The notes beneath the pieces are model-generated. The model made no database searches and was not told where the DNA came from. It saw only the letters and a list, made by a program, of their open reading frames with translations. From contig JACJID010000004.1 of the NCBI GenBank assembly GCA_014138725.1, forward strand, positions 1,178,001 to 1,242,000: a DNA stretch of 64,000 bases. Reading direction: 5' to 3'. Of the stretch, positions 1 through 64,000 are shown piece after piece; position 1 is the stretch's first letter, and every line of letters starts with the position of its first letter. This DNA is from Kutzneria viridogrisea (GTDB lineage: Bacteria > Actinomycetota > Actinomycetes > Mycobacteriales > Pseudonocardiaceae). A program made the position numbers and the translations under genes.

Positions 1-679
1 CGCAAGGAAACACGCCAGTCGATCCGGCGCATCCGGTCGCCGGGCTGGAACGGGCGGATGGTGCGCAGGTCCGTGCTGTCGCCGGGCCGCCGCGAGCGGT
101 GCACGCCGACCAACCCGGCGGGGCGGGCGGGAACGGGCCCGGCGGGCAGTTCCCGCACGGGCGGCAGCAGCACCCGGCTGACCTCCCGGCCGACCATCGG
201 GCCGTGCACGATCAACGCGTCCGGACCGGCGACGAGGTGGTCCAGGCGCAGGTCCACGCCTTCGCCCCAGGCCCGCCGGTACAGCCCGCAGGCGATCTCC
301 GCGACCGAGGCGGGCAGCAGGTGCACCGGGCCGGGTCCAGGATTTCCCTTGTCCGGCAACCTGATCGCGAGCAGCTCGGCGCCGTGGCCCGGATCGACCC
401 GCACGGTGGCCAGCGCGGTCTCACCGGCCTCCCCGGTCCGTGCGACCGGCAGCACGGTGACCTTCGGCGTTCCGGAGGGCTTGGTGGACAAGGCAAGCAC
501 GCTGGCGGCGAGCAGCGGGGCGCCCAGCAGGGCGAGAACCACGTTGTGCGCCAACACACCCGCCACGACCAGGCCGACACCGAGCAGCAGCCCGCGGCGC
601 AGCGCCTCGGTGGCGTGCCAGGTCTGGTTGCGCCCGCCGAGCAGGGCCTCGCGGACCCGCCTCGCCCGCGCGAGCACCG

Positions 680-683
<4 letters not shown>
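1..683 (-). CDS. DUF58 domain protein, C-terminus cut by window edge
   Basis: Only the first 227 codons are present because the gene reads off the left edge. A hydrophobic stretch near residues 30-65 probably forms two membrane segments. The last visible residues carry the DUF58 signature RPFQPGDRMRRIDWR, which in this family precedes a von Willebrand A-like fold. The GTG start overlaps the MoxR stop by four bases (GTGA), so translation is coupled. DUF58 proteins habitually travel with MoxR ATPases and DUF4129 membrane proteins, as here. The set is thought to act at the cell envelope, but the substrate is unknown. The family call is secure; the cellular role is inferred from gene neighbourhood only. 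Confidence 0.88.
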
Positions 684-1656
<973 letters not shown>

Positions 1657-1660
<4 letters not shown>

Positions 1661-2130
1661 AGTTCCTCCAGTCGGGCCAACAGGGTGCTGAGCTCCTCGG
1701 GGCCAGGCATGCGGGCGCCCCGATCGGTGAGCAGGGCGAGCAGTTCGCCGCCCAGCAGGGATTGTGCGCGTGGATCGGTCAGGTCCTCGACCCCGGCTTG
1801 GCGCAGTCTGGCCAGTGCGAGCTCGCGCAGCCTGGGCTGGATCCGGCTGCGGAACCGGCCCGCGTCGGTGGCGGCATCGGCGAGGCGCCCGCTGAGCGCG
1901 CTGGCCTGCGGGGTGGACAGGGCGCCGTCGGTGGCGGGCAGGGGCTGCCAGGCCGGTTCACTGGTCATCGGGGAACGGGCCAGCACCAACACCAACAGCC
2001 CGATCGGCAGGGTCAGCAGCGCAGCCCAGAGCACGGGTGCGCCGAGCAACCAGCTCAGGCAGGTCAGCGCCACGGCCGAGCACCCGACCGCCGAGGCGAT
2101 CGCACGCGGCCAGCTCATCAGCGGGTTCAC
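1657..2130 (-). CDS. Small membrane protein of the DUF4129-MoxR-DUF58 operon
   Basis: 157 residues. Two adjacent hydrophobic segments (about residues 10-30 and 32-50) lie at the N-terminus, followed by a soluble, helical, Leu/Ala/Arg-rich tail. I do not recognise a named domain. Position between DUF4129 and MoxR, with four-base overlaps at both ends (GTG start inside the DUF4129 stop, stop inside the MoxR start), shows it belongs to the same transcript and probably the same membrane assembly. An internal ATG four codons in is an alternative start. Confidence 0.75.
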
Positions 2131-2792
2131 CGCGCCGCCGCCAGATCTATCGCGACCCGGTCCAGCGCCTGGGCCGCGGACTCCGCGTCCGCGTCGCTGA
2201 CCTGCGCCGACTGGTCGAAGCGAGCCCGCACGTACAGGGCGCGCAACCGGGCCAGTGCCTGGGCGTCGACCTGGTGCGCGGCGAGCACGGCGGCCACGAA
2301 CTCGGTGGGCGTCTGCTGCGGGCGGCGGGGCGTGCCGCTGGCGGTCGCGCTGTCCTCCAGCCCGACCCAGGCCGCGATCACGCGGTCACCGGGCGGTCCG
2401 CCCTCGCGGGCGCGGAGCTGGGCCGCGGCCCTGCGGGCCCGTTGTGCGAGCACGGCGCCGCTGACCGCGGTCGGCGCGGAGTCCTCGGTGGTCACCGGGT
2501 CGGCCGTGCCGCGAACGCGGAGTTTGGGCCGCAGCCGGAGCAGGGCGACAAGTCCGGCGGCACCGAGCAGGAGGATCACCAGGATGAGGACCAGCGCGAA
2601 CAGGTCGATGACGCCGCCGACCGCGGTGGGCGGGTAGCCGTCCGGCTGGGGGCTGGTGGTGCCGGTGGCCGTGATCGGCGCGGGCTGGAAGGTCGGCGCG
2701 CTGAACGTCACGGGCGAGCGGCCGCGAGCCGCGAGTGCCGCGAGCAGCAGCAGGGCGGCCAGCGACAGCAGCAGCGGGAGCCTGGCTCTCAC
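2127..2792 (-). CDS. DUF4129 domain membrane protein
   Basis: 221 residues from a GTG at 2792. A signal-anchor-like hydrophobic segment (about residues 5-22) is followed by an extracytoplasmic Pro/Thr-rich stretch, a second transmembrane helix near residues 60-85, and a cytoplasmic DUF4129 domain in the C-terminal 110 residues (aligned around the WVGLED and TPTEF segments). I chose the GTG start because the longer frame upstream would add an Arg/Pro-rich, non-membrane extension that runs across the divergent Nudix start. It heads the envelope operon with MoxR and DUF58. Only about 35 bp separates it from the divergent Nudix gene, so promoters must be compact there. Confidence 0.82.
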   Translation of the reverse strand: MRARLPLLLSLAALLLLAALAARGRSPVTFSAPTFQPAPITATGTTSPQPDGYPPTAVGGVIDLFALVLILVILLLGAAGLVALLRLRPKLRVRGTADPVTTEDSAPTAVSGAVLAQRARRAAAQLRAREGGPPGDRVIAAWVGLEDSATASGTPRRPQQTPTEFVAAVLAAHQVDAQALARLRALYVRARFDQSAQVSDADAESAAQALDRVAIDLAAAR

Positions 2793-2827
2793 GCGGTCGC
2801 ACCGGACGGATCTGGCATGGTGGCAGC

Positions 2828-3421
2828 ATGCCTCACCGGGACCTCGTGGACGAACGGGTTCGCCAGTTCCGACGTGTGGCCGTGACCGATCACGGCCTGC
2901 GCGCCGCGGCGGTGGCCGTGGTGCTCGTCGGCGACGGGCCGGCGGAGGGCGTCTGGCTGACCCTGCGGCCGTCACGGATGCGCGCGCACCCCGGGCAGTT
3001 CGCGCTGCCGGGCGGCAAGCTGGACCCGGGTGAGGACGCCGTGGACGCCGCGCTGCGCGAGCTGCACGAGGAGTTGGGCGTGCGGGCGGGCCGCGAGCAG
3101 GTGCTGGGGCTGCTCGACGACTACCCGACCCGTTCCGGGTACGTGATCACTCCCGTGGTGCTGCGGGTCGCCGAGGCCGTGCTGGACCCGAACCCGGCGG
3201 AGGTGGCCGAGGTGTTCCTGATCCCGCTCGCGGAACTGGACGTGCCGCCGAGGTTGCTGCGCATCCCCGAGTCGGACCGGCCCGTGGTGCAGCTGCCGCT
3301 CGTGGGCAGCCTGGTGCACGCGCCGACCGCGGCGGTGCTGCACCAGTTCCGCGAGGTCGCGCTGCACGGGCGGCACACCAGGGTCGCCCACCTGGAGCAG
3401 CCGGTGTTCGCCTGGCGCTGA
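2828..3421 (+). CDS. Nudix hydrolase, CoA-pyrophosphatase type
   Basis: 197 residues. The Nudix box is complete: G63, E69, R77, E78, E81, E82 and G84 fit G-x5-E-x7-RE-x2-EE-x-G, giving the metal site. Just before it lies LTLRPSRMRAHPGQFALPGG, which resembles the signature preceding the Nudix box in the NUDT7/NudL group that hydrolyses coenzyme A and acyl-CoA to phosphopantetheine and 3',5'-ADP. The enzyme is predicted cytoplasmic. Substrate assignment rests on that signature only. A DUF2203 gene follows after 14 bp and is probably co-transcribed. Confidence 0.87.
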   Translation: MPHRDLVDERVRQFRRVAVTDHGLRAAAVAVVLVGDGPAEGVWLTLRPSRMRAHPGQFALPGGKLDPGEDAVDAALRELHEELGVRAGREQVLGLLDDYPTRSGYVITPVVLRVAEAVLDPNPAEVAEVFLIPLAELDVPPRLLRIPESDRPVVQLPLVGSLVHAPTAAVLHQFREVALHGRHTRVAHLEQPVFAWR

Positions 3422-3435
3422 GCCGGGGGCACGAT

Positions 3436-3807
3436 GTGCACATGGGACTGTTCACCGTCGCCGAGGCCCGAGAGGAACTGGCCAGGCTGTTGCCGGTGCT
3501 GGACGAGCTGGTGCGGCTGCGCGCCGACGCCGCCGAGCTGTGCGCCTCGCTGGCACCGGACGGCCCGCCGACCCCGCTGGGCGGGCTGCCCGAGATGAAG
3601 GCGGCGCAGGCCCGGCTGGACGACCTGATGACCACCGTGCAGCAGACCGGCGCCGAGCTGAAGGGCTTCGCCCCGCTGCTGGTCGACTTCCCGGCGGATC
3701 TCGACGGGGTGCCGGTCCTGCTGTGCTGGCTGGAGGGCGACACCGAACTGGCCTGGTACCACCGCGCCGACCTGGGCTTCGCCGGCCGCCGCCGACTGGA
3801 CTGCTGA
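3436..3807 (+). CDS. DUF2203 family protein
   Basis: A 123-residue soluble protein of unknown function. The N-terminal half is a pair of long helices rich in Leu, Glu and Arg (LFTVAEAREELARLLPVLDE). The C-terminal half carries the DUF2203 hallmarks ELKGF, LVDFPA, LLCW and the GFAGRR tail. It starts with GTG at 3436 after a GGGGGC stretch; an in-frame ATG two codons later (3442) is equally possible. It lies directly behind the Nudix gene in the same direction. I cannot assign a biochemical role. Confidence 0.85.
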   Translation: MHMGLFTVAEAREELARLLPVLDELVRLRADAAELCASLAPDGPPTPLGGLPEMKAAQARLDDLMTTVQQTGAELKGFAPLLVDFPADLDGVPVLLCWLEGDTELAWYHRADLGFAGRRRLDC

Positions 3808-3823
3808 GCGGCACGCAACCAAA

Positions 3824-3980
3824 GCGCGTGTCGGCGCTTCCGGTGGCGCGTGTCGGACGTTCCCGTGCGGTGTGTTCGCCGTCCCGGTACGGCCTCCCAC
3901 GGGGTGGGAAACCGGGCCGGAAGCGCGAACTCGCCGTACCGGAAGCGCCGACACGCGCCACAGCTGGCGCCGACACGCGC
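3824..3980. repeat. Long inverted repeat between two converging genes
   Basis: A perfect 20-bp inverted repeat has arms at 3824-3843 and 3939-3958 with 95 bp between. The core GCGTGTCGG is repeated inside the left arm side (3845-3856), and its complement CCGACACGC is repeated outside the right arm (to 3980). So two copies face two inverted copies. The element lies exactly between the stops of the DUF2203 gene and the converging phytase-like gene, where a bidirectional terminator is expected. There is no T-run. It has the same design as the GAGTCCCG arrays later in the window but a different sequence. Confidence 0.8.
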
Positions 3981-4004
3981 TGGTTCGCCCCGGGGCGTTC
4001 GGCC

Positions 4005-5591
4005 TCAGCGGACGGTGATCGTCACGGTGGCGGTGCTGGTCGCGGCGGGCAGGCGGGTCGTGTCCACCACGAGGAACTCGCCGTCGTCCTGGCGGCCGTT
4101 GGGCTGGCTCTTCACGTGCAACTGGTACGGCGCCGTCGAGTTGGTGATGCCGTCGATGCCGAAGTCGCTGTCGTTGCTGATCACCAGCGTGCGACCACCG
4201 TTGATCGCGGCCACGCCCTCCACCTTGTCGTGACCGAAGAAGCCGCCGCTGGGGTCCAGGCCAGTGACCAGGCCGCCGAGGTCCAGGTGCAGCGACTTGG
4301 CCACCGGCCTGATGCCGACCTTGGCCAGGTCAGCCGTGGCCGTGGCGGTGTCGTCGGTGCCCACGTACGCGTCGATGCTGTGCTTGTCGGGGCCGACGAG
4401 CAGGCCACCCTTGCCCGCGTCGTAACCCGCGGCGGCCGGACCCACGTCGGTGGCCCCGGCCAGGTCGATCTTGAACAGCTTCTTGTACGCGCCGGGCTCC
4501 GGCTTGCCGTCACGCTCGTCGACCAGGAACGTGGTGCTGCTCAGCGCGGTGATCTCACTGACCGCCCCGCTGTGGGTCTTCGGGTCGTCGAGCAGGTACA
4601 GGTACTCGTGCGTGGCCTTGCTGCGCAGGTCGTAGGTCACGATGCGCAGGGTGGTGACGTTCGCGGGCTTCTTGGTCAGGTCGGGCTGCTGCAGGGCGGA
4701 CTGCATGATGCCGACCAGGGTCCGGCCGTCCGGGGTGATGGTCAGCCCCTCCATGCCCTTGTTCGGCACGCGGTTGGCGAGCTCGGCGGGCAGCGAGCCG
4801 TCGAAGGGCGAAAGCCGTTGCAGGGCAAGGCCGTTGCGGTCGAAGTGGGTGATGAACGGGCCGTACTCGTCGGAGACCCAGAACGTGCCGTCGGGCAGGG
4901 CCACGATCCCCTCGGGGTCGTAGCCGTTGGGGTCGGCGGCCAGCGGGACCCCGTTGATGTCCACAATGGACTCACCGGTGTTCGCCGCCGTGCTGACCCG
5001 TCCGCTGTACGGGGTGCCGTCGGCCGCGCGCAGCGGGATCTTCCTGCGCAGCACGGCCTTGCCGTCCACGAGCTGGAAGCGGCCGATGCTGGGCGTGAAC
5101 GAGGTCAGCGGCTCGATCTTGACCCCGTTAGGCCCGTCCACGTTGGGGCCGCGGTCGGTCAGGCCGTAGAACTCGTCGCAGGAACCGGGCACCGGGGTCA
5201 GCCCGGACCCATAGCCGCCGCCAGTGATCGGCACCCCGCCGACCGTGGCCAGCGCGGGCAGGTTCGTGCGGTACAGCCGGACCGCGTCGCTGGCGGTGTA
5301 GGTGAAGCTGTCGGTCCCGGTGAACCCGGCGGCCGGGGTGTAGCGGAAGGTACCGTCGGGGTTGATGTCCAGCGAGCCGTGCGCGGGGGCGGTGTGCGAG
5401 ACGACGGTCAGCGGATTGCCCCGGTCGTTGCCCAGCACACCTCGGCCGTGCGTGGTCAGCGTCTGGCCAGCGCGCACCCGGTAGCTGTCGGCGACGGTCC
5501 CCAGCGGGTGACCGGCGGCCTGCGCGGTCCCGCCGGACAACAGGGTCAGTGCGACGGTCCCCGCGATGGCGGCGATCCCTCGACGGTTCAT
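4005..5591 (-). CDS. Secreted phytase-like esterase protein with Ig-like domain
   Basis: 528 residues. A Sec signal peptide (MNRRGIAAIAGTVALTLLSG, cleavage after the following TAQA) is followed at about residues 40-105 by a cadherin/Ig-like module (VLGNDRGNPLTVV, GTFRYTPAAGFTGTDSFTYT). The remainder matches the phytase-like esterase family, with segments EFYGLTDRGPNVDGPNG and PDGTFWVSDEYGPFI. These proteins form a beta-propeller and are predicted phosphoesterases; the substrate is unknown. A strong ribosome site (GAGGAGG) lies just before the ATG. There is no anchor, so it is probably released outside the cell. Confidence 0.85.
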   Translation of the reverse strand: MNRRGIAAIAGTVALTLLSGGTAQAAGHPLGTVADSYRVRAGQTLTTHGRGVLGNDRGNPLTVVSHTAPAHGSLDINPDGTFRYTPAAGFTGTDSFTYTASDAVRLYRTNLPALATVGGVPITGGGYGSGLTPVPGSCDEFYGLTDRGPNVDGPNGVKIEPLTSFTPSIGRFQLVDGKAVLRRKIPLRAADGTPYSGRVSTAANTGESIVDINGVPLAADPNGYDPEGIVALPDGTFWVSDEYGPFITHFDRNGLALQRLSPFDGSLPAELANRVPNKGMEGLTITPDGRTLVGIMQSALQQPDLTKKPANVTTLRIVTYDLRSKATHEYLYLLDDPKTHSGAVSEITALSSTTFLVDERDGKPEPGAYKKLFKIDLAGATDVGPAAAGYDAGKGGLLVGPDKHSIDAYVGTDDTATATADLAKVGIRPVAKSLHLDLGGLVTGLDPSGGFFGHDKVEGVAAINGGRTLVISNDSDFGIDGITNSTAPYQLHVKSQPNGRQDDGEFLVVDTTRLPAATSTATVTITVR

Positions 5592-5697
5592 CGTTCCTCC
5601 TCAGCGCACCCGGTGGTGCACCGCGGGAGTCTCACCAGCGGAGGTGGACGCGGCGGGTCCGCCGGGCGTCCAGTCGATGAACAGTGCCGGGGAGCGC

Positions 5698-6795
5698 TCA
5701 GGGCGCCAACGCGGCGTAAACGATCGTGTTGTCCCGGTAGCTGCCCGCGCTGTGGTCGAAGGAACCGCCGCAGGTGATCACGCGCAGTTCCGGCTTCCCG
5801 TTGTCCCCGTAGACCTCCTGGGTCGGGAAGTTCGTCTTGGGCGCCTGCTCGACCTTGTACACCACGAACCGTGCTGTGGTCCCGTCCTGGCGCGGCACCA
5901 GGATCTCGGTGCCCGCGGTCACCTCGCGCAGCCGGTAGAACACGCCCTCCTTGTTCGCCCCGTCCACGTGCCCCAGCAGCACGGCCGAACCCTTCTCCCC
6001 CGGCGTGGGACCGTTGGCGTACCAGCCCGCCTGCATCGGCTGGCTCACCGGGGGCACCTGCACGGTCTGATCCGCGTTGAGCCCCAAGGACACCAGGGAG
6101 GAGTCCACCCCGATGCTCGGGATGCGCACCCGCAGCGGTGTCGACTTGGCCATCGGCTCGCCGGTGCTGCCTGCGGAGTTGGTGAAGCCCACGGCCGCCA
6201 CGGCGTGCGTGATCTCGTCGCGGAAGCCGTAGCCCACGATGCCCAGCCCGACCAGGACGAGCAGGGCGGCGACCGCCCCTGCCCCACCGCGACGCCTGCG
6301 CGGCGGCCGCACCGACCGCTGCCGGGAAGCCTTGGGCTGCTGGAACCGCAGGGTCGGCTCGCGCCGAACCGGTTGAGCCGCAACGGCTTGGGGCTGGCGC
6401 CAGTCCGGTCGCCGCTGCTCGGGCCGCGGCTGCCGCGGGCGGTGCGCCTGCGGTTGCGGCCAACCCGGTTGCGAGCCGCCGGGCTGGCGCTGGCCGCGCG
6501 CGTCAGGGTGCGGCCAACCCCGCTGCCCGCCCTGGGCCTGCGGGCCGCCTGCCCGCGTCCACCCCTGCGGCTGCCGACCTCCGGCCTGCGGCCAACCCTG
6601 TTGCAGGCCGCCCGGCTGCGAGCCGGTCTGCCGCTGCGGCCAACCCGGCTGCGGCGAACCCTGTTGTGCCTGAGCCCCACCCGCCTGCGGCCACGCCGGG
6701 GGCGGCACGGGCCGCGCACCGCCGACCGGGCCGCGGGGCGGTACCGGCAACGCCCTGGCCGGGTGCGGGTCCCGGCCAGGGAACTGCGGGTGCAC
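5698..6795 (-). CDS. Class F sortase with long Pro/Gln/Gly-rich N-terminus
   Basis: 365 residues. The first 165 are low-complexity Pro/Gln/Gly/Trp repeats (PGWPQ, AGG and similar), then an Arg-rich patch and one transmembrane helix at about 171-191. The sortase core follows with catalytic His276 in LGHVDG, Cys342 in VITCGG and Arg354 in SYRDN, matching the actinobacterial class F group (transpeptidase that cleaves a C-terminal sorting motif). The low-complexity region would be cytoplasmic, which is unusually long. The gene immediately upstream encodes a secreted protein with a sorting-like tail, a likely substrate. Confidence 0.9.
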   Translation of the reverse strand: MHPQFPGRDPHPARALPVPPRGPVGGARPVPPPAWPQAGGAQAQQGSPQPGWPQRQTGSQPGGLQQGWPQAGGRQPQGWTRAGGPQAQGGQRGWPHPDARGQRQPGGSQPGWPQPQAHRPRQPRPEQRRPDWRQPQAVAAQPVRREPTLRFQQPKASRQRSVRPPRRRRGGAGAVAALLVLVGLGIVGYGFRDEITHAVAAVGFTNSAGSTGEPMAKSTPLRVRIPSIGVDSSLVSLGLNADQTVQVPPVSQPMQAGWYANGPTPGEKGSAVLLGHVDGANKEGVFYRLREVTAGTEILVPRQDGTTARFVVYKVEQAPKTNFPTQEVYGDNGKPELRVITCGGSFDHSAGSYRDNTIVYAALAP

Positions 6796-6800
6796 GGCGG

Positions 6801-7214
6801 TCAGCCCTGGGTCGCGCGGCGCCGCAGCGCCCAGACGCCGACGCCGCCACCGGCGAGGACCACGGCGCCGCCCATGGCGATCAGGCCGAGGTTGCCGCCC
6901 TCGTCAGCGGTGCCGCCGCCACCGGTCTGCGGGGCGCCCTTGGGCACCTCACCGGACTTGGCGGTGGTGCTCGGCGCGCGGGTCACCGTGGAGCTGGGCG
7001 CCTTGCTGGACGGGCTGGTGGTGACGGTCGTCGTCGGCGCGGCGGAGGAGCTCGGAGCCGTCGTGCTCTCCGTGGTGATGGGCGCCGAGGTGGTGGTGTC
7101 GGCGGCGACCACGGCGCGGGGCTGCCCCTCCGCGGCCATCGCGACGGGCGCCGCGGCCAGCACGGCCATCGCGCCGAGCAGGCTGCCACCGACCAGTACC
7201 CGAGTGATCTTCAT
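6801..7214 (-). CDS. Secreted Ser/Thr-rich protein with PQTG sorting-like signal
   Basis: 137 residues. A signal peptide (MKITRVLVGGSLLGAMAVLA, then APVAMA) precedes a Ser/Thr/Pro-rich stalk at about residues 38-90. The tail is GAPQTGGGGTADEGG, a hydrophobic helix, and a basic RRRATQG end: the three-part architecture of a sortase substrate, with APQTG in place of canonical LPXTG. The next gene, 5 bp downstream, is a class F sortase, so the two probably form an enzyme-substrate pair. No functional head domain is visible; it may be a surface spacer. Confidence 0.82.
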   Translation of the reverse strand: MKITRVLVGGSLLGAMAVLAAAPVAMAAEGQPRAVVAADTTTSAPITTESTTAPSSSAAPTTTVTTSPSSKAPSSTVTRAPSTTAKSGEVPKGAPQTGGGGTADEGGNLGLIAMGGAVVLAGGGVGVWALRRRATQG

Positions 7215-7328
7215 GAGCTGTCCTTTCCCCGACTTGCCTGTCGAAGAGGAAGACGTCGGCCCGGCACCGGGGTTGACCTGCGGTGTTCCTGCCCACGGTC
7301 AGGCAACCTTTGCCCCAAGATCAGCGTC

Positions 7329-7961
7329 TTACAGGTCCAGACCCGCGCGCACGGCGAGCACCGCGAGCTGGACCCGGTTGGCGCAGCCGGTCTTGGCCGC
7401 CAGCGCGGACACGTGCGTCTTCACCGTGGTCACGGCCAGGAACAGGCGCTCGCCGATCTCCGCGTTGGACGCGCCGGTGGCCAGCAGGGCCAGCACCTCG
7501 CACTCCCGCTCGGTCAGCGCGGGCAACTCGGCACGCGTGCCAGTGCCCATGGCCCGGGACACGATGCGCGCCAACACCTCCGGGCTGAACACGGTCTCGC
7601 CCGCGGCCACGGCGCGGATCGCGGCCAGCACCCGTTCCGGCTCGGCGTGCTTGGCCAGGAACCCGGCGGCCCCGGCCCGCAGCGCCGCGTACAGGTGCTC
7701 GTCCTCGTCGAAGGTGGTCAGCACCAGCACCCGCGAGCCGGGGTGGTCGCGGGCGATCAGCTCGGTGGCGCGCACCCCGTCCATCACCGGCATGCGCAGG
7801 TCCATCACCACCACCTCGGGCGCGTCCGCGCACACCGCGCGCAGCGCCACCTCGCCGTTCCCGGCCTCCCCCACCACCTCCAGGTCGGCCGCGCTCTGGC
7901 ACAGCATGCGCAGTCCCGCACGCACGATCGGCTGGTCGTCCACCAGCAGCACCCCGGTCAC
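7329..7961 (-). CDS. NarL/FixJ-type response regulator
   Basis: 210 residues. The receiver domain has the acidic pocket VDD at residues 7-9, phosphoacceptor Asp54 in VVMDLRMP, and Lys near residue 103. The C-terminal LuxR-type helix-turn-helix is LTERECEVLALLATGASNAE and following. GTG start overlaps the stop of the sensor kinase gene by four bases (GTGA), so the two are a cognate pair. Its targets are not apparent; the adjacent sortase and substrate genes follow in the same direction after about 115 bp. Confidence 0.92.
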   Translation of the reverse strand: MTGVLLVDDQPIVRAGLRMLCQSAADLEVVGEAGNGEVALRAVCADAPEVVVMDLRMPVMDGVRATELIARDHPGSRVLVLTTFDEDEHLYAALRAGAAGFLAKHAEPERVLAAIRAVAAGETVFSPEVLARIVSRAMGTGTRAELPALTERECEVLALLATGASNAEIGERLFLAVTTVKTHVSALAAKTGCANRVQLAVLAVRAGLDL

Positions 7962-9055
7962 GAGGGCACCGCGGGCACCAGCGCCCGGACCCGCCAGCCC
8001 TCGGTGGTCGGCCCGGCCAGCAGCGTGCCGCCGAGCAGGTCCACCCGCTCCCGCATGCCGACCAGCCCCCAGCCGGTGCCGGTCTGGGCCAGTGCCCGCG
8101 TGCCGTTGAGGATGTCGACCTCCACCGCGTCCTCGCGGGTCGTCACGCGCACCCGCACCTTGCCGCCGGGCGCCCCGTGCTTGACGACGTTGGTCAAGCT
8201 CTCCTGGGTCACCCGCAGCACCGCCAGCCCCTGCACCGCCTCGACCCGGCTCAGGTCGTCCACGTGCCAGTCCACCCGGAACTCCTCGCGCAGGGTCCGC
8301 TCCAGCTCGGCCAGCGCACCGGCCAGGTTGGTGGGGTTCAGCAGCGGGGCCAGTTCCCGGTCGGTCATGCCCGGGTCGCGCAGCAGGTCGAGCATCTGCC
8401 GCACCTGGCGCAGGCTGGTGGTGGCGGCTTGACGCACGTCGTCAAGTACTTCGCTCAGCGGGTCGCCCAACTCCGGGTGGGCGTAGCGGGCGGCGGTCAC
8501 CCGCAGCGCGATGGAGGACAGGTGGTGCGCGGTGATGTCGTGCAACTCCCTGGCCAGGGCCGTGCGCTCGGTGGTGCGCACCCGGGCCTCGGCGTCGCGG
8601 GCGTGCTCCTGGGCGGCCACCGCCAGTGCGCGCAGCGAGCGGATGTACAGCCCGAGCAGCACCGGGGCGGCGACCATGCTGCACACGGCCAGGTAGAAGG
8701 CGGGCGGGGCCTGGTCCAGCCGCCAGTTGCCGAGCTTGAGCAGCACGGCGGCCAGGGCCGCCAGCACGCCGAGTGCCAGCGGCCAGCCGCGGCGGCGCAC
8801 GGGCAGTTCGGCGGCCGACACCAGCAGCAGCAACAACACCGCGTCCGAGGCGGGCGGGTCCAGTCTGCCCGCGACCAGCACGAGTCCGCACTGGGCCAGC
8901 ACGGACAGCAGCGGGAACCGTGGAACGGCCAGCAACACCGCGCAGGACAGCGCGAGCCAGAGCCAGCCGCGGGCGGTCACCAGGCCCTCGCCGATCACCA
9001 ACAGGTAGCCGAGGGCGAAGGCCATCGGCACCAGGCGCACGGGCAGAGAATGCAC
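7958..9055 (-). CDS. Sensor histidine kinase, HisKA_3 type
   Basis: 365 residues from GTG 9055. The N-terminal half has about six hydrophobic helices with no sizeable extracellular loop. The dimerisation/phosphoacceptor region follows with His172 in ARELHDITAHH, then a HATPase domain ending in GWGLVGMRERV. The longer open frame back to 9112 would run into the divergent exonuclease start region, so I prefer the internal GTG; no clear ribosome site decides it. Couples to the overlapping NarL-type regulator. Confidence 0.88.
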   Translation of the reverse strand: MHSLPVRLVPMAFALGYLLVIGEGLVTARGWLWLALSCAVLLAVPRFPLLSVLAQCGLVLVAGRLDPPASDAVLLLLLVSAAELPVRRRGWPLALGVLAALAAVLLKLGNWRLDQAPPAFYLAVCSMVAAPVLLGLYIRSLRALAVAAQEHARDAEARVRTTERTALARELHDITAHHLSSIALRVTAARYAHPELGDPLSEVLDDVRQAATTSLRQVRQMLDLLRDPGMTDRELAPLLNPTNLAGALAELERTLREEFRVDWHVDDLSRVEAVQGLAVLRVTQESLTNVVKHGAPGGKVRVRVTTREDAVEVDILNGTRALAQTGTGWGLVGMRERVDLLGGTLLAGPTTEGWRVRALVPAVPS

Positions 9056-9132
9056 CCGAACGACATTAGGCCCTTTGGGCGTGACCGCGCGGAAACGGTA
9101 ACCGAGTGCCACGGCGTGGCGACATCAAGGAC

Positions 9133-10359
9133 ATGGCCGGTGGGTTCGCGGTGATCGACGTGGAGACGACGGGGCTGTCAGCGGACCGGCACGACCGTGT
9201 GGTCGAGGTGGCGGTGGTGCGGCTGGACGCGGGCGGCCAACCGGAAGGTGAGTGGTGCACGCTGGTCAACCCGCAGCGGGACATGGGGCCGCAGCACATC
9301 CACCGGATCTCCGCGGCGCAGGCCAGACTGGCGCCGACCTTCGCCGACATCGCCGGTGATCTCGCCGCACAACTGGCGGGCCGGGTGCTCGTGGCGCACA
9401 ACCTGCCCTTCGACGCGCGCTTCGTGCAGGCGGAGTACGCGCGGCTGGGCAGCGTCGCCGAGCTGGCGGTCGCGCCGGGGCTGTGCACGATGCGGCTTGC
9501 CACCGAGTTGCTGGACTCCCCCAGCCGCAAGCTCGCCGCGTGCTGCGCGGTGGCGGGCGTGCCGTTGACCAACGCGCACTCGGCGCTCTACGACGCGCGA
9601 GCGGCGGCCGGTCTGCTGCGCTACTTCCTGCGCGACAACGGGTCCACCTGGCAGCACCTGGTGGACCAGGCACTGGTGTGGCCGTGGCCGGTGCTGCCCG
9701 AGCCGTGCGGGCGCAGGTTGCTGCGCGGGCACACGCCCAGGGCGCCGATCCACTTCCTGGCCCGGCTCGTGGACCGACTGCCCCGGGTCACCGAGCCGCC
9801 CAACGCCGACGCCTACCTGGCCGTGCTGGACAACGCCCTGTTGGACCGGCACGTCTCGGACACCGAGCAGGACGCGCTGGTGGACACGGCCACCGCGCTG
9901 GGGCTGGACCGCGAGCAGGTCCTCGGCCTGCACTGGAACTACCTGCTGGGGCTGGCCCGCGCGGCCTGGGCCGACGAGGTGGTGACCGCGGCCGAACGCG
10001 CGGACCTGGTGCTGGTGGCGCGGTTGCTGGGACTGGCCGAGCAGGACGTGGAACTGGCTCTGGAGCAGACCCTCGGCCAGGGGGACGCGCACGAGCGCTT
10101 CCGGCTGCTGCCCGGTGATCAGGTGGTGTTCACCGGGCAGACCTCGGTGCGCCCGCGCGAGCAGTGGGAGCAGGTGGCCCGCGAGCGCGGGTTGCGGGTG
10201 CACGGCGGGGTCACCAAGCGGACCAGGCTGGTGATCGCCGCCGACCCGGACTCGGCCTCCGGCAAGGCCGCGAAGGCCCGCACCTACGGCATCCCGATCG
10301 TCACCGAGCAGGCCTTCGAGCGGCTGCTCACAGACCTGCCATCAGGTCCGTCTCGGTGA
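9133..10359 (+). CDS. DEDDh 3'-5' exonuclease with C-terminal BRCT domain
   Basis: 408 residues from ATG 9133; GTG 9106 is an alternative start. The exonuclease domain, related to the DNA polymerase III epsilon subunit, carries FAVIDVETTG (motif I), HNLPFDARF (motif II) and HSALYDARA (motif III). The middle is helical. The last 80 residues form a BRCT domain (GDQVVFTGQTSVRPREQWEQ, then the conserved THxV-like TKRTRLVIAADP). BRCT-linked exonucleases are seen in actinobacteria and probably act in DNA repair. Its 3' end overlaps the converging PIG-L gene by 32 bp. Confidence 0.9.
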   Translation: MAGGFAVIDVETTGLSADRHDRVVEVAVVRLDAGGQPEGEWCTLVNPQRDMGPQHIHRISAAQARLAPTFADIAGDLAAQLAGRVLVAHNLPFDARFVQAEYARLGSVAELAVAPGLCTMRLATELLDSPSRKLAACCAVAGVPLTNAHSALYDARAAAGLLRYFLRDNGSTWQHLVDQALVWPWPVLPEPCGRRLLRGHTPRAPIHFLARLVDRLPRVTEPPNADAYLAVLDNALLDRHVSDTEQDALVDTATALGLDREQVLGLHWNYLLGLARAAWADEVVTAAERADLVLVARLLGLAEQDVELALEQTLGQGDAHERFRLLPGDQVVFTGQTSVRPREQWEQVARERGLRVHGGVTKRTRLVIAADPDSASGKAAKARTYGIPIVTEQAFERLLTDLPSGPSR

Positions 10360-11122
10360 TGCCGGGGCCCTGGCCAGCGCGGATGAACCACTCGGTGCCG
10401 AAGGAGTAGCGGAAACCCTCCTCGGGCATGGCCAGGAAGAAGGACTGCTCGCTGATCTGGCTGGCGTGCGCGCGCATGGCCTTGCGCTTGTACTCCAGGA
10501 ACTCAGTGACGTCCACGGCCGCGGTCAGCTCGGACTCGGGCTTGCCGAACTGCACGTCCTCCTGGACCTGCGGCATCTCGATGCCCGCCGCGGCGGCCTG
10601 CTCGGCGAAGGCCTTCATGCCGCGCACCATGTGGTCCCGGTTCATCGTGCTCTGGTAGACCCTTGGCGTACCAGCGAGTTCGGCCGCGCGCATGCCGACG
10701 CGGTGCACCTGGATGTGGTCCGGGTGCCCGTAGCCGCCGTTGTCGTCGTAGCAGGTGAGCACGTCCGCGTTCTCCTCGCGCAGGATCGCGGCCAACTGCT
10801 GCGCGGCCTGCTCCACCGAGGCGGTCCAGAACGAGCCGGGCTCCTCGTTGGTGGGCCTGCCCATCATGCCGGAGTCCACGTAGCCCAGGAACTCCACGCG
10901 CTGCACGCCGAGGATCTCCGCCGAGGCGTGCGTCTCGGCAACCCTGCGCTGCCACAGCGGTTCGCCCTCGGCGAGGAAGCCCTCGGCCACCTCGCCGTGC
11001 TCACCCCTGGTGGCGACCACGAGCACGACCCGGTGGCCCTGCTCGTGCGCCCTGCGCATGACCCCACCGCAGCCGATGCACTCGTCGTCGGGGTGGGCGT
11101 GGAAAGTGACCATGGTCGCCAT
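10328..11122 (-). CDS. PIG-L/LmbE-family N-acetylglucosaminyl deacetylase
   Basis: 264 residues. The zinc-site motif AHPDDE lies at residues 9-14 and the second ligand motif GHPDH near residue 130. This is the fold of MshB and Mca, the mycothiol deacetylase and mycothiol-conjugate amidase. Mycothiol is the thiol of actinobacteria, so a role in that pathway is plausible, but I cannot tell MshB from Mca or from a generic de-N-acetylase by motif alone. The upstream PAC2 gene ends 10 bp away in the same direction. The stop lies 32 bp inside the converging exonuclease gene. Confidence 0.88.
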   Translation of the reverse strand: MATMVTFHAHPDDECIGCGGVMRRAHEQGHRVVLVVATRGEHGEVAEGFLAEGEPLWQRRVAETHASAEILGVQRVEFLGYVDSGMMGRPTNEEPGSFWTASVEQAAQQLAAILREENADVLTCYDDNGGYGHPDHIQVHRVGMRAAELAGTPRVYQSTMNRDHMVRGMKAFAEQAAAAGIEMPQVQEDVQFGKPESELTAAVDVTEFLEYKRKAMRAHASQISEQSFFLAMPEEGFRYSFGTEWFIRAGQGPGITETDLMAGL

Positions 11123-11132
11123 TGGCGTGAGG

Positions 11133-12044
11133 CTACCCCTCGGTCCCGCTCTGCTCGGCCAGGAACCGCTCGAACTCCGTGCCCAACTCCTCCGCCGTGG
11201 GCAGTTCCATGTCCTCGGTCAGCAGGCTCTCCCGCTGCGCGGCCTCGGCGAAGGTGTCGTACTGGCGCTCCAGCGCGCGCACCACGTCGGCCACCTCCTC
11301 CGAGCCCTCCACCTGGCGGTCGATCTCCACGTCGGTGCGCTTGGCCGCCTCGCGCAGGGCCTGCTCGGGCAGGTCCAGACCGGTGCCCTGGCCCAGCGCC
11401 GCCAGCAACCGCAGGGCGGCGGCGTGGTAGGCGGTCTGCGCCAGGTAGTGCGGCACGTGCGCGGCGTACCCGGAGGCGTCGCGGCCCGCCTCGCCGAGCC
11501 GGAACTCCAGCAGCGCGGCGAAACTGCCCGGCACCTGGAGCCGGTTGGGCATCTGCTCGTGCCGGCCGATCAGCTCGGGGCGGGTGCCGTGCGCGGTGAC
11601 GCCCAGCGACCTGGTGTGCGGCACGCCCATCGGGATGCCGTGGAAGGAGGTGGCCATGCGCACACCCCAGCGGTCCATCAGGTTGCGCACCGCCTGCACG
11701 ACCAGTTCCCACTCGTGGTCGGGCTCCGGCCCGGTCAGCAGCAGGAACGGGCTGCCCGCCAGGTCGTGCAGCAGGTGCACGACCAGTTCGGGCGTCTGGT
11801 AGTCGGCCCAGTGGTCGGTGGCGTAGGTCATCAGCGGCCGCCGCGAGCGGTAGTCGATCAGCCGGTCCACGTCGAAACGCGCCACCACGCGGTGCTCCAG
11901 CCGCTCCAGCAGGTGCTCGACCACGAGCTTGCCCGCCATGCCCGCGTCCATGAACCCGTCGAAGTGGTGCAGGAGCACGGCCCCGTCCAGCTCGGGCACA
12001 CCCGGCTCGACCTCGTAGTACAGCTCCTCGGGATCCCGCCCCAC
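11133..12044 (-). CDS. PAC2 family protein
   Basis: 303 residues, soluble. The PAC2 fold is recognisable from the N-terminal AVLLHHFDGFMDAGMAG, the central TGPEPDHEWELVVQAV and the GIPMGVPHTR segment. In archaea and eukaryotes PAC2 proteins are proteasome-assembly chaperones. Actinobacteria encode both a proteasome and PAC2 homologues, but the bacterial role is not settled. GTG start at 12044 follows a GGGAGGA ribosome site. It is probably co-transcribed with the PIG-L gene 10 bp downstream. Confidence 0.85.
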   Translation of the reverse strand: MGRDPEELYYEVEPGVPELDGAVLLHHFDGFMDAGMAGKLVVEHLLERLEHRVVARFDVDRLIDYRSRRPLMTYATDHWADYQTPELVVHLLHDLAGSPFLLLTGPEPDHEWELVVQAVRNLMDRWGVRMATSFHGIPMGVPHTRSLGVTAHGTRPELIGRHEQMPNRLQVPGSFAALLEFRLGEAGRDASGYAAHVPHYLAQTAYHAAALRLLAALGQGTGLDLPEQALREAAKRTDVEIDRQVEGSEEVADVVRALERQYDTFAEAAQRESLLTEDMELPTAEELGTEFERFLAEQSGTEG

Positions 12045-12150
12045 CAGAGTCCTCCCTCATACCTCGCACGCGTGCCTACCTCCTTCCAACGTACGGAGGT
12101 GTCCAGCACATTCCTGATCCGGGCGCTGGACTTCTCGGTAGCCCACTCCG

Positions 12151-12165
12151 TATAGTCCACGTGGA
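12151..12165 (+). promoter_or_regulatory. Probable -10 box and palindromic operator of the PadR-exporter pair
   Basis: TATAGT at 12151-12156 runs directly into the perfect palindrome TCCACGTGGA (12156-12165), followed by an AT-rich patch and the PadR gene at 12193. A PadR-type repressor binding a dyad over its own -10 region would give the usual autoregulation that is released by the drug exported by the downstream pump. The sequence features are seen; the regulatory role is inferred. Confidence 0.5.
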
Positions 12166-12192
12166 ATAAACGACACGGAGGATCAGCACCCG

Positions 12193-12786
12193 GTGGCGCC
12201 CGCGAAACTCACCCCACTCGCGCTGGCAGTGCTCGAACTGCTCGCCGAGCGGCCGATGCACCCCTACGAGATCGCCCAGCTCATGCGTGAGCGGCAGATG
12301 GACCGCCGGGTCAAGGTGAAGGCCGGCTCGCTCTACCACACGGTGGAACGCCTGCACGGCCAGGAACTGATCGAGGTGGTGGACACCCAGCGGGACGGGC
12401 GCAGGCCCGAGCGCACGGTGTACGGCATGACCGAGGCGGGCCGCGCCGCGCTGGTGGCGCGGGCAAGCGAGATCATCGGCAGCGTCGCCGAGGAGTACCC
12501 CGAGTTCACCAGCGGCCTCGGTGTGGTCAACGACCTGGACCGCGAGCAGGCGCTGACCCAACTGCGCCGCCGCGAGCAGGTGCTGGTCGAGCAGTCCTCG
12601 GTGGACGAGCTGATCAACGCCGAGCTCACCGGCAAGGCGCTGCCGCCGATCTACTGGCTGGACTTCCAGTACGTGCGGGACCTGCGCGCGTTCGAGCTGG
12701 CCTGGACCAGGCGGCTCATCGAGGACATCGACAGCGGCCGGCTGCGGTGGCAGCCCAGGACCGCCCACGAGAACGGAACACCATGA
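12193..12786 (+). CDS. PadR-family transcriptional regulator
   Basis: 197 residues. The N-terminal winged helix is typical (LTPLALAVLELLAERPMHPY, AGSLYHTVERL, YGMTEAGRAAL). The C-terminal half is a helical dimerisation region of the Vir type. GTG start at 12193. It overlaps the following DHA2 transporter by four bases (ATGA), so regulator and pump are one transcript. PadR repressors of this arrangement sense compounds handled by the pump; the ligand is unknown. Confidence 0.92.
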   Translation: MAPAKLTPLALAVLELLAERPMHPYEIAQLMRERQMDRRVKVKAGSLYHTVERLHGQELIEVVDTQRDGRRPERTVYGMTEAGRAALVARASEIIGSVAEEYPEFTSGLGVVNDLDREQALTQLRRREQVLVEQSSVDELINAELTGKALPPIYWLDFQYVRDLRAFELAWTRRLIEDIDSGRLRWQPRTAHENGTP

Positions 12787-14315
12787 CCACCCGCACGACC
12801 AGCCCGTGGGCGGCGCTGTCCGCGCTGTGCCTGGGCTTCTTCATGATCCTGCTGGACAGCACGATCGTGTCCATCGCGATGCCCGCGATGCTGCGCGAGC
12901 TGGACGCCAGCCTGAACGCGGTGGTCTGGGTCACCAGCGTGTACCTGCTGGCCTACGCCGTGCCCATGCTGCTGGCCTCCCGACTGGGCGACCGGTTCGG
13001 GCCCAAACGGCTCTACCTGGTCGGCCTGGCCGTGTTCACCGGGGCCTCGCTGTGGTGCGGGCTGTCCGGCTCGGTCGGCTGGCTGATCGCCGCCCGCGCC
13101 GTGCAGGGGCTGGGCGCCGCGCTGATGACCCCGCAGACCCTGGCCTTCATCAGCCACCTGTTCCCGCCCGCCAGGCGCGGCACGGCGATGGGCATGTGGG
13201 GCGCGGTCGCGGGCCTGGCCACGGTGGCCGGCCCGCTGCTGGGCGGCCTGCTGGTGGACGGCCTGGGCTGGCAGTGGATCTTCTACGTGAACGTGCCGAT
13301 CGGCGTGGTCGCGCTGGCCGCCACCGCCGTGCTCGTGCCCGACTGGCAGCCCAGGCACGCGCACTCCTTCGACGTGCTGGGCATCCTGTTGTCCGGGGCC
13401 GGGCTGCTGTGCCTGGTGTTCGGCCTGCAGAACGGGCAGCAGTTCGGCTGGGACGCGGGCGTGTTCGAGTTCATCGGCGCCGGACTGGCCCTGCTGGTCG
13501 CCTTCGTGGTGTGGCAGCGGTTCAACCGCCGTGAACCCCTTGTGCCGCTGGAGGTCTTCGCCAACCGGGGCTTCTCCGCCGGCAGCCTCACCTCGGTTGC
13601 CGTGGGCTTCTCGATCACCAGCATGTTCGTGCCGCTGATCATCTACTTGCAGACCGTGATCGGCCTGAGCCCGCTCATGGCCGGGGTGCTGACCGCGCCC
13701 ACCTCGCTGCTGTCCGGGGTCGTCGCGCCCTTCGTCGGCCGCCTGTCCGACCGCGTCAACGGCAAGTACCTGGTGATGTTCGGGCTGGTCGCGACCGCGG
13801 CCGGGCTGGTCGTCGTGGCGTTGCAGGCCACGCCAACCGGCAACCCGTGGACCCTGCTGCCCGGCCTGCTGGTGTCCGGGCTGGGCATCGGTTTCGTGTT
13901 CACACCGATGAGCAACCTCACCATGGGTTCGGTGCCGCCGAAGCTGACCGGAACCGCCTCGGGCATCTACAACACGGCGCGCCAGATCGGCAGCGTACTG
14001 GGCAGCGCGGCGGTCGGCGTGCTGTTGCAGGCGCGGATCACCGCCGCGATGACCGAGGAGGCGGCCAAGCTGCCCGCGGCGATGCGCCAGCGGTTCCTGG
14101 ACAGCATGGCCAACTCCGCCAACGAGTTCGGCTCCAGCACCGCGGGGCAGGCGCCCCCGCAGATCACCGAGGCCGTCCACAACGGACTGACCACGGCGAT
14201 GAGCCAGACCATGGTGCTGCCGATCCTGGTGCTGCTGCTGGGAGTGATCTCCGCCGCGGCGATGAAGCGCAGCGCCCGCAAGCAGGCCGCTCAGCCCGAG
14301 CCGGTCGGCGTCTGA
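12783..14315 (+). CDS. DHA2-family (EmrB/QacA-type) MFS drug exporter
   Basis: 510 residues with 14 predicted transmembrane helices. The first helix has FFMILLDSTIVSIAMPAML, which holds the LDxTIVNVALP-like motif D1 of DHA2 pumps; motif A is LGDRFGPKRLYL and motif C is GAVAGLATVAGPLLGGLLVD. It is proton-driven multidrug export in the cytoplasmic membrane. ATG start lies in the stop of the PadR gene. The 3' end overlaps the converging TetR gene by 25 bp. Confidence 0.92.
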   Translation: MTTRTTSPWAALSALCLGFFMILLDSTIVSIAMPAMLRELDASLNAVVWVTSVYLLAYAVPMLLASRLGDRFGPKRLYLVGLAVFTGASLWCGLSGSVGWLIAARAVQGLGAALMTPQTLAFISHLFPPARRGTAMGMWGAVAGLATVAGPLLGGLLVDGLGWQWIFYVNVPIGVVALAATAVLVPDWQPRHAHSFDVLGILLSGAGLLCLVFGLQNGQQFGWDAGVFEFIGAGLALLVAFVVWQRFNRREPLVPLEVFANRGFSAGSLTSVAVGFSITSMFVPLIIYLQTVIGLSPLMAGVLTAPTSLLSGVVAPFVGRLSDRVNGKYLVMFGLVATAAGLVVVALQATPTGNPWTLLPGLLVSGLGIGFVFTPMSNLTMGSVPPKLTGTASGIYNTARQIGSVLGSAAVGVLLQARITAAMTEEAAKLPAAMRQRFLDSMANSANEFGSSTAGQAPPQITEAVHNGLTTAMSQTMVLPILVLLLGVISAAAMKRSARKQAAQPEPVGV

Positions 14316-14929
14316 GACAGCTGCGCCAGGCCGAACACCGGCACGATGTGCCGCCGCGCGAACTCCCGCGCGGCGGCCACCTCGTCCACCGGGATCCGGG
14401 TCCGCCGGGTCAGCGCCAGGGACAGCGCCACGCGGGCGATCATCTCGGCCACCGGCTCCGGCGCGAACCCGGGCACCTGGCCAGCGCGCTGGAGCCGCAC
14501 CACGAACTCGGCGAGGTAGTCGGTGCCGATGCCCAGCAGGGCCGCACCGTCCACAGTGAGCAGTGGCAACACGGCCTCCGGCTCGGTTTTGAGCAGTCGT
14601 GCCAACAGTTTCTGGCGGCGCAGGCCGTGCAGGAAGGCCACGAACAACTCGACGACCTGCTCCCGCGCCCCAGCGGACTGGTCCACCCCGCGGTCCACGG
14701 CGGTGACGAAGCGGCGTGCCTCCCGCAGGGTCACCGCGTGGACCAGTTCGGGTTTCTGCGTGAACCGGCGGTACAGCGTTGCCTGGCTGATCCCCGCCCT
14801 GCGCGCGACCTCCGCCATGCTGGTACGCCGGATCCCGTAGTCCAGGAAGGCCGCCAGCGCGGCGTCCAGGATCTCGGTGTGCTCCTCGGCTGAGGCGTCG
14901 CGGATCAGCGCCAGCAGGTCGGCCGTCAC
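14291..14929 (-). CDS. TetR-family transcriptional regulator
   Basis: 212 residues from GTG 14929, which overlaps the stop of the MpaB-like gene by four bases. The N-terminal helix-turn-helix is clear (RRTSMAEVARRAGISQATLY). The C-terminal ligand domain is helical and has no recognisable signature. Being coupled behind the oxygenase gene suggests it controls that operon. A much longer open frame running upstream through the oxygenase gene is only a shadow. Confidence 0.9.
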   Translation of the reverse strand: MTADLLALIRDASAEEHTEILDAALAAFLDYGIRRTSMAEVARRAGISQATLYRRFTQKPELVHAVTLREARRFVTAVDRGVDQSAGAREQVVELFVAFLHGLRRQKLLARLLKTEPEAVLPLLTVDGAALLGIGTDYLAEFVVRLQRAGQVPGFAPEPVAEMIARVALSLALTRRTRIPVDEVAAAREFARRHIVPVFGLAQLSQTPTGSG

Positions 14930-15783
14930 GCGGGGACCCCGCGGGCGGCCCGCCTCGCCCGGTACGCCAACGGGTACTGCCGCAGCCGCTCGGGCACCAG
15001 CGGGGCGGTGGCCCGCACCGCTGCCGCGAACCGGCGCAGCCTGCGCTCGTGCACGTCCGTCCACTCCAGACCGAGCTTCTCGCGCAGCGCGGGCGGCAGC
15101 GTGCCGACGGTCGTGTCGTACAGCGCGAAGCGGCCCAGCGGGCGCAGCGGGGCCCACAGCGCCTTCGGGAAAAGCCGCCACGGGGGCGGCGGCACGTCGT
15201 TCAACGTCAACGACTCCAACAGGTCCTGTGCGGCGGGGTTCGGCGCCAACCTGGTGTCGATCATGCCGTCCAGGTAGGTGTGGAACTCCCCCAGTGTCGG
15301 CGGCATGCGGCGCTGCGCCACGCCCAGCACCAGACCGGCCTGCCGCCACTCCGCGTAGAACTGCCGCTGCTGCGCGCCGGTCAGCGGCTGCTCGAACAGC
15401 CCGTACAACTCCAGCATGGAGCTGAAGATCGACAGGTGCACCCAGGCGTACGGCTCCGGGTGCAGCGCGCTGTACCGCTCCCCGTGGAACCCGGTGCCCC
15501 GGATCGACCTGTGCGTCTCGCGCAGCCGCTGACCTTCGGCCACCGCGTCGGGGCCGCCGAACAACTGGGTGACCAGCGAGCCGACGGTCCGCTCCAGGCG
15601 GCCCCAGGGGTCGGTGCGGAACACCGAGTGGTCGTGCACGCCCGCGCCGATCACCGGGTGCATGACCTGCATCAGCAGCGACCTGCCCGCCAGCAGCAGG
15701 GCCCTGCGGTCGAAGCCCAGCCGCCAGGCCAGGGAGTCCGGTCCCAGTGGAGCCGCCATGCCCGCACCTCCGCGCGCCGACAC
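14926..15783 (-). CDS. MpaB/rubber-oxygenase-like protein (DUF2236)
   Basis: 285 residues. The family core is visible: QVMHPVIGAGVHDHSVF with His42, His50 and His52, DPWGRLERTVGSLVTQLFG, and later HPEPYAWVHLSIFSSMLE. DUF2236 proteins include the haem-dependent latex-clearing protein Lcp and the fungal MpaB oxygenase that cleaves a farnesyl chain. No signal peptide is seen, so it is probably intracellular, unlike Lcp. Start may be ATG 15783 or ATG 15759. Substrate unknown. Confidence 0.83.
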   Translation of the reverse strand: MSARGGAGMAAPLGPDSLAWRLGFDRRALLLAGRSLLMQVMHPVIGAGVHDHSVFRTDPWGRLERTVGSLVTQLFGGPDAVAEGQRLRETHRSIRGTGFHGERYSALHPEPYAWVHLSIFSSMLELYGLFEQPLTGAQQRQFYAEWRQAGLVLGVAQRRMPPTLGEFHTYLDGMIDTRLAPNPAAQDLLESLTLNDVPPPPWRLFPKALWAPLRPLGRFALYDTTVGTLPPALREKLGLEWTDVHERRLRRFAAAVRATAPLVPERLRQYPLAYRARRAARGVPA

Positions 15784-15837
15784 GCTGAGAGACTTCTCCT
15801 CTCACCCTCTCACGGCCCGGCTCACCCCGCACCCGGC

Positions 15838-15988
15838 GAGTCCCGCCCACCGGAGCACGAGTCCCGGTCACCGGAGCGCGAGTCCCGCTCTCCCGCACGC
15901 GAGTCCCGGTCACCGACACGCCGACCACGGACCCAGGGCGGGACTCGGGCTCCCCAGGACGGGACTCGGCTGCCCCAGAGCGGGACTC
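15838..15988. repeat. 21-bp-period GAGTCCCG array, 4 forward and 3 inverted units
   Basis: GAGTCCCG occurs at 15838, 15859, 15880 and 15901, exactly 21 bp apart. Its reverse complement CGGGACTC occurs at 15939, 15960 and 15981, again 21 bp apart. The filler between cores is variable (CCACCGGAGCAC-like). The left half can pair with the right half. It lies between the MpaB-like gene start and the stop of the 16.1-kb membrane protein, both on the minus strand. Open frames through it encode meaningless seven-residue ESRS-type repeats. Confidence 0.92.
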
Positions 15989-16013
15989 GGGTTTGTTGGG
16001 GGAACAGCGAAGA

Positions 16014-16038
16014 CCCGCCCATCGCGCGGATGGGCGGG
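16014..16038 (-). terminator. Hairpin after the small membrane protein gene
   Basis: Arms CCCGCCCATC (16014-16023) and GATGGGCGGG (16029-16038) pair perfectly around a five-base loop, 24 bp past the stop of the small membrane protein gene at 16063. There is no U-tract, as is usual for high-GC actinobacterial terminators. Confidence 0.7.
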
Positions 16039-16062
16039 CCTCGCGGCGCCGTCAAGCAGGGA

Positions 16063-16383
16063 TCAGGCGGAACGCTTGAGGCGGTTCTCCGCGGAGATCA
16101 CCAGCGATACACCGATCACCAGGATGACCACGGCGACACCGATGACCGTCCACTGCTGCACGCCCTCCTGCATCATGATCTTCGCCTCGGCGATGCCGCC
16201 GAGCCCGATCACGTTGAGCGTGTGCGCCCGGCCCATGCGCCGGTTCTCCTTGGAGTTCTTGGGCACCTTCTTCCAGACAGAGGCCAGTCCGAACGAGGCG
16301 GAGACCGTCCACAGGAAGAAGATGAGCAGGACGACTCCGGCGGCCCCGCCTGCGATCAGACGCCACTGTTCCACGATGTGCAC
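16063..16383 (-). CDS. Small two-helix membrane protein, function unknown
   Basis: 106 residues as given. A transmembrane helix at about residues 8-30 is followed by a short basic linker (WKKVPKNSKENRRMGRAH), a semi-hydrophobic stretch, and a second helix at about 78-98 ending in a basic tail. I do not recognise the family. The annotated GTG (16383) abuts the GAGGAAG ribosome site, so the next in-frame GTG at 16374 is the better-spaced start. It follows another unknown gene after 19 bp and is probably co-transcribed with it. Confidence 0.7.
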   Translation of the reverse strand: MHIVEQWRLIAGGAAGVVLLIFFLWTVSASFGLASVWKKVPKNSKENRRMGRAHTLNVIGLGGIAEAKIMMQEGVQQWTVIGVAVVILVIGVSLVISAENRLKRSA

Positions 16384-16402
16384 CTTCCTCGGTGTTGCCG
16401 GT

Positions 16403-16855
16403 TCAGCCGGCCAGGCCGGCGTTGTGCGCGGTGCGCATCCACTGGGCGAGCATGCCGTACCAGCGGACGTTGTCGGAGCGCTCCACGAACCAGCGGTAGT
16501 TGAGCAGCAGGTAGACCTCGACCTCGTTCTTCAACCGCAGCACCACGGGAGCCCCGAACCTGCGCACCCCGCCACCGATGAACCGGCCGTACAGCTCGGT
16601 GAACTCGTGGCTGATGTCCAGGATCTGGCTCGGGTAGATGCTGACGTCACCGGTGCTGTCCCAGTCGCCGAGCACGAGCCGGTTGCCGTACAGGCTGGCC
16701 GTGCCCCGCCTCGGGAACAGCACCTTCTGGTTGATCATCGCCTTGGCGAACGCCGCCTTGCTGGTGACGGCCAGGTCGGCCGCCGTAGTGGCGATGTAGC
16801 CGTCCCGCGCGAGCAACGCGTCCGGGTCGACGGTGAGATCTGCCATGCGCACCAT
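16403..16855 (-). CDS. Conserved-looking hypothetical protein
   Basis: 150 residues, soluble, mixed alpha/beta with aromatic-rich beta segments (GTASLYGNRLVLGDWDST, NEVEVYLLLNYRWFVERSDN). I cannot name a family. The pattern is loosely like a PH/GRAM-type small domain, but that is a guess. ATG 16855 or ATG 16846 could be the start. It lies 19 bp upstream of the small membrane protein and may work with it. Confidence 0.65.
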   Translation of the reverse strand: MVRMADLTVDPDALLARDGYIATTAADLAVTSKAAFAKAMINQKVLFPRRGTASLYGNRLVLGDWDSTGDVSIYPSQILDISHEFTELYGRFIGGGVRRFGAPVVLRLKNEVEVYLLLNYRWFVERSDNVRWYGMLAQWMRTAHNAGLAG

Positions 16856-16948
16856 TGTGGTGCTGATGATCAGCAGCCCACAGTGGGCAATGGGCTAGTA
16901 CCGGGTGCCAAGGGTAGCTTGCCGTTACGACTTTGGTCGTAGCGCGAC

Positions 16949-17620
16949 TCACGCACTGTTCGCATCGTGGGCCAAAAGGGCGATCTGCACTCGGTTGTTC
17001 AGGTCCAACTTGGCCAGCAGACGGGTGATGTGCGCCTTGACCGTGGGCACGCTCATGAACAACTCGGAGGCGATCTCGGCGTTGGTCTTGCCCTCGCCGA
17101 TGGCCATCGCCACCTCGCGCTCGCGCTCGGAGAGCTGTCCGAGCAGGTCGAGTGCCTTGCGCTGGCGGCTGGGCGCGGCGTCGTCGGCCACGTGGTTGAT
17201 CAGCTGCCTGGTCACCGTCGGCGAGAGGATCGGCTCACCGGCGGACACGCGCAGGATCGCGTCCACGATCTCGGCGGGCGGGGTGTGCTTGAGCAGGAAA
17301 CCACTGGCACCGGCCCGCAGCGCGCGCAGCACGTTCTCGTCGGTGTCCATCGTGGTCAGCATGATGACCTCGGGCGGATCGGCCCTGCGCCGCAGCTGCT
17401 GGGCGGCGACCAGACCGTCCACCTCGGGCATGCGGATGTCCATCAGCACGATGTCCGGCCGGTGCTTGTCCACCGCCGCGGGCACCTCGGCACCGTTGGT
17501 GGCCTCGCCGACGATCTCCAGCTCGGCCGTGCCGCCCAGCATCGTGCGCAGGCCACTGCGCACGAGCGGGTCGTCGTCGACGATCAGGAGCCGGATCGGC
17601 GACCGCTGCTGCTCGTTCAT
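16949..17620 (-). CDS. NarL/FixJ-type response regulator
   Basis: 223 residues from ATG 17620, which overlaps the stop of the kinase gene (ATGA) and so fixes the start; an upstream in-frame start inside the kinase gene is rejected. Receiver motifs are VDDD near residues 14-17, phosphoacceptor Asp61 in VLMDIRMP, and FLLK. The LuxR helix-turn-helix is LSEREREVAMAIGEGKTNAE onward. It closely resembles the orphan regulator at 21.2 kb in the receiver region. Confidence 0.92.
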   Translation of the reverse strand: MNEQQRSPIRLLIVDDDPLVRSGLRTMLGGTAELEIVGEATNGAEVPAAVDKHRPDIVLMDIRMPEVDGLVAAQQLRRRADPPEVIMLTTMDTDENVLRALRAGASGFLLKHTPPAEIVDAILRVSAGEPILSPTVTRQLINHVADDAAPSRQRKALDLLGQLSEREREVAMAIGEGKTNAEIASELFMSVPTVKAHITRLLAKLDLNNRVQIALLAHDANSA

Positions 17621-18849
17621 GACGGCCAGGGTAGCCAAGCCCACAGCCGGAACTCCCCGGCAGTGGTGCGTCCGTGCTCCAACCGGCCACCGGCCAGCGT
17701 CGCCCGCTCGGTCAGCCCGGCCAGACCCGCGCCCGCCCCAGGCACGGCACCGCCCGCCTGCCTGGGCCGCGTGCCCTGCAGCGCGTTGCGCATCTCGATC
17801 ACCAGCCCCTCCGCCTTGGCCCCGCTGACCTGGACGTGCACGGTGACCTGCGGCGCGTGCTTACGCGCGTTGGTCAGCCCCTCCTGCACGATCCGGTAGG
17901 CGTTGCGCCCCAACCCGGCGGGCGCGTCCTCCACGTGCTGCACGTCCATGACGAACGCGACGTCCATGCCCGCCTGCTCGCTCTCCCGTACCAGGTCGGG
18001 AAGATCGGCCAGCGTGATCTGCGGACGCTGCGGCTCGCCGATGGACTCGGGGTCCCGCAGCACGTAGATCACCTCGCGCAGGTCCACAAGGGACTGGTGC
18101 GCGCTGGCCCTGATCACCCCGGCCGCCTTGGCGATCTCCTCGGCGGGGGCGTCGGGCCGGAACTCCAGTGCGCCCGCGTGCATGCTCAGCAGGGACAGCC
18201 GGTGCGCCAGCACGTCGTGCATCTCGCGGGCGATCCGCTCGCGCTCGCGCAGCTTCGCCTGGTCCACGCGCAGTTCCTGCTCGGTCTCGGCGCGGCGGGT
18301 CCGCTCGGCCAGGGACATCACCAGTTGCCGCCGGGCGCGGATGGCCACCCCGTAGCCCACGGCGAGCACGGTCAGCGCGGAGGCGAAGCCGACCGCCGTC
18401 CAGTAGGTGGTTGGGGTCTCCGGGTCGATCGGGTTGATCCTGAACTCGAGCAGGGAGGAGCCGATGCTGAGCAGGGTCAGCGCCAGGGCCACACCGATCT
18501 TGCGGTGCACCGCGACGGTGAACATCGCGACGAAGCTGGCCCCCGCGACCGTGGGGTAGAGCACCGACAGCAGGATCAGCAGCAGCGCGATGGCCACCGG
18601 CCAGCGGCGCCGGAACCAGACCGCCCCGCAGGCCAGCATGCCCAGCAGCAGGTTGAACGCGGGCGACTCGGGGAAGCTGTCGTCCAGCGAGTTCACGAAG
18701 AACGGCACCGAGCCCGCCGCCGCGGCGAACAGGAAGCACAGCGTGTCCACGATCCAGTCGCGCACGGACCGGGGCTGGAGGGGCCCGTCATCGCCGGGGT
18801 CGCCGCCCAGGCCCGCGGGCAACAGTCCGGGATGGTCGGGCCCGGTCAC
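17617..18849 (-). CDS. Sensor histidine kinase, HisKA_3 type
   Basis: 410 residues from GTG 18849, preceded by GAGGGC at good spacing. GTG 18870 is the alternative and would overlap the bPH2 gene stop by 11 bp. About six membrane helices are followed by a coiled-coil linker (QELRVDQAKLRERERIARE), phosphoacceptor His211 in REMHDVLAHR, and a HATPase domain with GAGLAGLTERA. Cognate partner of the overlapping regulator. The input signal is unknown. Confidence 0.9.
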   Translation of the reverse strand: MTGPDHPGLLPAGLGGDPGDDGPLQPRSVRDWIVDTLCFLFAAAAGSVPFFVNSLDDSFPESPAFNLLLGMLACGAVWFRRRWPVAIALLLILLSVLYPTVAGASFVAMFTVAVHRKIGVALALTLLSIGSSLLEFRINPIDPETPTTYWTAVGFASALTVLAVGYGVAIRARRQLVMSLAERTRRAETEQELRVDQAKLRERERIAREMHDVLAHRLSLLSMHAGALEFRPDAPAEEIAKAAGVIRASAHQSLVDLREVIYVLRDPESIGEPQRPQITLADLPDLVRESEQAGMDVAFVMDVQHVEDAPAGLGRNAYRIVQEGLTNARKHAPQVTVHVQVSGAKAEGLVIEMRNALQGTRPRQAGGAVPGAGAGLAGLTERATLAGGRLEHGRTTAGEFRLWAWLPWPS

Positions 18850-18859
18850 TCTGCCCTCG

Positions 18860-20431
18860 TCACTGTGCACGGTCGAGGATGTTACGTGTCGTCACATCCT
18901 CCTCGGTACCGACCGGGGTCGCGGTGGGGGTAGACCTTCGGCGCAGGAAGGGGGCCAGCAGTCCGGGCACCGCCTCGTCCGCGAAGGACAGTCCCTCGGA
19001 AACGCCGACGTCGCGCACCTTGTAGCACCCGCGCTTGCCCGCCGAGGTGATGGCCGACACCGTGGCCAGCCCGGACAGCCGCTGCGTTGGCGAGCGCACG
19101 ACCCGCCAGCCGATCACGCCGTCGGTGCGCACGGCCACGGTGCTGCGGGTGATCGCCCCGTACCGGGTTACCAGGTAGGCCCCGGTCAGGCCGTGCCCGA
19201 GCGCGCGGTAGGCGTCCACGGCCAGCGCGGCGCAGATCGGCACGAGCGGGATGGCGGTGATCCACGCGGCGGTGAGCAGGTTCGGCGACACGGTGAGCCC
19301 GCCGAGCACCAGCAGCCCGAGCACGCCGAGCACGACCCAGGCCGCGCGCACGAAACGGCGGCGCAGCGCGGGTTTGGGGTGTCCGGTCAGCCGGGTGGAC
19401 GCGGTCGGCGAGGGGAACTGCTCGGCCACGGCGGCGGCGATCCGGTCGGCCTCCGGCTTGGGGATGGCCGGGGTCAGCACGTGGATCTTCGTGTGCTCCT
19501 CGTGGCCGCCGGTGAGCCCGGTGGCGATGGCCTCCACGCGGGCGGCACCGGCCAGGCGCATCAGCAGCGGCTGGCGGACCTCCACGCCCCGCATCCGGCG
19601 GCGGTCGATCGCCACCTGGCGGGTGGTCAGCAGGCCCCTGCGCACCCGGTAGGTGTGCTTGTTGGGCCGCTCCAGGCGGTAGTTCCACCACTCCTCGACG
19701 AACGCGACCAGGCTGCTGAGCACGCCCAGCACCAGGGTCACCAGGCCGAGGGTGACGAACACCTCCGTGGTCGAGGCGGTGCCGAAGAAGCGGATCACCG
19801 CGTCCAGCAGGACCTCGATGTGCACGCCGAACCAGTCGACCACCCTGGTCAGCGCGCCCACGATGATCACGATGCTGAGCACGCCCCACGCGGTCAGCGG
19901 GGCGTAGCGGATCCAGGCCCAGTCCAGCTTGGCCAGCACACCGTCCTCGGGCGCCTGCTCGGGCTCGGTGGCCGCGGAGTTGGCCCGCTGCAACAACTCC
20001 TCGCGCAGCTGCTGGCCCGCGGCGCGGGAGAGCGAGGCGAGCTTGAGTTCCTGGGCCCCGTGCGAGTGGTGCTCACCCGTGCCGATGCGCACCACGGCGA
20101 TGCCCAGCACCCGGTGGATCGGGTTGGCGGTCAGGTCCACCCTGCGGATGCGCTCCAGCCGGATCGACTTGTGCTGGCGCAGCAGCAATCCCTTGCGCAG
20201 CTCGAAGAGCTCCTCGGTGACCCGGTAGCCGGTGGTCAGCAGCTGCACCGCCTCGAAGCAGCTCACCAGCAGGAAGCAGCAGGTCAGCACGCCGAGCCGG
20301 ATCAGCGCGTCGCGGTTGAAGTCCCCACCGGTGAACAGCGCGTACAGGGCGACGGAGCCGATCGGCGGGCCGAGCCACTTCAGGTGCACCGCAAGGGTTC
20401 TGCGGTCCAGCCGCTGCCACTGGCCGATCAC
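18860..20431 (-). CDS. Multi-pass bPH2 (YdbT-like) membrane protein
   Basis: 523 residues from GTG 20431, which overlaps the stop of the smaller bPH2 gene (GTGA). Several bacterial PH (DUF304) domains alternate with paired membrane helices. PH strands are seen at YRVTEELFELRKGLLLRQHK, at YRVRRGLLTTRQVAIDRRRM, and near the C-terminus at YGAITRSTVAVRTDGVIGWR. In Bacillus the YdbS-YdbT pair has the same small-plus-large layout and is linked to resistance to a bacteriocin-like toxin. Function here is unproven. Confidence 0.85.
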   Translation of the reverse strand: MIGQWQRLDRRTLAVHLKWLGPPIGSVALYALFTGGDFNRDALIRLGVLTCCFLLVSCFEAVQLLTTGYRVTEELFELRKGLLLRQHKSIRLERIRRVDLTANPIHRVLGIAVVRIGTGEHHSHGAQELKLASLSRAAGQQLREELLQRANSAATEPEQAPEDGVLAKLDWAWIRYAPLTAWGVLSIVIIVGALTRVVDWFGVHIEVLLDAVIRFFGTASTTEVFVTLGLVTLVLGVLSSLVAFVEEWWNYRLERPNKHTYRVRRGLLTTRQVAIDRRRMRGVEVRQPLLMRLAGAARVEAIATGLTGGHEEHTKIHVLTPAIPKPEADRIAAAVAEQFPSPTASTRLTGHPKPALRRRFVRAAWVVLGVLGLLVLGGLTVSPNLLTAAWITAIPLVPICAALAVDAYRALGHGLTGAYLVTRYGAITRSTVAVRTDGVIGWRVVRSPTQRLSGLATVSAITSAGKRGCYKVRDVGVSEGLSFADEAVPGLLAPFLRRRSTPTATPVGTEEDVTTRNILDRAQ

Positions 20432-20934
20432 GTGGCGTCCCCCGGCGTGTCCTGGGTGCGCCGGGTCAGGTGCCGCACGATGCCCTGCGCGGCGTCCGGG
20501 GTCAGCCCCTCGATGCGCACCGGGCCCGCCGCCGAGGCGGTGGTGACCCGGACGCTGGACAGGCCGAACAGCAGTTGCAGCGGCCCGCGCTGCATGTCCA
20601 CGGTCTGGATGCGCGACAGCGGGGCGACCCGCCACTCCTGCCAGAGCCAGCCCGAGGAGGTGTAGACGGCGTCCCGGCTGGTCTCCCAGCGGTGCACCCG
20701 GAACCGCCAGTGCGGCATGACCAGCAGGTAGAGCAGGCCGAGCACCGCCGAGCAGGTGGTGATCGCGGTGGGCGTCGGCCCCCAGTCGGAGAACCAGGAG
20801 AACACCAGGTACTCCACGCCGAGCAGCAGGAGGGAGGTCAGCAGCGCCTGCGCCGTCCACCACCAGCGTGCGCGCGGATTCACCTGGTGCAGCGGCGGCC
20901 GCAGTTCGACCTCGACCTCTGTGCTTTGCGACAT
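20428..20934 (-). CDS. bPH2 (YdbS-like) membrane protein
   Basis: 168 residues from ATG 20934. Two transmembrane helices (about residues 27-45 and 55-75) precede one bPH2 domain (WRFRVHRWETSRDAVYTSSG, RIQTVDMQRGPLQLLFGLSS, VRVTTASA). Coupled by a four-base overlap to the large bPH2 gene. Together they match the common YdbS/YdbT pair. Confidence 0.87.
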   Translation of the reverse strand: MSQSTEVEVELRPPLHQVNPRARWWWTAQALLTSLLLLGVEYLVFSWFSDWGPTPTAITTCSAVLGLLYLLVMPHWRFRVHRWETSRDAVYTSSGWLWQEWRVAPLSRIQTVDMQRGPLQLLFGLSSVRVTTASAAGPVRIEGLTPDAAQGIVRHLTRRTQDTPGDAT

Positions 20935-21188
20935 TGCCCCGAGCCTATCAGTCATGATTCGTCAACCATTATCGCCGATCAATTAGCACCTGCACCGTAT
21001 CGGAGACAAGTATCCCTAGGTCGATGCTCCCCCTACCCAGGTAGCGATATTTCCCGACTGGGCACGGGACGCCCCCACCAGGGTTGTCGACTTTCGTTCG
21101 TTACCGCCGCGAGTGGCCGCTGTTAGCGTTTGTCTGGTTGATCGGGTCGAGCACCGGGAGCAGGACCGGTTGGGCGGAAAGGGCAGCC
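20935..21188. other. Divergent intergenic region with lower GC
   Basis: A 254-bp stretch between the leftward bPH2 operon and the rightward orphan response regulator. GC drops noticeably around 20955-21060 (ATTATCGCCGATCAATTAGC and GCGATATTTCC), as expected for two back-to-back promoters. I do not see a convincing -35/-10 pair or a clean dyad. Confidence 0.5.
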
Positions 21189-21869
21189 ATGACCGCGCCG
21201 GTGTCGGTACTGATCGTCGATGACGACCCGCTGGTGCGAGCCGGACTGCGCGCCATTCTCGCCGCCGACCGGGACATCAGGGTGGTGGCCGAGGCCGAGG
21301 ACGGCGGGCAGGTCGCCGGTCTGGTCAGCCAGCACGCCCCGGACGTGGTGCTGATGGACGTGCGCATGCCCGGGGTGGACGGGCTGACCGCCACCGAGCG
21401 GCTGTGCGCCCGCGCGCACCACGCGCAGGTGATCATGCTGACCTCGTTCAGCACCGAGGACACCGTGCTGCGCGCACTGCGCGCCGGGGCCACCGGCTTC
21501 CTGCTCAAGGACACCTCGCCGGCCGAGATCGTGCGCGCGGTGCACCGGGCGGCCTGCGGTGAGCCGGTGCTCTCCCCCGCCGTGACCCGGGGGCTGATCG
21601 CGCGGCTGGCCGAGCCCGCCGAGGACGAGGCCCGCGAGCTGGCCCGGCGCCGCCTTGCCGAACTGGGCGAGCGCGAACTGGCCGTGGCCAAGCGGGTCGG
21701 CCAGGGCAAGTCCAACCCGGTGATCGGCGTGGAGCTGTCCATGTCGGTGGCCGCGGTGAAGGCGCACGTCTCGCGGTTGCTGGTCAAGCTCAGGCTGCGC
21801 AACCGGCTGGACCTCGCCCTGCTCGCCGACGCCGCGGAGCTGACCGGCGACCAGGGCTACGAACACTAG
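21189..21869 (+). CDS. Orphan NarL/FixJ-type response regulator next to the PKS
   Basis: 226 residues from ATG 21189. The receiver has VDDDPLVRAG and Asp57 in VLMDVRMP, with FLLKDTSP; the C-terminal LuxR helix-turn-helix is LGERELAVAKRVGQGKSNPV onward. No kinase gene adjoins it. It is followed by the SDR and PKS genes in the same direction after about 160 bp, so a role as pathway regulator is plausible but only inferred from position. Confidence 0.9.
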   Translation: MTAPVSVLIVDDDPLVRAGLRAILAADRDIRVVAEAEDGGQVAGLVSQHAPDVVLMDVRMPGVDGLTATERLCARAHHAQVIMLTSFSTEDTVLRALRAGATGFLLKDTSPAEIVRAVHRAACGEPVLSPAVTRGLIARLAEPAEDEARELARRRLAELGERELAVAKRVGQGKSNPVIGVELSMSVAAVKAHVSRLLVKLRLRNRLDLALLADAAELTGDQGYEH

Positions 21870-22029
21870 TCATCCCACCAGATTCCGTTGACACCCCGCA
21901 ATACGCGTGGCGAGACTTCCCTCGTCACTGCCACTCTCGGTCTTGGCTAATCACGTTTTTTCGGCAACGTATTCGACAGCAGGCGTGTCCCCCTCCGCCC
22001 CCGTCGGCGGCAGACGAAACGGAGTGGCA

Positions 22030-22815
22030 GTGGAAATCATCGGCAAGGGGTTCCTGTCGCGGCACCTGGAGGCGGCCTTCGGCGACCGCCACCCCGACAC
22101 GACGGTCATCTGCGCCGGGGTCACCAGGACCACCAGCGCGGAGATCGCCGACTTCGACCGCGAGGCCGCTCTGGTGCACGAGACCGTGCGCCGCTGCAAG
22201 CGCACGGGCCGCACGCTGGTGTTCTTCTCCACCGCCTCGGACTCCATGTACGGGGCGGAGGGCTGCTCCGGCCACGAGGACGGGCCGGTCTACCCGATCT
22301 CCGCCTACGGCAGGCACAAGCTGTCCATGGAGGCGGTGCTGGCCAGTTCCGGGGCGGACTGGCTGGTGTTCCGGCTCAGCCACATCGTCGGCGAGGGCCA
22401 GCGCCCGCACCAGCTGATCCCCTCGCTGACCGCGCAGGTCCGCACCGGCCAGGTGACCCTGCACCGCAACGCCCACCGGGACCTGCTCGACGTGCGGCAC
22501 ATGGTCAAGGCGCTGGAGGGCGTGCTGGCCATCGGGGTGCGGCACCAGGTGATCAACGTGGCTTCCGGTGTGCTGGAACCGATCGAGCGCATCGTGGACG
22601 GCATCGAGCAGCGGCTGGGCGTGCGCGCCAGCCGCACCATGAAGGACGTCTACGTCACCACCACCAGGACCTCCACCGCGCGGCTGCGCATGCTGGTGCC
22701 GGAGTGGAACGAGATCGGCTTCGGCCCGGAGTACCTGCCCGGCCTGCTCGACCGCTACGTGGGCCCGGTCCGCGGCGAGGCCGAGTTCGTCGGCCAGGCG
22801 GCCCGCTCGCTGTAG
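22030..22815 (+). CDS. NAD(P)-dependent extended SDR (sugar epimerase/reductase-like)
   Basis: 261 residues from GTG 22030, which sits well after ACGGAG; GTG 22024 is possible. The N-terminus VEIIGKGFLSRHL is a short Rossmann glycine motif (GxGFLG-like). The catalytic Tyr-Lys pair is in YGRHK with upstream FFSTAS, and a sugar-nucleotide-type middle follows (FRLSHIVGEGQRPHQLIPSL). It resembles dTDP-sugar ketoreductases and epimerases. Only 65 bp separates it from the PKS start, so they are probably one transcript, which hints at a deoxysugar or polyketide-tailoring step. No other sugar genes are present. Confidence 0.8.
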   Translation: MEIIGKGFLSRHLEAAFGDRHPDTTVICAGVTRTTSAEIADFDREAALVHETVRRCKRTGRTLVFFSTASDSMYGAEGCSGHEDGPVYPISAYGRHKLSMEAVLASSGADWLVFRLSHIVGEGQRPHQLIPSLTAQVRTGQVTLHRNAHRDLLDVRHMVKALEGVLAIGVRHQVINVASGVLEPIERIVDGIEQRLGVRASRTMKDVYVTTTRTSTARLRMLVPEWNEIGFGPEYLPGLLDRYVGPVRGEAEFVGQAARSL

Positions 22816-22880
22816 GGTTTTACTTAGAACAGCCGGCACACGCCGCTGGTCAGGGCCCATTTCGCCGCATACTGCCAGGC

Positions 22881-25800
22881 ATGGGTGACCCCACAGCGCA
22901 GGACCTCGGCGGCAGTGGCGACATCGCGATCGTCGGGCTGTCGTGCCGGTTGCCCGGCGCGGCCGACCCCGGCCGGTTCTGGGAGCTGCTCGCCAGTGGC
23001 GGGGACGCGGTCGGCCGTCCGCCGAAGCAGCGCTGGGGTGCCGAGTGGGGCGGGTTCCTGGACGAGGTGGACCGGTTCGACCCGGCCTTCTTCGGCATCT
23101 CACCGCGCGAGGCCGCCGCGATGGACCCCCAGCAGCGGCTCGCGCTGGAGCTGGCCTGGGAGGCCGTCGAGGACGCCCGCCTGCTGCCAGACGCCCTGCG
23201 GGGCAGCCACAGCGGCGTGTTCCTCGGCGCGATCTGGGGCGACTACGAGACGCTGACCCACCAGGCGGGCGCCCTTGGCCACCAGACCCTGGTCGGGGTG
23301 AACCGCGGTGTGATCGCCAACCGGGTCTCGCACGTGCTAGCACTGCACGGCCCGAGCCTGACCGTGGACACCGGGCAGTCCTCCTCGCTGGTGGCGGTGC
23401 ACCTGGCCTGCGAGAGCCTGCGCCGGGGCGAGTCCGAACTGGCGCTGGCCGGTGGCGTGAACCTGAGCCTGGCCCCGGAGAGCAACGCCGTGCTCAGCGA
23501 GTTCGGCGGGCTGTCCCCGGACGGCCGGTGCTTCACCTTCGACGAGCGCGCCAACGGGTTCGTGCGGGGTGAGGGCGGGGCCGTGGTGCTGCTCAAGCCG
23601 CTGGCCCGTGCGGTGGCCGACGGGGACCGGGTCTACTGCGTGATCCGTGGCAGCGCGGTCAACCACGACGGGGCCGACGAGGACCTGGTCGTGCCCAGTG
23701 TGCGGGCGCAGCGCGGGGTGCTCGCGGCGGCGTACCGCAAGGCCGGGGTGGACCCGGGCCAGGTGCAGTACGTGGAGCTGCACGGCACCGGCACCAAGGT
23801 CGGCGACCCGATCGAGGCCGCCGCACTGGGCGCGGTGCTGGGCAGGGGACGCACCGGATCGGCGCTGCGCGTGGGTTCGGTCAAGACCAACGTCGGCCAC
23901 CTGGAGGCCGCGGCCGGTGCCGTCGGCCTGGTCAAGGCCGCGCTGTCGGTGTTCCGCCGCCAGCTCGTGCCCAGCATCAACTTCGAGCGGCCCAACCCGC
24001 GCATCCCCCTGGACGAGCTGAACCTCCAGGTGCAGCAGGAGTTCGAGCCCTGGCCGGGCGAGGGGCCGCTGCTGGCTGGCGTCAGCTCCTTCGGCATCGG
24101 CGGCACGAACTGCCACGTGGTGCTGGGCGAGGGACCGGCGCCCAGCCAGGCAGCCGAGGCCGAGCCCGCGCTGGTGCCGTGGCTGATCTCCGGCCGCAGC
24201 CGCGAGGCGGTCCGCGCGCAGGCCGCCAAGCTCGTGTCCCATGTGGACGGTCTGAACCCGGTGGACGTCGGCCACTCGCTGGCGAGCTCGCGCAGCGCGT
24301 TCGAGCACCGGGCCGTGGTCGTCGGCACCGGCGAGGAGCTGCTGGCCGGTGCGCGGGCGCTGGCCGCAGGCGAACCGTGGAACCACCTGGCCGAGGGTGT
24401 GGCCGACGCGGGCGGCAAGGTGGTGTTCTCCTTCCCTGGACAGGGTTCGCACTGGATCGGCATGGCCGAGCAGCTGCTGGAGCAGTCCCCGGCCTTCGCG
24501 GCCAAGATGGCCGAGTGCGCGGCGGAGTGCGCCAAGTTCGTGGACTGGTCCCTGCTGGAGGTGCTGCGCCAGGTGCCCGGTGCGCCCTCGCTGGAACGCA
24601 TGGACGTGGTGCAGCCCGCGGCCTTCGCCGTGATGGTGTCCATGGCCGAGGTGTGGCGCACGCTCGGCGTGACCCCCGACGCCGTGGTGGGCCACTCGCA
24701 GGGTGAGGTGGCCGCGGCCCACGTCGCGGGCGCACTGTCCCTTGAGGACGCTTTCCGGGTGATGGCCCTGCGGGGCAAGGCGATCCGTGACCAGCTCTCG
24801 GGCCAGGGTGGCATGGCGGCCGTGGCCTTGCCGGTGGAGCGGGTCGAGGAGCTGATCGCCCCCTGGACCGGCGCGCTGTCGATCGGCGCGGTGAACAGCC
24901 CGAGCTCCACGATCGTCTCGGGCAGTCCCGAGGACGTGGCGGCACTGGTGGAGCAGTGCACGGCGCAGGGCGTCCGGGCCAGGGTGGTCGTGATCGACTA
25001 CGCCTCGCACTCCGCCAGGGTCGAGGTGATCCGCGCGCGGATGATCGCCGACCTGGCCTCGGTGACGCCGCGTCCCGGCCAGGTGCCGATGTTCTCCACC
25101 GTGACCGGCGACTGGATCGACCACAGCAAGCTCAACGGCGAGTACTGGTACAGCAACATCCGACACACGGTGCGCTTCCGCGACGCCGTGCGCGGGCTGG
25201 CCGAGACCGGGCACACGGTGTTCGTCGAGCTGGGCGCGCACTCGGTGCTGACCCTGGCCACGCAGGAGACCCTGGACGCCTGCGAGGTGGACAACCCGGT
25301 CGTCGTGGGCTCCACCCGGCGCGGGGACGGCGGCCTGGACCGGCTGCTGACCTCGGCCGCCGAACTGTACGTGCGCGGTGTGCCGGTGGACTGGTCGCAG
25401 TGCTTCGGGGACAAGGCGAAGCTGGTCGACCTGCCGACCTACGCCTTCCAGCGGCAGCGCTACTGGGTCGGCGAGTCGACCGAGCAGCAGGTCAGTCAGT
25501 CCATTGAGGACCCGACCGAGCTGGTGCGCGCGCACGTGGCCGCGGTGCTCGGCCTCAGCGACGCGTCCGCGGTGCAGATGAAGCGCACGTTCAAGGACGC
25601 CGGTTACGACTCGGTCATGTCCGTGGAGCTGCGCAACAGGCTCAGCACCGCGACCGGTCTGCGGCTGCCCTCCGGACTGCTCTACAACTTCCCGACGCCA
25701 ACCGAACTGGTCGCGCACCTACAGGACCAGTTGTCCGGTCAGCGCAACCTCGCCCGGCAGGTCGTGGCCGCGAAGGTCAGCGAGGAACCGATCGCCATCG

Positions 25801-28800
25801 TCGGCATGGCCTGCCGCTACCCCGGTGGGGTGCGCACGCCCGAGCAGCTGTGGCAGCTGCTCGCCGACGAGGTGGACGCGATCTCCGAGTTCCCCACCGA
25901 CCGCGGCTGGGACCTGCGCGAGCTGTACCACCCGGATCCCGAGCACCAGGGCAGTTCCTACGCGCGCCACGGTGGTTTCCTGCACGACGCGGCCGAGTTC
26001 GACCCGGCCTTCTTCGGCATCTCCCCGCGCGAGGCCACCGCGATGGACCCGCAGCAGCGCCTGCTGCTGGAGGTCTCGTGGGAGGCGTTCGAGCGCGCGG
26101 GCATTGACCCGACCACCCTGCGCGGCAGCCAGAGCGGCGTGTTCGTCGGCGCCATGTCCCAGGACTACGGCCCCCAGCTGCACCAGGGCGCCGAGGGCTT
26201 CGACGGCTACCTGCTGACCGGCAACACCGCAAGCGTGGCCTCCGGGCGCCTGGCCTACACACTGGGCCTGGAGGGTCCCGCGCTGACCGTGGACACGGCC
26301 TGCTCCTCCTCCCTGGTGGCACTGCACCTGGCGGTCCAGGCGCTGCGCAACGGGGAGTGCTCGCTGGCGCTGGCCGGTGGCGCGGCGGTCATGTCCTCGC
26401 CGGGCATCTTCGTGGAGTTCAGCCGCCAGCGTGGGCTGTCCCCGGACGGCCGGTGCAAGGCGTTCTCCGACAGCGCCGACGGCACGGGCTGGGCCGAGGG
26501 CGTGGGCATGCTGCTGGTGGAGCGGCTGTCCGACGCCCAGCGCAACGGCCACCGCGTGCTGGCCGTGGTGCGCGGGTCCGCGGTGAACCAGGACGGAGCC
26601 TCCAACGGGCTGACCGCCCCGAACGGCCCGTCCCAGGAACGCCTTATCCTGCAAGCACTCGCCAACGCCGGGCTGCGACCGTCCGATGTGGACGCCGTGG
26701 AGGCGCACGGCACCGGCACCACGCTCGGCGACCCGATCGAGGCGCACTCCGTGCTGGCCACCTACGGCCAGGACCGGGACAGGCCGCTGTGGCTGGGCTC
26801 GGCCAAGTCCAACATCGGGCACACCCAGGCCGCCGCCGGTGTCGCGGGCGTCATCAAGATGGTGCAGGCCATGCACCACGAGGTGCTGCCGAAGACCCTG
26901 CACGTCACCGAACCGTCCTCGCACGTGGACTGGTCGGCGGGCAAGGTGGAGCTGCTCACCTCCGCGCAGCCCTGGGACAGCGAGGTGCGTCGCGCGGGCG
27001 TGTCCTCGTTCGGCGTGAGCGGCACGAACGCCCACGTCATCATCGAGCAGGCGCCCGCGACCGAGCCCGAACCGGTCGGCGAGGACGCGGTGGTGCCGTG
27101 GCCGGTGACCGCCCGCAGCGCGGAAGCCGTGCAGGAGCAGGTTGATCGCCTGCGGAACGAGGTCAGCGGCCAGCGTTCGGTGGACGTGGGCTACTCGCTG
27201 GCCACGGGCCGTGCGGAGTTCGACCACCGCGCGGTGCTGATCGGTGACGTCCGCGTGGACGGAGTTGTCCTCCCGCAGGGCAAACGCGTGTTCGTCTTCC
27301 CCGGCCAGGGCTCGCAGTGGGTCGGCATGGCCGTGGACCTGCTCGGTTCCTCGCCTGCCTTCGCCTCGCGCATGGCCGAGTGCGCCGCCGCGCTGAGCGA
27401 GTTCGTCGACTGGGACCTGGTGTCCTCGCTGAGCGATCCCGCCGCGTTCGAGCGGGTCGATGTCGTGCAGCCCATGTCCTGGGCCGTGATGGTGTCACTG
27501 GCCGAGGTGTGGCGCTCACACGGCATCACCCCGGACGCCGTTGTCGGCCACTCACAGGGTGAGATCGCCGCGGCCTGCGTGGCCGGCGCACTGTCCATTC
27601 AGGACGCCGCGCGCGTGGTTGCCCTGCGCAGCAAGGCGATCGCCGAGGTGCTGGCGGGTCGTGGCGGCATGGTGTCGGTGGCTCTTCCGCTGGCCGAGGT
27701 CGAGCCGCTGCTGGACGAGCGGATCAGCATCGCGGCGTTCAACGGCCCGTCCTCGATCGTCGTGGCCGGTGATCCGCAGGCCCTGGACGAGTTGGTGGCC
27801 TCCTGCGAGCGGGCTCGCCGCATCCCGGTGGACTACGCCTCGCACACCGCCCACGTGGAGCTGATCGCCGACCGGCTGGCCGAGGTGCTCGCCCCGATCA
27901 GCCCGCGCACCGCGGAAATCCCGTTCTTCAGCACGGTGACCGGGGACTGGATCGACACCGGGGCGCTGGACGCGGGCTACTGGTACACCAACCTGCGGCA
28001 GACCGTGCTGTTCGAGAAGGCCGTTCGTGGGCTGGCCGACAGCGGGCACACGACCTTCGTCGAGGTGTCCTCCCACTCGGTGCTGACCTCCGGCCTCCAG
28101 GACGTCGTGGACGGCACGGTCGTGGGCACCCTGCGGCGCAACGAGGGCACGCTGGTCCGGTTCTACACCTCGTTGGCCGAGCTGTACGTGCGCGGGGTGG
28201 AGCCGGACTGGTCCGCGATCTTCCCGGCCGACGCGCGCCGCGTCGACCTGCCGACCTACGCCTTCCAGCGGCAGCGCTACTGGTTGGAGGCGCCCAAGCC
28301 GCGCAGCGCCGCCGACCCGGTGGACGCCGCGTTCTGGGCGGCCGTGGAACGCGAGGACCTGGAGTCGCTGTCGGCCAGCCTGGCCGTGGAGCAGTCCGCG
28401 CTGGGCGAGGTGCTGCCCGCGCTGTCCACTTGGCGCAGGCTCCAGCGCGAGGAGTCCACTGTGGACTCATGGCGCTACCGGATCACCTGGAAGCCGCTCA
28501 ACCCCGCCCCCGGCAGGCTCTCCGGCACCTGGCTGGTCATCGCGCCGGAGGGCGCCGACACGAGCCTGCTGGAGGGCAGCGGGGCCGAGGTGCTGGTCAA
28601 CGCCCCGTTGGACGGCCTGAACCCCGCCGGGGTGCTGTCCCTGCTGGAGTGCCCGTCGGAGACCGTCAAGCTGGTGCAGGACCTGGGCGCGGCGGGCATC
28701 GAGGCCCCGCTGTGGGTTGGCACGCGTGGCGCCGTGTCCACTGGGGACGCCGATCCGCTGACCAACCCGTTGGCGGCACAGCTGTGGGGCCTGGGCCGGG

Positions 28801-31800
28801 TCATCGCCCTGGAGCACCCCAAGCGCTGGGGCGGCCTGGTCGACCTGCCCGAGCGGCTGGACGAGCGGGCCACCGCGCGGTTGTGGGCGGTGCTGGGCGG
28901 GATCGAGGACCAGGTCGCGTTGCGGGCCAGCGGCGCGTTCGGCCGCCGGATCGTGCACGCGCGGACCGAGGGCGCGCCGCCCGCACGCCGCTGGCAGCCC
29001 CGCGGCACGGTGCTGATCACCGGCGGGACCGGCGCGCTGGGCACGCACCTGGCCCGCTGGCTGGCCGGTCAGGGCGCCACGCACGTCGTGCTGACCAGTC
29101 GCAGCGGCCGGGCCGCGGACGGGCTGACCGCCGAACTGGCCGCGCAGGGCTGCGAACTGGTGGTCGCCGCGTGCGACGTCACCGACCGGGATTCCCTGGC
29201 AGCACTGGTGACGAGCCTGACCACGCAGGGCTCGGTGATCCGCACGGTGATCCACGCCGCGGGCATCTCCCCGCTCGCCCCGGTTGAAGGCCTGACCGCC
29301 GAGGAGATCGCCGAGGTCGCCGCGCCGAAGGTCACCGGCTCGCTGAATCTGGTCGAGGTGCTGGACGGCACCCAACTGGACGCGCTCGTGCTGTTCTCCT
29401 CGATCTCGGGGACCTGGGGCGTCGCCGACCACGCCGCCTACGCCATGGCCAACGCCTTCCTGGACGCTTTCGCCCAGCAGCAGCGGGATCGCGGGGTGCC
29501 CGCGCTGTCGGTGGCCTGGGGCCCATGGTCGGGCGGCGGCATGATCGCCGAGGAGTTGCAGGACGTGCTCCGGCGACGGGGCGTGCCGGTGATCGACCCC
29601 GAGCCCGCGATCGCCGGGCTGCGCCAGGCCCTGGACCACCAGGACACGTTCATCGCCGTGGCCGAGGTGGACTGGGAGCGGTTCGTGCCCACGTTCACCA
29701 CGCTGCGGCCCAGCCCGCTGCTGGACGAACTGCCCGAGACCGCGCGGTTGTCGCAGGCCGAGGTCAAGGAGGAGACCGGTTCCTCCTTGCACGGCAAGCT
29801 GTCCGGCCTGCCCGCCGCGGAGGTCGACCGGGTGCTGGTGGAACTGGTCCGCGAGCACACCGCCAAGGTGCTCGGACACGCCGACCCGGCGCTGGTCGAC
29901 ACCGAGCGCGCGTTCAAGGACATCGGCTTCGACTCGCTGACCGCCGTGGACCTGCGCAACCGGCTCACCGAGGCCACCGGCCTGCGGCTGCCCAGCACGC
30001 TGGTGTTCGACCACCCCACGCCCGAGGCGCTGGCCGCCCACCTGCGCTCCGAGGTGCTCGGATCCGTTCAGGCGGTCAAGGACGACTCGGTGGTCGCGGC
30101 GTCCACAGAGGACCCGATCGCGATCGTGGCGATGGGCTGCCGACTGCCCGGCGGGGTGCGCTCCCCCGAGGACCTGTGGCGGATCGTGGCCGAGGGCGCC
30201 GACGTGATGTCCGGCATGCCCACCGACCGCGGCTGGGACCTCACCGGGATCTACGACCCGAACCCGGACGCCCCCGGCACGACCTACGTGCGCACCGGTG
30301 GCTTCCTGTACGACAGCGGGGACTTCGACGCCGAACTGTTCGGCGTCTCACCGCGCGAGGCGCTGGCCACCGACCCGCAGCAGCGCCTGTTGCTGGAGAC
30401 GGTCTGGGAGACCATCGAGCGGGCGGGCATCAACCCGCAGTCCCTGCGCGGCAGCCGGACCGGCGTGTTCGTCGGGCTGACCGAGCAGTACTACGGCGCC
30501 CCGAACCGGCGTTCCCCCGACGGGGACGAGGGCTACCTGGTCACCGGAGACGTGTCCAGCGTGGCCTCCGGCCGGATCGCCTACGTGCTCGGCCTGGAGG
30601 GCCCGGCCATCACCCTGGACACGGCCTGTTCGTCCACTTTGGTCGCACTGCACCTGGCCGCCCAGGCGGTGCGGCAGGGTGAGTGCGAGCTGGCGCTGGC
30701 CGGTGGCGCGATGGTCATGGCCACCCCCTCCCAGTTCCTCGGCTTCTCCCGCCAGCGCGGGCTCGCCCAGGACGGCCGCTGCAAGCCGTTCTCCTCGCGG
30801 GCGGACGGGTTCGCCCTGTCCGAGGGCGTCGGCGTGCTCATGGTGGAGCGGCTGTCCCAGGCCAGGCAGCACGGGCACCCGGTGCTGGCGGTGCTGCGCG
30901 GGTCGGCCGTCAACTCCGACGGGGCCAGCAACGGCCTGACCGCGCCGAGCGGTCCCGCCCAGCAGCGGGTGATCCGCCAGGCGCTGGCCAGCGCGGGCCT
31001 TCGACCGTCCGAAGTGGACGCCGTCGAGGCGCACGGCACCGGCACCACCCTGGGCGACCCGATCGAGGCGAACGCCCTGCTGGCCACCTACGGCCAGGAC
31101 CGGGACGAGCCGCTGTGGATCGGCTCGGTCAAGTCCAACATCGGGCACACGCAGACCGTGTCCGGCATCTCCGGCGTGATCAAGATGGTGGAGGCCATGC
31201 GGCACGGGGTGCTGCCCCGCAGCCTGCACGCCGAGGCACCGACCGAGCACGTGGACTGGAGCACCGGCAAGGTCCGGCTACTGGACGAGAACCGGCCGTG
31301 GCCCGCCGAGGGCCGCCCGCGCCGCGCCGGGATCTCGGCGTTCGGCATCAGCGGCACCAACGCCCACGTCATCATCGAGCAGCCCGCCGAGCCCGAACCG
31401 GTGGAGCCCGCTGCCGCCACGGAAGGCTTCGTGCCGTGGGTCCTCAGTGGACACACCCCCGAGGCGCTGCGGGACCAGGCCCATGCGCTGCGCGAGCACC
31501 TGCTCGCCAACCCGCAGCTGCGCCCGGCCGATGTGGCCCGCTCACTGGCCAGTACCCGCGCGAGCTTCGAGTACCGGGCCGTGGTGCTCGCCGAGGTGCT
31601 GAACACCGGCACGCAAGCGCTTGCGGCACTGGACAACTCCCCCAACGTGATCACCGGCTCGGCCCGAACCGGACGCACGGCCTTCCTGTTCTCCGGGCAG
31701 GGTGCGCAGCGCGCGGGCATGGGCCGTGAACTGTACGAGGCGTTCCCGGTGTTCGCTGACGCGCTGGACGCGGTGCTGGCCCGGTTCGACATTCCGCTGC

Positions 31801-34559
31801 GCGAGGTCATGTTCGGCGAGTCCGAACTGTTGAACCAGACCGAGTACACGCAGGCGGCCCTGTTCGCCATCGAGGTCGCGCTCTACCGGCTCGTCGAGTC
31901 CTGGGGCCTCACCCCGGACTACCTGATCGGACACTCGATCGGTGAACTCGCCGCCGCGCACGTCGCGGGCGTTCTGTCCCTTGAGGACGCGTGCAAGCTG
32001 GTTGCGGCTCGTGGCCGGTTGATGCAGGCGCTGCCGACTGGTGGCGCGATGATCGCGATCCAGGCCACCGAGGACGAGGTCCGTCCGCTGCTGACCGACC
32101 GGGTGTCGATCGCGGCGATCAACGGCCCGCGCTCGGTCGTGGTCTCCGGGGACGAGGACGCCGCGCAAGCGATTGCCGACCAGTTCGCCGACCGCAAGAC
32201 CCGGCGGCTCACCGTGAGCCACGCGTTCCACTCCCCGCGCATGGACCCCATGCTGGCGGAGTTCAAGTCACTAGCTGACCAATTGACTTATTCACTTCCG
32301 ATCATTCCCATCCTCGGCAACACCGAGGGCGACCCCACCACCCCCGAGTACTGGGTGCGCCACGTCCGCGAGGCCGTGCGTTTCCACGAAGGCATCACCA
32401 AGCTGCACGAGCTGGGGGTGAGCCGGTACCTGGAGCTCGGCCCGAGCGGGGTGCTCACCGCGATGGCCCAGGACAGCCTGCCCGAGGGTGAGACCGTACT
32501 GGTCCCCGCGCTGCGCAAGGACCGCGACGAGGTCTTCGCCATCACCAGTGCGGTGTCCACTTTGCACGTTCACGGTTTCTCCCCCGACTGGGAACGGATC
32601 GTGCAGGGCGAGGTGGTCCCGCTGCCGACCTACGCGTTCCAGCACCAGCGCTACTGGCTCTACGACAAGGCCGGGTCGGCGCCGACCAGCAAGGTCGACG
32701 CCTGGCGGTACCGGATCCAGTGGAAGCCCGTCACGGCAGGCGGCAAGGCGCTGACCGGCAACTGGCTGGCGATCGTCCCCATGGGACACTCCGCACTGGC
32801 CGATGCCCTGCGCACACAGGGTTTGACCGTCACGGAGGACTGGACCAGCATCGCTGGCCACCACGACGGCATCCTGTCCTTCCTGTCGCTGGACGAGCTG
32901 CCCCATCCCGTGCACCCGTCGATGACCCGCGGCACCGCCGCCACCGTCGAACTGGTCAACGCCGGGCACAGCGCCCCGATCTGGTGCGTCACCAGCGGTG
33001 CCGTGTCCACCGGCCCAGAGGACCCGGTGACCAGCGCCGCGCAGGGCTCGACCTGGGGCCTGGGCGCGGTGCTCGGCCTGGACCACCCCGACCGCTGGGG
33101 CGGCCTGATCGACATCCCGGCGGACCACACCGACGACACGATCGCCCAGCTCGTCCGCGTGCTGGCCGACCCGGCCGGTGAGGACCAGCTCGCGATCCGC
33201 GCCTCGGGGACCTACGCGCGCCGCATGGTGCACGCACCGCGCCTGCGCGCCGGGAACGGCTGGCAGCCAAGGGGAACCGTGCTGGTCACCGGCGGAACGG
33301 GTGCGCTGGGCGGCCACGTGGCCCGCTGGGCGGCACGGCAGGGCGCCGAGCACCTGATCTTGACCAGCCGTCGCGGGCGGGAGGCCGCGGGCGCCGCGGA
33401 GCTGGAGTCGGAGCTGATCGAGCTGGGCGCACGGGTGACGATCGCGGCCTGCGACACGGGTGATCGTGAGGCGCTGGCGAAGCTGCTCGCCGCCGAGGAG
33501 GTCGACGCCGTGGTGCACACCGCGGGTGTCGCGCAGGAGGAGATGCCGCTGTCCAGGATGAGCCTGGCGGAGTTCGCCGAGTTCGGGCGGGCCAAGCGTG
33601 GCGGCGCGATGTACCTGGACGAGTTGCTGGCCGACCGCGAGTTGGACGCCTTCGTGGTGTTCTCCTCGGTGTCGGCGGTCTGGGGCAACGGCGGGTCCTC
33701 CGCCTACGCCAGCGCCAACGGTTTCCTGGACGGGCTGGCGTTCCAGCGCCGGGCCAGGGGCAGGACGGCCACCTCGGTCGTGTGGGGTGCCTGGGGTGGC
33801 GGCGGCATGGTCGACCCGGCCACCGAGGACAAGCACCGGCGGCACGGCGTTCCGGTGATGGACCCCGAGCTGGCGATCAGCGCGCTGCAACAGGCCGTCG
33901 AGGACGACGAGACCCAGCTGATCGTGGCCGATGTGGTGTGGGAGACCTTCGCCCCCGCGCTGAGCTTCGCCCGGCCGCGTCCGCTGCTGCACGACCTGCC
34001 CGAGTTGCAGGAGGAGCCCGCGACCGAGGTTCCCCAGCAGGGCAACGACCTCGTGCAGCGGCTGCTCGGCATGAGCGAGGAGGACCAGCTGCACACCCTG
34101 ACCGAACTCGTGCACGTCGAGACCGCGCACGTGTTGGGGCACAGCGGGACCAGCTCGGTGCGCGGCGGCAAGGCGTTCAAGGAGCTGGGTTTCGACTCGC
34201 TGACCGGTGTCGAGCTGCGCAACAGGCTCAACGCCGCCACCGGGTGCACGATCAGCTCCACGGCGGTGTTCGACCACCCGACGCCCAAGGCGCTGGCCGC
34301 GCACCTGCGCGAGGAACTGCTCGCCGGTGCCGTGCCGGAGCTGGACGTGTTGGGCGAACTGGACAAGCTAGAGCGCGCGCTGGCCAACTCCGCCCCGGAC
34401 GGGGAGCTGCGCGCCAAGATCGGCGGGCGGTTGCAGGCCCTGCTGTCCCAGTTCGGCGGCGGCAGCCCTGCCGTCACCGATGAGGACCTGGACCTGGAGC
34501 TGGCCAGCGACGAGGAGATGTTCGACCTGATCGAGAAGGAACTAGGAGGGCTGGACTGA
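22881..34559 (+). CDS. Modular type I polyketide synthase: KSQ loading module plus two extension modules
   Basis: 3,892 residues. Loading module: a ketosynthase whose active-site Cys is Gln166 (TVDTGQSSS), a decarboxylating KSQ; an acyltransferase (GHSQG at 604-608, YASH at 707-710, methylmalonyl type); an ACP (Ser911 in GYDSV). Module 1: KS (Cys1141), AT (YASH at 1652, methylmalonyl), KR (Trp2179, His2184, Tyr2187; no LDD motif, so A2 type), ACP (Ser2352). Module 2: KS (Cys2583), AT (HAFH at 3114-3117, malonyl), KR (Trp3601, Tyr3609, no LDD; A1 type), ACP (Ser3773). No DH, ER or TE. The C-terminal 75 residues form a DEBS-type docking domain ending EEMFDLIEKELGGLD. Predicted ACP-bound product: 3,5-dihydroxy-4-methylheptanoyl. 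I chose ATG 22881 because the open frame upstream only shadows the SDR gene. Confidence 0.96.
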   Translation: MGDPTAQDLGGSGDIAIVGLSCRLPGAADPGRFWELLASGGDAVGRPPKQRWGAEWGGFLDEVDRFDPAFFGISPREAAAMDPQQRLALELAWEAVEDARLLPDALRGSHSGVFLGAIWGDYETLTHQAGALGHQTLVGVNRGVIANRVSHVLALHGPSLTVDTGQSSSLVAVHLACESLRRGESELALAGGVNLSLAPESNAVLSEFGGLSPDGRCFTFDERANGFVRGEGGAVVLLKPLARAVADGDRVYCVIRGSAVNHDGADEDLVVPSVRAQRGVLAAAYRKAGVDPGQVQYVELHGTGTKVGDPIEAAALGAVLGRGRTGSALRVGSVKTNVGHLEAAAGAVGLVKAALSVFRRQLVPSINFERPNPRIPLDELNLQVQQEFEPWPGEGPLLAGVSSFGIGGTNCHVVLGEGPAPSQAAEAEPALVPWLISGRSREAVRAQAAKLVSHVDGLNPVDVGHSLASSRSAFEHRAVVVGTGEELLAGARALAAGEPWNHLAEGVADAGGKVVFSFPGQGSHWIGMAEQLLEQSPAFAAKMAECAAECAKFVDWSLLEVLRQVPGAPSLERMDVVQPAAFAVMVSMAEVWRTLGVTPDAVVGHSQGEVAAAHVAGALSLEDAFRVMALRGKAIRDQLSGQGGMAAVALPVERVEELIAPWTGALSIGAVNSPSSTIVSGSPEDVAALVEQCTAQGVRARVVVIDYASHSARVEVIRARMIADLASVTPRPGQVPMFSTVTGDWIDHSKLNGEYWYSNIRHTVRFRDAVRGLAETGHTVFVELGAHSVLTLATQETLDACEVDNPVVVGSTRRGDGGLDRLLTSAAELYVRGVPVDWSQCFGDKAKLVDLPTYAFQRQRYWVGESTEQQVSQSIEDPTELVRAHVAAVLGLSDASAVQMKRTFKDAGYDSVMSVELRNRLSTATGLRLPSGLLYNFPTPTELVAHLQDQLSGQRNLARQVVAAKVSEEPIAIVGMACRYPGGVRTPEQLWQLLADEVDAISEFPTDRGWDLRELYHPDPEHQGSSYARHGGFLHDAAEFDPAFFGISPREATAMDPQQRLLLEVSWEAFERAGIDPTTLRGSQSGVFVGAMSQDYGPQLHQGAEGFDGYLLTGNTASVASGRLAYTLGLEGPALTVDTACSSSLVALHLAVQALRNGECSLALAGGAAVMSSPGIFVEFSRQRGLSPDGRCKAFSDSADGTGWAEGVGMLLVERLSDAQRNGHRVLAVVRGSAVNQDGASNGLTAPNGPSQERLILQALANAGLRPSDVDAVEAHGTGTTLGDPIEAHSVLATYGQDRDRPLWLGSAKSNIGHTQAAAGVAGVIKMVQAMHHEVLPKTLHVTEPSSHVDWSAGKVELLTSAQPWDSEVRRAGVSSFGVSGTNAHVIIEQAPATEPEPVGEDAVVPWPVTARSAEAVQEQVDRLRNEVSGQRSVDVGYSLATGRAEFDHRAVLIGDVRVDGVVLPQGKRVFVFPGQGSQWVGMAVDLLGSSPAFASRMAECAAALSEFVDWDLVSSLSDPAAFERVDVVQPMSWAVMVSLAEVWRSHGITPDAVVGHSQGEIAAACVAGALSIQDAARVVALRSKAIAEVLAGRGGMVSVALPLAEVEPLLDERISIAAFNGPSSIVVAGDPQALDELVASCERARRIPVDYASHTAHVELIADRLAEVLAPISPRTAEIPFFSTVTGDWIDTGALDAGYWYTNLRQTVLFEKAVRGLADSGHTTFVEVSSHSVLTSGLQDVVDGTVVGTLRRNEGTLVRFYTSLAELYVRGVEPDWSAIFPADARRVDLPTYAFQRQRYWLEAPKPRSAADPVDAAFWAAVEREDLESLSASLAVEQSALGEVLPALSTWRRLQREESTVDSWRYRITWKPLNPAPGRLSGTWLVIAPEGADTSLLEGSGAEVLVNAPLDGLNPAGVLSLLECPSETVKLVQDLGAAGIEAPLWVGTRGAVSTGDADPLTNPLAAQLWGLGRVIALEHPKRWGGLVDLPERLDERATARLWAVLGGIEDQVALRASGAFGRRIVHARTEGAPPARRWQPRGTVLITGGTGALGTHLARWLAGQGATHVVLTSRSGRAADGLTAELAAQGCELVVAACDVTDRDSLAALVTSLTTQGSVIRTVIHAAGISPLAPVEGLTAEEIAEVAAPKVTGSLNLVEVLDGTQLDALVLFSSISGTWGVADHAAYAMANAFLDAFAQQQRDRGVPALSVAWGPWSGGGMIAEELQDVLRRRGVPVIDPEPAIAGLRQALDHQDTFIAVAEVDWERFVPTFTTLRPSPLLDELPETARLSQAEVKEETGSSLHGKLSGLPAAEVDRVLVELVREHTAKVLGHADPALVDTERAFKDIGFDSLTAVDLRNRLTEATGLRLPSTLVFDHPTPEALAAHLRSEVLGSVQAVKDDSVVAASTEDPIAIVAMGCRLPGGVRSPEDLWRIVAEGADVMSGMPTDRGWDLTGIYDPNPDAPGTTYVRTGGFLYDSGDFDAELFGVSPREALATDPQQRLLLETVWETIERAGINPQSLRGSRTGVFVGLTEQYYGAPNRRSPDGDEGYLVTGDVSSVASGRIAYVLGLEGPAITLDTACSSTLVALHLAAQAVRQGECELALAGGAMVMATPSQFLGFSRQRGLAQDGRCKPFSSRADGFALSEGVGVLMVERLSQARQHGHPVLAVLRGSAVNSDGASNGLTAPSGPAQQRVIRQALASAGLRPSEVDAVEAHGTGTTLGDPIEANALLATYGQDRDEPLWIGSVKSNIGHTQTVSGISGVIKMVEAMRHGVLPRSLHAEAPTEHVDWSTGKVRLLDENRPWPAEGRPRRAGISAFGISGTNAHVIIEQPAEPEPVEPAAATEGFVPWVLSGHTPEALRDQAHALREHLLANPQLRPADVARSLASTRASFEYRAVVLAEVLNTGTQALAALDNSPNVITGSARTGRTAFLFSGQGAQRAGMGRELYEAFPVFADALDAVLARFDIPLREVMFGESELLNQTEYTQAALFAIEVALYRLVESWGLTPDYLIGHSIGELAAAHVAGVLSLEDACKLVAARGRLMQALPTGGAMIAIQATEDEVRPLLTDRVSIAAINGPRSVVVSGDEDAAQAIADQFADRKTRRLTVSHAFHSPRMDPMLAEFKSLADQLTYSLPIIPILGNTEGDPTTPEYWVRHVREAVRFHEGITKLHELGVSRYLELGPSGVLTAMAQDSLPEGETVLVPALRKDRDEVFAITSAVSTLHVHGFSPDWERIVQGEVVPLPTYAFQHQRYWLYDKAGSAPTSKVDAWRYRIQWKPVTAGGKALTGNWLAIVPMGHSALADALRTQGLTVTEDWTSIAGHHDGILSFLSLDELPHPVHPSMTRGTAATVELVNAGHSAPIWCVTSGAVSTGPEDPVTSAAQGSTWGLGAVLGLDHPDRWGGLIDIPADHTDDTIAQLVRVLADPAGEDQLAIRASGTYARRMVHAPRLRAGNGWQPRGTVLVTGGTGALGGHVARWAARQGAEHLILTSRRGREAAGAAELESELIELGARVTIAACDTGDREALAKLLAAEEVDAVVHTAGVAQEEMPLSRMSLAEFAEFGRAKRGGAMYLDELLADRELDAFVVFSSVSAVWGNGGSSAYASANGFLDGLAFQRRARGRTATSVVWGAWGGGGMVDPATEDKHRRHGVPVMDPELAISALQQAVEDDETQLIVADVVWETFAPALSFARPRPLLHDLPELQEEPATEVPQQGNDLVQRLLGMSEEDQLHTLTELVHVETAHVLGHSGTSSVRGGKAFKELGFDSLTGVELRNRLNAATGCTISSTAVFDHPTPKALAAHLREELLAGAVPELDVLGELDKLERALANSAPDGELRAKIGGRLQALLSQFGGGSPAVTDEDLDLELASDEEMFDLIEKELGGLD

Positions 34560-35879
34560 GTTCAGCTCCTCCAGGGCCACGCCGGTGGTGCGTGGCCCGA
34601 GCACTGCCACGTCCAGGGCCAGCAGCACCATCGCGCCAGCGATCAGCGCGAACAACAGGCCGCTGTCCTGGGCCAGCGGCAGCAGCACGAAGGGCATCAA
34701 CCCCGTTGCCAGCCTGGACAGCGAGTAGATGCCGCTGACCGCCGTGCCGCGCACCGCGGTCGGGAAGATCTCCGCCTGGTAGATGTGGAAGGCGTTGGAG
34801 AACACGTTGCTGACCGCGGTGTAGCCGAAGCCCAGCAGCACGATCCAGGTGGTGCTCGTGGCGGAGCCGAAGGCGATTCCGAACGCCGCCATGCCCAGTG
34901 CCGAGCCGATCACCAGGTGCTTGCGCTCGATCCGCTCCACGATCGGCACCGACAGGGCCGAGCCGATCGGGTAGCCCAGGAAGGTCACCGCGCTGAACAG
35001 CAGGGACTGCACGACCGGATAGCCCTTGGCCACCAGCACCAGCGGCACCAGCGTGCCGAACCCGTAGTAGCCAACGGGTTGCAGCACCTGGAGCACCACC
35101 ATCATGATCGTGCGCCGCCGGTAGGGCGGGCGCAGCAGCACACCGAGACCGCCGTCCTGCCTGGTGTCCACTGTGGCCGGTTCGACTGGATCGGGCAGCG
35201 GGGTCCCGGCCTGCGCCTCGAAGCGCCGCACGATGGCCTCCGCCTCCTCGGTGCGGCCCACGGCCTCCAGCCACCTCGGCGACTCGGGCAGCCCCGCACG
35301 CAGCGCGAAGACCAGCACCGAACCCAGTGCTCCCAGCACGAACATCCAGCGCCAGCCCTCGATGCCCAGCGGCGCGATCGGCACCAGCCACTGCCCCAGG
35401 AAGCCCACCGCCGGGAAACCGAGGAAGCCGAAGGTGTAGGCCAGCGCGGTGTACCGCCCCCGGTCGCGCGCCGGGAGCAGGTCACCGAGATAGGTGTCCG
35501 CCAGTGCCGGTTCCGCCCCGATGCCGAACCCGGCGCACAGCCGGGCCAGCACCAGCACCACCGGGTCGAAGCTGAACGCGCCCACCAGCGAGAACACCGA
35601 GTAGACCGCCGTGCTGAGCAGGAAGGCCCGCCTGCGGCCCAGCCGGTCCGCCATCCGCCCGAGGGTCAGCGCGCCCACGAACATGCCCAGGAAGGCCGAG
35701 GACAGCACCAGGGCCTGCGCCGGTTTGCCCAGGTGGAACTGCGCGCCGTGCACGCCCCCGAGCACACCGGCCAGGAATATCTCGTAGAAGTCGAAGAACA
35801 GCCCGCACCCGACCGCCACCGTCGCCAACCGGTGCCCACGGGTGATCGGCAGGCGATTCATCCGCGCCGCAACCGTCAC
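34542..35879 (-). CDS. MFS transporter (sugar/metabolite porter type)
   Basis: 445 residues with 12 predicted membrane helices. The loop motif GRMADRLGRRRAFLL (helices 2-3) and the PESPRWLEAVGR motif after helix 6 are those of the sugar-porter and related metabolite families rather than drug pumps. GTG 35879 or ATG 35861 could start it; neither has a strong ribosome site. It follows the TetR gene by 9 bp. Its 3' end overlaps the end of the PKS by 18 bp tail to tail, so it could move a product or precursor of that pathway, but nothing in the sequence shows this. Confidence 0.87.
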   Translation of the reverse strand: MTVAARMNRLPITRGHRLATVAVGCGLFFDFYEIFLAGVLGGVHGAQFHLGKPAQALVLSSAFLGMFVGALTLGRMADRLGRRRAFLLSTAVYSVFSLVGAFSFDPVVLVLARLCAGFGIGAEPALADTYLGDLLPARDRGRYTALAYTFGFLGFPAVGFLGQWLVPIAPLGIEGWRWMFVLGALGSVLVFALRAGLPESPRWLEAVGRTEEAEAIVRRFEAQAGTPLPDPVEPATVDTRQDGGLGVLLRPPYRRRTIMMVVLQVLQPVGYYGFGTLVPLVLVAKGYPVVQSLLFSAVTFLGYPIGSALSVPIVERIERKHLVIGSALGMAAFGIAFGSATSTTWIVLLGFGYTAVSNVFSNAFHIYQAEIFPTAVRGTAVSGIYSLSRLATGLMPFVLLPLAQDSGLLFALIAGAMVLLALDVAVLGPRTTGVALEELNSVQPS

Positions 35880-35888
35880 GGGCTGAGA

Positions 35889-36491
35889 CTACGGGTGCTG
35901 GCCGCTGTTCTCGCGGCGGCACTCGCCGCCGAGGCCCACCCCGCGCAGCACCGCGTTCGCCACCTCCCGTGGGAACTCCGGCCCCAGTTCCCGGTGCCCG
36001 AACAGCGCCCGGAACACGATCGGCGCCGCGAACAGGTCCAGGACGAGGTCCACGTCGAGGCCGGGACGCAACTCTGCGCGCCGCCAGCCCTGCTCCAGGG
36101 TCACGATGCACGCCGCCCGCCGTGGTTCCCACACCACGTCGAGGAAGCTCTTGCGCAGTTCCGGGTCATCGGCGAGGTCGGCCACGAGTGCCGGGAGCAC
36201 GCGGGCGAACGCCGGGTCGGCCATGCCGTCCTGGAGCGCTCGGATGTGCTCGACGAGGTCGCAGTGCGTGCAGCCGGTGTCGACCTCGACGACCCCGATC
36301 CGGTCGTTGGCCATGGCTTCGATGACCAGGTGCCGCTGGCTCCGCCACCGGCGGCGGATCGCGGGCTTGGTGGTGCCCGCCCGCTGGGCGATGGCCTCCA
36401 TGGTCAGCGCCGAGTAGCCCACTTCCCGCAGGAGTTCGGTCACGGCGGACAGCACGGCCTGGTCGATCCGCTCGTCCCGTGGGCGGGCCAC
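35889..36491 (-). CDS. TetR-family transcriptional regulator
   Basis: 200 residues from GTG 36491, preceded by GGGAGGAC. Helix-turn-helix at ALTMEAIAQRAGTTKPAIRR. The C-terminal domain has the TetR_C layout (FARVLPALVADLADDPELRK). It lies 40 bp behind the quinone-oxidoreductase gene and just ahead of the MFS gene on one strand, so it probably controls this set, perhaps through the palindrome at 37.5 kb. The upstream extension of the open frame is a shadow of the oxidoreductase. Confidence 0.9.
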   Translation of the reverse strand: MARPRDERIDQAVLSAVTELLREVGYSALTMEAIAQRAGTTKPAIRRRWRSQRHLVIEAMANDRIGVVEVDTGCTHCDLVEHIRALQDGMADPAFARVLPALVADLADDPELRKSFLDVVWEPRRAACIVTLEQGWRRAELRPGLDVDLVLDLFAAPIVFRALFGHRELGPEFPREVANAVLRGVGLGGECRRENSGQHP

Positions 36492-36531
36492 CGCTGTCCT
36501 CCCTTGAATCGCACCGAAGAGTGCGAGCAGC

Positions 36532-37479
36532 CTACCGGGGGTGCAGGACGACCTTGCCGAACGGCTTTCCCTCCGCGACGCGCTCGAGCGCGGCACCGGC
36601 CTCGGCGAGCGGCAGGCTCTGGTCGACCACGGACACGAGCCTGCCCTCCGCCAGCAACCCCATGATCCGCTCCCAGGACTGGCGGCGTTCCCGCGCACTG
36701 ACCGCGGTCAGGCTGAAGGCGAACAGCGTCGGTGACTTGTGGAAGTCCTCCAACAGCGACAGCAGGGCCTGCGGGTCGGGAATGCCCGCGGCGCCGCCGC
36801 ACAGGACGTAGCGCCCGTTGGGCCGCAGCAGCCGGAGGTGCTTGCCCAGCGCCGGACCGGCGATCGGGTCCACCACGAGGTCGTACGTCTCGCCCTCCGG
36901 CGAACCGGTGCGGTTGCGGTCGACGACGTGCGCGGCGCCCAGCGCGCGCAAGCGCTCGCCGCGAGCCTCGGAGGAGGTCATGACGGTGACCTCGGCTCCG
37001 TGGGCGCGGGCGATCTGGGTGGCGAGCACACCGATCCCGCCACCGGCACCGAGGACGAGCACGCGGTCTCCGGCGCGCACCCCCGCGCGGTGCAGCCCGA
37101 GCTCCGCCACGATCGCGTTCAGGCCCAGCCCGACCACCTCGGCCGCGTCGAGCTCGTCCGGGGCCGGGAAGACCGCGTCCGCCTCGGCGAGGACCTGCTC
37201 GGCGAAACCCCCGAAGTCCGGCATCACGGCCAGCACCCGATTCCCGACCAGCCCCGTGGGTGTGCCCGGCCCGACCGCGGCCACCCGGCCGACGACCTCC
37301 GCGCCCGGTACCGCGCCCGCGTCGAGGGTGGTGCGGTACTGGCCCCGCTGGGCCATGACGTCCAGGTAGCCCACACCGACGGCGTCGACCTCGATGCGCA
37401 CCTGACCAGCCGCGGGAACCGGTTCCGGCGCGTCCACAACGGCCAGTTCCTCGGGCGAGCTGACGACCATCGTCCGCAT
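36532..37479 (-). CDS. Zinc-less MDR quinone oxidoreductase
   Basis: 315 residues from ATG 37479 with GGGAGG in front. Medium-chain dehydrogenase/reductase fold: GroES-like N-terminus (EPVPAAGQVRIEVDAVGVGY, VPGAEVVGRVAAVG), then the NADPH-binding glycine motif VLVLGAGGGIGVLATQIA. The Cys/His zinc ligands of alcohol dehydrogenases are absent, placing it in the QOR group, which reduces quinones or enones. The hairpin just upstream includes its ribosome site. Confidence 0.88.
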   Translation of the reverse strand: MRTMVVSSPEELAVVDAPEPVPAAGQVRIEVDAVGVGYLDVMAQRGQYRTTLDAGAVPGAEVVGRVAAVGPGTPTGLVGNRVLAVMPDFGGFAEQVLAEADAVFPAPDELDAAEVVGLGLNAIVAELGLHRAGVRAGDRVLVLGAGGGIGVLATQIARAHGAEVTVMTSSEARGERLRALGAAHVVDRNRTGSPEGETYDLVVDPIAGPALGKHLRLLRPNGRYVLCGGAAGIPDPQALLSLLEDFHKSPTLFAFSLTAVSARERRQSWERIMGLLAEGRLVSVVDQSLPLAEAGAALERVAEGKPFGKVVLHPR

Positions 37480-37486
37480 GACAACC

Positions 37487-37526
37487 TCCCATATCGTTCC
37501 AATCCGGAACGGAACGATATGGGAGG
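37487..37526 (-). promoter_or_regulatory. Perfect 15-bp inverted repeat covering the ribosome site
   Basis: Arms at 37487-37501 (CTCCCATATCGTTCC) and 37512-37526 (GGAACGATATGGGAG) are perfect complements with a 10-bp spacer. The 3' arm on the transcript contains the GGGAGG ribosome site of the oxidoreductase gene (start 37479). It can be a repressor operator, for instance for the TetR protein two genes on, or an RNA hairpin hiding the ribosome site. It also lies about 30 bp past the stop of the upstream SDR gene. Confidence 0.75.
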
Positions 37527-37555
37527 CGCCACGGTCCGTCAACTCGACGGGGTGA

Positions 37556-38329
37556 TCATCGGTAGCGCGAAGCCAGTTCGGGGCTCTGGGCGCCGAACGC
37601 CGCCAGATCGGCTTGGAACACCGCGTCGAGCAGGCTGGCGTCCTCGACACCTGGGGCGCAGACGACCTCGCCCAGTTCCAGGCCGCGCAGACCGGCGGTG
37701 ACCACGTCGTCAGCGGACATACGGGGCACCGCGCTCAGGTCGAGGCCCTGGCGCTCGTGGAACTCGGTGGCGACCACGCCGGGGCACAGCACCTGGACCT
37801 TGATCCCGGTACCGGCCAACTCCGCGTGCAGGGCCTGGGACATCGCGACGAGGTGGGCCAGGGTCCCGGCGTAGACCGCCCGCCGGGGCATCAGCGTGTG
37901 CGGGGCGGGGCCGCTGAAGGCGATCATCCCGGCCACGTTGACGATCGAGCCCTCGCCGCGGGCGAGCATGCCCGGCACGGCGGCGCGGGTCAGCATGGTG
38001 GGGGCGAGGACCTTCACCGTGACCAGCTCGCGCGCCTTGTCGGCGGGCAACTCGGAGAGCGGCATGTAGTGCGACACCCCGGCGTTGTTGACGAGCAGGG
38101 TCAGCGGCCGGGTGGCGCAGACCTCGGCGACCGCGTCCACGCCCTCGGCGGTGGACAGGTCCGCGGTCAGGGGCTGGACCTCGACCTGGGGCAGCGAGGC
38201 GGCGAGCGCGTCGAGCCGGTCCTTGCGGCGGCCGACGGCAACCAGGTCGTAGCCCTGGGCGGCGAGGCGGCGGGCGAAGGCCATGCCGATGCCGGAGGAG
38301 GCCCCGGTGACGAGTGCGAGCTTGGTCAT
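37556..38329 (-). CDS. Short-chain dehydrogenase with altered catalytic residues
   Basis: 257 residues. The cofactor motif TGASSGIG (residues 8-15) and the NNAGV motif are intact. The catalytic region is not: where classical SDRs have NVAS the protein has NVAG, and the YxxxK motif reads YAGTL, so both the Ser and the Lys look replaced while the Tyr remains. It may bind NADP(H) without classical catalysis. ATG 38329 follows AAGGGA. It is divergent from an MmyB-type regulator that probably controls it. Confidence 0.88.
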   Translation of the reverse strand: MTKLALVTGASSGIGMAFARRLAAQGYDLVAVGRRKDRLDALAASLPQVEVQPLTADLSTAEGVDAVAEVCATRPLTLLVNNAGVSHYMPLSELPADKARELVTVKVLAPTMLTRAAVPGMLARGEGSIVNVAGMIAFSGPAPHTLMPRRAVYAGTLAHLVAMSQALHAELAGTGIKVQVLCPGVVATEFHERQGLDLSAVPRMSADDVVTAGLRGLELGEVVCAPGVEDASLLDAVFQADLAAFGAQSPELASRYR

Positions 38330-38425
38330 CGTCGGTTTTCCCTTCAGAGCGAGGGGTTGAGCTGGCGGACATGGCGGCGCTGTCCTGCCACGAGCCTTGT
38401 CGAGTCCGATGTGGACAACAAGTCG

Positions 38426-38464
38426 ACGGATCTTCCTGGGACTGGCGGTACCAGGAAGATCCGT
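38426..38464. promoter_or_regulatory. 14-bp inverted repeat between SDR and MmyB-type regulator
   Basis: Arms ACGGATCTTCCTGG (38426-38439) and CCAGGAAGATCCGT (38451-38464) are exact complements around 11 bp. The site lies in the divergent promoter region, 24 bp before the regulator's ATG. It is the expected operator of the adjacent regulator for itself and the SDR. Confidence 0.78.
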
Positions 38465-38487
38465 GCGCCCCGGTGCACACTGGGGGC

Positions 38488-39327
38488 ATGGCCAAGGCGG
38501 AGTTCGGTGCGGCGGTGCGCCGCTGGCGCGACCGGGTTTCGCCCGAGGCGGCCGGGCTGGCCGTCGGCGGGCAGCGGCGTGCGGCGGGGCTGCGCCGCGA
38601 GGAGCTGGCGCTGCTGGCCGGGATCTCGGCCGACTACGTGACCCGCCTGGAGCAGGGGCGCGCGACCAGTCCTTCGGCGCAGGTCGTGGCGGGGCTGGCC
38701 AGGGCGCTGCGGCTGTCGGGCGCCGAGCGGGCGCACCTGTTCGAGCTGGCAGGTCTCGTGGCGCCGGGCCCGGAGGTGGTGCCCACGCACATCACGCCGA
38801 GCGTGCACCGGCTGCTGGACCGGCTGACCGGGACGCCCGTGGCCGTCTACGACGCGACCTGGACCCTGCTGCTCGCCAACCCGCAGTACGCGGCGCTGAT
38901 GGGCGATCCGTCGGGGTGGCGGGGCTTCGAGCGCAACGGGGTGTGGCGCAGCTTCCTCGGCCCGGGGAGCAGGGTGCGCCTCACCCCGGAGTCACGGCGC
39001 GCGTTGCAGGCGGGGCAGGTCGCCGACCTGCGCGCGGCCGCGGCCAGGTACCCGGCGGACCCAGGACTGCGAGGGCTGGTGGCGCAGCTGCGCGAGAACA
39101 GCCCGCTGTTCGCCGAGCTGTGGGACTCCGGGGAGGTCAGCCGGCACGTGGCGGCGCGCAAGACCATCGACCACCCGGAGGTCGGCGCGCTGACCCTGGA
39201 CTGCGACATCCTCACCGTGGCGAACAGCGACCTGCGCATCATGGTCTACACGGCCGAGCCGGGTACCGAGGACGCCGAACGCCTCGCGCTGGTCTCGGTG
39301 ATCGGCATCCAGTCGCTCACCGGGTAG
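38488..39327 (+). CDS. XRE-family regulator with MmyB-like ligand-binding domain
   Basis: 279 residues from ATG 38488 after TGGGGGC. The N-terminal helix-turn-helix is LRREELALLAGISADYVTRL, then a helical linker and the MmyB/MltR-type PAS-like ligand domain (VAVYDATWTLLLANPQYAAL, then VGALTLDCDILTVANSDLRI). Proteins of this type are commonly divergent from a short-chain dehydrogenase in actinobacteria, exactly as here, and the structurally studied member bound a fatty acid. A perfect palindrome lies between the two genes. Confidence 0.9.
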   Translation: MAKAEFGAAVRRWRDRVSPEAAGLAVGGQRRAAGLRREELALLAGISADYVTRLEQGRATSPSAQVVAGLARALRLSGAERAHLFELAGLVAPGPEVVPTHITPSVHRLLDRLTGTPVAVYDATWTLLLANPQYAALMGDPSGWRGFERNGVWRSFLGPGSRVRLTPESRRALQAGQVADLRAAAARYPADPGLRGLVAQLRENSPLFAELWDSGEVSRHVAARKTIDHPEVGALTLDCDILTVANSDLRIMVYTAEPGTEDAERLALVSVIGIQSLTG

Positions 39328-39441
39328 CGGGTGGATTGCCGACACCCGCGGCCCGCGCCGCAACCGTTGCGCTCGTGAGACTGCGGTCTCAACTCTGTCC
39401 GTTTCCAGGCGATGCGGGCCGACACCCCACCGAGTGGCCAG

Positions 39442-39454
39442 GGGACTTGGTCCC
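39442..39454 (+). promoter_or_regulatory. DosR/DevR-like box upstream of the PhoU-like gene
   Basis: GGGACTTGGTCCC is a perfect dyad (GGGAC-TTG-GTCCC) matching the core of the mycobacterial DosR/DevR box (GGGACT-N-AGTCCC type). It sits about 130 bp before the PhoU-like ATG. Related boxes precede the HPF-like, USP and CBS genes. Confidence 0.6.
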
Positions 39455-39586
39455 TGACAGTGAGGTGCGCTCGTCACTGCCGGGTGCGGCGCACACCGGG
39501 CACCGTGGGCCGTGAGCGGCAAGTCGGGGCCGCCGTCCACGCCGCGTCGGCCTGGGCCGCGACTGACGACGAGCACAGGAGGCCCC

Positions 39587-40210
39587 ATGCGTGACCCCAT
39601 GTGTGACACCGTGCACCAGGAGCTGATCGGGATGTTGCAACTGGTCGAGGCCGCGATGGGCCGGGCGACCACCGCTCTGCTGGCTCCGGACCCGGAACTG
39701 GCCGAGCAGGTGATCACCGACGACGCGGTGGTGGACGCGCTGCGACAGGAGATCGACGAGCGGGTGCTGGCGGCGCTGGCCACCCAGCACCCGGTGGCCG
39801 CCGACCTGAGAAACCTGGTCGCGACGCTGCGGATGTGCGTGGAACTGGAACGCATGGGCGACCTCGCCAGGCACGTGGCCGAGACGGCGCTGCGGGGCGG
39901 GGACCTGCCCGTGGTCCCACCGGGGTTGCAGGGCATAGTGCGGCAGATGAGCGCGGTGGCCCAGCACCTGGTCAGCGAGGTGCGCGACTGCGTGGGCTAC
40001 CCCGGTGGGCACAGCGAGCGGCTGCTCGACCACGACGACGACGAGATGGACCACCTGCGGCTGGAGCTGGACACCGCACTGCTGCGCGCCAACCCCGGCA
40101 CACGATCGATCATGGACGTCTCACTGGTCGGCAGGTACTACGAGCGGTACGCCGACCACGCGGTGGCCGTGGCCAGACAGGTCGACTTCCTCGCCGGGGT
40201 CACCCGGTGA
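39587..40210 (+). CDS. PhoU-like helical protein
   Basis: 207 residues from ATG 39587, preceded by ACAGGAGG. Two PhoU-type three-helix bundles are visible, with the metal-binding pattern ELERMGDLARHVA in the first and a YYERYADHAVAVA counterpart in the second. PhoU proteins regulate phosphate uptake through PstB/PhoR and affect persistence. No pst genes are nearby, so this copy more likely belongs to the stress island that follows. The 3' end overlaps the converging HPF-like gene by 11 bp. Confidence 0.87.
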   Translation: MRDPMCDTVHQELIGMLQLVEAAMGRATTALLAPDPELAEQVITDDAVVDALRQEIDERVLAALATQHPVAADLRNLVATLRMCVELERMGDLARHVAETALRGGDLPVVPPGLQGIVRQMSAVAQHLVSEVRDCVGYPGGHSERLLDHDDDEMDHLRLELDTALLRANPGTRSIMDVSLVGRYYERYADHAVAVARQVDFLAGVTR

Positions 40211-40610
40211 GGTGCCGGGAGCGGCCCCGCTCGGGCGTCCCCGTGGCCTGCGTGGGCAGTTCAGGTGCCGTCCTGCTCGCCCTGCGCCTGCGCTGACGGG
40301 TGAGGGCGACGAGTTGCCCGCGCAGCGCGGTCCGCACCCGCTCGGTCGCGTCGCCCACCGAGGCGCCCGCGGCGAAGGCCAGCAGTTGCGTGCCGCCCAC
40401 TTGCAGCACCGCGTGCGCGACGATCGCACCCTTGGCCCGAGCCCGCCCGGTCGGCACGGAGAACCAGACCGTGGCCCAGATGATCGGGTGTTGTGTGTAG
40501 CGGGCGAGCCCACCGATCCGCTCGCGCACTTGCGCTGCCACCTCATCCGGGGCCAAGTCGTGCAGTTCCACCCCGATCTCGGGGACCTGCTTCGCCCTGT
40601 CCGCTCGCAT
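40200..40610 (-). CDS. HPF/RaiA-like ribosome-associated stress protein
   Basis: 136 residues from ATG 40610, which is well placed after AGGAG; the GTG two codons earlier is rejected. The first 100 residues follow the beta-alpha-beta3-alpha pattern of the HPF/sigma-54 modulation fold (IGVELHDLAPDEVAAQVRER, ATVWFSVPTGRARAKGA, VGDATERVRTALRGQLV). The tail is Arg-rich. It lacks the long-HPF C-terminal dimerisation domain. Similar proteins include the mycobacterial dormancy-associated translation inhibitor. It is divergent from the USP gene with DevR-like boxes between. Confidence 0.72.
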   Translation of the reverse strand: MRADRAKQVPEIGVELHDLAPDEVAAQVRERIGGLARYTQHPIIWATVWFSVPTGRARAKGAIVAHAVLQVGGTQLLAFAAGASVGDATERVRTALRGQLVALTRQRRRRASRTAPELPTQATGTPERGRSRHLTG

Positions 40611-40710
40611 GCTCACTCCTGTCGTCGAAGTGGTGGTGAGCCCGGTTCCGCCCCGCCATCCTCACCGCGTGCCCCAGCGGCCCCCCAGGGTCGGCGGGTT
40701 CCACGCGACA

Positions 40711-40726
40711 GGGTCTTTCGCCCCTG
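40711..40726. promoter_or_regulatory. DosR/DevR-like box, distal of a pair
   Basis: GGGTCTTTCGCCCCTG fits the degenerate DosR/DevR pattern (GGGxCTTTxGxCCC). It lies 100 bp before the HPF-like start and 127 bp before the USP start, so it could serve both divergent genes. Confidence 0.5.
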
Positions 40727-40766
40727 CCCGGCGGGCGCGAGGCGGGCCGCAGGACTCGGCCGCGGC

Positions 40767-40782
40767 GGGTCTTTCGACTCTG
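40767..40782. promoter_or_regulatory. DosR/DevR-like box, proximal to the USP gene
   Basis: GGGTCTTTCGACTCTG repeats the first ten bases of the box at 40711 and lies 56 bp (just over five helical turns) from it. It is 71 bp before the USP ATG. Paired DevR boxes are typical of strongly induced mycobacterial dormancy genes. Confidence 0.5.
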
Positions 40783-40852
40783 CCTGACCAATCCCGCCAG
40801 CTGTGGCATGGAGGAACGCGCACGACGGCGGAGCCGAGCGAACGGGGACCCC

Positions 40853-41689
40853 ATGATCAGCAAACCGATCGTCGTCGGCCACGACGGCTCCGAGTCGGCC
40901 GCACGGGCGACCGGGTGGGCGGCGAGGGAGGCCACCCGCAGGGGGACCGACCTGGTGGTCGTGCGGGCCTGTCCGCCGCCGCAGGCGGACGTGCCGCACC
41001 TGGTGCCGCTGCCCAAGTCCTTCGACCAGGCGCTGGTGGCCCAGTGCCGGGCCGAGCTGAAGGCCGCGGGCGAGGCGGTGACCGGCGTCGAGGTGACCAC
41101 CGTGTTCACCCGCCTGACGCCGGTGCGCACCCTGGTGGAGCAGTCGGCCACCGCCCAGCTCCTCGTGCTGGGATCACGGGGCACCGGCGGCGTCACCGGC
41201 ATGGTCGTCGGCTCGACGGCGATGGCGTTGGCGGCACACGGCAGGTGCCCGGTCGCCGTGGTGCGCTCCGGCACACCGACCGACGGGCCGGTGGTGCTCG
41301 GCGTGCACGAGTCGACCAGCGAGGAGGCGATCGAGTTCGCCTTCGACGCGGCGCGCAGCAGGGACGTGCCGCTGCTGGCCGTGCACACCTGGCGGAACAG
41401 GGTCGTGGTGATCGGGACCGACACCGACGCGATGGTGGCGGCGGGGCGCGAACTGCTCGGCAGACGGCTGAACGGCTGGCAGGACAAGTACCCGCAGGTG
41501 GCCGTCCAGCGGTTGCTCGTCAACGATCGGCCGGGCCACGCGCTGGTCGAGCAGTCCAAGCACGCCCGGCTCCTCGTGGTCGGCTCGCGCGGGCGGAACA
41601 CCCTGACCGGGGCGCTGCTCGGGTCCACCTGCCACGCCCTGGTGCACCACGCCGAATGCCCGGTGGTCATCGCCAGGAACTTCGGGTGA
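40853..41689 (+). CDS. Tandem-domain universal stress protein
   Basis: 278 residues from ATG 40853. Two USP domains, each beginning with a hydrophobic strand (IVVGHDGSESAARA; VVLGVHESTSEEA) and each with the ATP-binding G-x2-G-x9-GS motif (GSRGTGGVTGMVVGST; GSRGRNTLTGALLGST). This is the arrangement of the mycobacterial Rv2623/Rv2005c dormancy proteins, which bind ATP and slow growth under hypoxia. Two DevR-like boxes precede it. Confidence 0.92.
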   Translation: MISKPIVVGHDGSESAARATGWAAREATRRGTDLVVVRACPPPQADVPHLVPLPKSFDQALVAQCRAELKAAGEAVTGVEVTTVFTRLTPVRTLVEQSATAQLLVLGSRGTGGVTGMVVGSTAMALAAHGRCPVAVVRSGTPTDGPVVLGVHESTSEEAIEFAFDAARSRDVPLLAVHTWRNRVVVIGTDTDAMVAAGRELLGRRLNGWQDKYPQVAVQRLLVNDRPGHALVEQSKHARLLVVGSRGRNTLTGALLGSTCHALVHHAECPVVIARNFG

Positions 41690-41799
41690 CAGTCGCTTGT
41701 GGACTGTCCAAACAAGTCTTCAGACCGCAGTAGCAGTACACGCCTTGGCGCGCGGCACGCGGTGGGCGCGATCGGGAGCGGAGAACGGCCCAGTGCCAA

Positions 41800-41813
41800 G
41801 GGACTTTGTGCCG
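41800..41813 (+). promoter_or_regulatory. DosR/DevR-like box upstream of the CBS-BON gene
   Basis: GGGACTTTGTGCCG, preceded by AA, matches the left half of the DosR/DevR box exactly and the right half loosely. It lies 94 bp before the CBS-BON start, in a 217-bp gap with no other gene. Confidence 0.5.
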
Positions 41814-41906
41814 TGTCGGCGGACCGGGTCCACCACCCATCGTGGAGCCGAGGAGGACACCGCGGAGGGCGGCCGTCCCACCCCGCAGAACACGAGGAGT
41901 CGTCCA

Positions 41907-42524
41907 GTGAGGGCCCAGGACGTGATGAGCAGCCCGGTTGTGGTGCTGCGCCAGGACCTACCGGTCAAACAGGCCGCCGCCGTGCTCGCGGACAAGGGTT
42001 TCACCTCCGCGCCGGTGGTCGACGAGGACGGGCGTCTGATCGGCATGGTCACCGAGGCCGACGTGCTGCGCGACCGCGTCCCGGTGGACCCACGTTCCCG
42101 GATCTGGGGCGCGGTCACCAAGCAGGCCCAGCCCGCCGCGACCGTCGGGGAGGTGATGAGCACCCCGGCGGTGGCCATTCCCCCGGGCACCGACTGCTCG
42201 GCGATCGCCCGCATGATGCTGGACGACCACGTGCGCAGCATGCCCGTGGTGGACGGCGCCGAGGTCGTCGGCATCGTCACCCGCCGCGACCTGCTCCGCG
42301 TGATCGCCAGGGAGGACGCCGTGATCCGCAGCGCGGTCTGCTCCCGGCTGGCCGACTACGGCGGTGCGGACCGCTGGACCGTGACCGTCCAGGACGGGGT
42401 CGTGCACATCATCGATGATCTGGACGACGACACCGACCGGCACGTCGCCCAGATCATCGCGGAGGCGGTGCTCGGCGTGGTCAGGGTCGAGGTCGCCAGC
42501 CGAACCTCGCGATCAACGCCGTGA
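41907..42524 (+). CDS. CBS-pair protein with C-terminal BON domain
   Basis: 205 residues from GTG 41907 after ACGAGGAG. Two CBS motifs form a Bateman module (MSSPVVVLRQDLPVKQAA, GMVTEADVLRDR; MSTPAVAIPPGTDCSAIA, GIVTRRDLLRVI), followed by a BON-like domain (WTVTVQDGVVHIIDDLDDDT). CBS pairs bind adenine nucleotides. A similar CBS protein, Hrp1, is among the strongest hypoxia-induced proteins of mycobacteria. The longer frame upstream runs through the promoter region and is rejected. Confidence 0.9.
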   Translation: MRAQDVMSSPVVVLRQDLPVKQAAAVLADKGFTSAPVVDEDGRLIGMVTEADVLRDRVPVDPRSRIWGAVTKQAQPAATVGEVMSTPAVAIPPGTDCSAIARMMLDDHVRSMPVVDGAEVVGIVTRRDLLRVIAREDAVIRSAVCSRLADYGGADRWTVTVQDGVVHIIDDLDDDTDRHVAQIIAEAVLGVVRVEVASRTSRSTP

Positions 42525-42564
42525 GCGTGTTCCCGGGTCACGATCAGTTAGCATGGAGCGCGGT

Positions 42565-44133
42565 TCAGATCCCCTCGATCCGGCCCCCGGAGAACGGGGT
42601 GCGTCCGCCGGTCAGCCGGTCGCCGATGCCGATGCCGCCCCAGAACCCGCGCGGAATGGTCCGCTCGGTGATCGGCCGCACCGACAGGCGCTGGCCCAGT
42701 TCCTCGGTGCGCCGCACCACTTCCGGGTCGAACCGGTCCTCGATCACCTGCGGGATGGCCGCCATCACGGCGTCCCAGGCCTGCTCCTGCGGCACCCCCG
42801 ACTCGCGTGCCCGCGCGAGCGCCTGCTGCCAGGTGGAACCGACCCGCTTGCCCTTGATCCGGTCCTCCAGCGGGGTGTTCACCGTGTCCCCGGCCAGGTA
42901 GTCCGGGCCGTGGAACAGGGGCCGCCGCACCACCTCGTCCACCGGCACACCCAGTCCCAGCACCGCGTGCAGGCACTGGAGGGTGGCGCAGTGCAGGCCC
43001 GCTCCGATGCTGCTGGAGGCCAGCACCGGACGGCCCCCGCGCAGGACGATCGCCGGGTTCGCCGGGAACGGCACGTGCTGCCCCGGCCCGAGACCGGCCA
43101 GGACCTGCTGCTGGAACGAGGCCGCGTCGGGGATGGACACGCCCCCGGCGAACAGGCCGGTACAGCCCCACAGACTGGTGTTGATCGAGTGGCACGCGGC
43201 GGCCACGTTGCCCTCGGCGTCCACCGCGAGCACGAAGTCCGAGTGGCTGCCCGGGCGCGTGCTCTGCCGTGAGATGCCGATCAGCTCGTACAGGGCCTGC
43301 GGGTCGGTCAGCGGATCGCCCACGCCCTCGGCCGCGCGCAACGCCTGCACCAGGGACTTGCTCCCGGTGTGCACCTCGTGCCCGTGGAACCGCACGCGCA
43401 GCGGTTCGGACCAGACCGGCTCATAGGTGTCCAAATCGGACAGAGTGGCCTTGCCGCCCGCCGCGCGCACCACGTCCACGAACTCACGCGCCCACGGACC
43501 CCGGTACATCCAGTCGGCGCCCTCGGCCGCCACGCCCCGCAGCGTCTCGGCCAGCTCTGGCTGGCGGAACAGCTCGCCGCGCTTGGCCCGGAACGACTCG
43601 GGCAGCACGTCAGCGCGCATCGCGAACTGCCGCTCACGCACCAAGCCGACCGGAAACCCCTGCTCCGCAACGTGGATCGCGGGCTGGAACAGGTCCGGCC
43701 ACGGCAGCACGCCGAACCTCTCGTGGGCCGCCGCCACCCCGGCCATGAAGCCCGGCACCAGGGCCGTGCGCCCGCTGGGCTCCGGCGCCCTGGGGATGCT
43801 CGCCGGGTCGTCCTCCTCCGCGAAGGTGGCGAAACCCGCGCTGAGCGAGTCGGTCCGGCCCGCCTGGCAGTGCACCAGGACGAACACGCCCGCGTAACTG
43901 ACCCATGAGCCCGCCGCCAGTGCGATCTGCGCCAGCGAGGTGGCGATCACCGCGTCCACGGCACTGCCGCCGGCCTCCAGCGCCCTGCGCCCGGCCAACT
44001 GCGCGAACGGCCCGGTCGAACCCAGCACCATCGCACGCTTGCCGGTGCCCGACGCCCCTTCGGTGTCGCTGGCGTCGATCCCGTCGGACAGGTAACGCCG
44101 CACCTCGTCAGCGGCCCAGGTCTTCGGATCCAC
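42565..44133 (-). CDS. Gamma-glutamyltransferase-like Ntn hydrolase
   Basis: 522 residues. GGT-family features: N-terminal AQLAGRRALEAGGSAVDAVI and ALVPGFMAGVAAAHERFG, and the small-subunit region DFVLAVDAEGNVAAACHSIN. Enzymes of this family self-cleave at a Thr that becomes the N-terminal nucleophile (TTHxSVVD in E. coli). Here the aligned residue looks like Ser in GSHSDFVLAVD. There is no signal peptide although many GGTs are exported. GTG start at 44133. It may be a diverged acylase or transpeptidase; substrate unknown. Confidence 0.8.
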   Translation of the reverse strand: MDPKTWAADEVRRYLSDGIDASDTEGASGTGKRAMVLGSTGPFAQLAGRRALEAGGSAVDAVIATSLAQIALAAGSWVSYAGVFVLVHCQAGRTDSLSAGFATFAEEDDPASIPRAPEPSGRTALVPGFMAGVAAAHERFGVLPWPDLFQPAIHVAEQGFPVGLVRERQFAMRADVLPESFRAKRGELFRQPELAETLRGVAAEGADWMYRGPWAREFVDVVRAAGGKATLSDLDTYEPVWSEPLRVRFHGHEVHTGSKSLVQALRAAEGVGDPLTDPQALYELIGISRQSTRPGSHSDFVLAVDAEGNVAAACHSINTSLWGCTGLFAGGVSIPDAASFQQQVLAGLGPGQHVPFPANPAIVLRGGRPVLASSSIGAGLHCATLQCLHAVLGLGVPVDEVVRRPLFHGPDYLAGDTVNTPLEDRIKGKRVGSTWQQALARARESGVPQEQAWDAVMAAIPQVIEDRFDPEVVRRTEELGQRLSVRPITERTIPRGFWGGIGIGDRLTGGRTPFSGGRIEGI

Positions 44134-44154
44134 CCCAGCAGGCTACGCCCCCGC

Positions 44155-44400
44155 GAGTCCCGCCCAGGCGACCGCGAATCCCGCCCTGGAGCACACGAGT
44201 CCCGCTCCGGGGAGCGGGAATCCCGCCCACCGGTCCGCGAATCCCGCCCAGGTAACGACGAGTCCCGCCCTGGAGCACGCGAATCCCGCCCACACCAGGA
44301 CAAATCCCGCCCAGACAAACGGCAAGCCCCGCCCACCGGCGACCGGTGGGCGGGACTCAGCAGCCGGTGGACGGGACTCGGGCGCCGGAGAGCGGGACTC
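44155..44400. repeat. 21-bp-period GAGTCCCG array, 9 forward and 3 inverted units
   Basis: GAGTCCCG/GAATCCCG cores start at 44155, 44176, 44197, 44218, 44239, 44260, 44281 and 44302, each exactly 21 bp apart, then a degenerate one at 44324. CGGGACTC cores start at 44351, 44372 and 44393. At the turning point CCCGCCCACCGG meets CCGGTGGGCGGG around three bases, a strong hairpin. It lies just past the stop of the GT39 gene and before the start of the GGT-like gene, both leftward. Confidence 0.93.
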
Positions 44401-44413
44401 GCGGGGTGGGGGG

Positions 44414-45934
44414 TCAGTCCACGTTCAGCTTCATCATGCGGAAGGCGGGCCAGGTGTCGGCCCAGGTGGTGCGCAGGCCGGTGGCCACCCAGATCGGCTT
44501 GCCCTCGTCGCCGGGGTCGCCGGTGCCGACGTCCGGCACGGTGCCGACCTGCTGCACCGAGGTGAAGTAGCGCTGGAGCATCTCCTGCTTGTAGCCGACG
44601 AACACCACGTTGCGCGCCGACTCGGGCGGGGCGCCGAAGTACCAGTAGCCCTGGGCCCCGCTGTAGGAGCGCGGCACCCCGCGCTGTGGGCCGTACCGGT
44701 CCACGGCGCCGGCCAGGCCGTGCGAGACGGGCATGATCACGGTGTGCTCGCGGGTGGCGGCTGGCAACTGCTCGTAGACGTCGATCACGGCGTTGGCCTG
44801 CGCGGGCATCGGCGAGGTCGCGTCGGCGAAGCTGCTCTGCACCACCAGCGCGGCGCCCACCACGTAGATCGGCACGGCGGCCCAGCGCCAGATCGAGTGG
44901 CCGGAGGAGTCGCGGCGGTGCTGCAACGCGGTGACACCGGCCGCCCAGCACACCGCGTAGATCCCGGCCAGGTAGTAGACCTGACCGCCGGTGACCAGGA
45001 AGAACGCGGTGGTGGCCAGCACGGCCCAGCCCAGGAACCGGTACTGGACCAGCTTGGCGGAGCTGAGCAGGCTCCACAGGCCGTACAGCAGCAGCAGCGC
45101 CCCGCCGACCCCGGCGGAGAGCAGGGTCACCGGCAGCAGCTCGAACCGCCCGCCGCCCGCGTAGAGGTGGGAGATCGAGGAGGCGATCTCGAACTGCGGC
45201 CAGCCGTGCTGGGCCTGCCACCACAGGGTGGGCCCGTTGACGGCCACGGCCACGATCGCGCCGATCCACAGCGCCGGGCGGGTCACCAGGTTGCGCGGGC
45301 CGAAGACCAGCGCGGCCGCGGCGATGGCCAGCCACCAGATCGGGATCAGGAACTTGACCTGTAGGGCGAACGCGGTGACCAGGGCCGCGCCGAACAGTGC
45401 CCAGCCCCCTCGGGTGCGGACCCAGCGGACCACCAGCCAGGCGACCAGCGCCCAGCAGGGCGGGTCGATGGTCGAGGTGGCCAGCAGGTGACCGGACTGC
45501 ACGAACTGGAAGGAGGTGGCCACGGTCAGCGCCGCGAGCACCTGCGCCCTGGTGCGACCGCCCATCTCACGGCTGATCGCGGCGGTGGCGAACACCGCGA
45601 CCAGGGTCGCCGCGATGGCGGGCAGCCGCATGCCCAGCAGCGAGTCGCCGAACAGCACGTCCATGGCGCGGGCCAGCATCGGCAGCATCGGCGGCTGGTC
45701 GGGGTAGCCCCAGGCGGGGTAGTTCTTGCCCGCGGACAGGAAGTACAGCTCGTCCCCGGACAGGCCCCAGCGACCCGCGGTGAGCAGCAACAACACCGCC
45801 ACACCGCCGGCGACCAGGGACACCGGTCCCCAGGCGTAGTGCGGCACCGACACGGTGCGTGCACGGCGCTGGTCTGGCGGAGCGGACGCGCCACCAGAGG
45901 ACGGCGGCGAGATGAGTACTTCCTGCGATCCCAT
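44414..45934 (-). CDS. GT39-type polyprenyl-phosphate glycosyltransferase
   Basis: 506 residues with about 11 membrane helices. The first extracytoplasmic loop has GLSGDELYFLSAGKNYPAWG, whose acidic DE is the catalytic signature of the ArnT/PMT clan (GT-C fold), then YPDQPPMLPMLARAMD. The C-terminus is a periplasmic-type globular tail (SYSGAQGYWYFGAPPESARN). Such enzymes move a sugar from a lipid carrier to protein or envelope glycan. ATG 45934 with GGAG upstream. Confidence 0.87.
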   Translation of the reverse strand: MGSQEVLISPPSSGGASAPPDQRRARTVSVPHYAWGPVSLVAGGVAVLLLLTAGRWGLSGDELYFLSAGKNYPAWGYPDQPPMLPMLARAMDVLFGDSLLGMRLPAIAATLVAVFATAAISREMGGRTRAQVLAALTVATSFQFVQSGHLLATSTIDPPCWALVAWLVVRWVRTRGGWALFGAALVTAFALQVKFLIPIWWLAIAAAALVFGPRNLVTRPALWIGAIVAVAVNGPTLWWQAQHGWPQFEIASSISHLYAGGGRFELLPVTLLSAGVGGALLLLYGLWSLLSSAKLVQYRFLGWAVLATTAFFLVTGGQVYYLAGIYAVCWAAGVTALQHRRDSSGHSIWRWAAVPIYVVGAALVVQSSFADATSPMPAQANAVIDVYEQLPAATREHTVIMPVSHGLAGAVDRYGPQRGVPRSYSGAQGYWYFGAPPESARNVVFVGYKQEMLQRYFTSVQQVGTVPDVGTGDPGDEGKPIWVATGLRTTWADTWPAFRMMKLNVD

Positions 45935-46058
45935 GATGGCGGCTCCACGGTCGGGTACTACTCAACAATGCTTTGGGAGTACCCAGATGCGCTTCCGCCC
46001 AACGTCCACCACGGAGGTCCGCGGGTGGAGATCACCATCGACCTTGGTCTGCACTTGG

Positions 46059-46082
46059 TCGAGTGAGAGAGACCTCACTCGA
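46059..46082. terminator. Nine-bp hairpin after the ricin/beta-helix gene
   Basis: TCGAGTGAG (46059-46067) and CTCACTCGA (46074-46082) are exact complements around six bases, in the 205-bp gap downstream of the ricin/beta-helix gene. There is no T-run. The same gap has a weaker GGGTACT/AGTACCC dyad near 45954-45985, closer to the GT39 start, which could be a regulator site. Confidence 0.55.
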
Positions 46083-46139
46083 GAGTAGGTTTACCGCCCC
46101 GCCGTGACGCTGCGTGACACCACGACGGGACGGTCCCGG

Positions 46140-48335
46140 TCAGGGGTAGCTGACCAGGTTCACCACGCTGTTGCCGGAGTTGGACGGTCCCGCGGTGTTG
46201 TTGATGACGTGGCTGATCGTTCCGGTGCCGCCCAGGGACACCGTGACCATGTCATGGAAGCGCACGCCGGAGGTGTTGGGCACCTCGAACGCCCTGGCCG
46301 CGACCACGCTCGGGTTGCTGCTGAAGTAGCAGTAGCTGCCCAGGCCCCACGCCTCGTGGCTGGTCACCGAGTTGGCCACCTTGTAGGCGGCGTAGCCCTG
46401 CGTGCCGCCGTTCATCCAGGCGCCCTGGTTCGGCGGGTCGTAGGGCATCTCGTTCTGGAAGAAGTAGGTGCGCCCGCCGTTGCCGTTCCAGATCACCTGG
46501 TACTGCTGGTAGTGCTCGACGAACAGGCCGTACATCGTCACGTTGTCGCCGTTGACGATCAGCCCGTTGGCGGCCGTGTTGGTGCCCCAGCCGACCCCGT
46601 CACCGTGATCGGCCCGCCACAGCCACATGTGGTCGCCGATCACGTTGTTGCTGTTGATCGCCAGGCTCTGCGTGGCCCTGCCGACCCCGGCCCCGCCGAT
46701 CCGGAAGAACACGTCGTGCAGGGAGGTGGGGTTGGCGGAGTGGTCCGCGGTCGAGCCCGGGGCGCCGACCTGCATCAGCAGCGGGGAGTTGGTCTGGCCC
46801 GCGTCCAGCAGCAGCCCGGCCACCTTGACCCCGTCCACGTCGGCGACGCTGATCGGGGTGGAGCCGTTGTCCGGGGTCAGCGTGGCCAGCCCCAGCCCGA
46901 GCAGCACGGTGTTCGGGCGGGTGACCCGGATCGTGTCGGTCAGGTGATAGATGCCGGGGGTGAACAGCAGGTTCTGCCCCGCGTCCAGAGCCGCGTTGAT
47001 CTTGGCAGCGGAGTCGCCCGGCTTGGCGATGGAGAACTGGCTGATCGGGATCGAACTGCCGGCCGCCTGGCCGTTGGTCCAGGTGGTGCCGCTGGCGTTG
47101 CTGTGCGGCGCGGGCACGAACACGTTGTAGGCGCCCGCGTTGTCCACGTACAGGAACGGCTTCTCGCGCACGACCGGGGCCTGGCCCACCGTGGTGTAGG
47201 GCGGGTTCGGGAAGCTGTTGCCCGGCGCGCCGTTCACCCCCACGAACACCATGTTCCAGTTCGAGCCGTTCCAGCTGCCCAGCTGCGAGTTGCGGGTGAG
47301 CCACTGCTGCTGGGAGCCCGAGCGCACCTGGCCGTCCACCTTGGTGTCGGCCATGAAGCCACCACTGGACCAGCCGCCGTCGTCCAGTTGCAGCGAGCCG
47401 CGCACGTGCATCCTGCGGTACGGGGCCGCCTGGGAGACCGCCCACCGGTCACTGCCCGAGCTCGGCGTGACCGACAGGTTCTCCGCGGCACGCCAGAAGT
47501 TCTGCGTCGCGTTGCCGCCGAACCAGTCGGCCTCCGCGTGCACCGCACCGTTGATCGTCACGTTGTCCGGGGAAGCCCCCAGGCCCAGCACCTGCGTGTA
47601 GAAGCCCACGTTCACGTCGTTGCTGTACGTGCCGGGCTTGAACATCACCGCGTACCGGTTGGTACCGAACTGGTTGCGCTCCTGGGCGGCGAACACCGAG
47701 TTCAGCCTGCTCTGGATCGCCGAGGAGGACATGGACGGGTCGAAGACGAACACGTTCGGCCCGAAGTCGGGCGTGCCCGCCGGCGGTGGCGGCTGGTCGC
47801 CGACCTGCTTGAGCGTGAAGGACTGGGCCGAGGTGCCGTTGCAGGCGTACTGCTGCAACTGCACGGCCTCGGCCGTCGAGGCACTGGGCACGTCCAGGCA
47901 CTTGCCGCTGTTGCGGTTGACGAAGTGGAACGAGCCGCCGCCCTCGTCCACCGGCTGCCACTGCTGGTTCGCGCCACCGGCGTAGTTCCACAGCTGGGTC
48001 AGCCCGCCGTCGGCCTTGGACACGTCGGTGATGTCCCACACCTGGTTGACGTCGTTGCCGTTGCCCACGCGCACGTAGCCGTCGCTGGTGGCCGGGAACC
48101 GCCACTGCTGGGCCACCGAGTTGTTGCAGCTGTACTGCTGCACGACCGTGCCGTTCGCGGTGGCCGCGCCGCGGGCGTCCACGCACTTGCCGCTGCTGTT
48201 GCTGACCACCGTGAACCAACTGGTCGGCGAGATCGCGGCGGCGGCGCTGGGCGCGGTCACCAGGGCCGCGCCGGTCAGCGCCAACCCGGTGACCGAAGCC
48301 GCCACCACGGCGCGTTTTCCTCGTCCTGCAACCAC
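46140..48335 (-). CDS. Secreted protein: ricin-type lectin plus right-handed beta-helix
   Basis: 731 residues. Signal peptide to about residue 34, then a ricin B-type trefoil (residues 38-178: VSNSSGKCVDARG, QQYSCNNSVAQQW, NRNSGKCLDV, QQYACNGTSAQSF). A Pro-rich linker leads to a 540-residue domain with GTYSNDVNVGFYTQVLGLG, FTPGIYHLTDTIRVTRPNTV and GDHMWLWRADHGDGVGWG, typical of a pectate-lyase-like beta-helix related to GH55 glucanase-like exoproteins. Probably binds and perhaps cleaves a polysaccharide. GTG start after GGAGGG. Confidence 0.82.
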   Translation of the reverse strand: MVAGRGKRAVVAASVTGLALTGAALVTAPSAAAAISPTSWFTVVSNSSGKCVDARGAATANGTVVQQYSCNNSVAQQWRFPATSDGYVRVGNGNDVNQVWDITDVSKADGGLTQLWNYAGGANQQWQPVDEGGGSFHFVNRNSGKCLDVPSASTAEAVQLQQYACNGTSAQSFTLKQVGDQPPPPAGTPDFGPNVFVFDPSMSSSAIQSRLNSVFAAQERNQFGTNRYAVMFKPGTYSNDVNVGFYTQVLGLGASPDNVTINGAVHAEADWFGGNATQNFWRAAENLSVTPSSGSDRWAVSQAAPYRRMHVRGSLQLDDGGWSSGGFMADTKVDGQVRSGSQQQWLTRNSQLGSWNGSNWNMVFVGVNGAPGNSFPNPPYTTVGQAPVVREKPFLYVDNAGAYNVFVPAPHSNASGTTWTNGQAAGSSIPISQFSIAKPGDSAAKINAALDAGQNLLFTPGIYHLTDTIRVTRPNTVLLGLGLATLTPDNGSTPISVADVDGVKVAGLLLDAGQTNSPLLMQVGAPGSTADHSANPTSLHDVFFRIGGAGVGRATQSLAINSNNVIGDHMWLWRADHGDGVGWGTNTAANGLIVNGDNVTMYGLFVEHYQQYQVIWNGNGGRTYFFQNEMPYDPPNQGAWMNGGTQGYAAYKVANSVTSHEAWGLGSYCYFSSNPSVVAARAFEVPNTSGVRFHDMVTVSLGGTGTISHVINNTAGPSNSGNSVVNLVSYP

Positions 48336-48429
48336 AAGACCCTCCTCGCTGCACTGGGGGATGCCCCGTGGCGGCGGGGTGGGCGACCGTTGGCCGGAAT
48401 GTAACGACGGTCACAACACCCTGTCAATA

Positions 48430-48450
48430 CACGACTAAAAATAAGTCGTG
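48430..48450. promoter_or_regulatory. AT-rich dyad upstream of the ricin/beta-helix gene
   Basis: CACGACT (48430-48436) and AGTCGTG (48444-48450) flank AAAAATA, about 95 bp before the GTG start. An AT-rich dyad in an otherwise GC-rich genome at this distance is a likely operator, perhaps of a sugar-responsive repressor. The role is inferred. Confidence 0.5.
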
Positions 48451-48479
48451 AACAGTCTCGAGCTGCGGGCGGCGCCCAT

Positions 48480-48532
48480 GTCAGGAAAGTGCCGTATGAG
48501 ACATCTGATGTCTCATACGGCACTTTCCTGAC
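48480..48532. repeat. Perfect 26-bp palindrome after the DHA1 MFS gene
   Basis: The arms 48480-48505 and 48507-48532 are exact reverse complements with a single central T at 48506. The arm includes GGAAAGTGCCGTATGAGACA. It begins 13 bp past the MFS stop (48546), so it can terminate that transcript. Perfect identity over 26 bp suggests a recently formed, selected or gene-converted element, rather than an ordinary terminator. Confidence 0.85.
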
Positions 48533-48545
48533 GCCCCGCGGCGGG

Positions 48546-49787
48546 TCAGCGCTTCGAGCGGGCCGTGCTCACCAGGGTGATCAGCGCGATGACGGCCATG
48601 ACCGCGGCGAACAGGTAGAACGTGGCGGACAGCCCGATCTGGGTGGACACCACACCGGCACCGATCACCGGCAGGGAGATGGCCAGGTAGGCGATGACGA
48701 AGTACGTGGCCAGCACCTGACCGCGCTTGTCGGCGGGCGCCGCCTGGGTGACCAGCCGGGTGCCACCCATGAACGCCAGGCCGAAGCCGACACCGGTCAC
48801 GGCGTCACCGAGCAGGAACAGCACGGCACTGGTGAACAGCACCGAGCAGGCGACGAGGGCCATGCCGGTGATCAGCGCGACGCAGCCGAGCACGGAGGCC
48901 GTGCGGGCGGGGAGCTTGGTGCAGGCGAGCTGGGACAGCCCGCCGACGCCCTGCACGGTGAGGATGACCAACCCGGCGACCAGGTGGTTGTTGATGTGCA
49001 ACAACTCCTTGGCCAGGTTGCCGCCCAGTCCGAGGTACAGCCCGCCGACCGACCAGGCGGCCAGCACGCCGAGGCAGCCGAGCACGAACTGCCCGCGCAT
49101 CGAGGCGGGGATGTGGATGCGCTGGGGCCGCAGCAGGGTGCCGACCCGGATCGGCGCACGCACCGGCACCGTCTCGGGCACCTTGGCGGCGATCACCGCG
49201 AGCAGCACCAGCCCGATGGCCATGAGCACCAGGTACGGGGTCTGCAACGGGAACGGCGCCCACTGGGCCAGCGCGCCGGCGAGCACCGCCCCGCAGGCGA
49301 TGCCCATGGAGGTGGAGGTGCTGTTGACCAGTGCGGCGATCCGGGCGTCCCGCCTGGGGTGCAGTTCGGTGAGCGCGGCACCGGCGGCACCGGTGAACAC
49401 GCCGGTGGCCAGGCCCTGCACCAGCCGCGCCACGCACAGCCAGGCGGTGCTGTCGGCGAACAGGAACACCACGAGGCTGCCGAGCAGGGCGAGCACGCTG
49501 CCCAGCAGCACGGGGCGGCGGCCGATCCGGTCGGACAGCCCGCCCGCGAACAGCAGGGTGATCACCACACCGCCCGCGTAGAGCGCGTAGATCACGGTGA
49601 GCATGGCGGCGGAGAAGTGCCAGCGCGCCTGGTAGTCCACGTAGAGCGGGGAGGGCGTGCCGCTGGCGGCCAGCGCGAGCGCGGTTGCGGCGGTCACCAC
49701 CCAGAAGGCGAAGGGGGAACGGGGCTGCCCGGCCACGGGCGCGGCGGACTCGGGCGCGGTCAGTGTCGCGGGCGCTTGCGGGGCCAT
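48546..49787 (-). CDS. MFS exporter, DHA1-like, divergent from LysR regulator
   Basis: 413 residues with 12 predicted membrane helices. Motif A is FAGGLSDRIGRRPVLLGSVL; helix 5 has FTGAAGAALTELHPRRDARI. ATG 49787 is chosen because AAGGA lies seven bases upstream; ATG 49793 would touch that site. It diverges from the LysR gene with 137 bp between, which hold the 27-bp site also found before the 63-kb operon. This suggests it exports or imports a compound of that pathway. Confidence 0.88.
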   Translation of the reverse strand: MAPQAPATLTAPESAAPVAGQPRSPFAFWVVTAATALALAASGTPSPLYVDYQARWHFSAAMLTVIYALYAGGVVITLLFAGGLSDRIGRRPVLLGSVLALLGSLVVFLFADSTAWLCVARLVQGLATGVFTGAAGAALTELHPRRDARIAALVNSTSTSMGIACGAVLAGALAQWAPFPLQTPYLVLMAIGLVLLAVIAAKVPETVPVRAPIRVGTLLRPQRIHIPASMRGQFVLGCLGVLAAWSVGGLYLGLGGNLAKELLHINNHLVAGLVILTVQGVGGLSQLACTKLPARTASVLGCVALITGMALVACSVLFTSAVLFLLGDAVTGVGFGLAFMGGTRLVTQAAPADKRGQVLATYFVIAYLAISLPVIGAGVVSTQIGLSATFYLFAAVMAVIALITLVSTARSKR

Positions 49788-49863
49788 GGGCATTCCTTCA
49801 AGTGGTCGCCGATTCATCGTCGAGGCTAGGTCGCAAATGGGGACGTGTCGAAGTCCTCAGCTG

Positions 49864-49891
49864 CTATGACAGCCATAGGTGCTAAGCTATG
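49864..49891. promoter_or_regulatory. LysR-type operator between MFS and LysR genes
   Basis: Three half-sites run CTATG-N5-CATAG-N8-CTATG. The first pair is TATGACAGCCATA, a T-N11-A box with a perfect dyad, as LysR-type regulators use; the third half-site suits the activation subsite. It starts 77 bp before the MFS ATG and ends 34 bp before the LysR ATG. The 27 bases 49864-49890 match 63121-63147 at 21 positions, in the same orientation relative to the leftward gene. Confidence 0.75.
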
Positions 49892-49924
49892 TGCGCTGTT
49901 CGGCGCGCTGATCTGGGGGAATTA

Positions 49925-50803
49925 ATGGAGGACCTGGACGGTCTGGAAATACGGCACCTGAGATATTTCCTCACGGTGGCCAGGTCCGGCAAGATCTCGG
50001 CGGCCTCGCAGGAGCTGAACATCGCCCAGCCCAGCCTGAGCCAGCTCATCCAGCGACTGGAGAAACGGCTGGGTATCACCCTGTTCGCGCGCAACGCCAG
50101 GGGCGTGGAGCTGACCACGGGCGGGGAGGTGTTCCGGCGCGGGGTGGAGCGGATACTGGAGGAGTTGGAGTCGGTGCTCGCCGAGGCCGGTTCGGCCGCG
50201 CGGGTGGTGCGGGCCGGTGTGTGCGCGGGCGTTGTCCCGGCATTGTTGACCGATATCGAGAATGCGGTGACCGGGCCGCGGGAATCAATAGTATTCCGCT
50301 CGGAGAGTTCCAGCAGGCAGGTGGAACTGCTGCGCTCCGGTGAACTGGACTTCGGAATCGTCCGGCTGCCGGTCGAGGAGGAGGACGTGGAGGTCGCCAC
50401 GGTCAGCGAGCAGGAGCTGGGTGTGGTGACGCACACCGAACACCCGCTGGCCGCACGCGCCGAGCTGAGCTGGGCCGACCTGGCGGGCCAGCGGCTGCTG
50501 TGGTTCGACCAGCGCCGCGCCCCCGGTTACGCCAAGGGCCTGCTCGCCGAACTGGCCGACCGCGGCTGGCAGCCCCGGCTGCACACCGTGGACAGCGACC
50601 GGCACGCGCTGTTCACGCATACCCTGCGCTCGGTGCCCGGTCTGGTCGCGCTGCGCCCGGCGACCAGCGTCGGCGCCGATCCGCACCTGGTCTGGCACCG
50701 CATCGCCGACGGGGACGCGCCCCGTGAGCGGTTCGGCCTCGCGGCGCTGCGCGGCGGGGCGCACGCCGCGGCTGTGAGACGGATCGCGGCGAAACCCCGT
50801 TGA
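49925..50803 (+). CDS. LysR-family transcriptional regulator
   Basis: 292 residues from ATG 49925 after TGGGGGAA. Helix-turn-helix near residues 20-45 (LRYFLTVARSGKISAASQEL, then AQPSLSQLIQRLEKRLG). The effector domain starts near residue 90. Divergent from the MFS gene, with a canonical T-N11-A operator in between. A second copy of that operator lies before the aldolase operon at 63 kb, so this protein is the natural candidate regulator of both. The co-inducer is unknown, perhaps a 2-oxo or hydroxy acid. Confidence 0.92.
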   Translation: MEDLDGLEIRHLRYFLTVARSGKISAASQELNIAQPSLSQLIQRLEKRLGITLFARNARGVELTTGGEVFRRGVERILEELESVLAEAGSAARVVRAGVCAGVVPALLTDIENAVTGPRESIVFRSESSSRQVELLRSGELDFGIVRLPVEEEDVEVATVSEQELGVVTHTEHPLAARAELSWADLAGQRLLWFDQRRAPGYAKGLLAELADRGWQPRLHTVDSDRHALFTHTLRSVPGLVALRPATSVGADPHLVWHRIADGDAPRERFGLAALRGGAHAAAVRRIAAKPR

Positions 50804-50919
50804 TCCCGGGCCCGGTCCGCCTACACTGAGCCCGGTTCTCCGAATGGGCGTCCCCCCTGCGTCCAGCTCGAACCCGTGTTGCACACGCGTTGACGAGCGA
50901 CCATGCCCAGGGGGGACAG

Positions 50920-53900
50920 ATGGAATTCCGGGTTCTCGGCCCGGTTGAGGCTCGCGTGAACGGCGCACTGGTGCCGTTGGGCGGACCGAAACCACGCACG
51001 TTAGTCGCACTGCTCGCCTGCTCACTCGGCCGTGCGGTGCCGGTCGAGCGGGTCATCGAGGCGCTGTGGGGGCTCGACGCCCCCGAACGCGCCAGGGCCT
51101 CGCTGCACACCTATGTCTCGGCCCTGCGCCGCAGCCTGTCGGCGGCCGCGGGCGAGGAGGTGCTCCTGCGCACCCCCGGCGGGTACCGGCTGGCCGCCGC
51201 GAGCACGCAGGTCGACCTCGGCGTGTTCGGGTCCCGTGCCGCCGAGGGACGCCGGGCGATCCAGGAGGGCCGGTTCGAGCAGGCGGCACACCTGCTGGAC
51301 GAGGCCCTGGCCCAGTGCCGGGGCACCGTGTTGAGCGGCACCGAGGGCGACTGGGCGGAGGCCGAGCGGGACCGGCTCACCGAGGAGCGCCTCGGCGTGC
51401 TGGAGGACCGGTTCGAGGTGGCGATCACCCTGGGCCGGGGCCCCGCACTGGCGGGCGAGCTGTCCGCGCTGGTCAAGGAGTACCCGCTGCGGGAACGGTT
51501 GCGCGGGCACCTGATGACGGCGCTGTGCCTGGCCGGCAGACAGGCGGACGCGTTGACCTCCTTCCAGGAGGGCAGACAGGTGCTGGCCCGGGAACTCGGG
51601 GTGGACCCCGGGCCAGCACTGCGGGCCATCCACGAGAAGGTGCTGCGCGGCCAGATCGCCGCTACCCCGCCCTCGGCGCCCGCACCCCCCGCTCCCCCGA
51701 AACTCGTTGCCCCGCAACAGCTCCCGCCCGACATCGCCGACTTCACCGGCCGCACCGAGGAGGTCGGCCTGGTGCGCGAGCGCCTGGACGCGGCCGGGGG
51801 CGGTGCGGCCCTGCGGGTGTGCGCGATCTCCGGCAAGCCCGGCTCGGGCAAGAGCACGTTGGCCGTGCACGTGGCGCACGGGCTGCGCGAGCGGTTCGCG
51901 GCCGGGCAGCTCTACGCGAACCTGCGCGGGGTGCACCAGGCCCCCACCGACCCGTCCGAGGTGCTCGTCCGGTTCCTGCGCTCGCTCGGGGTCGCCGACA
52001 CCGCGATGCCCGCCGACCTGGATTCGCGGGTGGAGCTGTACCGGACGCTGCTCGCCGACCGGCGGGTGCTGGTGGTGCTGGACGACGCCACCGACGAGCG
52101 GCAGGTCCGCCCGCTGCTGCCCGGCGGGGCGCCCTGCGCGGTGCTGATCACCAGCCGGACCCGGCTCACCGCGCTGGAGGGGGCCGACCAGGTGGACCTG
52201 CACGTGCTGCCGGAGGAGGAGGCGGTGGGCCTGTTGCGGCGGGTGGTCGGCGCGGACCGGGCCGCTCGCGAGCCGGACCGGGCGAGCGAACTCGTGCGGC
52301 TGTGCGGGTACCTGCCGCTGGCGGTACGCATCGCGGGGGCCCGGCTGGCGGCTCGGCCCACCTGGCCGCTGGCCAACCTGGTGCGGCGGCTGCGGGTGCA
52401 GCAACGGGTGCTGCACGAGTTGTCGATCGGCGACCTGGCGGTGCGGGGCAGTCTCGCGCTGAGCTACGCCGGGCTGGCCGAGCAGGAGCGCACGGCCCTG
52501 CGCAGGCTGGGTTGGCTGGGCGGACTGGACTTCGGGGCCTGGCTGGTGGGCGCCCTGCTGGACGTGCCGCTGGCGCTGGCCGAGGACGTGGTGGAGGCGC
52601 TGGCCGACGCGCAGTTGGTGGACACCGTCGGGGTGGACGGGTCCGGTGCGGCGCGCTACCGGTTGCACGACCTGACCCGGGCCTTCGCCCATGAGCGGGC
52701 GGAGCAGGAGGAGCAGCGGCCCGTGGCGGTGGCCGCGGTGGACCGGGTGGCGCGGTGCTGGCTCACGCTTGTCGAACGGGCCGCCGCACGGGTGCACGAA
52801 CGAGGCAAGCCGGTGGGCGTGGCGGAGGAGCACTGCGAGTACCTGCCGGAGCGAACGGTCTCGGTGCTGCTGCGCGATCCGGCGGCCTGGCTGGAGTCCG
52901 AACAGGCGAGTCTGGTGGACATGGTCGAGCGCGCCTGCCAACTGGACCTGACAGCGGTGGCGGTGCGGCTCACCGTCGCACTGTCGGCCTCGACTTTCTC
53001 CGTGCACAACCAGTTCAACCTCTGGTGGCACACGCACCGCGTGGCGCTGGAGTGCGCGCGCCGGGCGGGTGACCGGTCCGGTGAGGCGCAGCTGCTGAGC
53101 GGGCTGGGCTGGTTGCGGTCCGAACAGGACTGGCACGAGGAGGCCGTGGACTACTACGAGCAGGCACTCGCGCTGCACGTGGAGATCGGCGACCTGGACG
53201 GGCAGGTGCGCAGCCGGTTGGCGCTGAGCATGGTCCAGCGCGAGTGCGGGGCACTCGCCGCAGCACTGTCCACTGTAGACGCCGCAGTGCCGCTGATCGT
53301 GCCGGGCACCGAGCTGGCCGCCAGGGCGGGCCACAGCAGGGGCATGGTGTTGACCGAACTCGGCGACCTGGACGGGGCTGTTGCGGCCTGCACCGAGGCG
53401 GCGCGCATCTACCGCGAGCTCGGCGAAACCCAGGCCGAGGCACTGGTCCTGCGGTCGCTGAGCATCGCGCACCGCGCGGCGGGCCGCTACGGGGAAGCGG
53501 CCGAGAACGTGGAACGGGCGCTGGAGTTGTTGCGCGCCTTCGGCGATCCGACCATGTTGCCCTACGCCATCCAGGCGCTGGCCAAGGTGCGGATCCGGCA
53601 GGGGTTGGGCGCCACGGTCCGCGAGCAGCTGCGCGAGGCGCTGGCCCTGCGCAACGAGATGCAGGACGGGTTCGGTCAGGCGCTGGTGCTGCGCACGCTC
53701 GGTGAGCTGGAACTGGCCGAGGGCAGGCTCACCGAGTCACTGTCCTATCTGGAGCGTTCCCTGGAGTGGTGGGGCGCCCTGGACATCCCGCTGTGGCACG
53801 GTCGCAGTCTCCGTGATCTGGCAACGGTTCTGGAGGCTCTGGGCAGGCACGCGGAGGCGGACTCGGCGTGGGCGGCGGCGCTGGCGGTCTTCCAGCGGTT

Positions 53901-53955
53901 CGGCAGCAGGGAGGCGGGCGAGCCGAGGCGGCGGCCCGCGCTCACCAGGATCTGA
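50920..53955 (+). CDS. AfsR/SARP-family regulator (BTAD, NB-ARC, TPR)
   Basis: 1,011 residues from ATG 50920, with AGGGGGGAC in front. N-terminal OmpR-like winged helix (FRVLGPVEARVNGALVPLGG, ASLHTYVSALRRSL), bacterial transcriptional activation domain to about residue 245, then a STAND/NB-ARC ATPase with P-loop GKPGSGKSTL near 304-313 and LVVLDDATDE as Walker B. The last 300 residues are TPR repeats. Large SARPs of this type activate secondary-metabolite genes in actinomycetes; no obvious target cluster adjoins, although the PKS lies 16 kb away. Confidence 0.93.
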   Translation: MEFRVLGPVEARVNGALVPLGGPKPRTLVALLACSLGRAVPVERVIEALWGLDAPERARASLHTYVSALRRSLSAAAGEEVLLRTPGGYRLAAASTQVDLGVFGSRAAEGRRAIQEGRFEQAAHLLDEALAQCRGTVLSGTEGDWAEAERDRLTEERLGVLEDRFEVAITLGRGPALAGELSALVKEYPLRERLRGHLMTALCLAGRQADALTSFQEGRQVLARELGVDPGPALRAIHEKVLRGQIAATPPSAPAPPAPPKLVAPQQLPPDIADFTGRTEEVGLVRERLDAAGGGAALRVCAISGKPGSGKSTLAVHVAHGLRERFAAGQLYANLRGVHQAPTDPSEVLVRFLRSLGVADTAMPADLDSRVELYRTLLADRRVLVVLDDATDERQVRPLLPGGAPCAVLITSRTRLTALEGADQVDLHVLPEEEAVGLLRRVVGADRAAREPDRASELVRLCGYLPLAVRIAGARLAARPTWPLANLVRRLRVQQRVLHELSIGDLAVRGSLALSYAGLAEQERTALRRLGWLGGLDFGAWLVGALLDVPLALAEDVVEALADAQLVDTVGVDGSGAARYRLHDLTRAFAHERAEQEEQRPVAVAAVDRVARCWLTLVERAAARVHERGKPVGVAEEHCEYLPERTVSVLLRDPAAWLESEQASLVDMVERACQLDLTAVAVRLTVALSASTFSVHNQFNLWWHTHRVALECARRAGDRSGEAQLLSGLGWLRSEQDWHEEAVDYYEQALALHVEIGDLDGQVRSRLALSMVQRECGALAAALSTVDAAVPLIVPGTELAARAGHSRGMVLTELGDLDGAVAACTEAARIYRELGETQAEALVLRSLSIAHRAAGRYGEAAENVERALELLRAFGDPTMLPYAIQALAKVRIRQGLGATVREQLREALALRNEMQDGFGQALVLRTLGELELAEGRLTESLSYLERSLEWWGALDIPLWHGRSLRDLATVLEALGRHAEADSAWAAALAVFQRFGSREAGEPRRRPALTRI

Positions 53956-53961
53956 GCAGCA

Positions 53962-53993
53962 GGTCGGCCCCGGCCGGGTGGCCGGGGCCGACC
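53962..53993. terminator. Bidirectional terminator hairpin
   Basis: GGTCGGCCCCGGCC (53962-53975) and GGCCGGGGCCGACC (53980-53993) pair perfectly around a GGGT loop. It lies between the stops of the converging AfsR-type gene (53955) and the propeller-repeat gene (54001), so it can end both transcripts. Confidence 0.85.
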
Positions 53994-54000
53994 GCTGTGG

Positions 54001-55620
54001 TCAGCTGCTCGCCAGGCTGCCGTTCAGCGAGGTCCACGGCGAGTAGCCGTCCGACCCCGGGGACTGCCAGCTGGCGGTGACGTCGCCGAGGGCGCCGCGG
54101 GCGAACAACGCCCGAGCACCGGAAGGACCGGCCACCGTGATGTCACTGGTCACCTTGCCGCCCAGCGAGGTCCACGGCGAGTAGCCATCGGAGCCCGGGG
54201 ACTGCCAGCTCGCCACCACATCACCGTTGGCACCACGGGCATACAGCACCCGCGCACCCGCGTCACCCAGGACGACGATGTCGCCCGTCACCTTGCCGCC
54301 CAACGAGGTCCACGGCGAGTACCCGTCAGACCCCGGGGACTGCCAGCTCGCCACCACATCACCATTCGCGCCACGGGCGAACAGGGTCCGGGCACCGGCA
54401 GGGCCGGTCACCGTGATGTTGCTCGTTACGCTGCCACCCAAGGAAACCCACGGCGAGTAGCCATCCGAACCAGGAGACTGCCAACTCGCCACGACGTCAC
54501 CGTTCACGCCACGGGCGTAGAGCACCCGCGAACCCACGTCACCAACCACCGTGACATCGCTGGACACGTTGCCACCCAACGAGGTCCACGGCGAGTACCC
54601 GTCCGAACCAGGAGACTGCCAACTCGCCACGACGTCACCGTTCACGCCACGGGCGTAGAGCACCCGCGAACCGGCAGCACCGGTCACCGTGATGTTGCCC
54701 GTCACGTTGCCGCCCAACGTGGCCCACGGCGAGTAGCCGTCAGACCCCGGAGACTGCCAGCTCGCCACCACATCACCAGCCGAGCCGCGTGCGTAGAGCA
54801 CCCGCGAACCCACGTCGCCAACAACGGTGATGTCGCTGGACACGTTGCCGCCCAACGAGGTCCAAGGCGAGTAGTCACCGCCGCTGTTGATCTGCCAGCT
54901 CGCGATCACGTCACCCCGGGAGCCGCGGGCGAACATCGCGCGGGAGCCGCCGTCACCGGTCACCGTCACGCGCACCGGCGCGGTCGTGCCCTGGGCCAGG
55001 ACCGCGTTGACGATGGTCTGCGCGTCCTCGGCGTTGGGCTGGTAGCGGTCCGGGTAGGCGGAGCGCTCCACGCCTTGGGCCACCTCGCCGACGGGCTTGG
55101 TCTGCCAGGAGTTGTTGGGGTAGGTACGGGACATCGTGGTGAGGAACCAGTTGGTCTCGTACCAGAGGTCGGTGCGCTGGGCGAAGCTGCCCTTGTCCGC
55201 GAGCATCTGGAACAGGCCCACGCTCGTCGCGTCGCCCCCGTTGAGGTTGAGGATGCTGGTCTCCACGATGGTCGCGGCGACCTCGATCACGGCGGCGTGG
55301 CTGTTGTACCCGGCGTTGAGCGTACTGTTCACGATCGCTCTGGCGCAGGAGGCCTGTTCGGCGGACAGCCCGCCGGACATCTTGGCGTGCAGCCTGCCAC
55401 GCAACGAGTTGGCCAGCGCGCCGTCCTGGGCCGTCGGGCCACCGGCGTGGCACGCGGTGTAGCCGATGTCAGCCAGGGCACGCTGGTGCTGGGCGTAGGC
55501 GCGGTCCTGGCTGGCTGCGCTGGGTGCGGCGGCGGCGACCCCGTTCAGGCCCACCACCCCGGCCAGGGCCAGACCGGCTGCCACGGCACCGCGGAACTTG
55601 GCATTTCCTTGCGTAGACAC
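54001..55620 (-). CDS. Secreted lysozyme-like protein with seven-bladed PLL-like propeller
   Basis: 539 residues. Signal peptide (to about residue 33), then a lysozyme/SLT-like helical domain at about 80-215 with a candidate catalytic Glu in VAATIVETSILNLNGGD and the SVGLFQM motif typical of actinobacterial transglycosylase-like domains. From about residue 217 to the end are exactly seven 46-residue repeats built on VLYARG, GDVVASWQSPGSDGYSPW and TSLGG, as in the PLL lectin seven-bladed beta-propeller. Probably cleaves peptidoglycan while the propeller binds glycan. GTG start after AGAGGGGAC. Confidence 0.83.
   Translation of the reverse strand: MSTQGNAKFRGAVAAGLALAGVVGLNGVAAAAPSAASQDRAYAQHQRALADIGYTACHAGGPTAQDGALANSLRGRLHAKMSGGLSAEQASCARAIVNSTLNAGYNSHAAVIEVAATIVETSILNLNGGDATSVGLFQMLADKGSFAQRTDLWYETNWFLTTMSRTYPNNSWQTKPVGEVAQGVERSAYPDRYQPNAEDAQTIVNAVLAQGTTAPVRVTVTGDGGSRAMFARGSRGDVIASWQINSGGDYSPWTSLGGNVSSDITVVGDVGSRVLYARGSAGDVVASWQSPGSDGYSPWATLGGNVTGNITVTGAAGSRVLYARGVNGDVVASWQSPGSDGYSPWTSLGGNVSSDVTVVGDVGSRVLYARGVNGDVVASWQSPGSDGYSPWVSLGGSVTSNITVTGPAGARTLFARGANGDVVASWQSPGSDGYSPWTSLGGKVTGDIVVLGDAGARVLYARGANGDVVASWQSPGSDGYSPWTSLGGKVTSDITVAGPSGARALFARGALGDVTASWQSPGSDGYSPWTSLNGSLASS
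54004..54972 (-). repeat. Seven tandem 138-bp coding repeats
   Basis: Each unit encodes 46 residues; the segment GDVVASWQSPGSDGYSPW is almost invariant in units 2-7, while the first unit has GDVIASWQINSGGDYSPW. Two unit types alternate (ITVVGD versus ITVTGA beginnings). High DNA identity between units and with the neighbouring gene points to gene conversion or unequal exchange. Boundaries are accurate to a few bases. Confidence 0.88.
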
Positions 55621-55664
55621 AGTTGTCCCCTCTGTGGATCCGGAATTACTTGCTGTGGAGCGGA

Positions 55665-57206
55665 TCAGCCCGCGAGGCTGCCGCCGAGACTGGTCCAGGG
55701 CGAGTAGTCACCAGCACCGTTGATCTGCCAACTGGCGGTGACGTCGCCGTTGCCACCGCGCGCGAACAACGCCCGCGAACCAGCCGCGCCCGTCACCGTG
55801 ACATCGCCGGTCACCCTGCCGCCCAACGACACCCAAGCCGAGTAGCCGTCCGAACCAGGCGACTGCCAGCTCGCCACCACATCACCGTTCACGCCACGGG
55901 CGAACAGCGTGCGAGCACCGGCAGCACCGGTCACCGTGATGTTGCCCGTTACGTTGCCACCCAGCGACACCCACGGCGAGTACCCGTCCGAGCCCGGAGA
56001 CTGCCAGCTCGCCACTACATCACCGTTCACGCCACGGGCGTACAGCACCCGTGAACCCGCATCTCCAACTACCGTGATGTCACTGGACACGTTGCCACCC
56101 AAGGACGTCCACGGCGAATAGCCATCCGACCCCGGAGACTGCCAACTCGCCACCACGTCACCGCCCGAGCCGCGGGCGAACAGCGCCCGCGAACCAGCAG
56201 CACCGGTCACCGCGATGTTGCCCGTCACACTGCCACCCAACGACACCCACGGCGAATAGCCGTCAGACCCCGGGGACTGCCAACTCGCCACCACATCACC
56301 AGCCGAGCCGCGTGCGTAGAGCACCCGTGAACCCGCATCTCCAACTACCGTGATGTCACTGGACACGTTGCCACCCAAGGACGTCCACGGCGAATAGCCG
56401 TCAGACCCCGGGGACTGCCAACTCGCCACCACGTCACCGCCCGAGCCGCGGGCGAACAGCGCGCGGGCACCGGCAGCACCGGTCACCGTGATGTTGCCCG
56501 TCACGCTGCCGCCCAACGTGGCCCACGGCGAGTAGCCGTCCGAACCCGGAGACTGCCAGCTCGCGATGACGTCCCCGGCGGAGCCACGGGCGTACATCAC
56601 CCGCGAGCCGCTGTCGCCGACCACCGTCACGTGCGCACCGGAGTCGTCGATGATTCGGTTGTACCGCTTGGGAGCGAAGGAGTTCGCGTAGTTGGCCGGC
56701 CAGGTGCGCTGTTCGGCGTTGTGCCCGTAGTCGTACTCCTCCATCACCACCGGCTGGGTGTGCGCGGAGTCGCTCCAGCGCAGGAAGATCGCCACGTGCT
56801 GCTGGGTGGAGTCGTGCCGGAACAACACGTCCCCGGCCTTGAGGTCGGACCGGGCGACGTCGTGCATGACCTCACCGAGGTTGCCGGTCCAACGGGAACC
56901 GCTCAGGTGCCAGGCCATCGACACGTAACCCGAGCAGTCCTGCCGGTAGGTGCCGTACTGGTTGGTGTACGAGCTGGTCTGGCTGTAGGGGACGTGCTGG
57001 TCGATCCAGGACTGCGCGCGGGTGATCACCTCGCTCCGGCTGATCGGGCCGTCCGCGGTGGAGTTGGCCACGGCGGGTCTGGCCACTGCCGCGGCGGCGG
57101 GAGGTGCGGTGGCCAGGCTCATGCCGCCAAGGGACACGGCGGCGACGCCGGCGGTGGCCACCGCGGCGATGAGACGGGCGAGCGGGCGCGGAGCTGTGGT
57201 CTGCAC
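55665..57206 (-). CDS. Secreted NlpC/P60-type hydrolase with seven-bladed PLL-like propeller
   Basis: 513 residues from GTG 57206, preceded by GGAAGG at seven bases; the longer frame is rejected because it adds 32 residues before the signal peptide. Signal peptide to about residue 40, then an NlpC/P60-type cysteine peptidase domain with catalytic Cys in YRQDCSGYVSMAWHL and His in STQQHVAIFLRW. Seven 46-residue repeats follow, as in the next gene. Predicted to cut cell-wall peptide crosslinks. It lies 44 bp upstream of its propeller paralogue; the pair combines a glycan cutter and a peptide cutter. Confidence 0.85.
   Translation of the reverse strand: MQTTAPRPLARLIAAVATAGVAAVSLGGMSLATAPPAAAAVARPAVANSTADGPISRSEVITRAQSWIDQHVPYSQTSSYTNQYGTYRQDCSGYVSMAWHLSGSRWTGNLGEVMHDVARSDLKAGDVLFRHDSTQQHVAIFLRWSDSAHTQPVVMEEYDYGHNAEQRTWPANYANSFAPKRYNRIIDDSGAHVTVVGDSGSRVMYARGSAGDVIASWQSPGSDGYSPWATLGGSVTGNITVTGAAGARALFARGSGGDVVASWQSPGSDGYSPWTSLGGNVSSDITVVGDAGSRVLYARGSAGDVVASWQSPGSDGYSPWVSLGGSVTGNIAVTGAAGSRALFARGSGGDVVASWQSPGSDGYSPWTSLGGNVSSDITVVGDAGSRVLYARGVNGDVVASWQSPGSDGYSPWVSLGGNVTGNITVTGAAGARTLFARGVNGDVVASWQSPGSDGYSAWVSLGGRVTGDVTVTGAAGSRALFARGGNGDVTASWQINGAGDYSPWTSLGGSLAG
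55668..56635 (-). repeat. Seven tandem 138-bp coding repeats, paralogous to the next gene
   Basis: Same 46-residue unit as at 54.0-55.0 kb, again seven copies with alternating ITVVGD and ITVTGA types. The last copy reads GDVTASWQINGAGDYSPW, matching the first unit of the neighbouring gene more than its own siblings, which suggests exchange between the two arrays. Confidence 0.88.
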
Positions 57207-57310
57207 GGTGCTGCCTTCCGGGAGAGGAGCTCTGTTGACCGGGCAAGGCTGTGTCCGCGCTATCAAGGAAAACTCAAAACCGAGGTCAGCGGCCGTTCCC
57301 ACGAGACGCC

Positions 57311-57346
57311 GAGGCCCGCCCCGCGTGATGGCGCGGGGCGGGCCTC
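57311..57346. terminator. Strong hairpin ending the 57-63 kb operon
   Basis: GAGGCCCGCCCCGCG (57311-57325) and CGCGGGGCGGGCCTC (57332-57346) pair perfectly around TGATGG, 14 bp past the stop of the tautomerase gene. It closes the six-gene leftward operon and insulates the NlpC-type gene beyond it. Confidence 0.87.
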
Positions 57347-57360
57347 GGGGCGTGCTGGTG

Positions 57361-57564
57361 CTACTTGGCGGCCTTGGCGGCGCGCGCGGTCAGGGTCTCC
57401 CCCGCGATGCCCCAGTTGTCCTTGGCGGTCTCCTCGATGGTCACCCAGACCGACTCGGGCTTGCCGCCGGTGGCGCGCACGTACGCCTCGGTCAGCTCAC
57501 GCACGATGGCGGCCTTCTGCTCGGTGGTCTGCCCGGTCGGCTGGTTGACGTGGATCAGCGGCAC
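57361..57564 (-). CDS. 4-oxalocrotonate tautomerase-family protein
   Basis: 67 residues, the normal size. After Met removal the protein begins with the catalytic Pro (MPLIHVNQPTGQTTEQKAAI), followed by the 4-OT beta-alpha-beta pattern. 4-OT enzymes interconvert enol and keto forms of 2-oxo acids, as in catechol meta-cleavage. GTG start after GGGGAG. Last gene of the operon, 43 bp behind DUF6282. Confidence 0.9.
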   Translation of the reverse strand: MPLIHVNQPTGQTTEQKAAIVRELTEAYVRATGGKPESVWVTIEETAKDNWGIAGETLTARAAKAAK

Positions 57565-57607
57565 AACTACTCCCCTGTGATCGATTCCTGGTTTGTCTCA
57601 GAGTTGG

Positions 57608-58462
57608 TCAAAGAGCCAGCAAATGGCTCGGGTCGCCCGCGGTGACCTTGGCGACCTGGTCCGCGGTCAGCCCGGCCTCGGCGAACCAGCGGCCGGACAG
57701 TTCCAGCCACTCGGCCACGTCGGGCTGGTCGGGCTGGCCGAGGTCGGAGCTGTGCACCACGCGCGGGTGGGCGTGCAGCACCTGGCTGAACCTCGGTCCG
57801 TCGTGGTGGCCGAGCAACCTGGTCAGCGCGGTCAGCTCCACGTACACCTGGGGCACCCCGGACAGCTGGGCCAGGTCCCGGTCGGTCAGCCCGCACATCG
57901 GGTGCGTGGGGTGGGTCAGCAGCACGCGGTCCAGCCCCAGCGCCACGACTTCGTCCACGACTCGAAGGATGTCCTCGCGGACCGCGTGCCCGGTGGCGAG
58001 GACCACCGGCAGGTCACGGGCCGCACGCAGCACCTCGACCACCTCGGGCAGCAGCCTGCCCTCGGCGCTGATCGGGGTGCCGCGCAGCCCGGGTACGTCC
58101 AGCAGCGGGTGGAACGGCACCCGGTTCAGCTTCGAGGCGTGCGCCCCGCCGACCAGTGTCGGCAGGTACACCACGAGCCGGGCGGGTCCGTCGTCCCCGT
58201 GCTGGTAGACCGCGCGTTCCACGGTGCGCGTCTCCAGCCCGCCGCCCACGTGGTTCAACGTCACCGAGCCGGACACGGGCAGGCCCTCCTGGCGGGCCTC
58301 CCACGCGGCCGAGGCGGTGGACCCGAGGTGGCTCTTCACCACCACCCAGCCGCCCAGCTCGGCGTAGCGGCGCCCGGTGGCCAGCACCGAGCGCCGCCGC
58401 CGGTACAGGTCCGCGCCCGCGTGGTGGTGCAGGTCCACGAACCGGCCAAGTGGCTCAGGCAC
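57608..58462 (-). CDS. DUF6282 metal-dependent-hydrolase-like protein
   Basis: 284 residues, GTG start overlapping the RraA stop by 8 bp. The N-terminus FVDLHHHAGADLY is the HxH metal motif of a TIM-barrel amidohydrolase; further candidate ligands lie in VVVKSHLGST, VLATGHAVREDI and VLLTHPTHPMCGLTD, with VVHSSDLGQPDQP near the end supplying the Asp. This matches the DUF6282 group. The reaction is unknown; related folds hydrolyse lactones and cyclic amides, which would fit 2-oxo-acid chemistry in this operon. Confidence 0.78.
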   Translation of the reverse strand: MPEPLGRFVDLHHHAGADLYRRRRSVLATGRRYAELGGWVVVKSHLGSTASAAWEARQEGLPVSGSVTLNHVGGGLETRTVERAVYQHGDDGPARLVVYLPTLVGGAHASKLNRVPFHPLLDVPGLRGTPISAEGRLLPEVVEVLRAARDLPVVLATGHAVREDILRVVDEVVALGLDRVLLTHPTHPMCGLTDRDLAQLSGVPQVYVELTALTRLLGHHDGPRFSQVLHAHPRVVHSSDLGQPDQPDVAEWLELSGRWFAEAGLTADQVAKVTAGDPSHLLAL

Positions 58463-59126
58463 TGGCAGCGGCCTTGTCCTGCCACGGGGTGGCGTACCCG
58501 AACTCGGCGCGCGCCTCGTCCAGCCTGCGCCCCTGGGCCACGGCCTGGGCGATGCGCCGCTCGGTGGCCTCCACCCGCTCCGCGCGCTCGGCCACCTCCT
58601 CGGCGTGCTCCGCGGGCACGACGATCACGCCGCTGTCGTCGGCGAGCACGATGTCACCGGGCCGCACACGGGTGCCGTGCACGTCCACGGTGGCGCCGAC
58701 CTCGCTCAGCTCCACCCGGTTCTTGCCGCTGACCATCGTGATCCCGGTGCTGAACAGCGGGTAGCCGGCCGCGCGGATCTCGGCCAGGTCGCGGGCCGAC
58801 CCGTGCAGCACGGTGCCACGCACCCCGCGAGCCCTGGCCACCGCGGTCAACAGCGAGCCCCAGTTGGTGCAACTGGTGTTGCCCCCGTTGTCCACCACGA
58901 CCACCGAGCCCTCGGGCACGTCGTCGAGGTAGTTGGCGGCGTTGCGGAACTTCGGGCCGTCCCCGCGCACCGGGCCGTAGGTGACGGTGTAGGCGGTGCC
59001 GCAGGCCCTGCTGCCGGGCACCCGCGCCGCGATGCCGGGCAGCACCCCGGTGATGCCCAGGCTGTCCAAGGCATCCGAGACCGCTGCCGTGTCCAAAGCG
59101 GACAGTCGCGCGACGAGATCACTCAT
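58455..59126 (-). CDS. RraA-family (HMG/CHA aldolase-like) protein
   Basis: 223 residues from ATG 59126, overlapping the stop of the upstream gene (ATGA). Family signatures: VVVDNGGNTSCTNWGSLLTA, GVRGTVLHGSARDLAEIRAA, the catalytic Arg-Asp pair in SARD, and PGDIVLADDSGVIVVP. Most metabolic members are class II pyruvate aldolases or oxaloacetate decarboxylases with a divalent metal; RraA proper instead inhibits RNase E. The surrounding enzymes favour an aldolase or decarboxylase role. Confidence 0.88.
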   Translation of the reverse strand: MSDLVARLSALDTAAVSDALDSLGITGVLPGIAARVPGSRACGTAYTVTYGPVRGDGPKFRNAANYLDDVPEGSVVVVDNGGNTSCTNWGSLLTAVARARGVRGTVLHGSARDLAEIRAAGYPLFSTGITMVSGKNRVELSEVGATVDVHGTRVRPGDIVLADDSGVIVVPAEHAEEVAERAERVEATERRIAQAVAQGRRLDEARAEFGYATPWQDKAAASA

Positions 59127-61354
59127 CGCCGCACCTCGCTGGCGCTCGGCGCAGCGCTTCGCGCTGACCCTGTGCTCAATGATTCGCTCGCAAGCTCGCT
59201 CATTGGCTTCTCCCCCTCGTTGAGTGCGCGTGCGGCGCTCCAGGCGAAGAAGGCGGCGGCGTTGTCGGCCACCTCCGGCCCGCGCTTGGGCACCGAGAGC
59301 TGGTAGGTGCTGGTACGTCCGCCGCTGGTGACCTCGGCGGTCAGCGCGAGCGTGCCGGAGAACTCCGTAGGTCCGCCCGACCACTCGGCGCCGCCAGTGA
59401 TGGACAGCTCCGGGCCGGTCCCGGTGTCGCCGACCCCGCTGAGGAACTCCTTCTCCGCGAAGTCCAAGTCCACAGTGGACAGCGTGAACGGTCCACCGGC
59501 GGCCAGTTCCGCGAAGGCGTCACGGCCGTCCCTGCTGACCGTGTGCGGGCCGAGCACCCGCTCCAGCCCCTCGGGCAGCGGCGCGGACCCGGCGGGCCTG
59601 CTCACCGTGACGTCCACGTACGGATAGCTCCACAGGTAGGAAACCCTTGCCTGGTCGCCGATCGGGGCCAGTACGGCGTCCACGTCGGCCGCGATGTCCC
59701 CCTCGATCACACCGAGCAGCCGCCACCGGCTGGACTCCGACCGTGTCGCGCCGGGCAGCGCGGCCACCGCGTTCTCCGCCATCGGCAGGCACTCCTTGGG
59801 CGGCCCGGGAAGCATCAGCACGGTAGTGCCGGACACCTCCACGCGGGCACCCCAGGCCGTGCCGTTGGCGTTGGGCAGTAGTTCGGCGCCCACCGGGAAC
59901 TGGGCCTGGCGCCGGTTGTCCTCGTGCACGGGCAGGTTGAACGACTCCAGCCGCGCGCACACGGCCTGCCAGGCCTGCTCGCTGAACTCCAGCGGCAGCC
60001 CGCAGGCCGCCGCGACCCCGTCACGGGTCACGTCGTCGGAGGTGGGACCCAGGCCACCGAGCACCGCGACGACCTCGTCCACGCCGATGCGCGCGCGGAC
60101 CGCGTCCTGGATGTCGGCCAGCGTGTCGCCCACGGTGGCCCGGCTGCGCACCTGGTACCCGGCCTGGTCGAGCAGCTTGCTGACCGCCGTGCTGTTGGTG
60201 TCGGCGATCGCCCCGCTGAGCAGTTCGTCGCCAACGGCGATCACCGAGGCCTGGCGGACCTCCACCGTGCCCGACAACGCCTTCTCCACCGCGGCGGCGG
60301 CCACCGGCGTGGTCGCGGTGCCGCCGAGGTCGTAGGTCACCGCGCGGCGGGCACGGGCCACGGCACGCACCGCGGAACGGATCTGCTCGGCGGGCGCGGG
60401 CAGGTCCAGGTGCCGCAGCAACTGGCTCGCGGTCAGGAACAGGGCCATCGGATTGGCCTTCTGCCGACCGGCCATGCTCGGCGCGCTGCCGTGCACCGGT
60501 TCGAAGTAGCTGCCGTGCTCACCGATGTTGCCGCTGGGCGCGAGCCCGAGCCCGCCCATGACCCCGGCGCCGAGGTCGGACAGGATGTCGCCGAACATGT
60601 TCTCGGCCACGATCACGCCGAACCGCTCCGGCCTGCGCACCATCCACAGCGCCAGCGCGTCCACGTTGAGGATCTCGGTCTCGATCTCCGGGTACTCCTG
60701 GGAGATCAGCTCCAGCCTGCCACGCAGGTGGTTGCTGCTCTCCCGCAGCACGTTGGGCTTGTCGGCCAGGCTCAGCAGCCGGTACCCGTTCTGCCTGGCG
60801 TGCTCGAAACCGAAGCGCAGCAAGCGGTCGATGCCGAACTGGGTCTGCAGCCGCAGCGTGGCGCTGGTCAGCTCCGGACCGGTGGCGGCGGCGTTGGGGT
60901 GGTCCTTGACCACGTCCCACAGTGCCGGGCCCAGTCCGTGGAAGTCCAGGCCCGCGTAGAGGCCCTCGGTGTTCTCCCGGATCACCGAGAAGGCGAACCG
61001 GTCCGCGTGCACATCGGCCACGGGGCGCACGTTGGCGTACAGCGAGAGCTTCTGCCGCAGCTGCACCACCGGCGAGACGTAGCGCAGGCCGGTACCGCGC
61101 AGGTGCTCGGCCAGCTCCGCCTCGGCCTCGCGCAGCGGCTTGCTCGTGATCGCGCCGAGCAGGCAGGTGTCCGTCTCGGCGAGAAGGTCCCAAGTGGACT
61201 GTGGGACGGCGTTACCCGTTTCACACCAACTGGTCCAGCCGACCTCGCCGAACCGGAACTCCAGCGGCAGGCCCATCCGGTCCAGCACCGGCAGCACCGC
61301 CGAGACCACCTCGGGTCCGATGCCGTCCCCTGGCAGCACCGCAACGCTCTTCAT
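59123..61354 (-). CDS. Fusion of isocitrate/isopropylmalonate-type dehydrogenase with CinA-like domain
   Basis: 743 residues from ATG 61354 after AAAGGAGA. Residues 1-345 are a beta-decarboxylating dehydrogenase: VAVLPGDGIGPEVV, FSVIRENTEGLYAGLDF, catalytic Lys in DKPNVLR, DILSDLGAGVMGGLGLAPSG and cofactor segment EPVHGSAP. RENTEG is closer to isocitrate or tartrate dehydrogenases than to LeuB. From about 350, a CinA/MoCF-type domain (VIAVGDELLSGAIADTNSTA, VLGGLGPTSDDVTRDGVAA, VLMLPGPPKE) runs to about 530, then about 190 unassigned residues. Overlaps both neighbours by four bases. I do not recall this fusion from characterised proteins. Confidence 0.9.
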   Translation of the reverse strand: MKSVAVLPGDGIGPEVVSAVLPVLDRMGLPLEFRFGEVGWTSWCETGNAVPQSTWDLLAETDTCLLGAITSKPLREAEAELAEHLRGTGLRYVSPVVQLRQKLSLYANVRPVADVHADRFAFSVIRENTEGLYAGLDFHGLGPALWDVVKDHPNAAATGPELTSATLRLQTQFGIDRLLRFGFEHARQNGYRLLSLADKPNVLRESSNHLRGRLELISQEYPEIETEILNVDALALWMVRRPERFGVIVAENMFGDILSDLGAGVMGGLGLAPSGNIGEHGSYFEPVHGSAPSMAGRQKANPMALFLTASQLLRHLDLPAPAEQIRSAVRAVARARRAVTYDLGGTATTPVAAAAVEKALSGTVEVRQASVIAVGDELLSGAIADTNSTAVSKLLDQAGYQVRSRATVGDTLADIQDAVRARIGVDEVVAVLGGLGPTSDDVTRDGVAAACGLPLEFSEQAWQAVCARLESFNLPVHEDNRRQAQFPVGAELLPNANGTAWGARVEVSGTTVLMLPGPPKECLPMAENAVAALPGATRSESSRWRLLGVIEGDIAADVDAVLAPIGDQARVSYLWSYPYVDVTVSRPAGSAPLPEGLERVLGPHTVSRDGRDAFAELAAGGPFTLSTVDLDFAEKEFLSGVGDTGTGPELSITGGAEWSGGPTEFSGTLALTAEVTSGGRTSTYQLSVPKRGPEVADNAAAFFAWSAARALNEGEKPMSELASESLSTGSARSAAPSASEVRR
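59127..59203 (-). repeat. 77-bp MIRU-like intercistronic element
   Basis: Two ATGA sites, at 59203 and 59126, lie exactly 77 bp apart. The stretch between encodes MSELASESLSTGSARSAAPS and six more residues, and resembles mycobacterial interspersed repetitive units, which insert at stop/start overlaps inside operons and are often 77 bp. GAGGGGGAG precedes the first ATG, so the 26 codons may also be translated separately. Here they are in frame with the fusion protein as a C-terminal tail. Confidence 0.6.
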
Positions 61355-62058
61355 GGGGTCAGGTTCTCCTTTGCGAACCGGGTGAGGTGATCGGTGACGA
61401 ACTCGGGGCGGTCGCTGTGCGGGCGCATACCCGCGCCGGGCACCTCGACCACCTCGTGGTGGGCCGCCGCAGCGAGGTGCGCGGTGGTCACCAACCGGGA
61501 GCGTTCGCCGACCAGGTGCATCAGCGGCCCCTCGTAGGACAGCACCTGCTCGGTGAGGTCGACCTCCAGCAGCAGCCGCATGCCACCGGCGATGCGGCGG
61601 CACGCCTGCTCATCGGCCGGAACCGGTTGGTGCACAGGCGGTTCGACGCCCTCGGCCGTGACCAGCTCGCCCAGCACCGCGAGTGATCGCGACAGGTCGC
61701 CCTCGGCGGCCAGGTCGGCCACAGTGGACAGTCGCTCCGCGAGCACGCGGTCGGCCCGGGTGGGCGCGGACACCAGCACGGTGGCCGGTGGCCTCAGGTC
61801 GGGCAGCAGCGCCTGGGCCACCGCCCCGCCCAGCGCGTTGCCCACCAGTAGGTCCACTTCGGACATACGGGGCAGCCAGCTCCGTGCGAGCTGGCTCACC
61901 TCGGTCATGGAATCCTCAAGCAGGGCAAGGGTGTCCACCACGGTGACGCGGCAGCCGAACGCCTCCAGCGCGCCGGTCACCGTGGCGAAGAAGCGTCCCT
62001 CGTCCCACTGCGGCAGCACCGGCGCGAACACCAGTGCATGCGGACGTGAGTCGGTCAT
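61351..62058 (-). CDS. Alpha/beta-hydrolase-fold protein lacking the nucleophile
   Basis: 235 residues from ATG 62058. It follows the alpha/beta hydrolase layout (HALVFAPVLPQWDEGRFF; the elbow DLLVGNALGGAVAQALLP; a strand MHLVGERSRLV; a final His candidate in GMRPHSDRP). The nucleophile elbow reads G-N-A-L-G-G where active enzymes have G-x-S-x-G, so the Ser appears replaced by Ala. It may be a pseudo-enzyme, a carrier or a lyase-type member. Coupled by ATGA overlaps to both neighbours, so it is integral to the pathway. Confidence 0.78.
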   Translation of the reverse strand: MTDSRPHALVFAPVLPQWDEGRFFATVTGALEAFGCRVTVVDTLALLEDSMTEVSQLARSWLPRMSEVDLLVGNALGGAVAQALLPDLRPPATVLVSAPTRADRVLAERLSTVADLAAEGDLSRSLAVLGELVTAEGVEPPVHQPVPADEQACRRIAGGMRLLLEVDLTEQVLSYEGPLMHLVGERSRLVTTAHLAAAAHHEVVEVPGAGMRPHSDRPEFVTDHLTRFAKENLTP

Positions 62059-62987
62059 CCCGCTGCGGCACCGGCCAGCGCCCGCGCGGCGTGCACGGAC
62101 TGCCGGTGGTCGGAGTGCGCGATGCTGCCGCGCTCCTCCACCGACAGGTCGAAGTGCCCCAGCACCAGATCGGGCAGCGGCAGCGAGGGCGCCGACTCGG
62201 GCACGCTGCGGCCGAGCAGGTCCGCCAGGTGCAGCATGGTGCCCAGGTCGTAGCGGTCGCCGCCGATCCGGTCCAGGTAGGCGATCCACTGCTCGGCCAC
62301 CAGGTTGCCGGGGCCCTTGCCCATGCCCAGCACCGAGGAGTCCATCCACGTGGCGCCCGCGTCCACCGCGGCCATCGCGTTGGACATGGCCAGGCCCAGG
62401 TTGTTGTGCGCGTGCAGGCCGACCTCGCCGGGCACCACCGACTTCACCAGCGTGGCGAGCCGGGCGGTGTGCGCGGGCAGCAGGCTGCCGTTCGAGTCGG
62501 CCAGGTACACCACGTCGGTGCCCGCGTCGGCCGCGGCGGCGGCCACCTCGACCACCTTGCGCGCGGGCAGTTGCGAGACGCGGGTCAGGTTCACGCACAC
62601 CGTGAAGCCGACCTCCTTGGCCTGCCGCACGGTGTCCAGCGCGGGGCCCGGGTCACCGGCGGGCACGCAGACCCGCACCAGCCGGGCGCCCGCGCGGTGC
62701 ATCGCGGGCAGGTCCCCGGCGTCGATGTTGCGCGGGTGCAGGATCAGGCCCACGTGCTCCGGGCCGATCTCCTCGGCGATCGCGGCGATGTAGGAGTCAT
62801 CGCCCCGACCGGTCAGCCCCAGGTCCGCAACCGGCTTGAACGAACCCTTGCGATAGGCGATCTCCACCCAGTCGAACCCGGCCGCCACGCTCAACCGCGC
62901 GTGGGTGCGGGCGTAATCCAGGTCGAACTCGAATCTGTTGCGGTAGCCACCGTCACGTAACGTGACATCAATGTTAACCAAAGACAC
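62055..62987 (-). CDS. DRE-TIM aldolase (HMGL/DmpG-like), first gene of the operon
   Basis: 310 residues. The metallo-aldolase signature VTLRDGGYRN at residues 8-17 gives the metal-binding Asp and catalytic Arg; the His pair is in LHAHNNLGLAMSN, and YLADSNGS is conserved. Relatives include 4-hydroxy-2-oxovalerate aldolase, HMG-CoA lyase and the LeuA/homocitrate synthases; length fits the aldolases. Start is GTG 62987 or TTG 62981 (better spacing to GGGGGAG). Codon 10 is TTA, rare in such genomes and a bldA target in streptomycetes. Confidence 0.88.
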   Translation of the reverse strand: MSLVNIDVTLRDGGYRNRFEFDLDYARTHARLSVAAGFDWVEIAYRKGSFKPVADLGLTGRGDDSYIAAIAEEIGPEHVGLILHPRNIDAGDLPAMHRAGARLVRVCVPAGDPGPALDTVRQAKEVGFTVCVNLTRVSQLPARKVVEVAAAAADAGTDVVYLADSNGSLLPAHTARLATLVKSVVPGEVGLHAHNNLGLAMSNAMAAVDAGATWMDSSVLGMGKGPGNLVAEQWIAYLDRIGGDRYDLGTMLHLADLLGRSVPESAPSLPLPDLVLGHFDLSVEERGSIAHSDHRQSVHAARALAGAAAG

Positions 62988-63120
62988 AGCTCCCCCAGCC
63001 TATTAGTCACCGAAACTCGCGAAACGGACACCGGCATCCGACGGGCTCCCCAGCCCCGACCGTTGCGTTCGCGGTCAGAAAATTATGTGAACCGGATTCC
63101 ACCGTCAAGCGGACAAGCTC

Positions 63121-63147
63121 CTATAGCAGCCATAGCTGCCGAACTAT
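63121..63147. promoter_or_regulatory. Second copy of the LysR-type operator, before the aldolase operon
   Basis: Half-sites CTAT, CATAG and CTAT are spaced as at 49.86 kb; the central CAGCCATAG is identical, and 21 of 27 bases agree. The left edge is 134 bp before the aldolase GTG, and the orientation to the leftward gene is the same as for the MFS gene. It lies in a locally AT-rich stretch typical of a promoter. Confidence 0.72.
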
Positions 63148-63383
63148 CTGGAGCGAGAAAGACCTGGAAAACGGCGGGGCGAAACCCGCAATCAGCACGT
63201 CGCGACCCATTATGAGCCGTCTCACACGCCCGCCCAAAAGGGCCTTTACCACATCGACTTGCACCACGCGGCGAATACTTGCCGGTAATAATGATCGGCC
63301 GCCGCATCACGGTCAGCGAACACGCCGACACCCATCGTCACACAAATGCATTCCCGGGCAATCCACCTACCCCCAAGTACCCC
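63148..63383. other. Non-coding stretch between operator and repeat array
   Basis: About 235 bp of lower GC, including ACTTGCCGGTAATAATGATC near 63281-63300. Two short open frames cross it (82 and 78 codons), but neither has a ribosome site, codon bias or a recognisable domain. I see no gene here. It may hold upstream promoter elements of the aldolase operon. Confidence 0.5.
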
Positions 63384-63638
63384 GAGTCCCGCTCACCCAC
63401 ACGCGAGTCCCGCTCACTGGCGCGCGAATCCCGCTGAGCGGGTGTTGAGGGCTTCGGCGGACGGGCACCAACTCTGACGGAGCCGCGAGTCGCACACGGG
63501 AGAGCGGGATTCGGGCGCAGGAGACCGGGACTCAGCTGCGGCAGAGCGGGACTCGCGCACCCCAGAGCGGGACTCACGCTCCTCAGAACGGGACTCGCGC
63601 ACAGGTGGACGGGACTCGCAGGCTCCAGGCCGGGACTC
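63384..63638. repeat. 21-bp-period GAGTCCCG array, 3 forward and 7 inverted units
   Basis: GAGTCCCG/GAATCCCG at 63384, 63405 and 63426; CGGGACTC/CGGGATTC at 63505, 63526, 63547, 63568, 63589, 63610 and 63631. Every step within a block is exactly 21 bp. The 71 bp between blocks hold a degenerate copy (GCGAGTCGCAC). It begins 32 bp past the stop of the response regulator at the right edge, so it would be transcribed as that gene's 3' end. Confidence 0.93.
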
Positions 63639-63670
63639 GCGCACCCCAGAGCGCTCAGGGCGGGGCTCGG

Positions 63671-64000
63671 TCAGGTCATGAGGCCGCAGCGCCAGGCCCA
63701 GGCGGCGATCTCCACGCGGTTGCGGGCGTTCACCTTGGTCTGCACCGAGGCCAGGTGGGTCTTGACCGTGGACAGGGACATGAACAGTTCGCCGCCGATC
63801 TCGGCGTTGGTCAGGCCCTTGGCCACGGCCCGCACCACCTCCACCTCGCGGTCGGTCAGCGGCACGGGTGGGCTGGCCGCGGGCGCGGGGGCGGTCTCGG
63901 TGAAGCGGGCGAGCATGCGCACCGTGATCTGCGGGGAGATCAGCGCGTCCCCGCGCACCGCGGCGCGCACGGCCTCCACCAGCAGCGCGGGCCCGGCGTC
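63671..64000 (-). CDS. LuxR-type response regulator, N-terminus beyond window edge
   Basis: 109 residues of the C-terminal part are present; the frame is open to the edge. It shows the end of a receiver domain (LLVEAVRAAVRGDALISPQI), a linker of Ala/Pro, and a complete LuxR helix-turn-helix (LTDREVEVVRAVAKGLTNAE, IGGELFMSLSTVKTHLASVQ). It belongs to the same NarL/FixJ class as the three complete regulators in the window. The short ATG/GTG frame starting at 63979 is not a true start. Confidence 0.88.
   Translation of the reverse strand, partial: DAGPALLVEAVRAAVRGDALISPQITVRMLARFTETAPAPAASPPVPLTDREVEVVRAVAKGLTNAEIGGELFMSLSTVKTHLASVQTKVNARNRVEIAAWAWRCGLMT

Follow-up and report, generated by a model that had tools for sequence, protein, structure and literature searches.

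We propose that the operon at positions 57361-62987 of the window, i.e. of the whole 64,000-nucleotide stretch of Kutzneria viridogrisea DNA analysed here, belongs to a pathway under LysR control for the synthesis and export of a small acid, either a citrate-family or a 2-oxo-acid metabolite. We give this reading a little better than even odds (probability about 55%). Five of the operon genes form a core that is kept together across phyla and is accompanied here by a regulator, an operator-like site and an exporter, which points to a metabolite with a role outside the cell.

Operon layout and conservation of the gene order

The six genes lie on the minus strand, all overlapping or almost abutting, and a strong hairpin is found at the 3' end:

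62055-62987, minus strand: DRE-TIM (HMGL-like) aldolase, 310 aa, GTG start
61351-62058, minus strand: alpha/beta-hydrolase-fold protein, 235 aa, lacks nucleophile and catalytic His; ATGA overlap
59123-61354, minus strand: dehydrogenase-CinA fusion; ATGA overlap
60271-61354, minus strand: beta-decarboxylating (IDH/IPMDH-type) dehydrogenase domain of the fusion; domain border approximate
59123-60270, minus strand: CinA N-terminal (MoCF_biosynth) domain plus C-terminal region of the fusion
58455-59126, minus strand: RraA-type aldolase/decarboxylase, 223 aa; ATGA overlap
57608-58462, minus strand: DUF6282 protein, amidohydrolase-like TIM barrel, 284 aa; 8-nt overlap
57361-57564, minus strand: 4-OT-type tautomerase, 67 aa, GTG start; 43-nt gap
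57311-57346, minus strand: terminator-like hairpin after the tautomerase gene, 15-bp stem

This layout, with its ATGA and 8-nt overlaps and the 43-nt gap, agrees with the original prediction of a tight operon forming one transcription unit. The terminator that had been predicted for it corresponds to the terminator-like hairpin at 57311-57346, which has no T tract and is absent from the T-tract terminator scan; the folded stretch has an energy of -51.6 kcal/mol (z -4.93). The enzyme families named earlier for the six genes were confirmed by Pfam matches to HMGL-like (5.9e-30) for the DRE-TIM protein, Iso_dh (2.4e-72) and MoCF_biosynth (1.7e-29) for the fusion, RraA-like (5.4e-35), DUF6282 (9.9e-46) and Tautomerase (8.3e-17). 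The Pfam search gave no family for the alpha/beta protein, whose fold was borne out by a structure model (pLDDT 96.9) and Foldseek. The claim that every one of these families handles hydroxy- or oxo-acids was overstated, as neither the alpha/beta protein nor the CinA domain is known to be linked to such acids; we infer the label of a 2-oxo-acid pathway from family membership.

To follow the gene order, we used the best 80 of at least 580 confirmed relatives (at least 594 stretches), ranked by dehydrogenase similarity, so that counts over these 80 loci are no census. All five core genes (DRE-TIM, alpha/beta, dehydrogenase, RraA and DUF6282) were matched in 54 of the best 80 loci, 41 of them in the window order and 13 with the alpha/beta gene adjoining DUF6282; these are tblastn matches, and some frames are broken, e.g. 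that of the DRE-TIM gene in L038 and those of the DRE-TIM and dehydrogenase genes in L044. Where enough flank was available, all five genes were matched in 50 of 67 loci, and in L017, L077 and L090 the core is complete except for the alpha/beta gene. The carriers are Actinomycetota, Pseudomonadota and one Bacteroidota MAG; the operon is present, for instance, in the complete Streptomyces griseofuscus genome (L021) and in Lentzea. The tautomerase (search query 57361-57567, one codon beyond the gene) was found in 14 of the best 80 loci. Thus, of the conserved six-gene order that had been predicted, the part comprising the core extends far beyond this genome, and an order confined to this genome, named beforehand as the refuting outcome, is not what we found; the tautomerase does not share this conservation. 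As judged from sequence comparison, the tautomerase is a lineage-specific accessory and the conserved unit consists of five genes. The pairwise distances of the five core proteins correlate with coefficients of 0.59-0.87 (51 rows), and for each pair none of 200 permutations gave a value as high.

The distribution is patchy. Pathway-type DUF6282, defined by a match below about 1e-100, is present in 34 of 140 Legionellaceae genomes, 10 of 249 genomes of the genus of P. corrugata and 1 of 394 genomes of the class sample. Matches weaker than this split (1.5e-29 or worse) occur in 0, 8 and 18 genomes of these sets, respectively, and we read them as other DUF6282 proteins. One Legionellaceae genome has an additional DUF6282 match at 4e-82. 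Within the window's family, the alpha/beta protein was found in 7 of 390 genomes. With E <= 0.001 as threshold, it aligned in 67 of the 396 genomes in the phylum sample, all except the window's own at 4.5e-12 or worse; these weak matches were taken for ordinary alpha/beta hydrolases and not counted. No copy was found in E. coli genomes with Citrobacter DNA as blastn query, or in phages with the RraA protein as the sole query.

Active sites and interchangeable modules

The nearest solved relatives of the DRE-TIM protein are 4-hydroxy-2-oxovalerate aldolase and the 'putative aldolase' 3dxi. Its metal ligands D12, H192 and H194 as well as R11 and S165 are invariant in 58 of 58 rows; the R-D and H-x-H motifs are the metal and pyruvate-site residues of 4-hydroxy-2-oxovalerate aldolases. 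The aldolases of this type, DmpG/BphI, also used in nikkomycin biosynthesis (NikB), share with the operon protein the fold and, in the alignment, the Arg/Asp/His/His site. However, the operon protein is shorter (310 vs 345 aa), and its match to the 4-hydroxy-2-oxovalerate aldolase model TIGR03217 (136 bits) does not reach the cut-off of 286. Furthermore, the base His that follows RDG in DmpG is replaced by Tyr15 in the window (Tyr in 43, His in 13 and Asn in 2 of 58 rows), and there is no gene for the acetaldehyde dehydrogenase partner among the six operon genes. An Aldedh-family gene is located upstream of the core in L033.

The dehydrogenase domain matches Iso_dh (PF00180) with 244.6 bits (Pfam cut-off 27) and retains R100, R110, R126, Y133, K199, D232, D256 and D260 in 73-76 of 76 rows. 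Arg, Tyr, Lys and Asp are the catalytic residues of beta-decarboxylating dehydrogenases, and the signature S-P-[VI]-[IV]-Q-L-R is present in most rows. Among the 25 of 26 matches listed, the protein stays below the equivalog cut-offs, the best being AksF2 (261 vs 540), with isocitrate dehydrogenase at 244 vs 510. We rejected its assignment as a housekeeping leuB or isocitrate dehydrogenase, since these cut-offs are not reached among the matches listed and another dehydrogenase (41% identity) is encoded elsewhere in the genome. The fused CinA domain (MoCF_biosynth, 102.8 bits, Pfam cut-off 26.6) keeps G433-D441 and T443 unchanged across 13 rows, which corresponds to the GGLGPTxDD-type motif of CinA N-terminal domains, but it remains below the full CinA subfamily cut-off (TIGR00200, 124.2 vs 243.15). 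The last ~25 codons of the fusion derive from an interspersed repeat.

The RraA protein belongs to the same subfamily as the solved structure 3k4i, to which no function is assigned. R112 and D113, the R-D pair that is catalytic in the RraA fold, are invariant in 64 rows. The protein reaches neither the equivalog cut-off for LigK/CHA aldolase (90.9 vs 304.5) nor that for the RNase E regulator RraA (47.5 vs 136), and it is fused to DUF6282 in L058. In DUF6282 the HxH and other metal-type residues are invariant, and its structure model also matches other TIM barrels (IMPDH, sialic acid aldolase etc.), all weakly. The alpha/beta protein of the window has Ala at the nucleophile elbow, and Met followed by Arg at the position of the catalytic His. 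Across 61 rows the elbow residue is Ala in 41 and Ser in 20, and the His position is Met, Thr or Ala in all 61, with an invariant Arg next to it; the nucleophile-His-acid triad of serine alpha/beta hydrolases is therefore absent from this protein. The tautomerase carries Pro directly after the start, (M)PLIHV, and lies barely above the subfamily cut-off of TIGR00013 (57.5 vs 56.9).

The surroundings of the core vary with the lineage: the window has CinA, other loci have NMO and ABM together with LLM/flavin reductase or FAD oxidase, and Legionella has ATP-grasp. Among 78 dehydrogenase proteins (77 of the best 80 plus L097; L044, L085 and L091 were dropped: Bartonella, dehydrogenase frame broken), 33 are CinA fusions (+2 truncated) and 14 are fused to RraA; many homologous operons have no CinA. 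The modules were tabulated in 54 loci that hold four or five core genes and sufficient flank, a different set from the 54 complete cores. None of the 21 CinA loci in it has NMO+ABM, as against 18 of the 33 loci without CinA (Fisher p 1.4e-5), a separation that is partly phylogenetic because the loci are related. An FAD enzyme accompanies both the CinA and the NMO+ABM versions. The accessory profiles are not independent, as their sequences were taken from the neighbourhoods to which they were applied, and the neighbourhood ORFs, called with a simple program, contain false ones.

Regulator, presumed exporter and a shared palindrome

Four further features connect the operon to genes 6.6 (LysR) and 7.5 kb (MFS) past its 3' end, outside 57361-62987, and a fifth is its promoter-like site:

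49889-50803, plus strand: LysR regulator of the system; ortholog adjoins the core in four relatives
48546-49817, minus strand: MFS transporter (presumed exporter) of the system; ortholog adjoins the core in four relatives
63121-63135, no strand assigned: LysR-type palindrome CTAT-N7-ATAG, 12 bases upstream of the operon TTGACG box
49864-49878, no strand assigned: second LysR-type palindrome CTAT-N7-ATAG, between the exporter and LysR genes
63082-63108, minus strand: promoter-like TTGACG (63103-63108) and CATAAT (63082-63087), 15-nt spacer, read by eye

Other genes separate LysR and MFS from the core in the window, whereas in four relatives they are contiguous with it. CTAT-N7-ATAG occurs twice in the window, where 100 shuffles gave a mean of 0.00, and exactly twice in the whole 10.25-Mb genome, both times at the promoters concerned. 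A LysR site common to the operon and an exporter had been postulated, and this predicted LysR-type palindrome fits it; from their sequences, operon, LysR and exporter look like a closed regulon. The palindrome is exact at the operon promoter in L016, L103 and L105. No copy was seen next to the exporter gene of L104 or of L105; the L104 stretch does not contain the operon promoter. In 30 loci above 60% G+C, searched with up to one mismatch, it was present at the operon in L016 only, so it seems particular to the close relatives of the window. By eye, L016 and L103 also have a TTGACG ... ATAAT-like stretch at the matching place; a stricter promoter scan gave none.

An MFS profile match lies within 8.5 kb in 29 of the 54 loci tabulated and is missing at this distance from 25, which include all 13 Legionella loci of the table. 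The MFS proteins of L021, L030, L036 and L044 (239.8-273.9 bits) exceed the NCBIfam Bcr/CflA cut-off of 200.9, and those of L054, L070 and L075 have efflux families as their best NCBIfam matches, below cut-off. The window protein passes no curated cut-off and matches only TIGR00880 (59.8 bits vs 131); the proteins of L046 and L062 are likewise below every curated NCBIfam cut-off.

Proposed pathway and competing explanations

We infer the direction, substrate and product of the pathway. Biosynthesis and export are favoured because of the transporter type and because a constant core is combined with variable modules. The nearest known relatives act on isocitrate and 4-carboxy-4-hydroxy-2-oxoadipate, and the accessory FAD enzyme's relative on tricarballylate, which suggests a citrate-family tricarboxylate. 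With the help of a divalent metal, the DRE-TIM protein would add the enolate of a 2-oxo acid to a carbonyl compound (or catalyse the reverse cleavage), and the alpha/beta protein, with two invariant Arg and no triad, may handle or shepherd a polycarboxylate without hydrolysis. The NAD-dependent dehydrogenase would then oxidize a 2-hydroxy-3-carboxylate (isocitrate-like) unit with loss of CO2, followed by a putative second retro-aldol cleavage or a beta-decarboxylation of a 2-oxo acid by the RraA protein and lactone opening (or closing) or decarboxylation by DUF6282. The lineage modules (CinA; NMO+ABM with LLM/flavin reductase or FAD oxidase; ATP-grasp) would finish the molecule, and the MFS protein would export it. 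These steps lean on families with differing substrates, with dehydrogenase, aldolase and RraA protein below equivalog cut-offs among the matches listed.

Parts of this scheme resemble known systems. TCA-like chain extension occurs in the leucine, lysine and methanogen Aks routes and in the biosynthesis of phosphonate antibiotics, where a DRE-TIM synthase acts along with an IDH-like enzyme. The operon likewise encodes a C-C bond enzyme of the DRE-TIM type beside a beta-decarboxylating dehydrogenase, whose best NCBIfam match is AksF2, but it lacks an aconitase-type isomerase, and its DRE-TIM protein is closest to short aldolases. Bacilysin clusters, which yield a small exported peptide/acid and include an MFS exporter, are similar in having few small enzymes, tailoring functions and an MFS transporter, with ATP-grasp in one lineage here; beyond the general MFS and ATP-grasp superfamilies, no enzyme is known to be common to both. 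The lower pathway of protocatechuate 4,5-cleavage and gallate degradation comprises LigI lactonase, OMA tautomerase and hydratase, and LigK/CHA aldolase of the RraA family. The operon shares an RraA-type aldolase, a tautomerase and an amidohydrolase-like possible lactonase with it, whereas no ring-cleaving dioxygenase or hydratase is present among the six operon genes, and the beta-decarboxylating dehydrogenase, the DRE-TIM aldolase and the exporter have no place in that pathway.

This last resemblance bears on the opposite direction, in which a hydroxy- or oxo-tricarboxylate (or lactone) is imported and degraded to the level of pyruvate by a DUF6282 lactonase, the dehydrogenase and two aldolases, with LysR as the substrate sensor. 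Sets of lactonase, tautomerase and RraA protein characterize lower ring-cleavage pathways, and LysR regulators frequently govern catabolism. Moreover, a distant DUF6282 gene of Thermus oshimai adjoins genes for a PIG-L protein, CHA aldolase and catechol 2,3-dioxygenase, others in Agrobacterium and Mameliella are near HpcH-type aldolase and TRAP transport genes, and a gene upstream of the L090 core, on the opposite strand, encodes a periplasmic binding protein. Nevertheless, the neighbouring transporters, where typed, resemble drug/metabolite exporters, and the flavin, ABM, CinA and ATP-grasp modules change around a fixed core; we therefore regard a catabolic operon as somewhat unlikely. Another reading is a repair or detoxification system that removes a toxic citrate-like compound and expels the remainder through the MFS protein. 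CinA-type domains are linked to damaged-nucleotide repair, and exporter and operon have one operator-like palindrome in common, but the C-C bond enzymes are numerous for such a step, CinA is dispensable and the distribution is rare and patchy rather than general, all of which makes this quite improbable.

The original prediction stated that no known pathway has this gene set, and our word search of open-licence papers likewise found no described pathway or product for it. The nature of this search leaves a small chance that the pathway has been described under another name, e.g. for a Pseudomonas or Streptomyces metabolite in a subscription journal, and against this, differently worded searches found no such set and the one annotated complete Legionella copy bears generic family names only. 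Chance neighbours without joint function have a negligible probability and were rejected on the basis of the cross-phylum arrangement, the fusions, the shared palindrome and the correlated divergence.

Returning to the biosynthesis and export of a small acid, we tentatively extend it, though we would rather bet against this extension than for it, to a new class of secreted small molecules, probably a citrate-family antimetabolite, chelator or signal. This class would be made by a five-enzyme core without the usual natural-product core enzymes, spread horizontally and varied by interchangeable finishing modules (CinA, the flavin oxidase set and ATP-grasp). Its carriers would be soil actinomycetes, plant-associated pseudomonads, Bacteroidota and the host-associated Legionella and Bartonella. 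DUF6282, the triad-less alpha/beta fold, structure 3k4i and the CinA domain, joined here to a dehydrogenase within a metabolic operon, are targets for functional assignment, and the predicted two-site regulon would offer a clean on/off switch for product discovery.

Gene layout and conservation of the core

The six minus-strand genes that the original prediction had placed at 57361-62987 were all read from the window sequence, and the families it proposed for five of them agreed with the Pfam assignments. The second gene product, AB, matched no Pfam or NCBIfam family; its predicted model has an alpha/beta-hydrolase fold (mean pLDDT 96.9). Three junctions are ATGA overlaps and a fourth is an 8-base overlap. 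The downstream end is formed by:

57361-57564, minus strand, 4-OT tautomerase gene with a GTG start, 43 bases after the preceding gene
57311-57346, 15-bp hairpin after the last operon gene (z -4.93)

The 3' end of the gene for the dehydrogenase-CinA fusion (DH-CinA) contains a ~72-bp interspersed repeat (59130-59201), which is the source of the last ~25 codons and almost reaches the RraA start. The genome has at least 46 matches to this repeat at 79-100% identity (with 40 of 186 first-look candidates scored), and peptides resembling the repeat-encoded end occur at seven further places.

The DH-CinA protein served as query against 84,980 species genomes, and the analysis used the best 80 of at least 580 relatives. 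All five core genes, i.e. those for the DRE-TIM aldolase (DRE), AB, the beta-decarboxylating dehydrogenase (DH), RraA and DUF6282, were matched in 54 of these 80 loci, in the order DRE-AB-DH-RraA-DUF6282 in 41 and DRE-DH-RraA-(other genes)-AB-DUF6282 in 13. DH was alone in 10 loci and accompanied only by AB in six (11 of these 16 from Bartonella, five from other genomes), and the remaining 10 lacked one or two core genes, some through contig ends. Among the same best 80, the actinomycete carriers of all five genes include Streptomyces, Kitasatospora, Lentzea, Prauserella, Actinopolyspora and Rathayibacter; further carriers include Pseudomonas, Burkholderia, Serratia, Citrobacter, Lonsdalea, Pseudoalteromonas, Endozoicomonas, Legionella, Pseudosulfitobacter, one Bartonella with broken frames and, as the only member of the Bacteroidota, a Pedobacter MAG.

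The distances of the core proteins rise together (Spearman 0.59-0.87 in 51 rows, window included), with none of 200 permutations as high for any pair. In the concatenated tree (54 rows), the window stands beside Lentzea. Pseudomonas kilonensis possesses the CinA version and does not group with the other Pseudomonas, pointing to transfer between lineages. The set is patchily distributed within larger groups: in the window's family, 7 of 390 genomes have AB (not counting two weak matches), and pathway-type DUF6282 is present in 3/7 genomes of its genus, in 34/140 Legionellaceae, in 10/249 genomes of the P. corrugata genus (not counting 8 weaker matches) and in 1/394 of the class sample, this one being the window (not counting 18 weaker matches).

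In 11 Bartonella loci (L040, L042, L043, L049-L052, L085, L087, L088, L091) the DH-CinA gene outlasts the rest of the operon, with no DRE, RraA or DUF6282 match in the examined stretch. AB is present in 6/11 and MFS matches in 9/11, three being mere fragments; the DH-CinA frame itself is broken in L085 and L091. The retained DH-CinA possibly has a second role.

Regulator, presumed exporter and shared palindrome

The following features accompany the operon:

48546-49817, minus strand, MFS transporter gene (presumed exporter), divergent from the LysR gene
49864-49878, palindrome CTAT-N7-ATAG between exporter and LysR
49889-50803, plus strand, LysR gene, divergent from the MFS gene
50890-53955, BTAD/STAND-type (BTAD/NB-ARC/TPR) regulator between the LysR gene and the operon
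54001-55620 and 55665-57302, two apparently secreted repeat proteins between the operon and the LysR/MFS pair
63121-63135, palindrome CTAT-N7-ATAG, upstream of a TTGACG box (by 12 bases) and of the DRE start codon (by 133 bases)

Orthologs of LysR (66-72% identical) and MFS (72-81%) directly adjoin the core in Lentzea (L016) and three further relatives (L103, L104, L105). The BTAD/NB-ARC/TPR regulator had no homolog in the examined stretches of these four, and the tautomerase no match at L104.

The palindrome occurs twice in the window (mean over 100 shuffles, 0.00), and in the whole 10.25-Mb genome only at the same two places, against four matches per strand for the reversed control pattern. 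The operon-promoter copy is exact in L016, L103 and L105, and none was found there in 29 other G+C-rich loci; the exporter-side copy differs at one position in L016 and L103 and was not seen in L104 or L105. We read CTAT-N7-ATAG as the putative LysR operator of a two-promoter regulon.

At their C-termini, the two apparently secreted proteins share an extended array of nearly identical repeats (GDVVASWQSPGSDGYSPWTSLGG...); one contains an NlpC/P60 domain, and the other has no Pfam family.

Active-site residues

In DRE, R11, D12, H192, H194 and S165 are invariant (58 rows), and the position that we take to be that of the base of DmpG (4-hydroxy-2-oxovalerate aldolase) is Tyr in 43 rows, His in 13 and Asn in 2. 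The catalytic residues of DH are each conserved in 73-76 of 76 rows, and most rows show the signature S-P-[VI]-[IV]-Q-L-R; the Ser of isocitrate dehydrogenases is kept and the Asn two places on is not. The GGLGPTSDD motif of CinA is kept (13 rows). AB has no catalytic triad, and its D42, R155, S187 and R212 are invariant (61 rows). RraA has invariant R112 and D113 (64 rows) and a subfamily motif, M-x-S-x-K-N-R (Ser in 63/64 rows), which is common to PDB structure 3k4i and makes it probable that 3k4i belongs to the operon-type RraA group. This structure, solved as an 'uncharacterized protein', matches the window RraA with E 1.3e-61.

DUF6282 has invariant D10, H12, H14, H45, H159 and D240 (27 rows). 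The best Foldseek matches of its predicted model were COG3618 amidohydrolases (E 2.9e-5 and weaker), closely followed by a phosphotriesterase-like lactonase and 2,6-dihydroxybenzoate decarboxylase and then by IMPDH, sialic acid aldolase and other TIM barrels; query TM was at most 0.57 among the 50 matches listed. Twenty plasmid records had a DUF6282 match, and ten stretches were examined, including one from Fusobacterium without annotation. That of Legionella adelaidensis is the true operon. Distant DUF6282 genes adjoin a PIG-L protein in Alicyclobacillus, and a PIG-L protein, a CHA aldolase and ring-cleavage genes in Thermus oshimai; an HpcH-type aldolase lies nearby in Agrobacterium and Mameliella, and no such aldolase is annotated near DUF6282 in the Natrinema, Pseudonocardia, Priestia and Halomicrococcus stretches. 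These contexts are weakly consistent with DUF6282 acting as a lactonase, or in a related step, next to an aldolase.

Exchangeable modules and the nature of the pathway

Among 78 DH proteins, 33 are fused to full and two to truncated CinA, 14 are fused to RraA and 29 stand alone. Accessory modules were tabulated for 54 loci that had four or more core genes and sufficient flank. NMO+ABM was present in 0/21 CinA loci versus 18/33 others; its 13 proteobacterial loci also carry LLM (13/13) and flavin reductase (10/13). A TcuA-like FAD enzyme accompanies NMO+ABM in six actinomycete loci and is also found in four CinA loci (L022, L025, L026, L028). ATP-grasp of the cyanophycin-synthetase type is present in 12/13 tabulated Legionella loci, L061 being the one without it.

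Taken together, the evidence best supports a LysR-switched pathway for the synthesis and export of a small polycarboxylic or 2-oxo acid. Joint action of the genes is well supported; the steps and the product we infer. A catabolic route is the main competing explanation. Retaining one core while exchanging modules is what would be expected of a biosynthetic scaffold with differing finishing steps, and the biosynthetic direction is likely. The enzymes belong to known superfamilies. A word search of the open-licence literature found no description of this gene set. The LysR-switched pathway would be a cross-phylum, apparently tightly regulated one without an assigned product, and it is directly testable.

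Five loci have an aldehyde-dehydrogenase-family gene close to the core (L033, 5710-7065; L025, L028, L030, L048); these genes form one homology cluster, with the family typed from the L033 member alone. In the Pseudosulfitobacter locus (L058), a single open frame encodes RraA and DUF6282. Beyond its core, on the opposite strand, lies a cytochrome P450 gene (8788-10050), most similar to the cyclodipeptide-associated and TxtE families at scores below their cut-offs. In a Legionella MAG (L063, 1011-8166), the core is preceded by four ATP-grasp genes of the family seen in the other Legionella loci.
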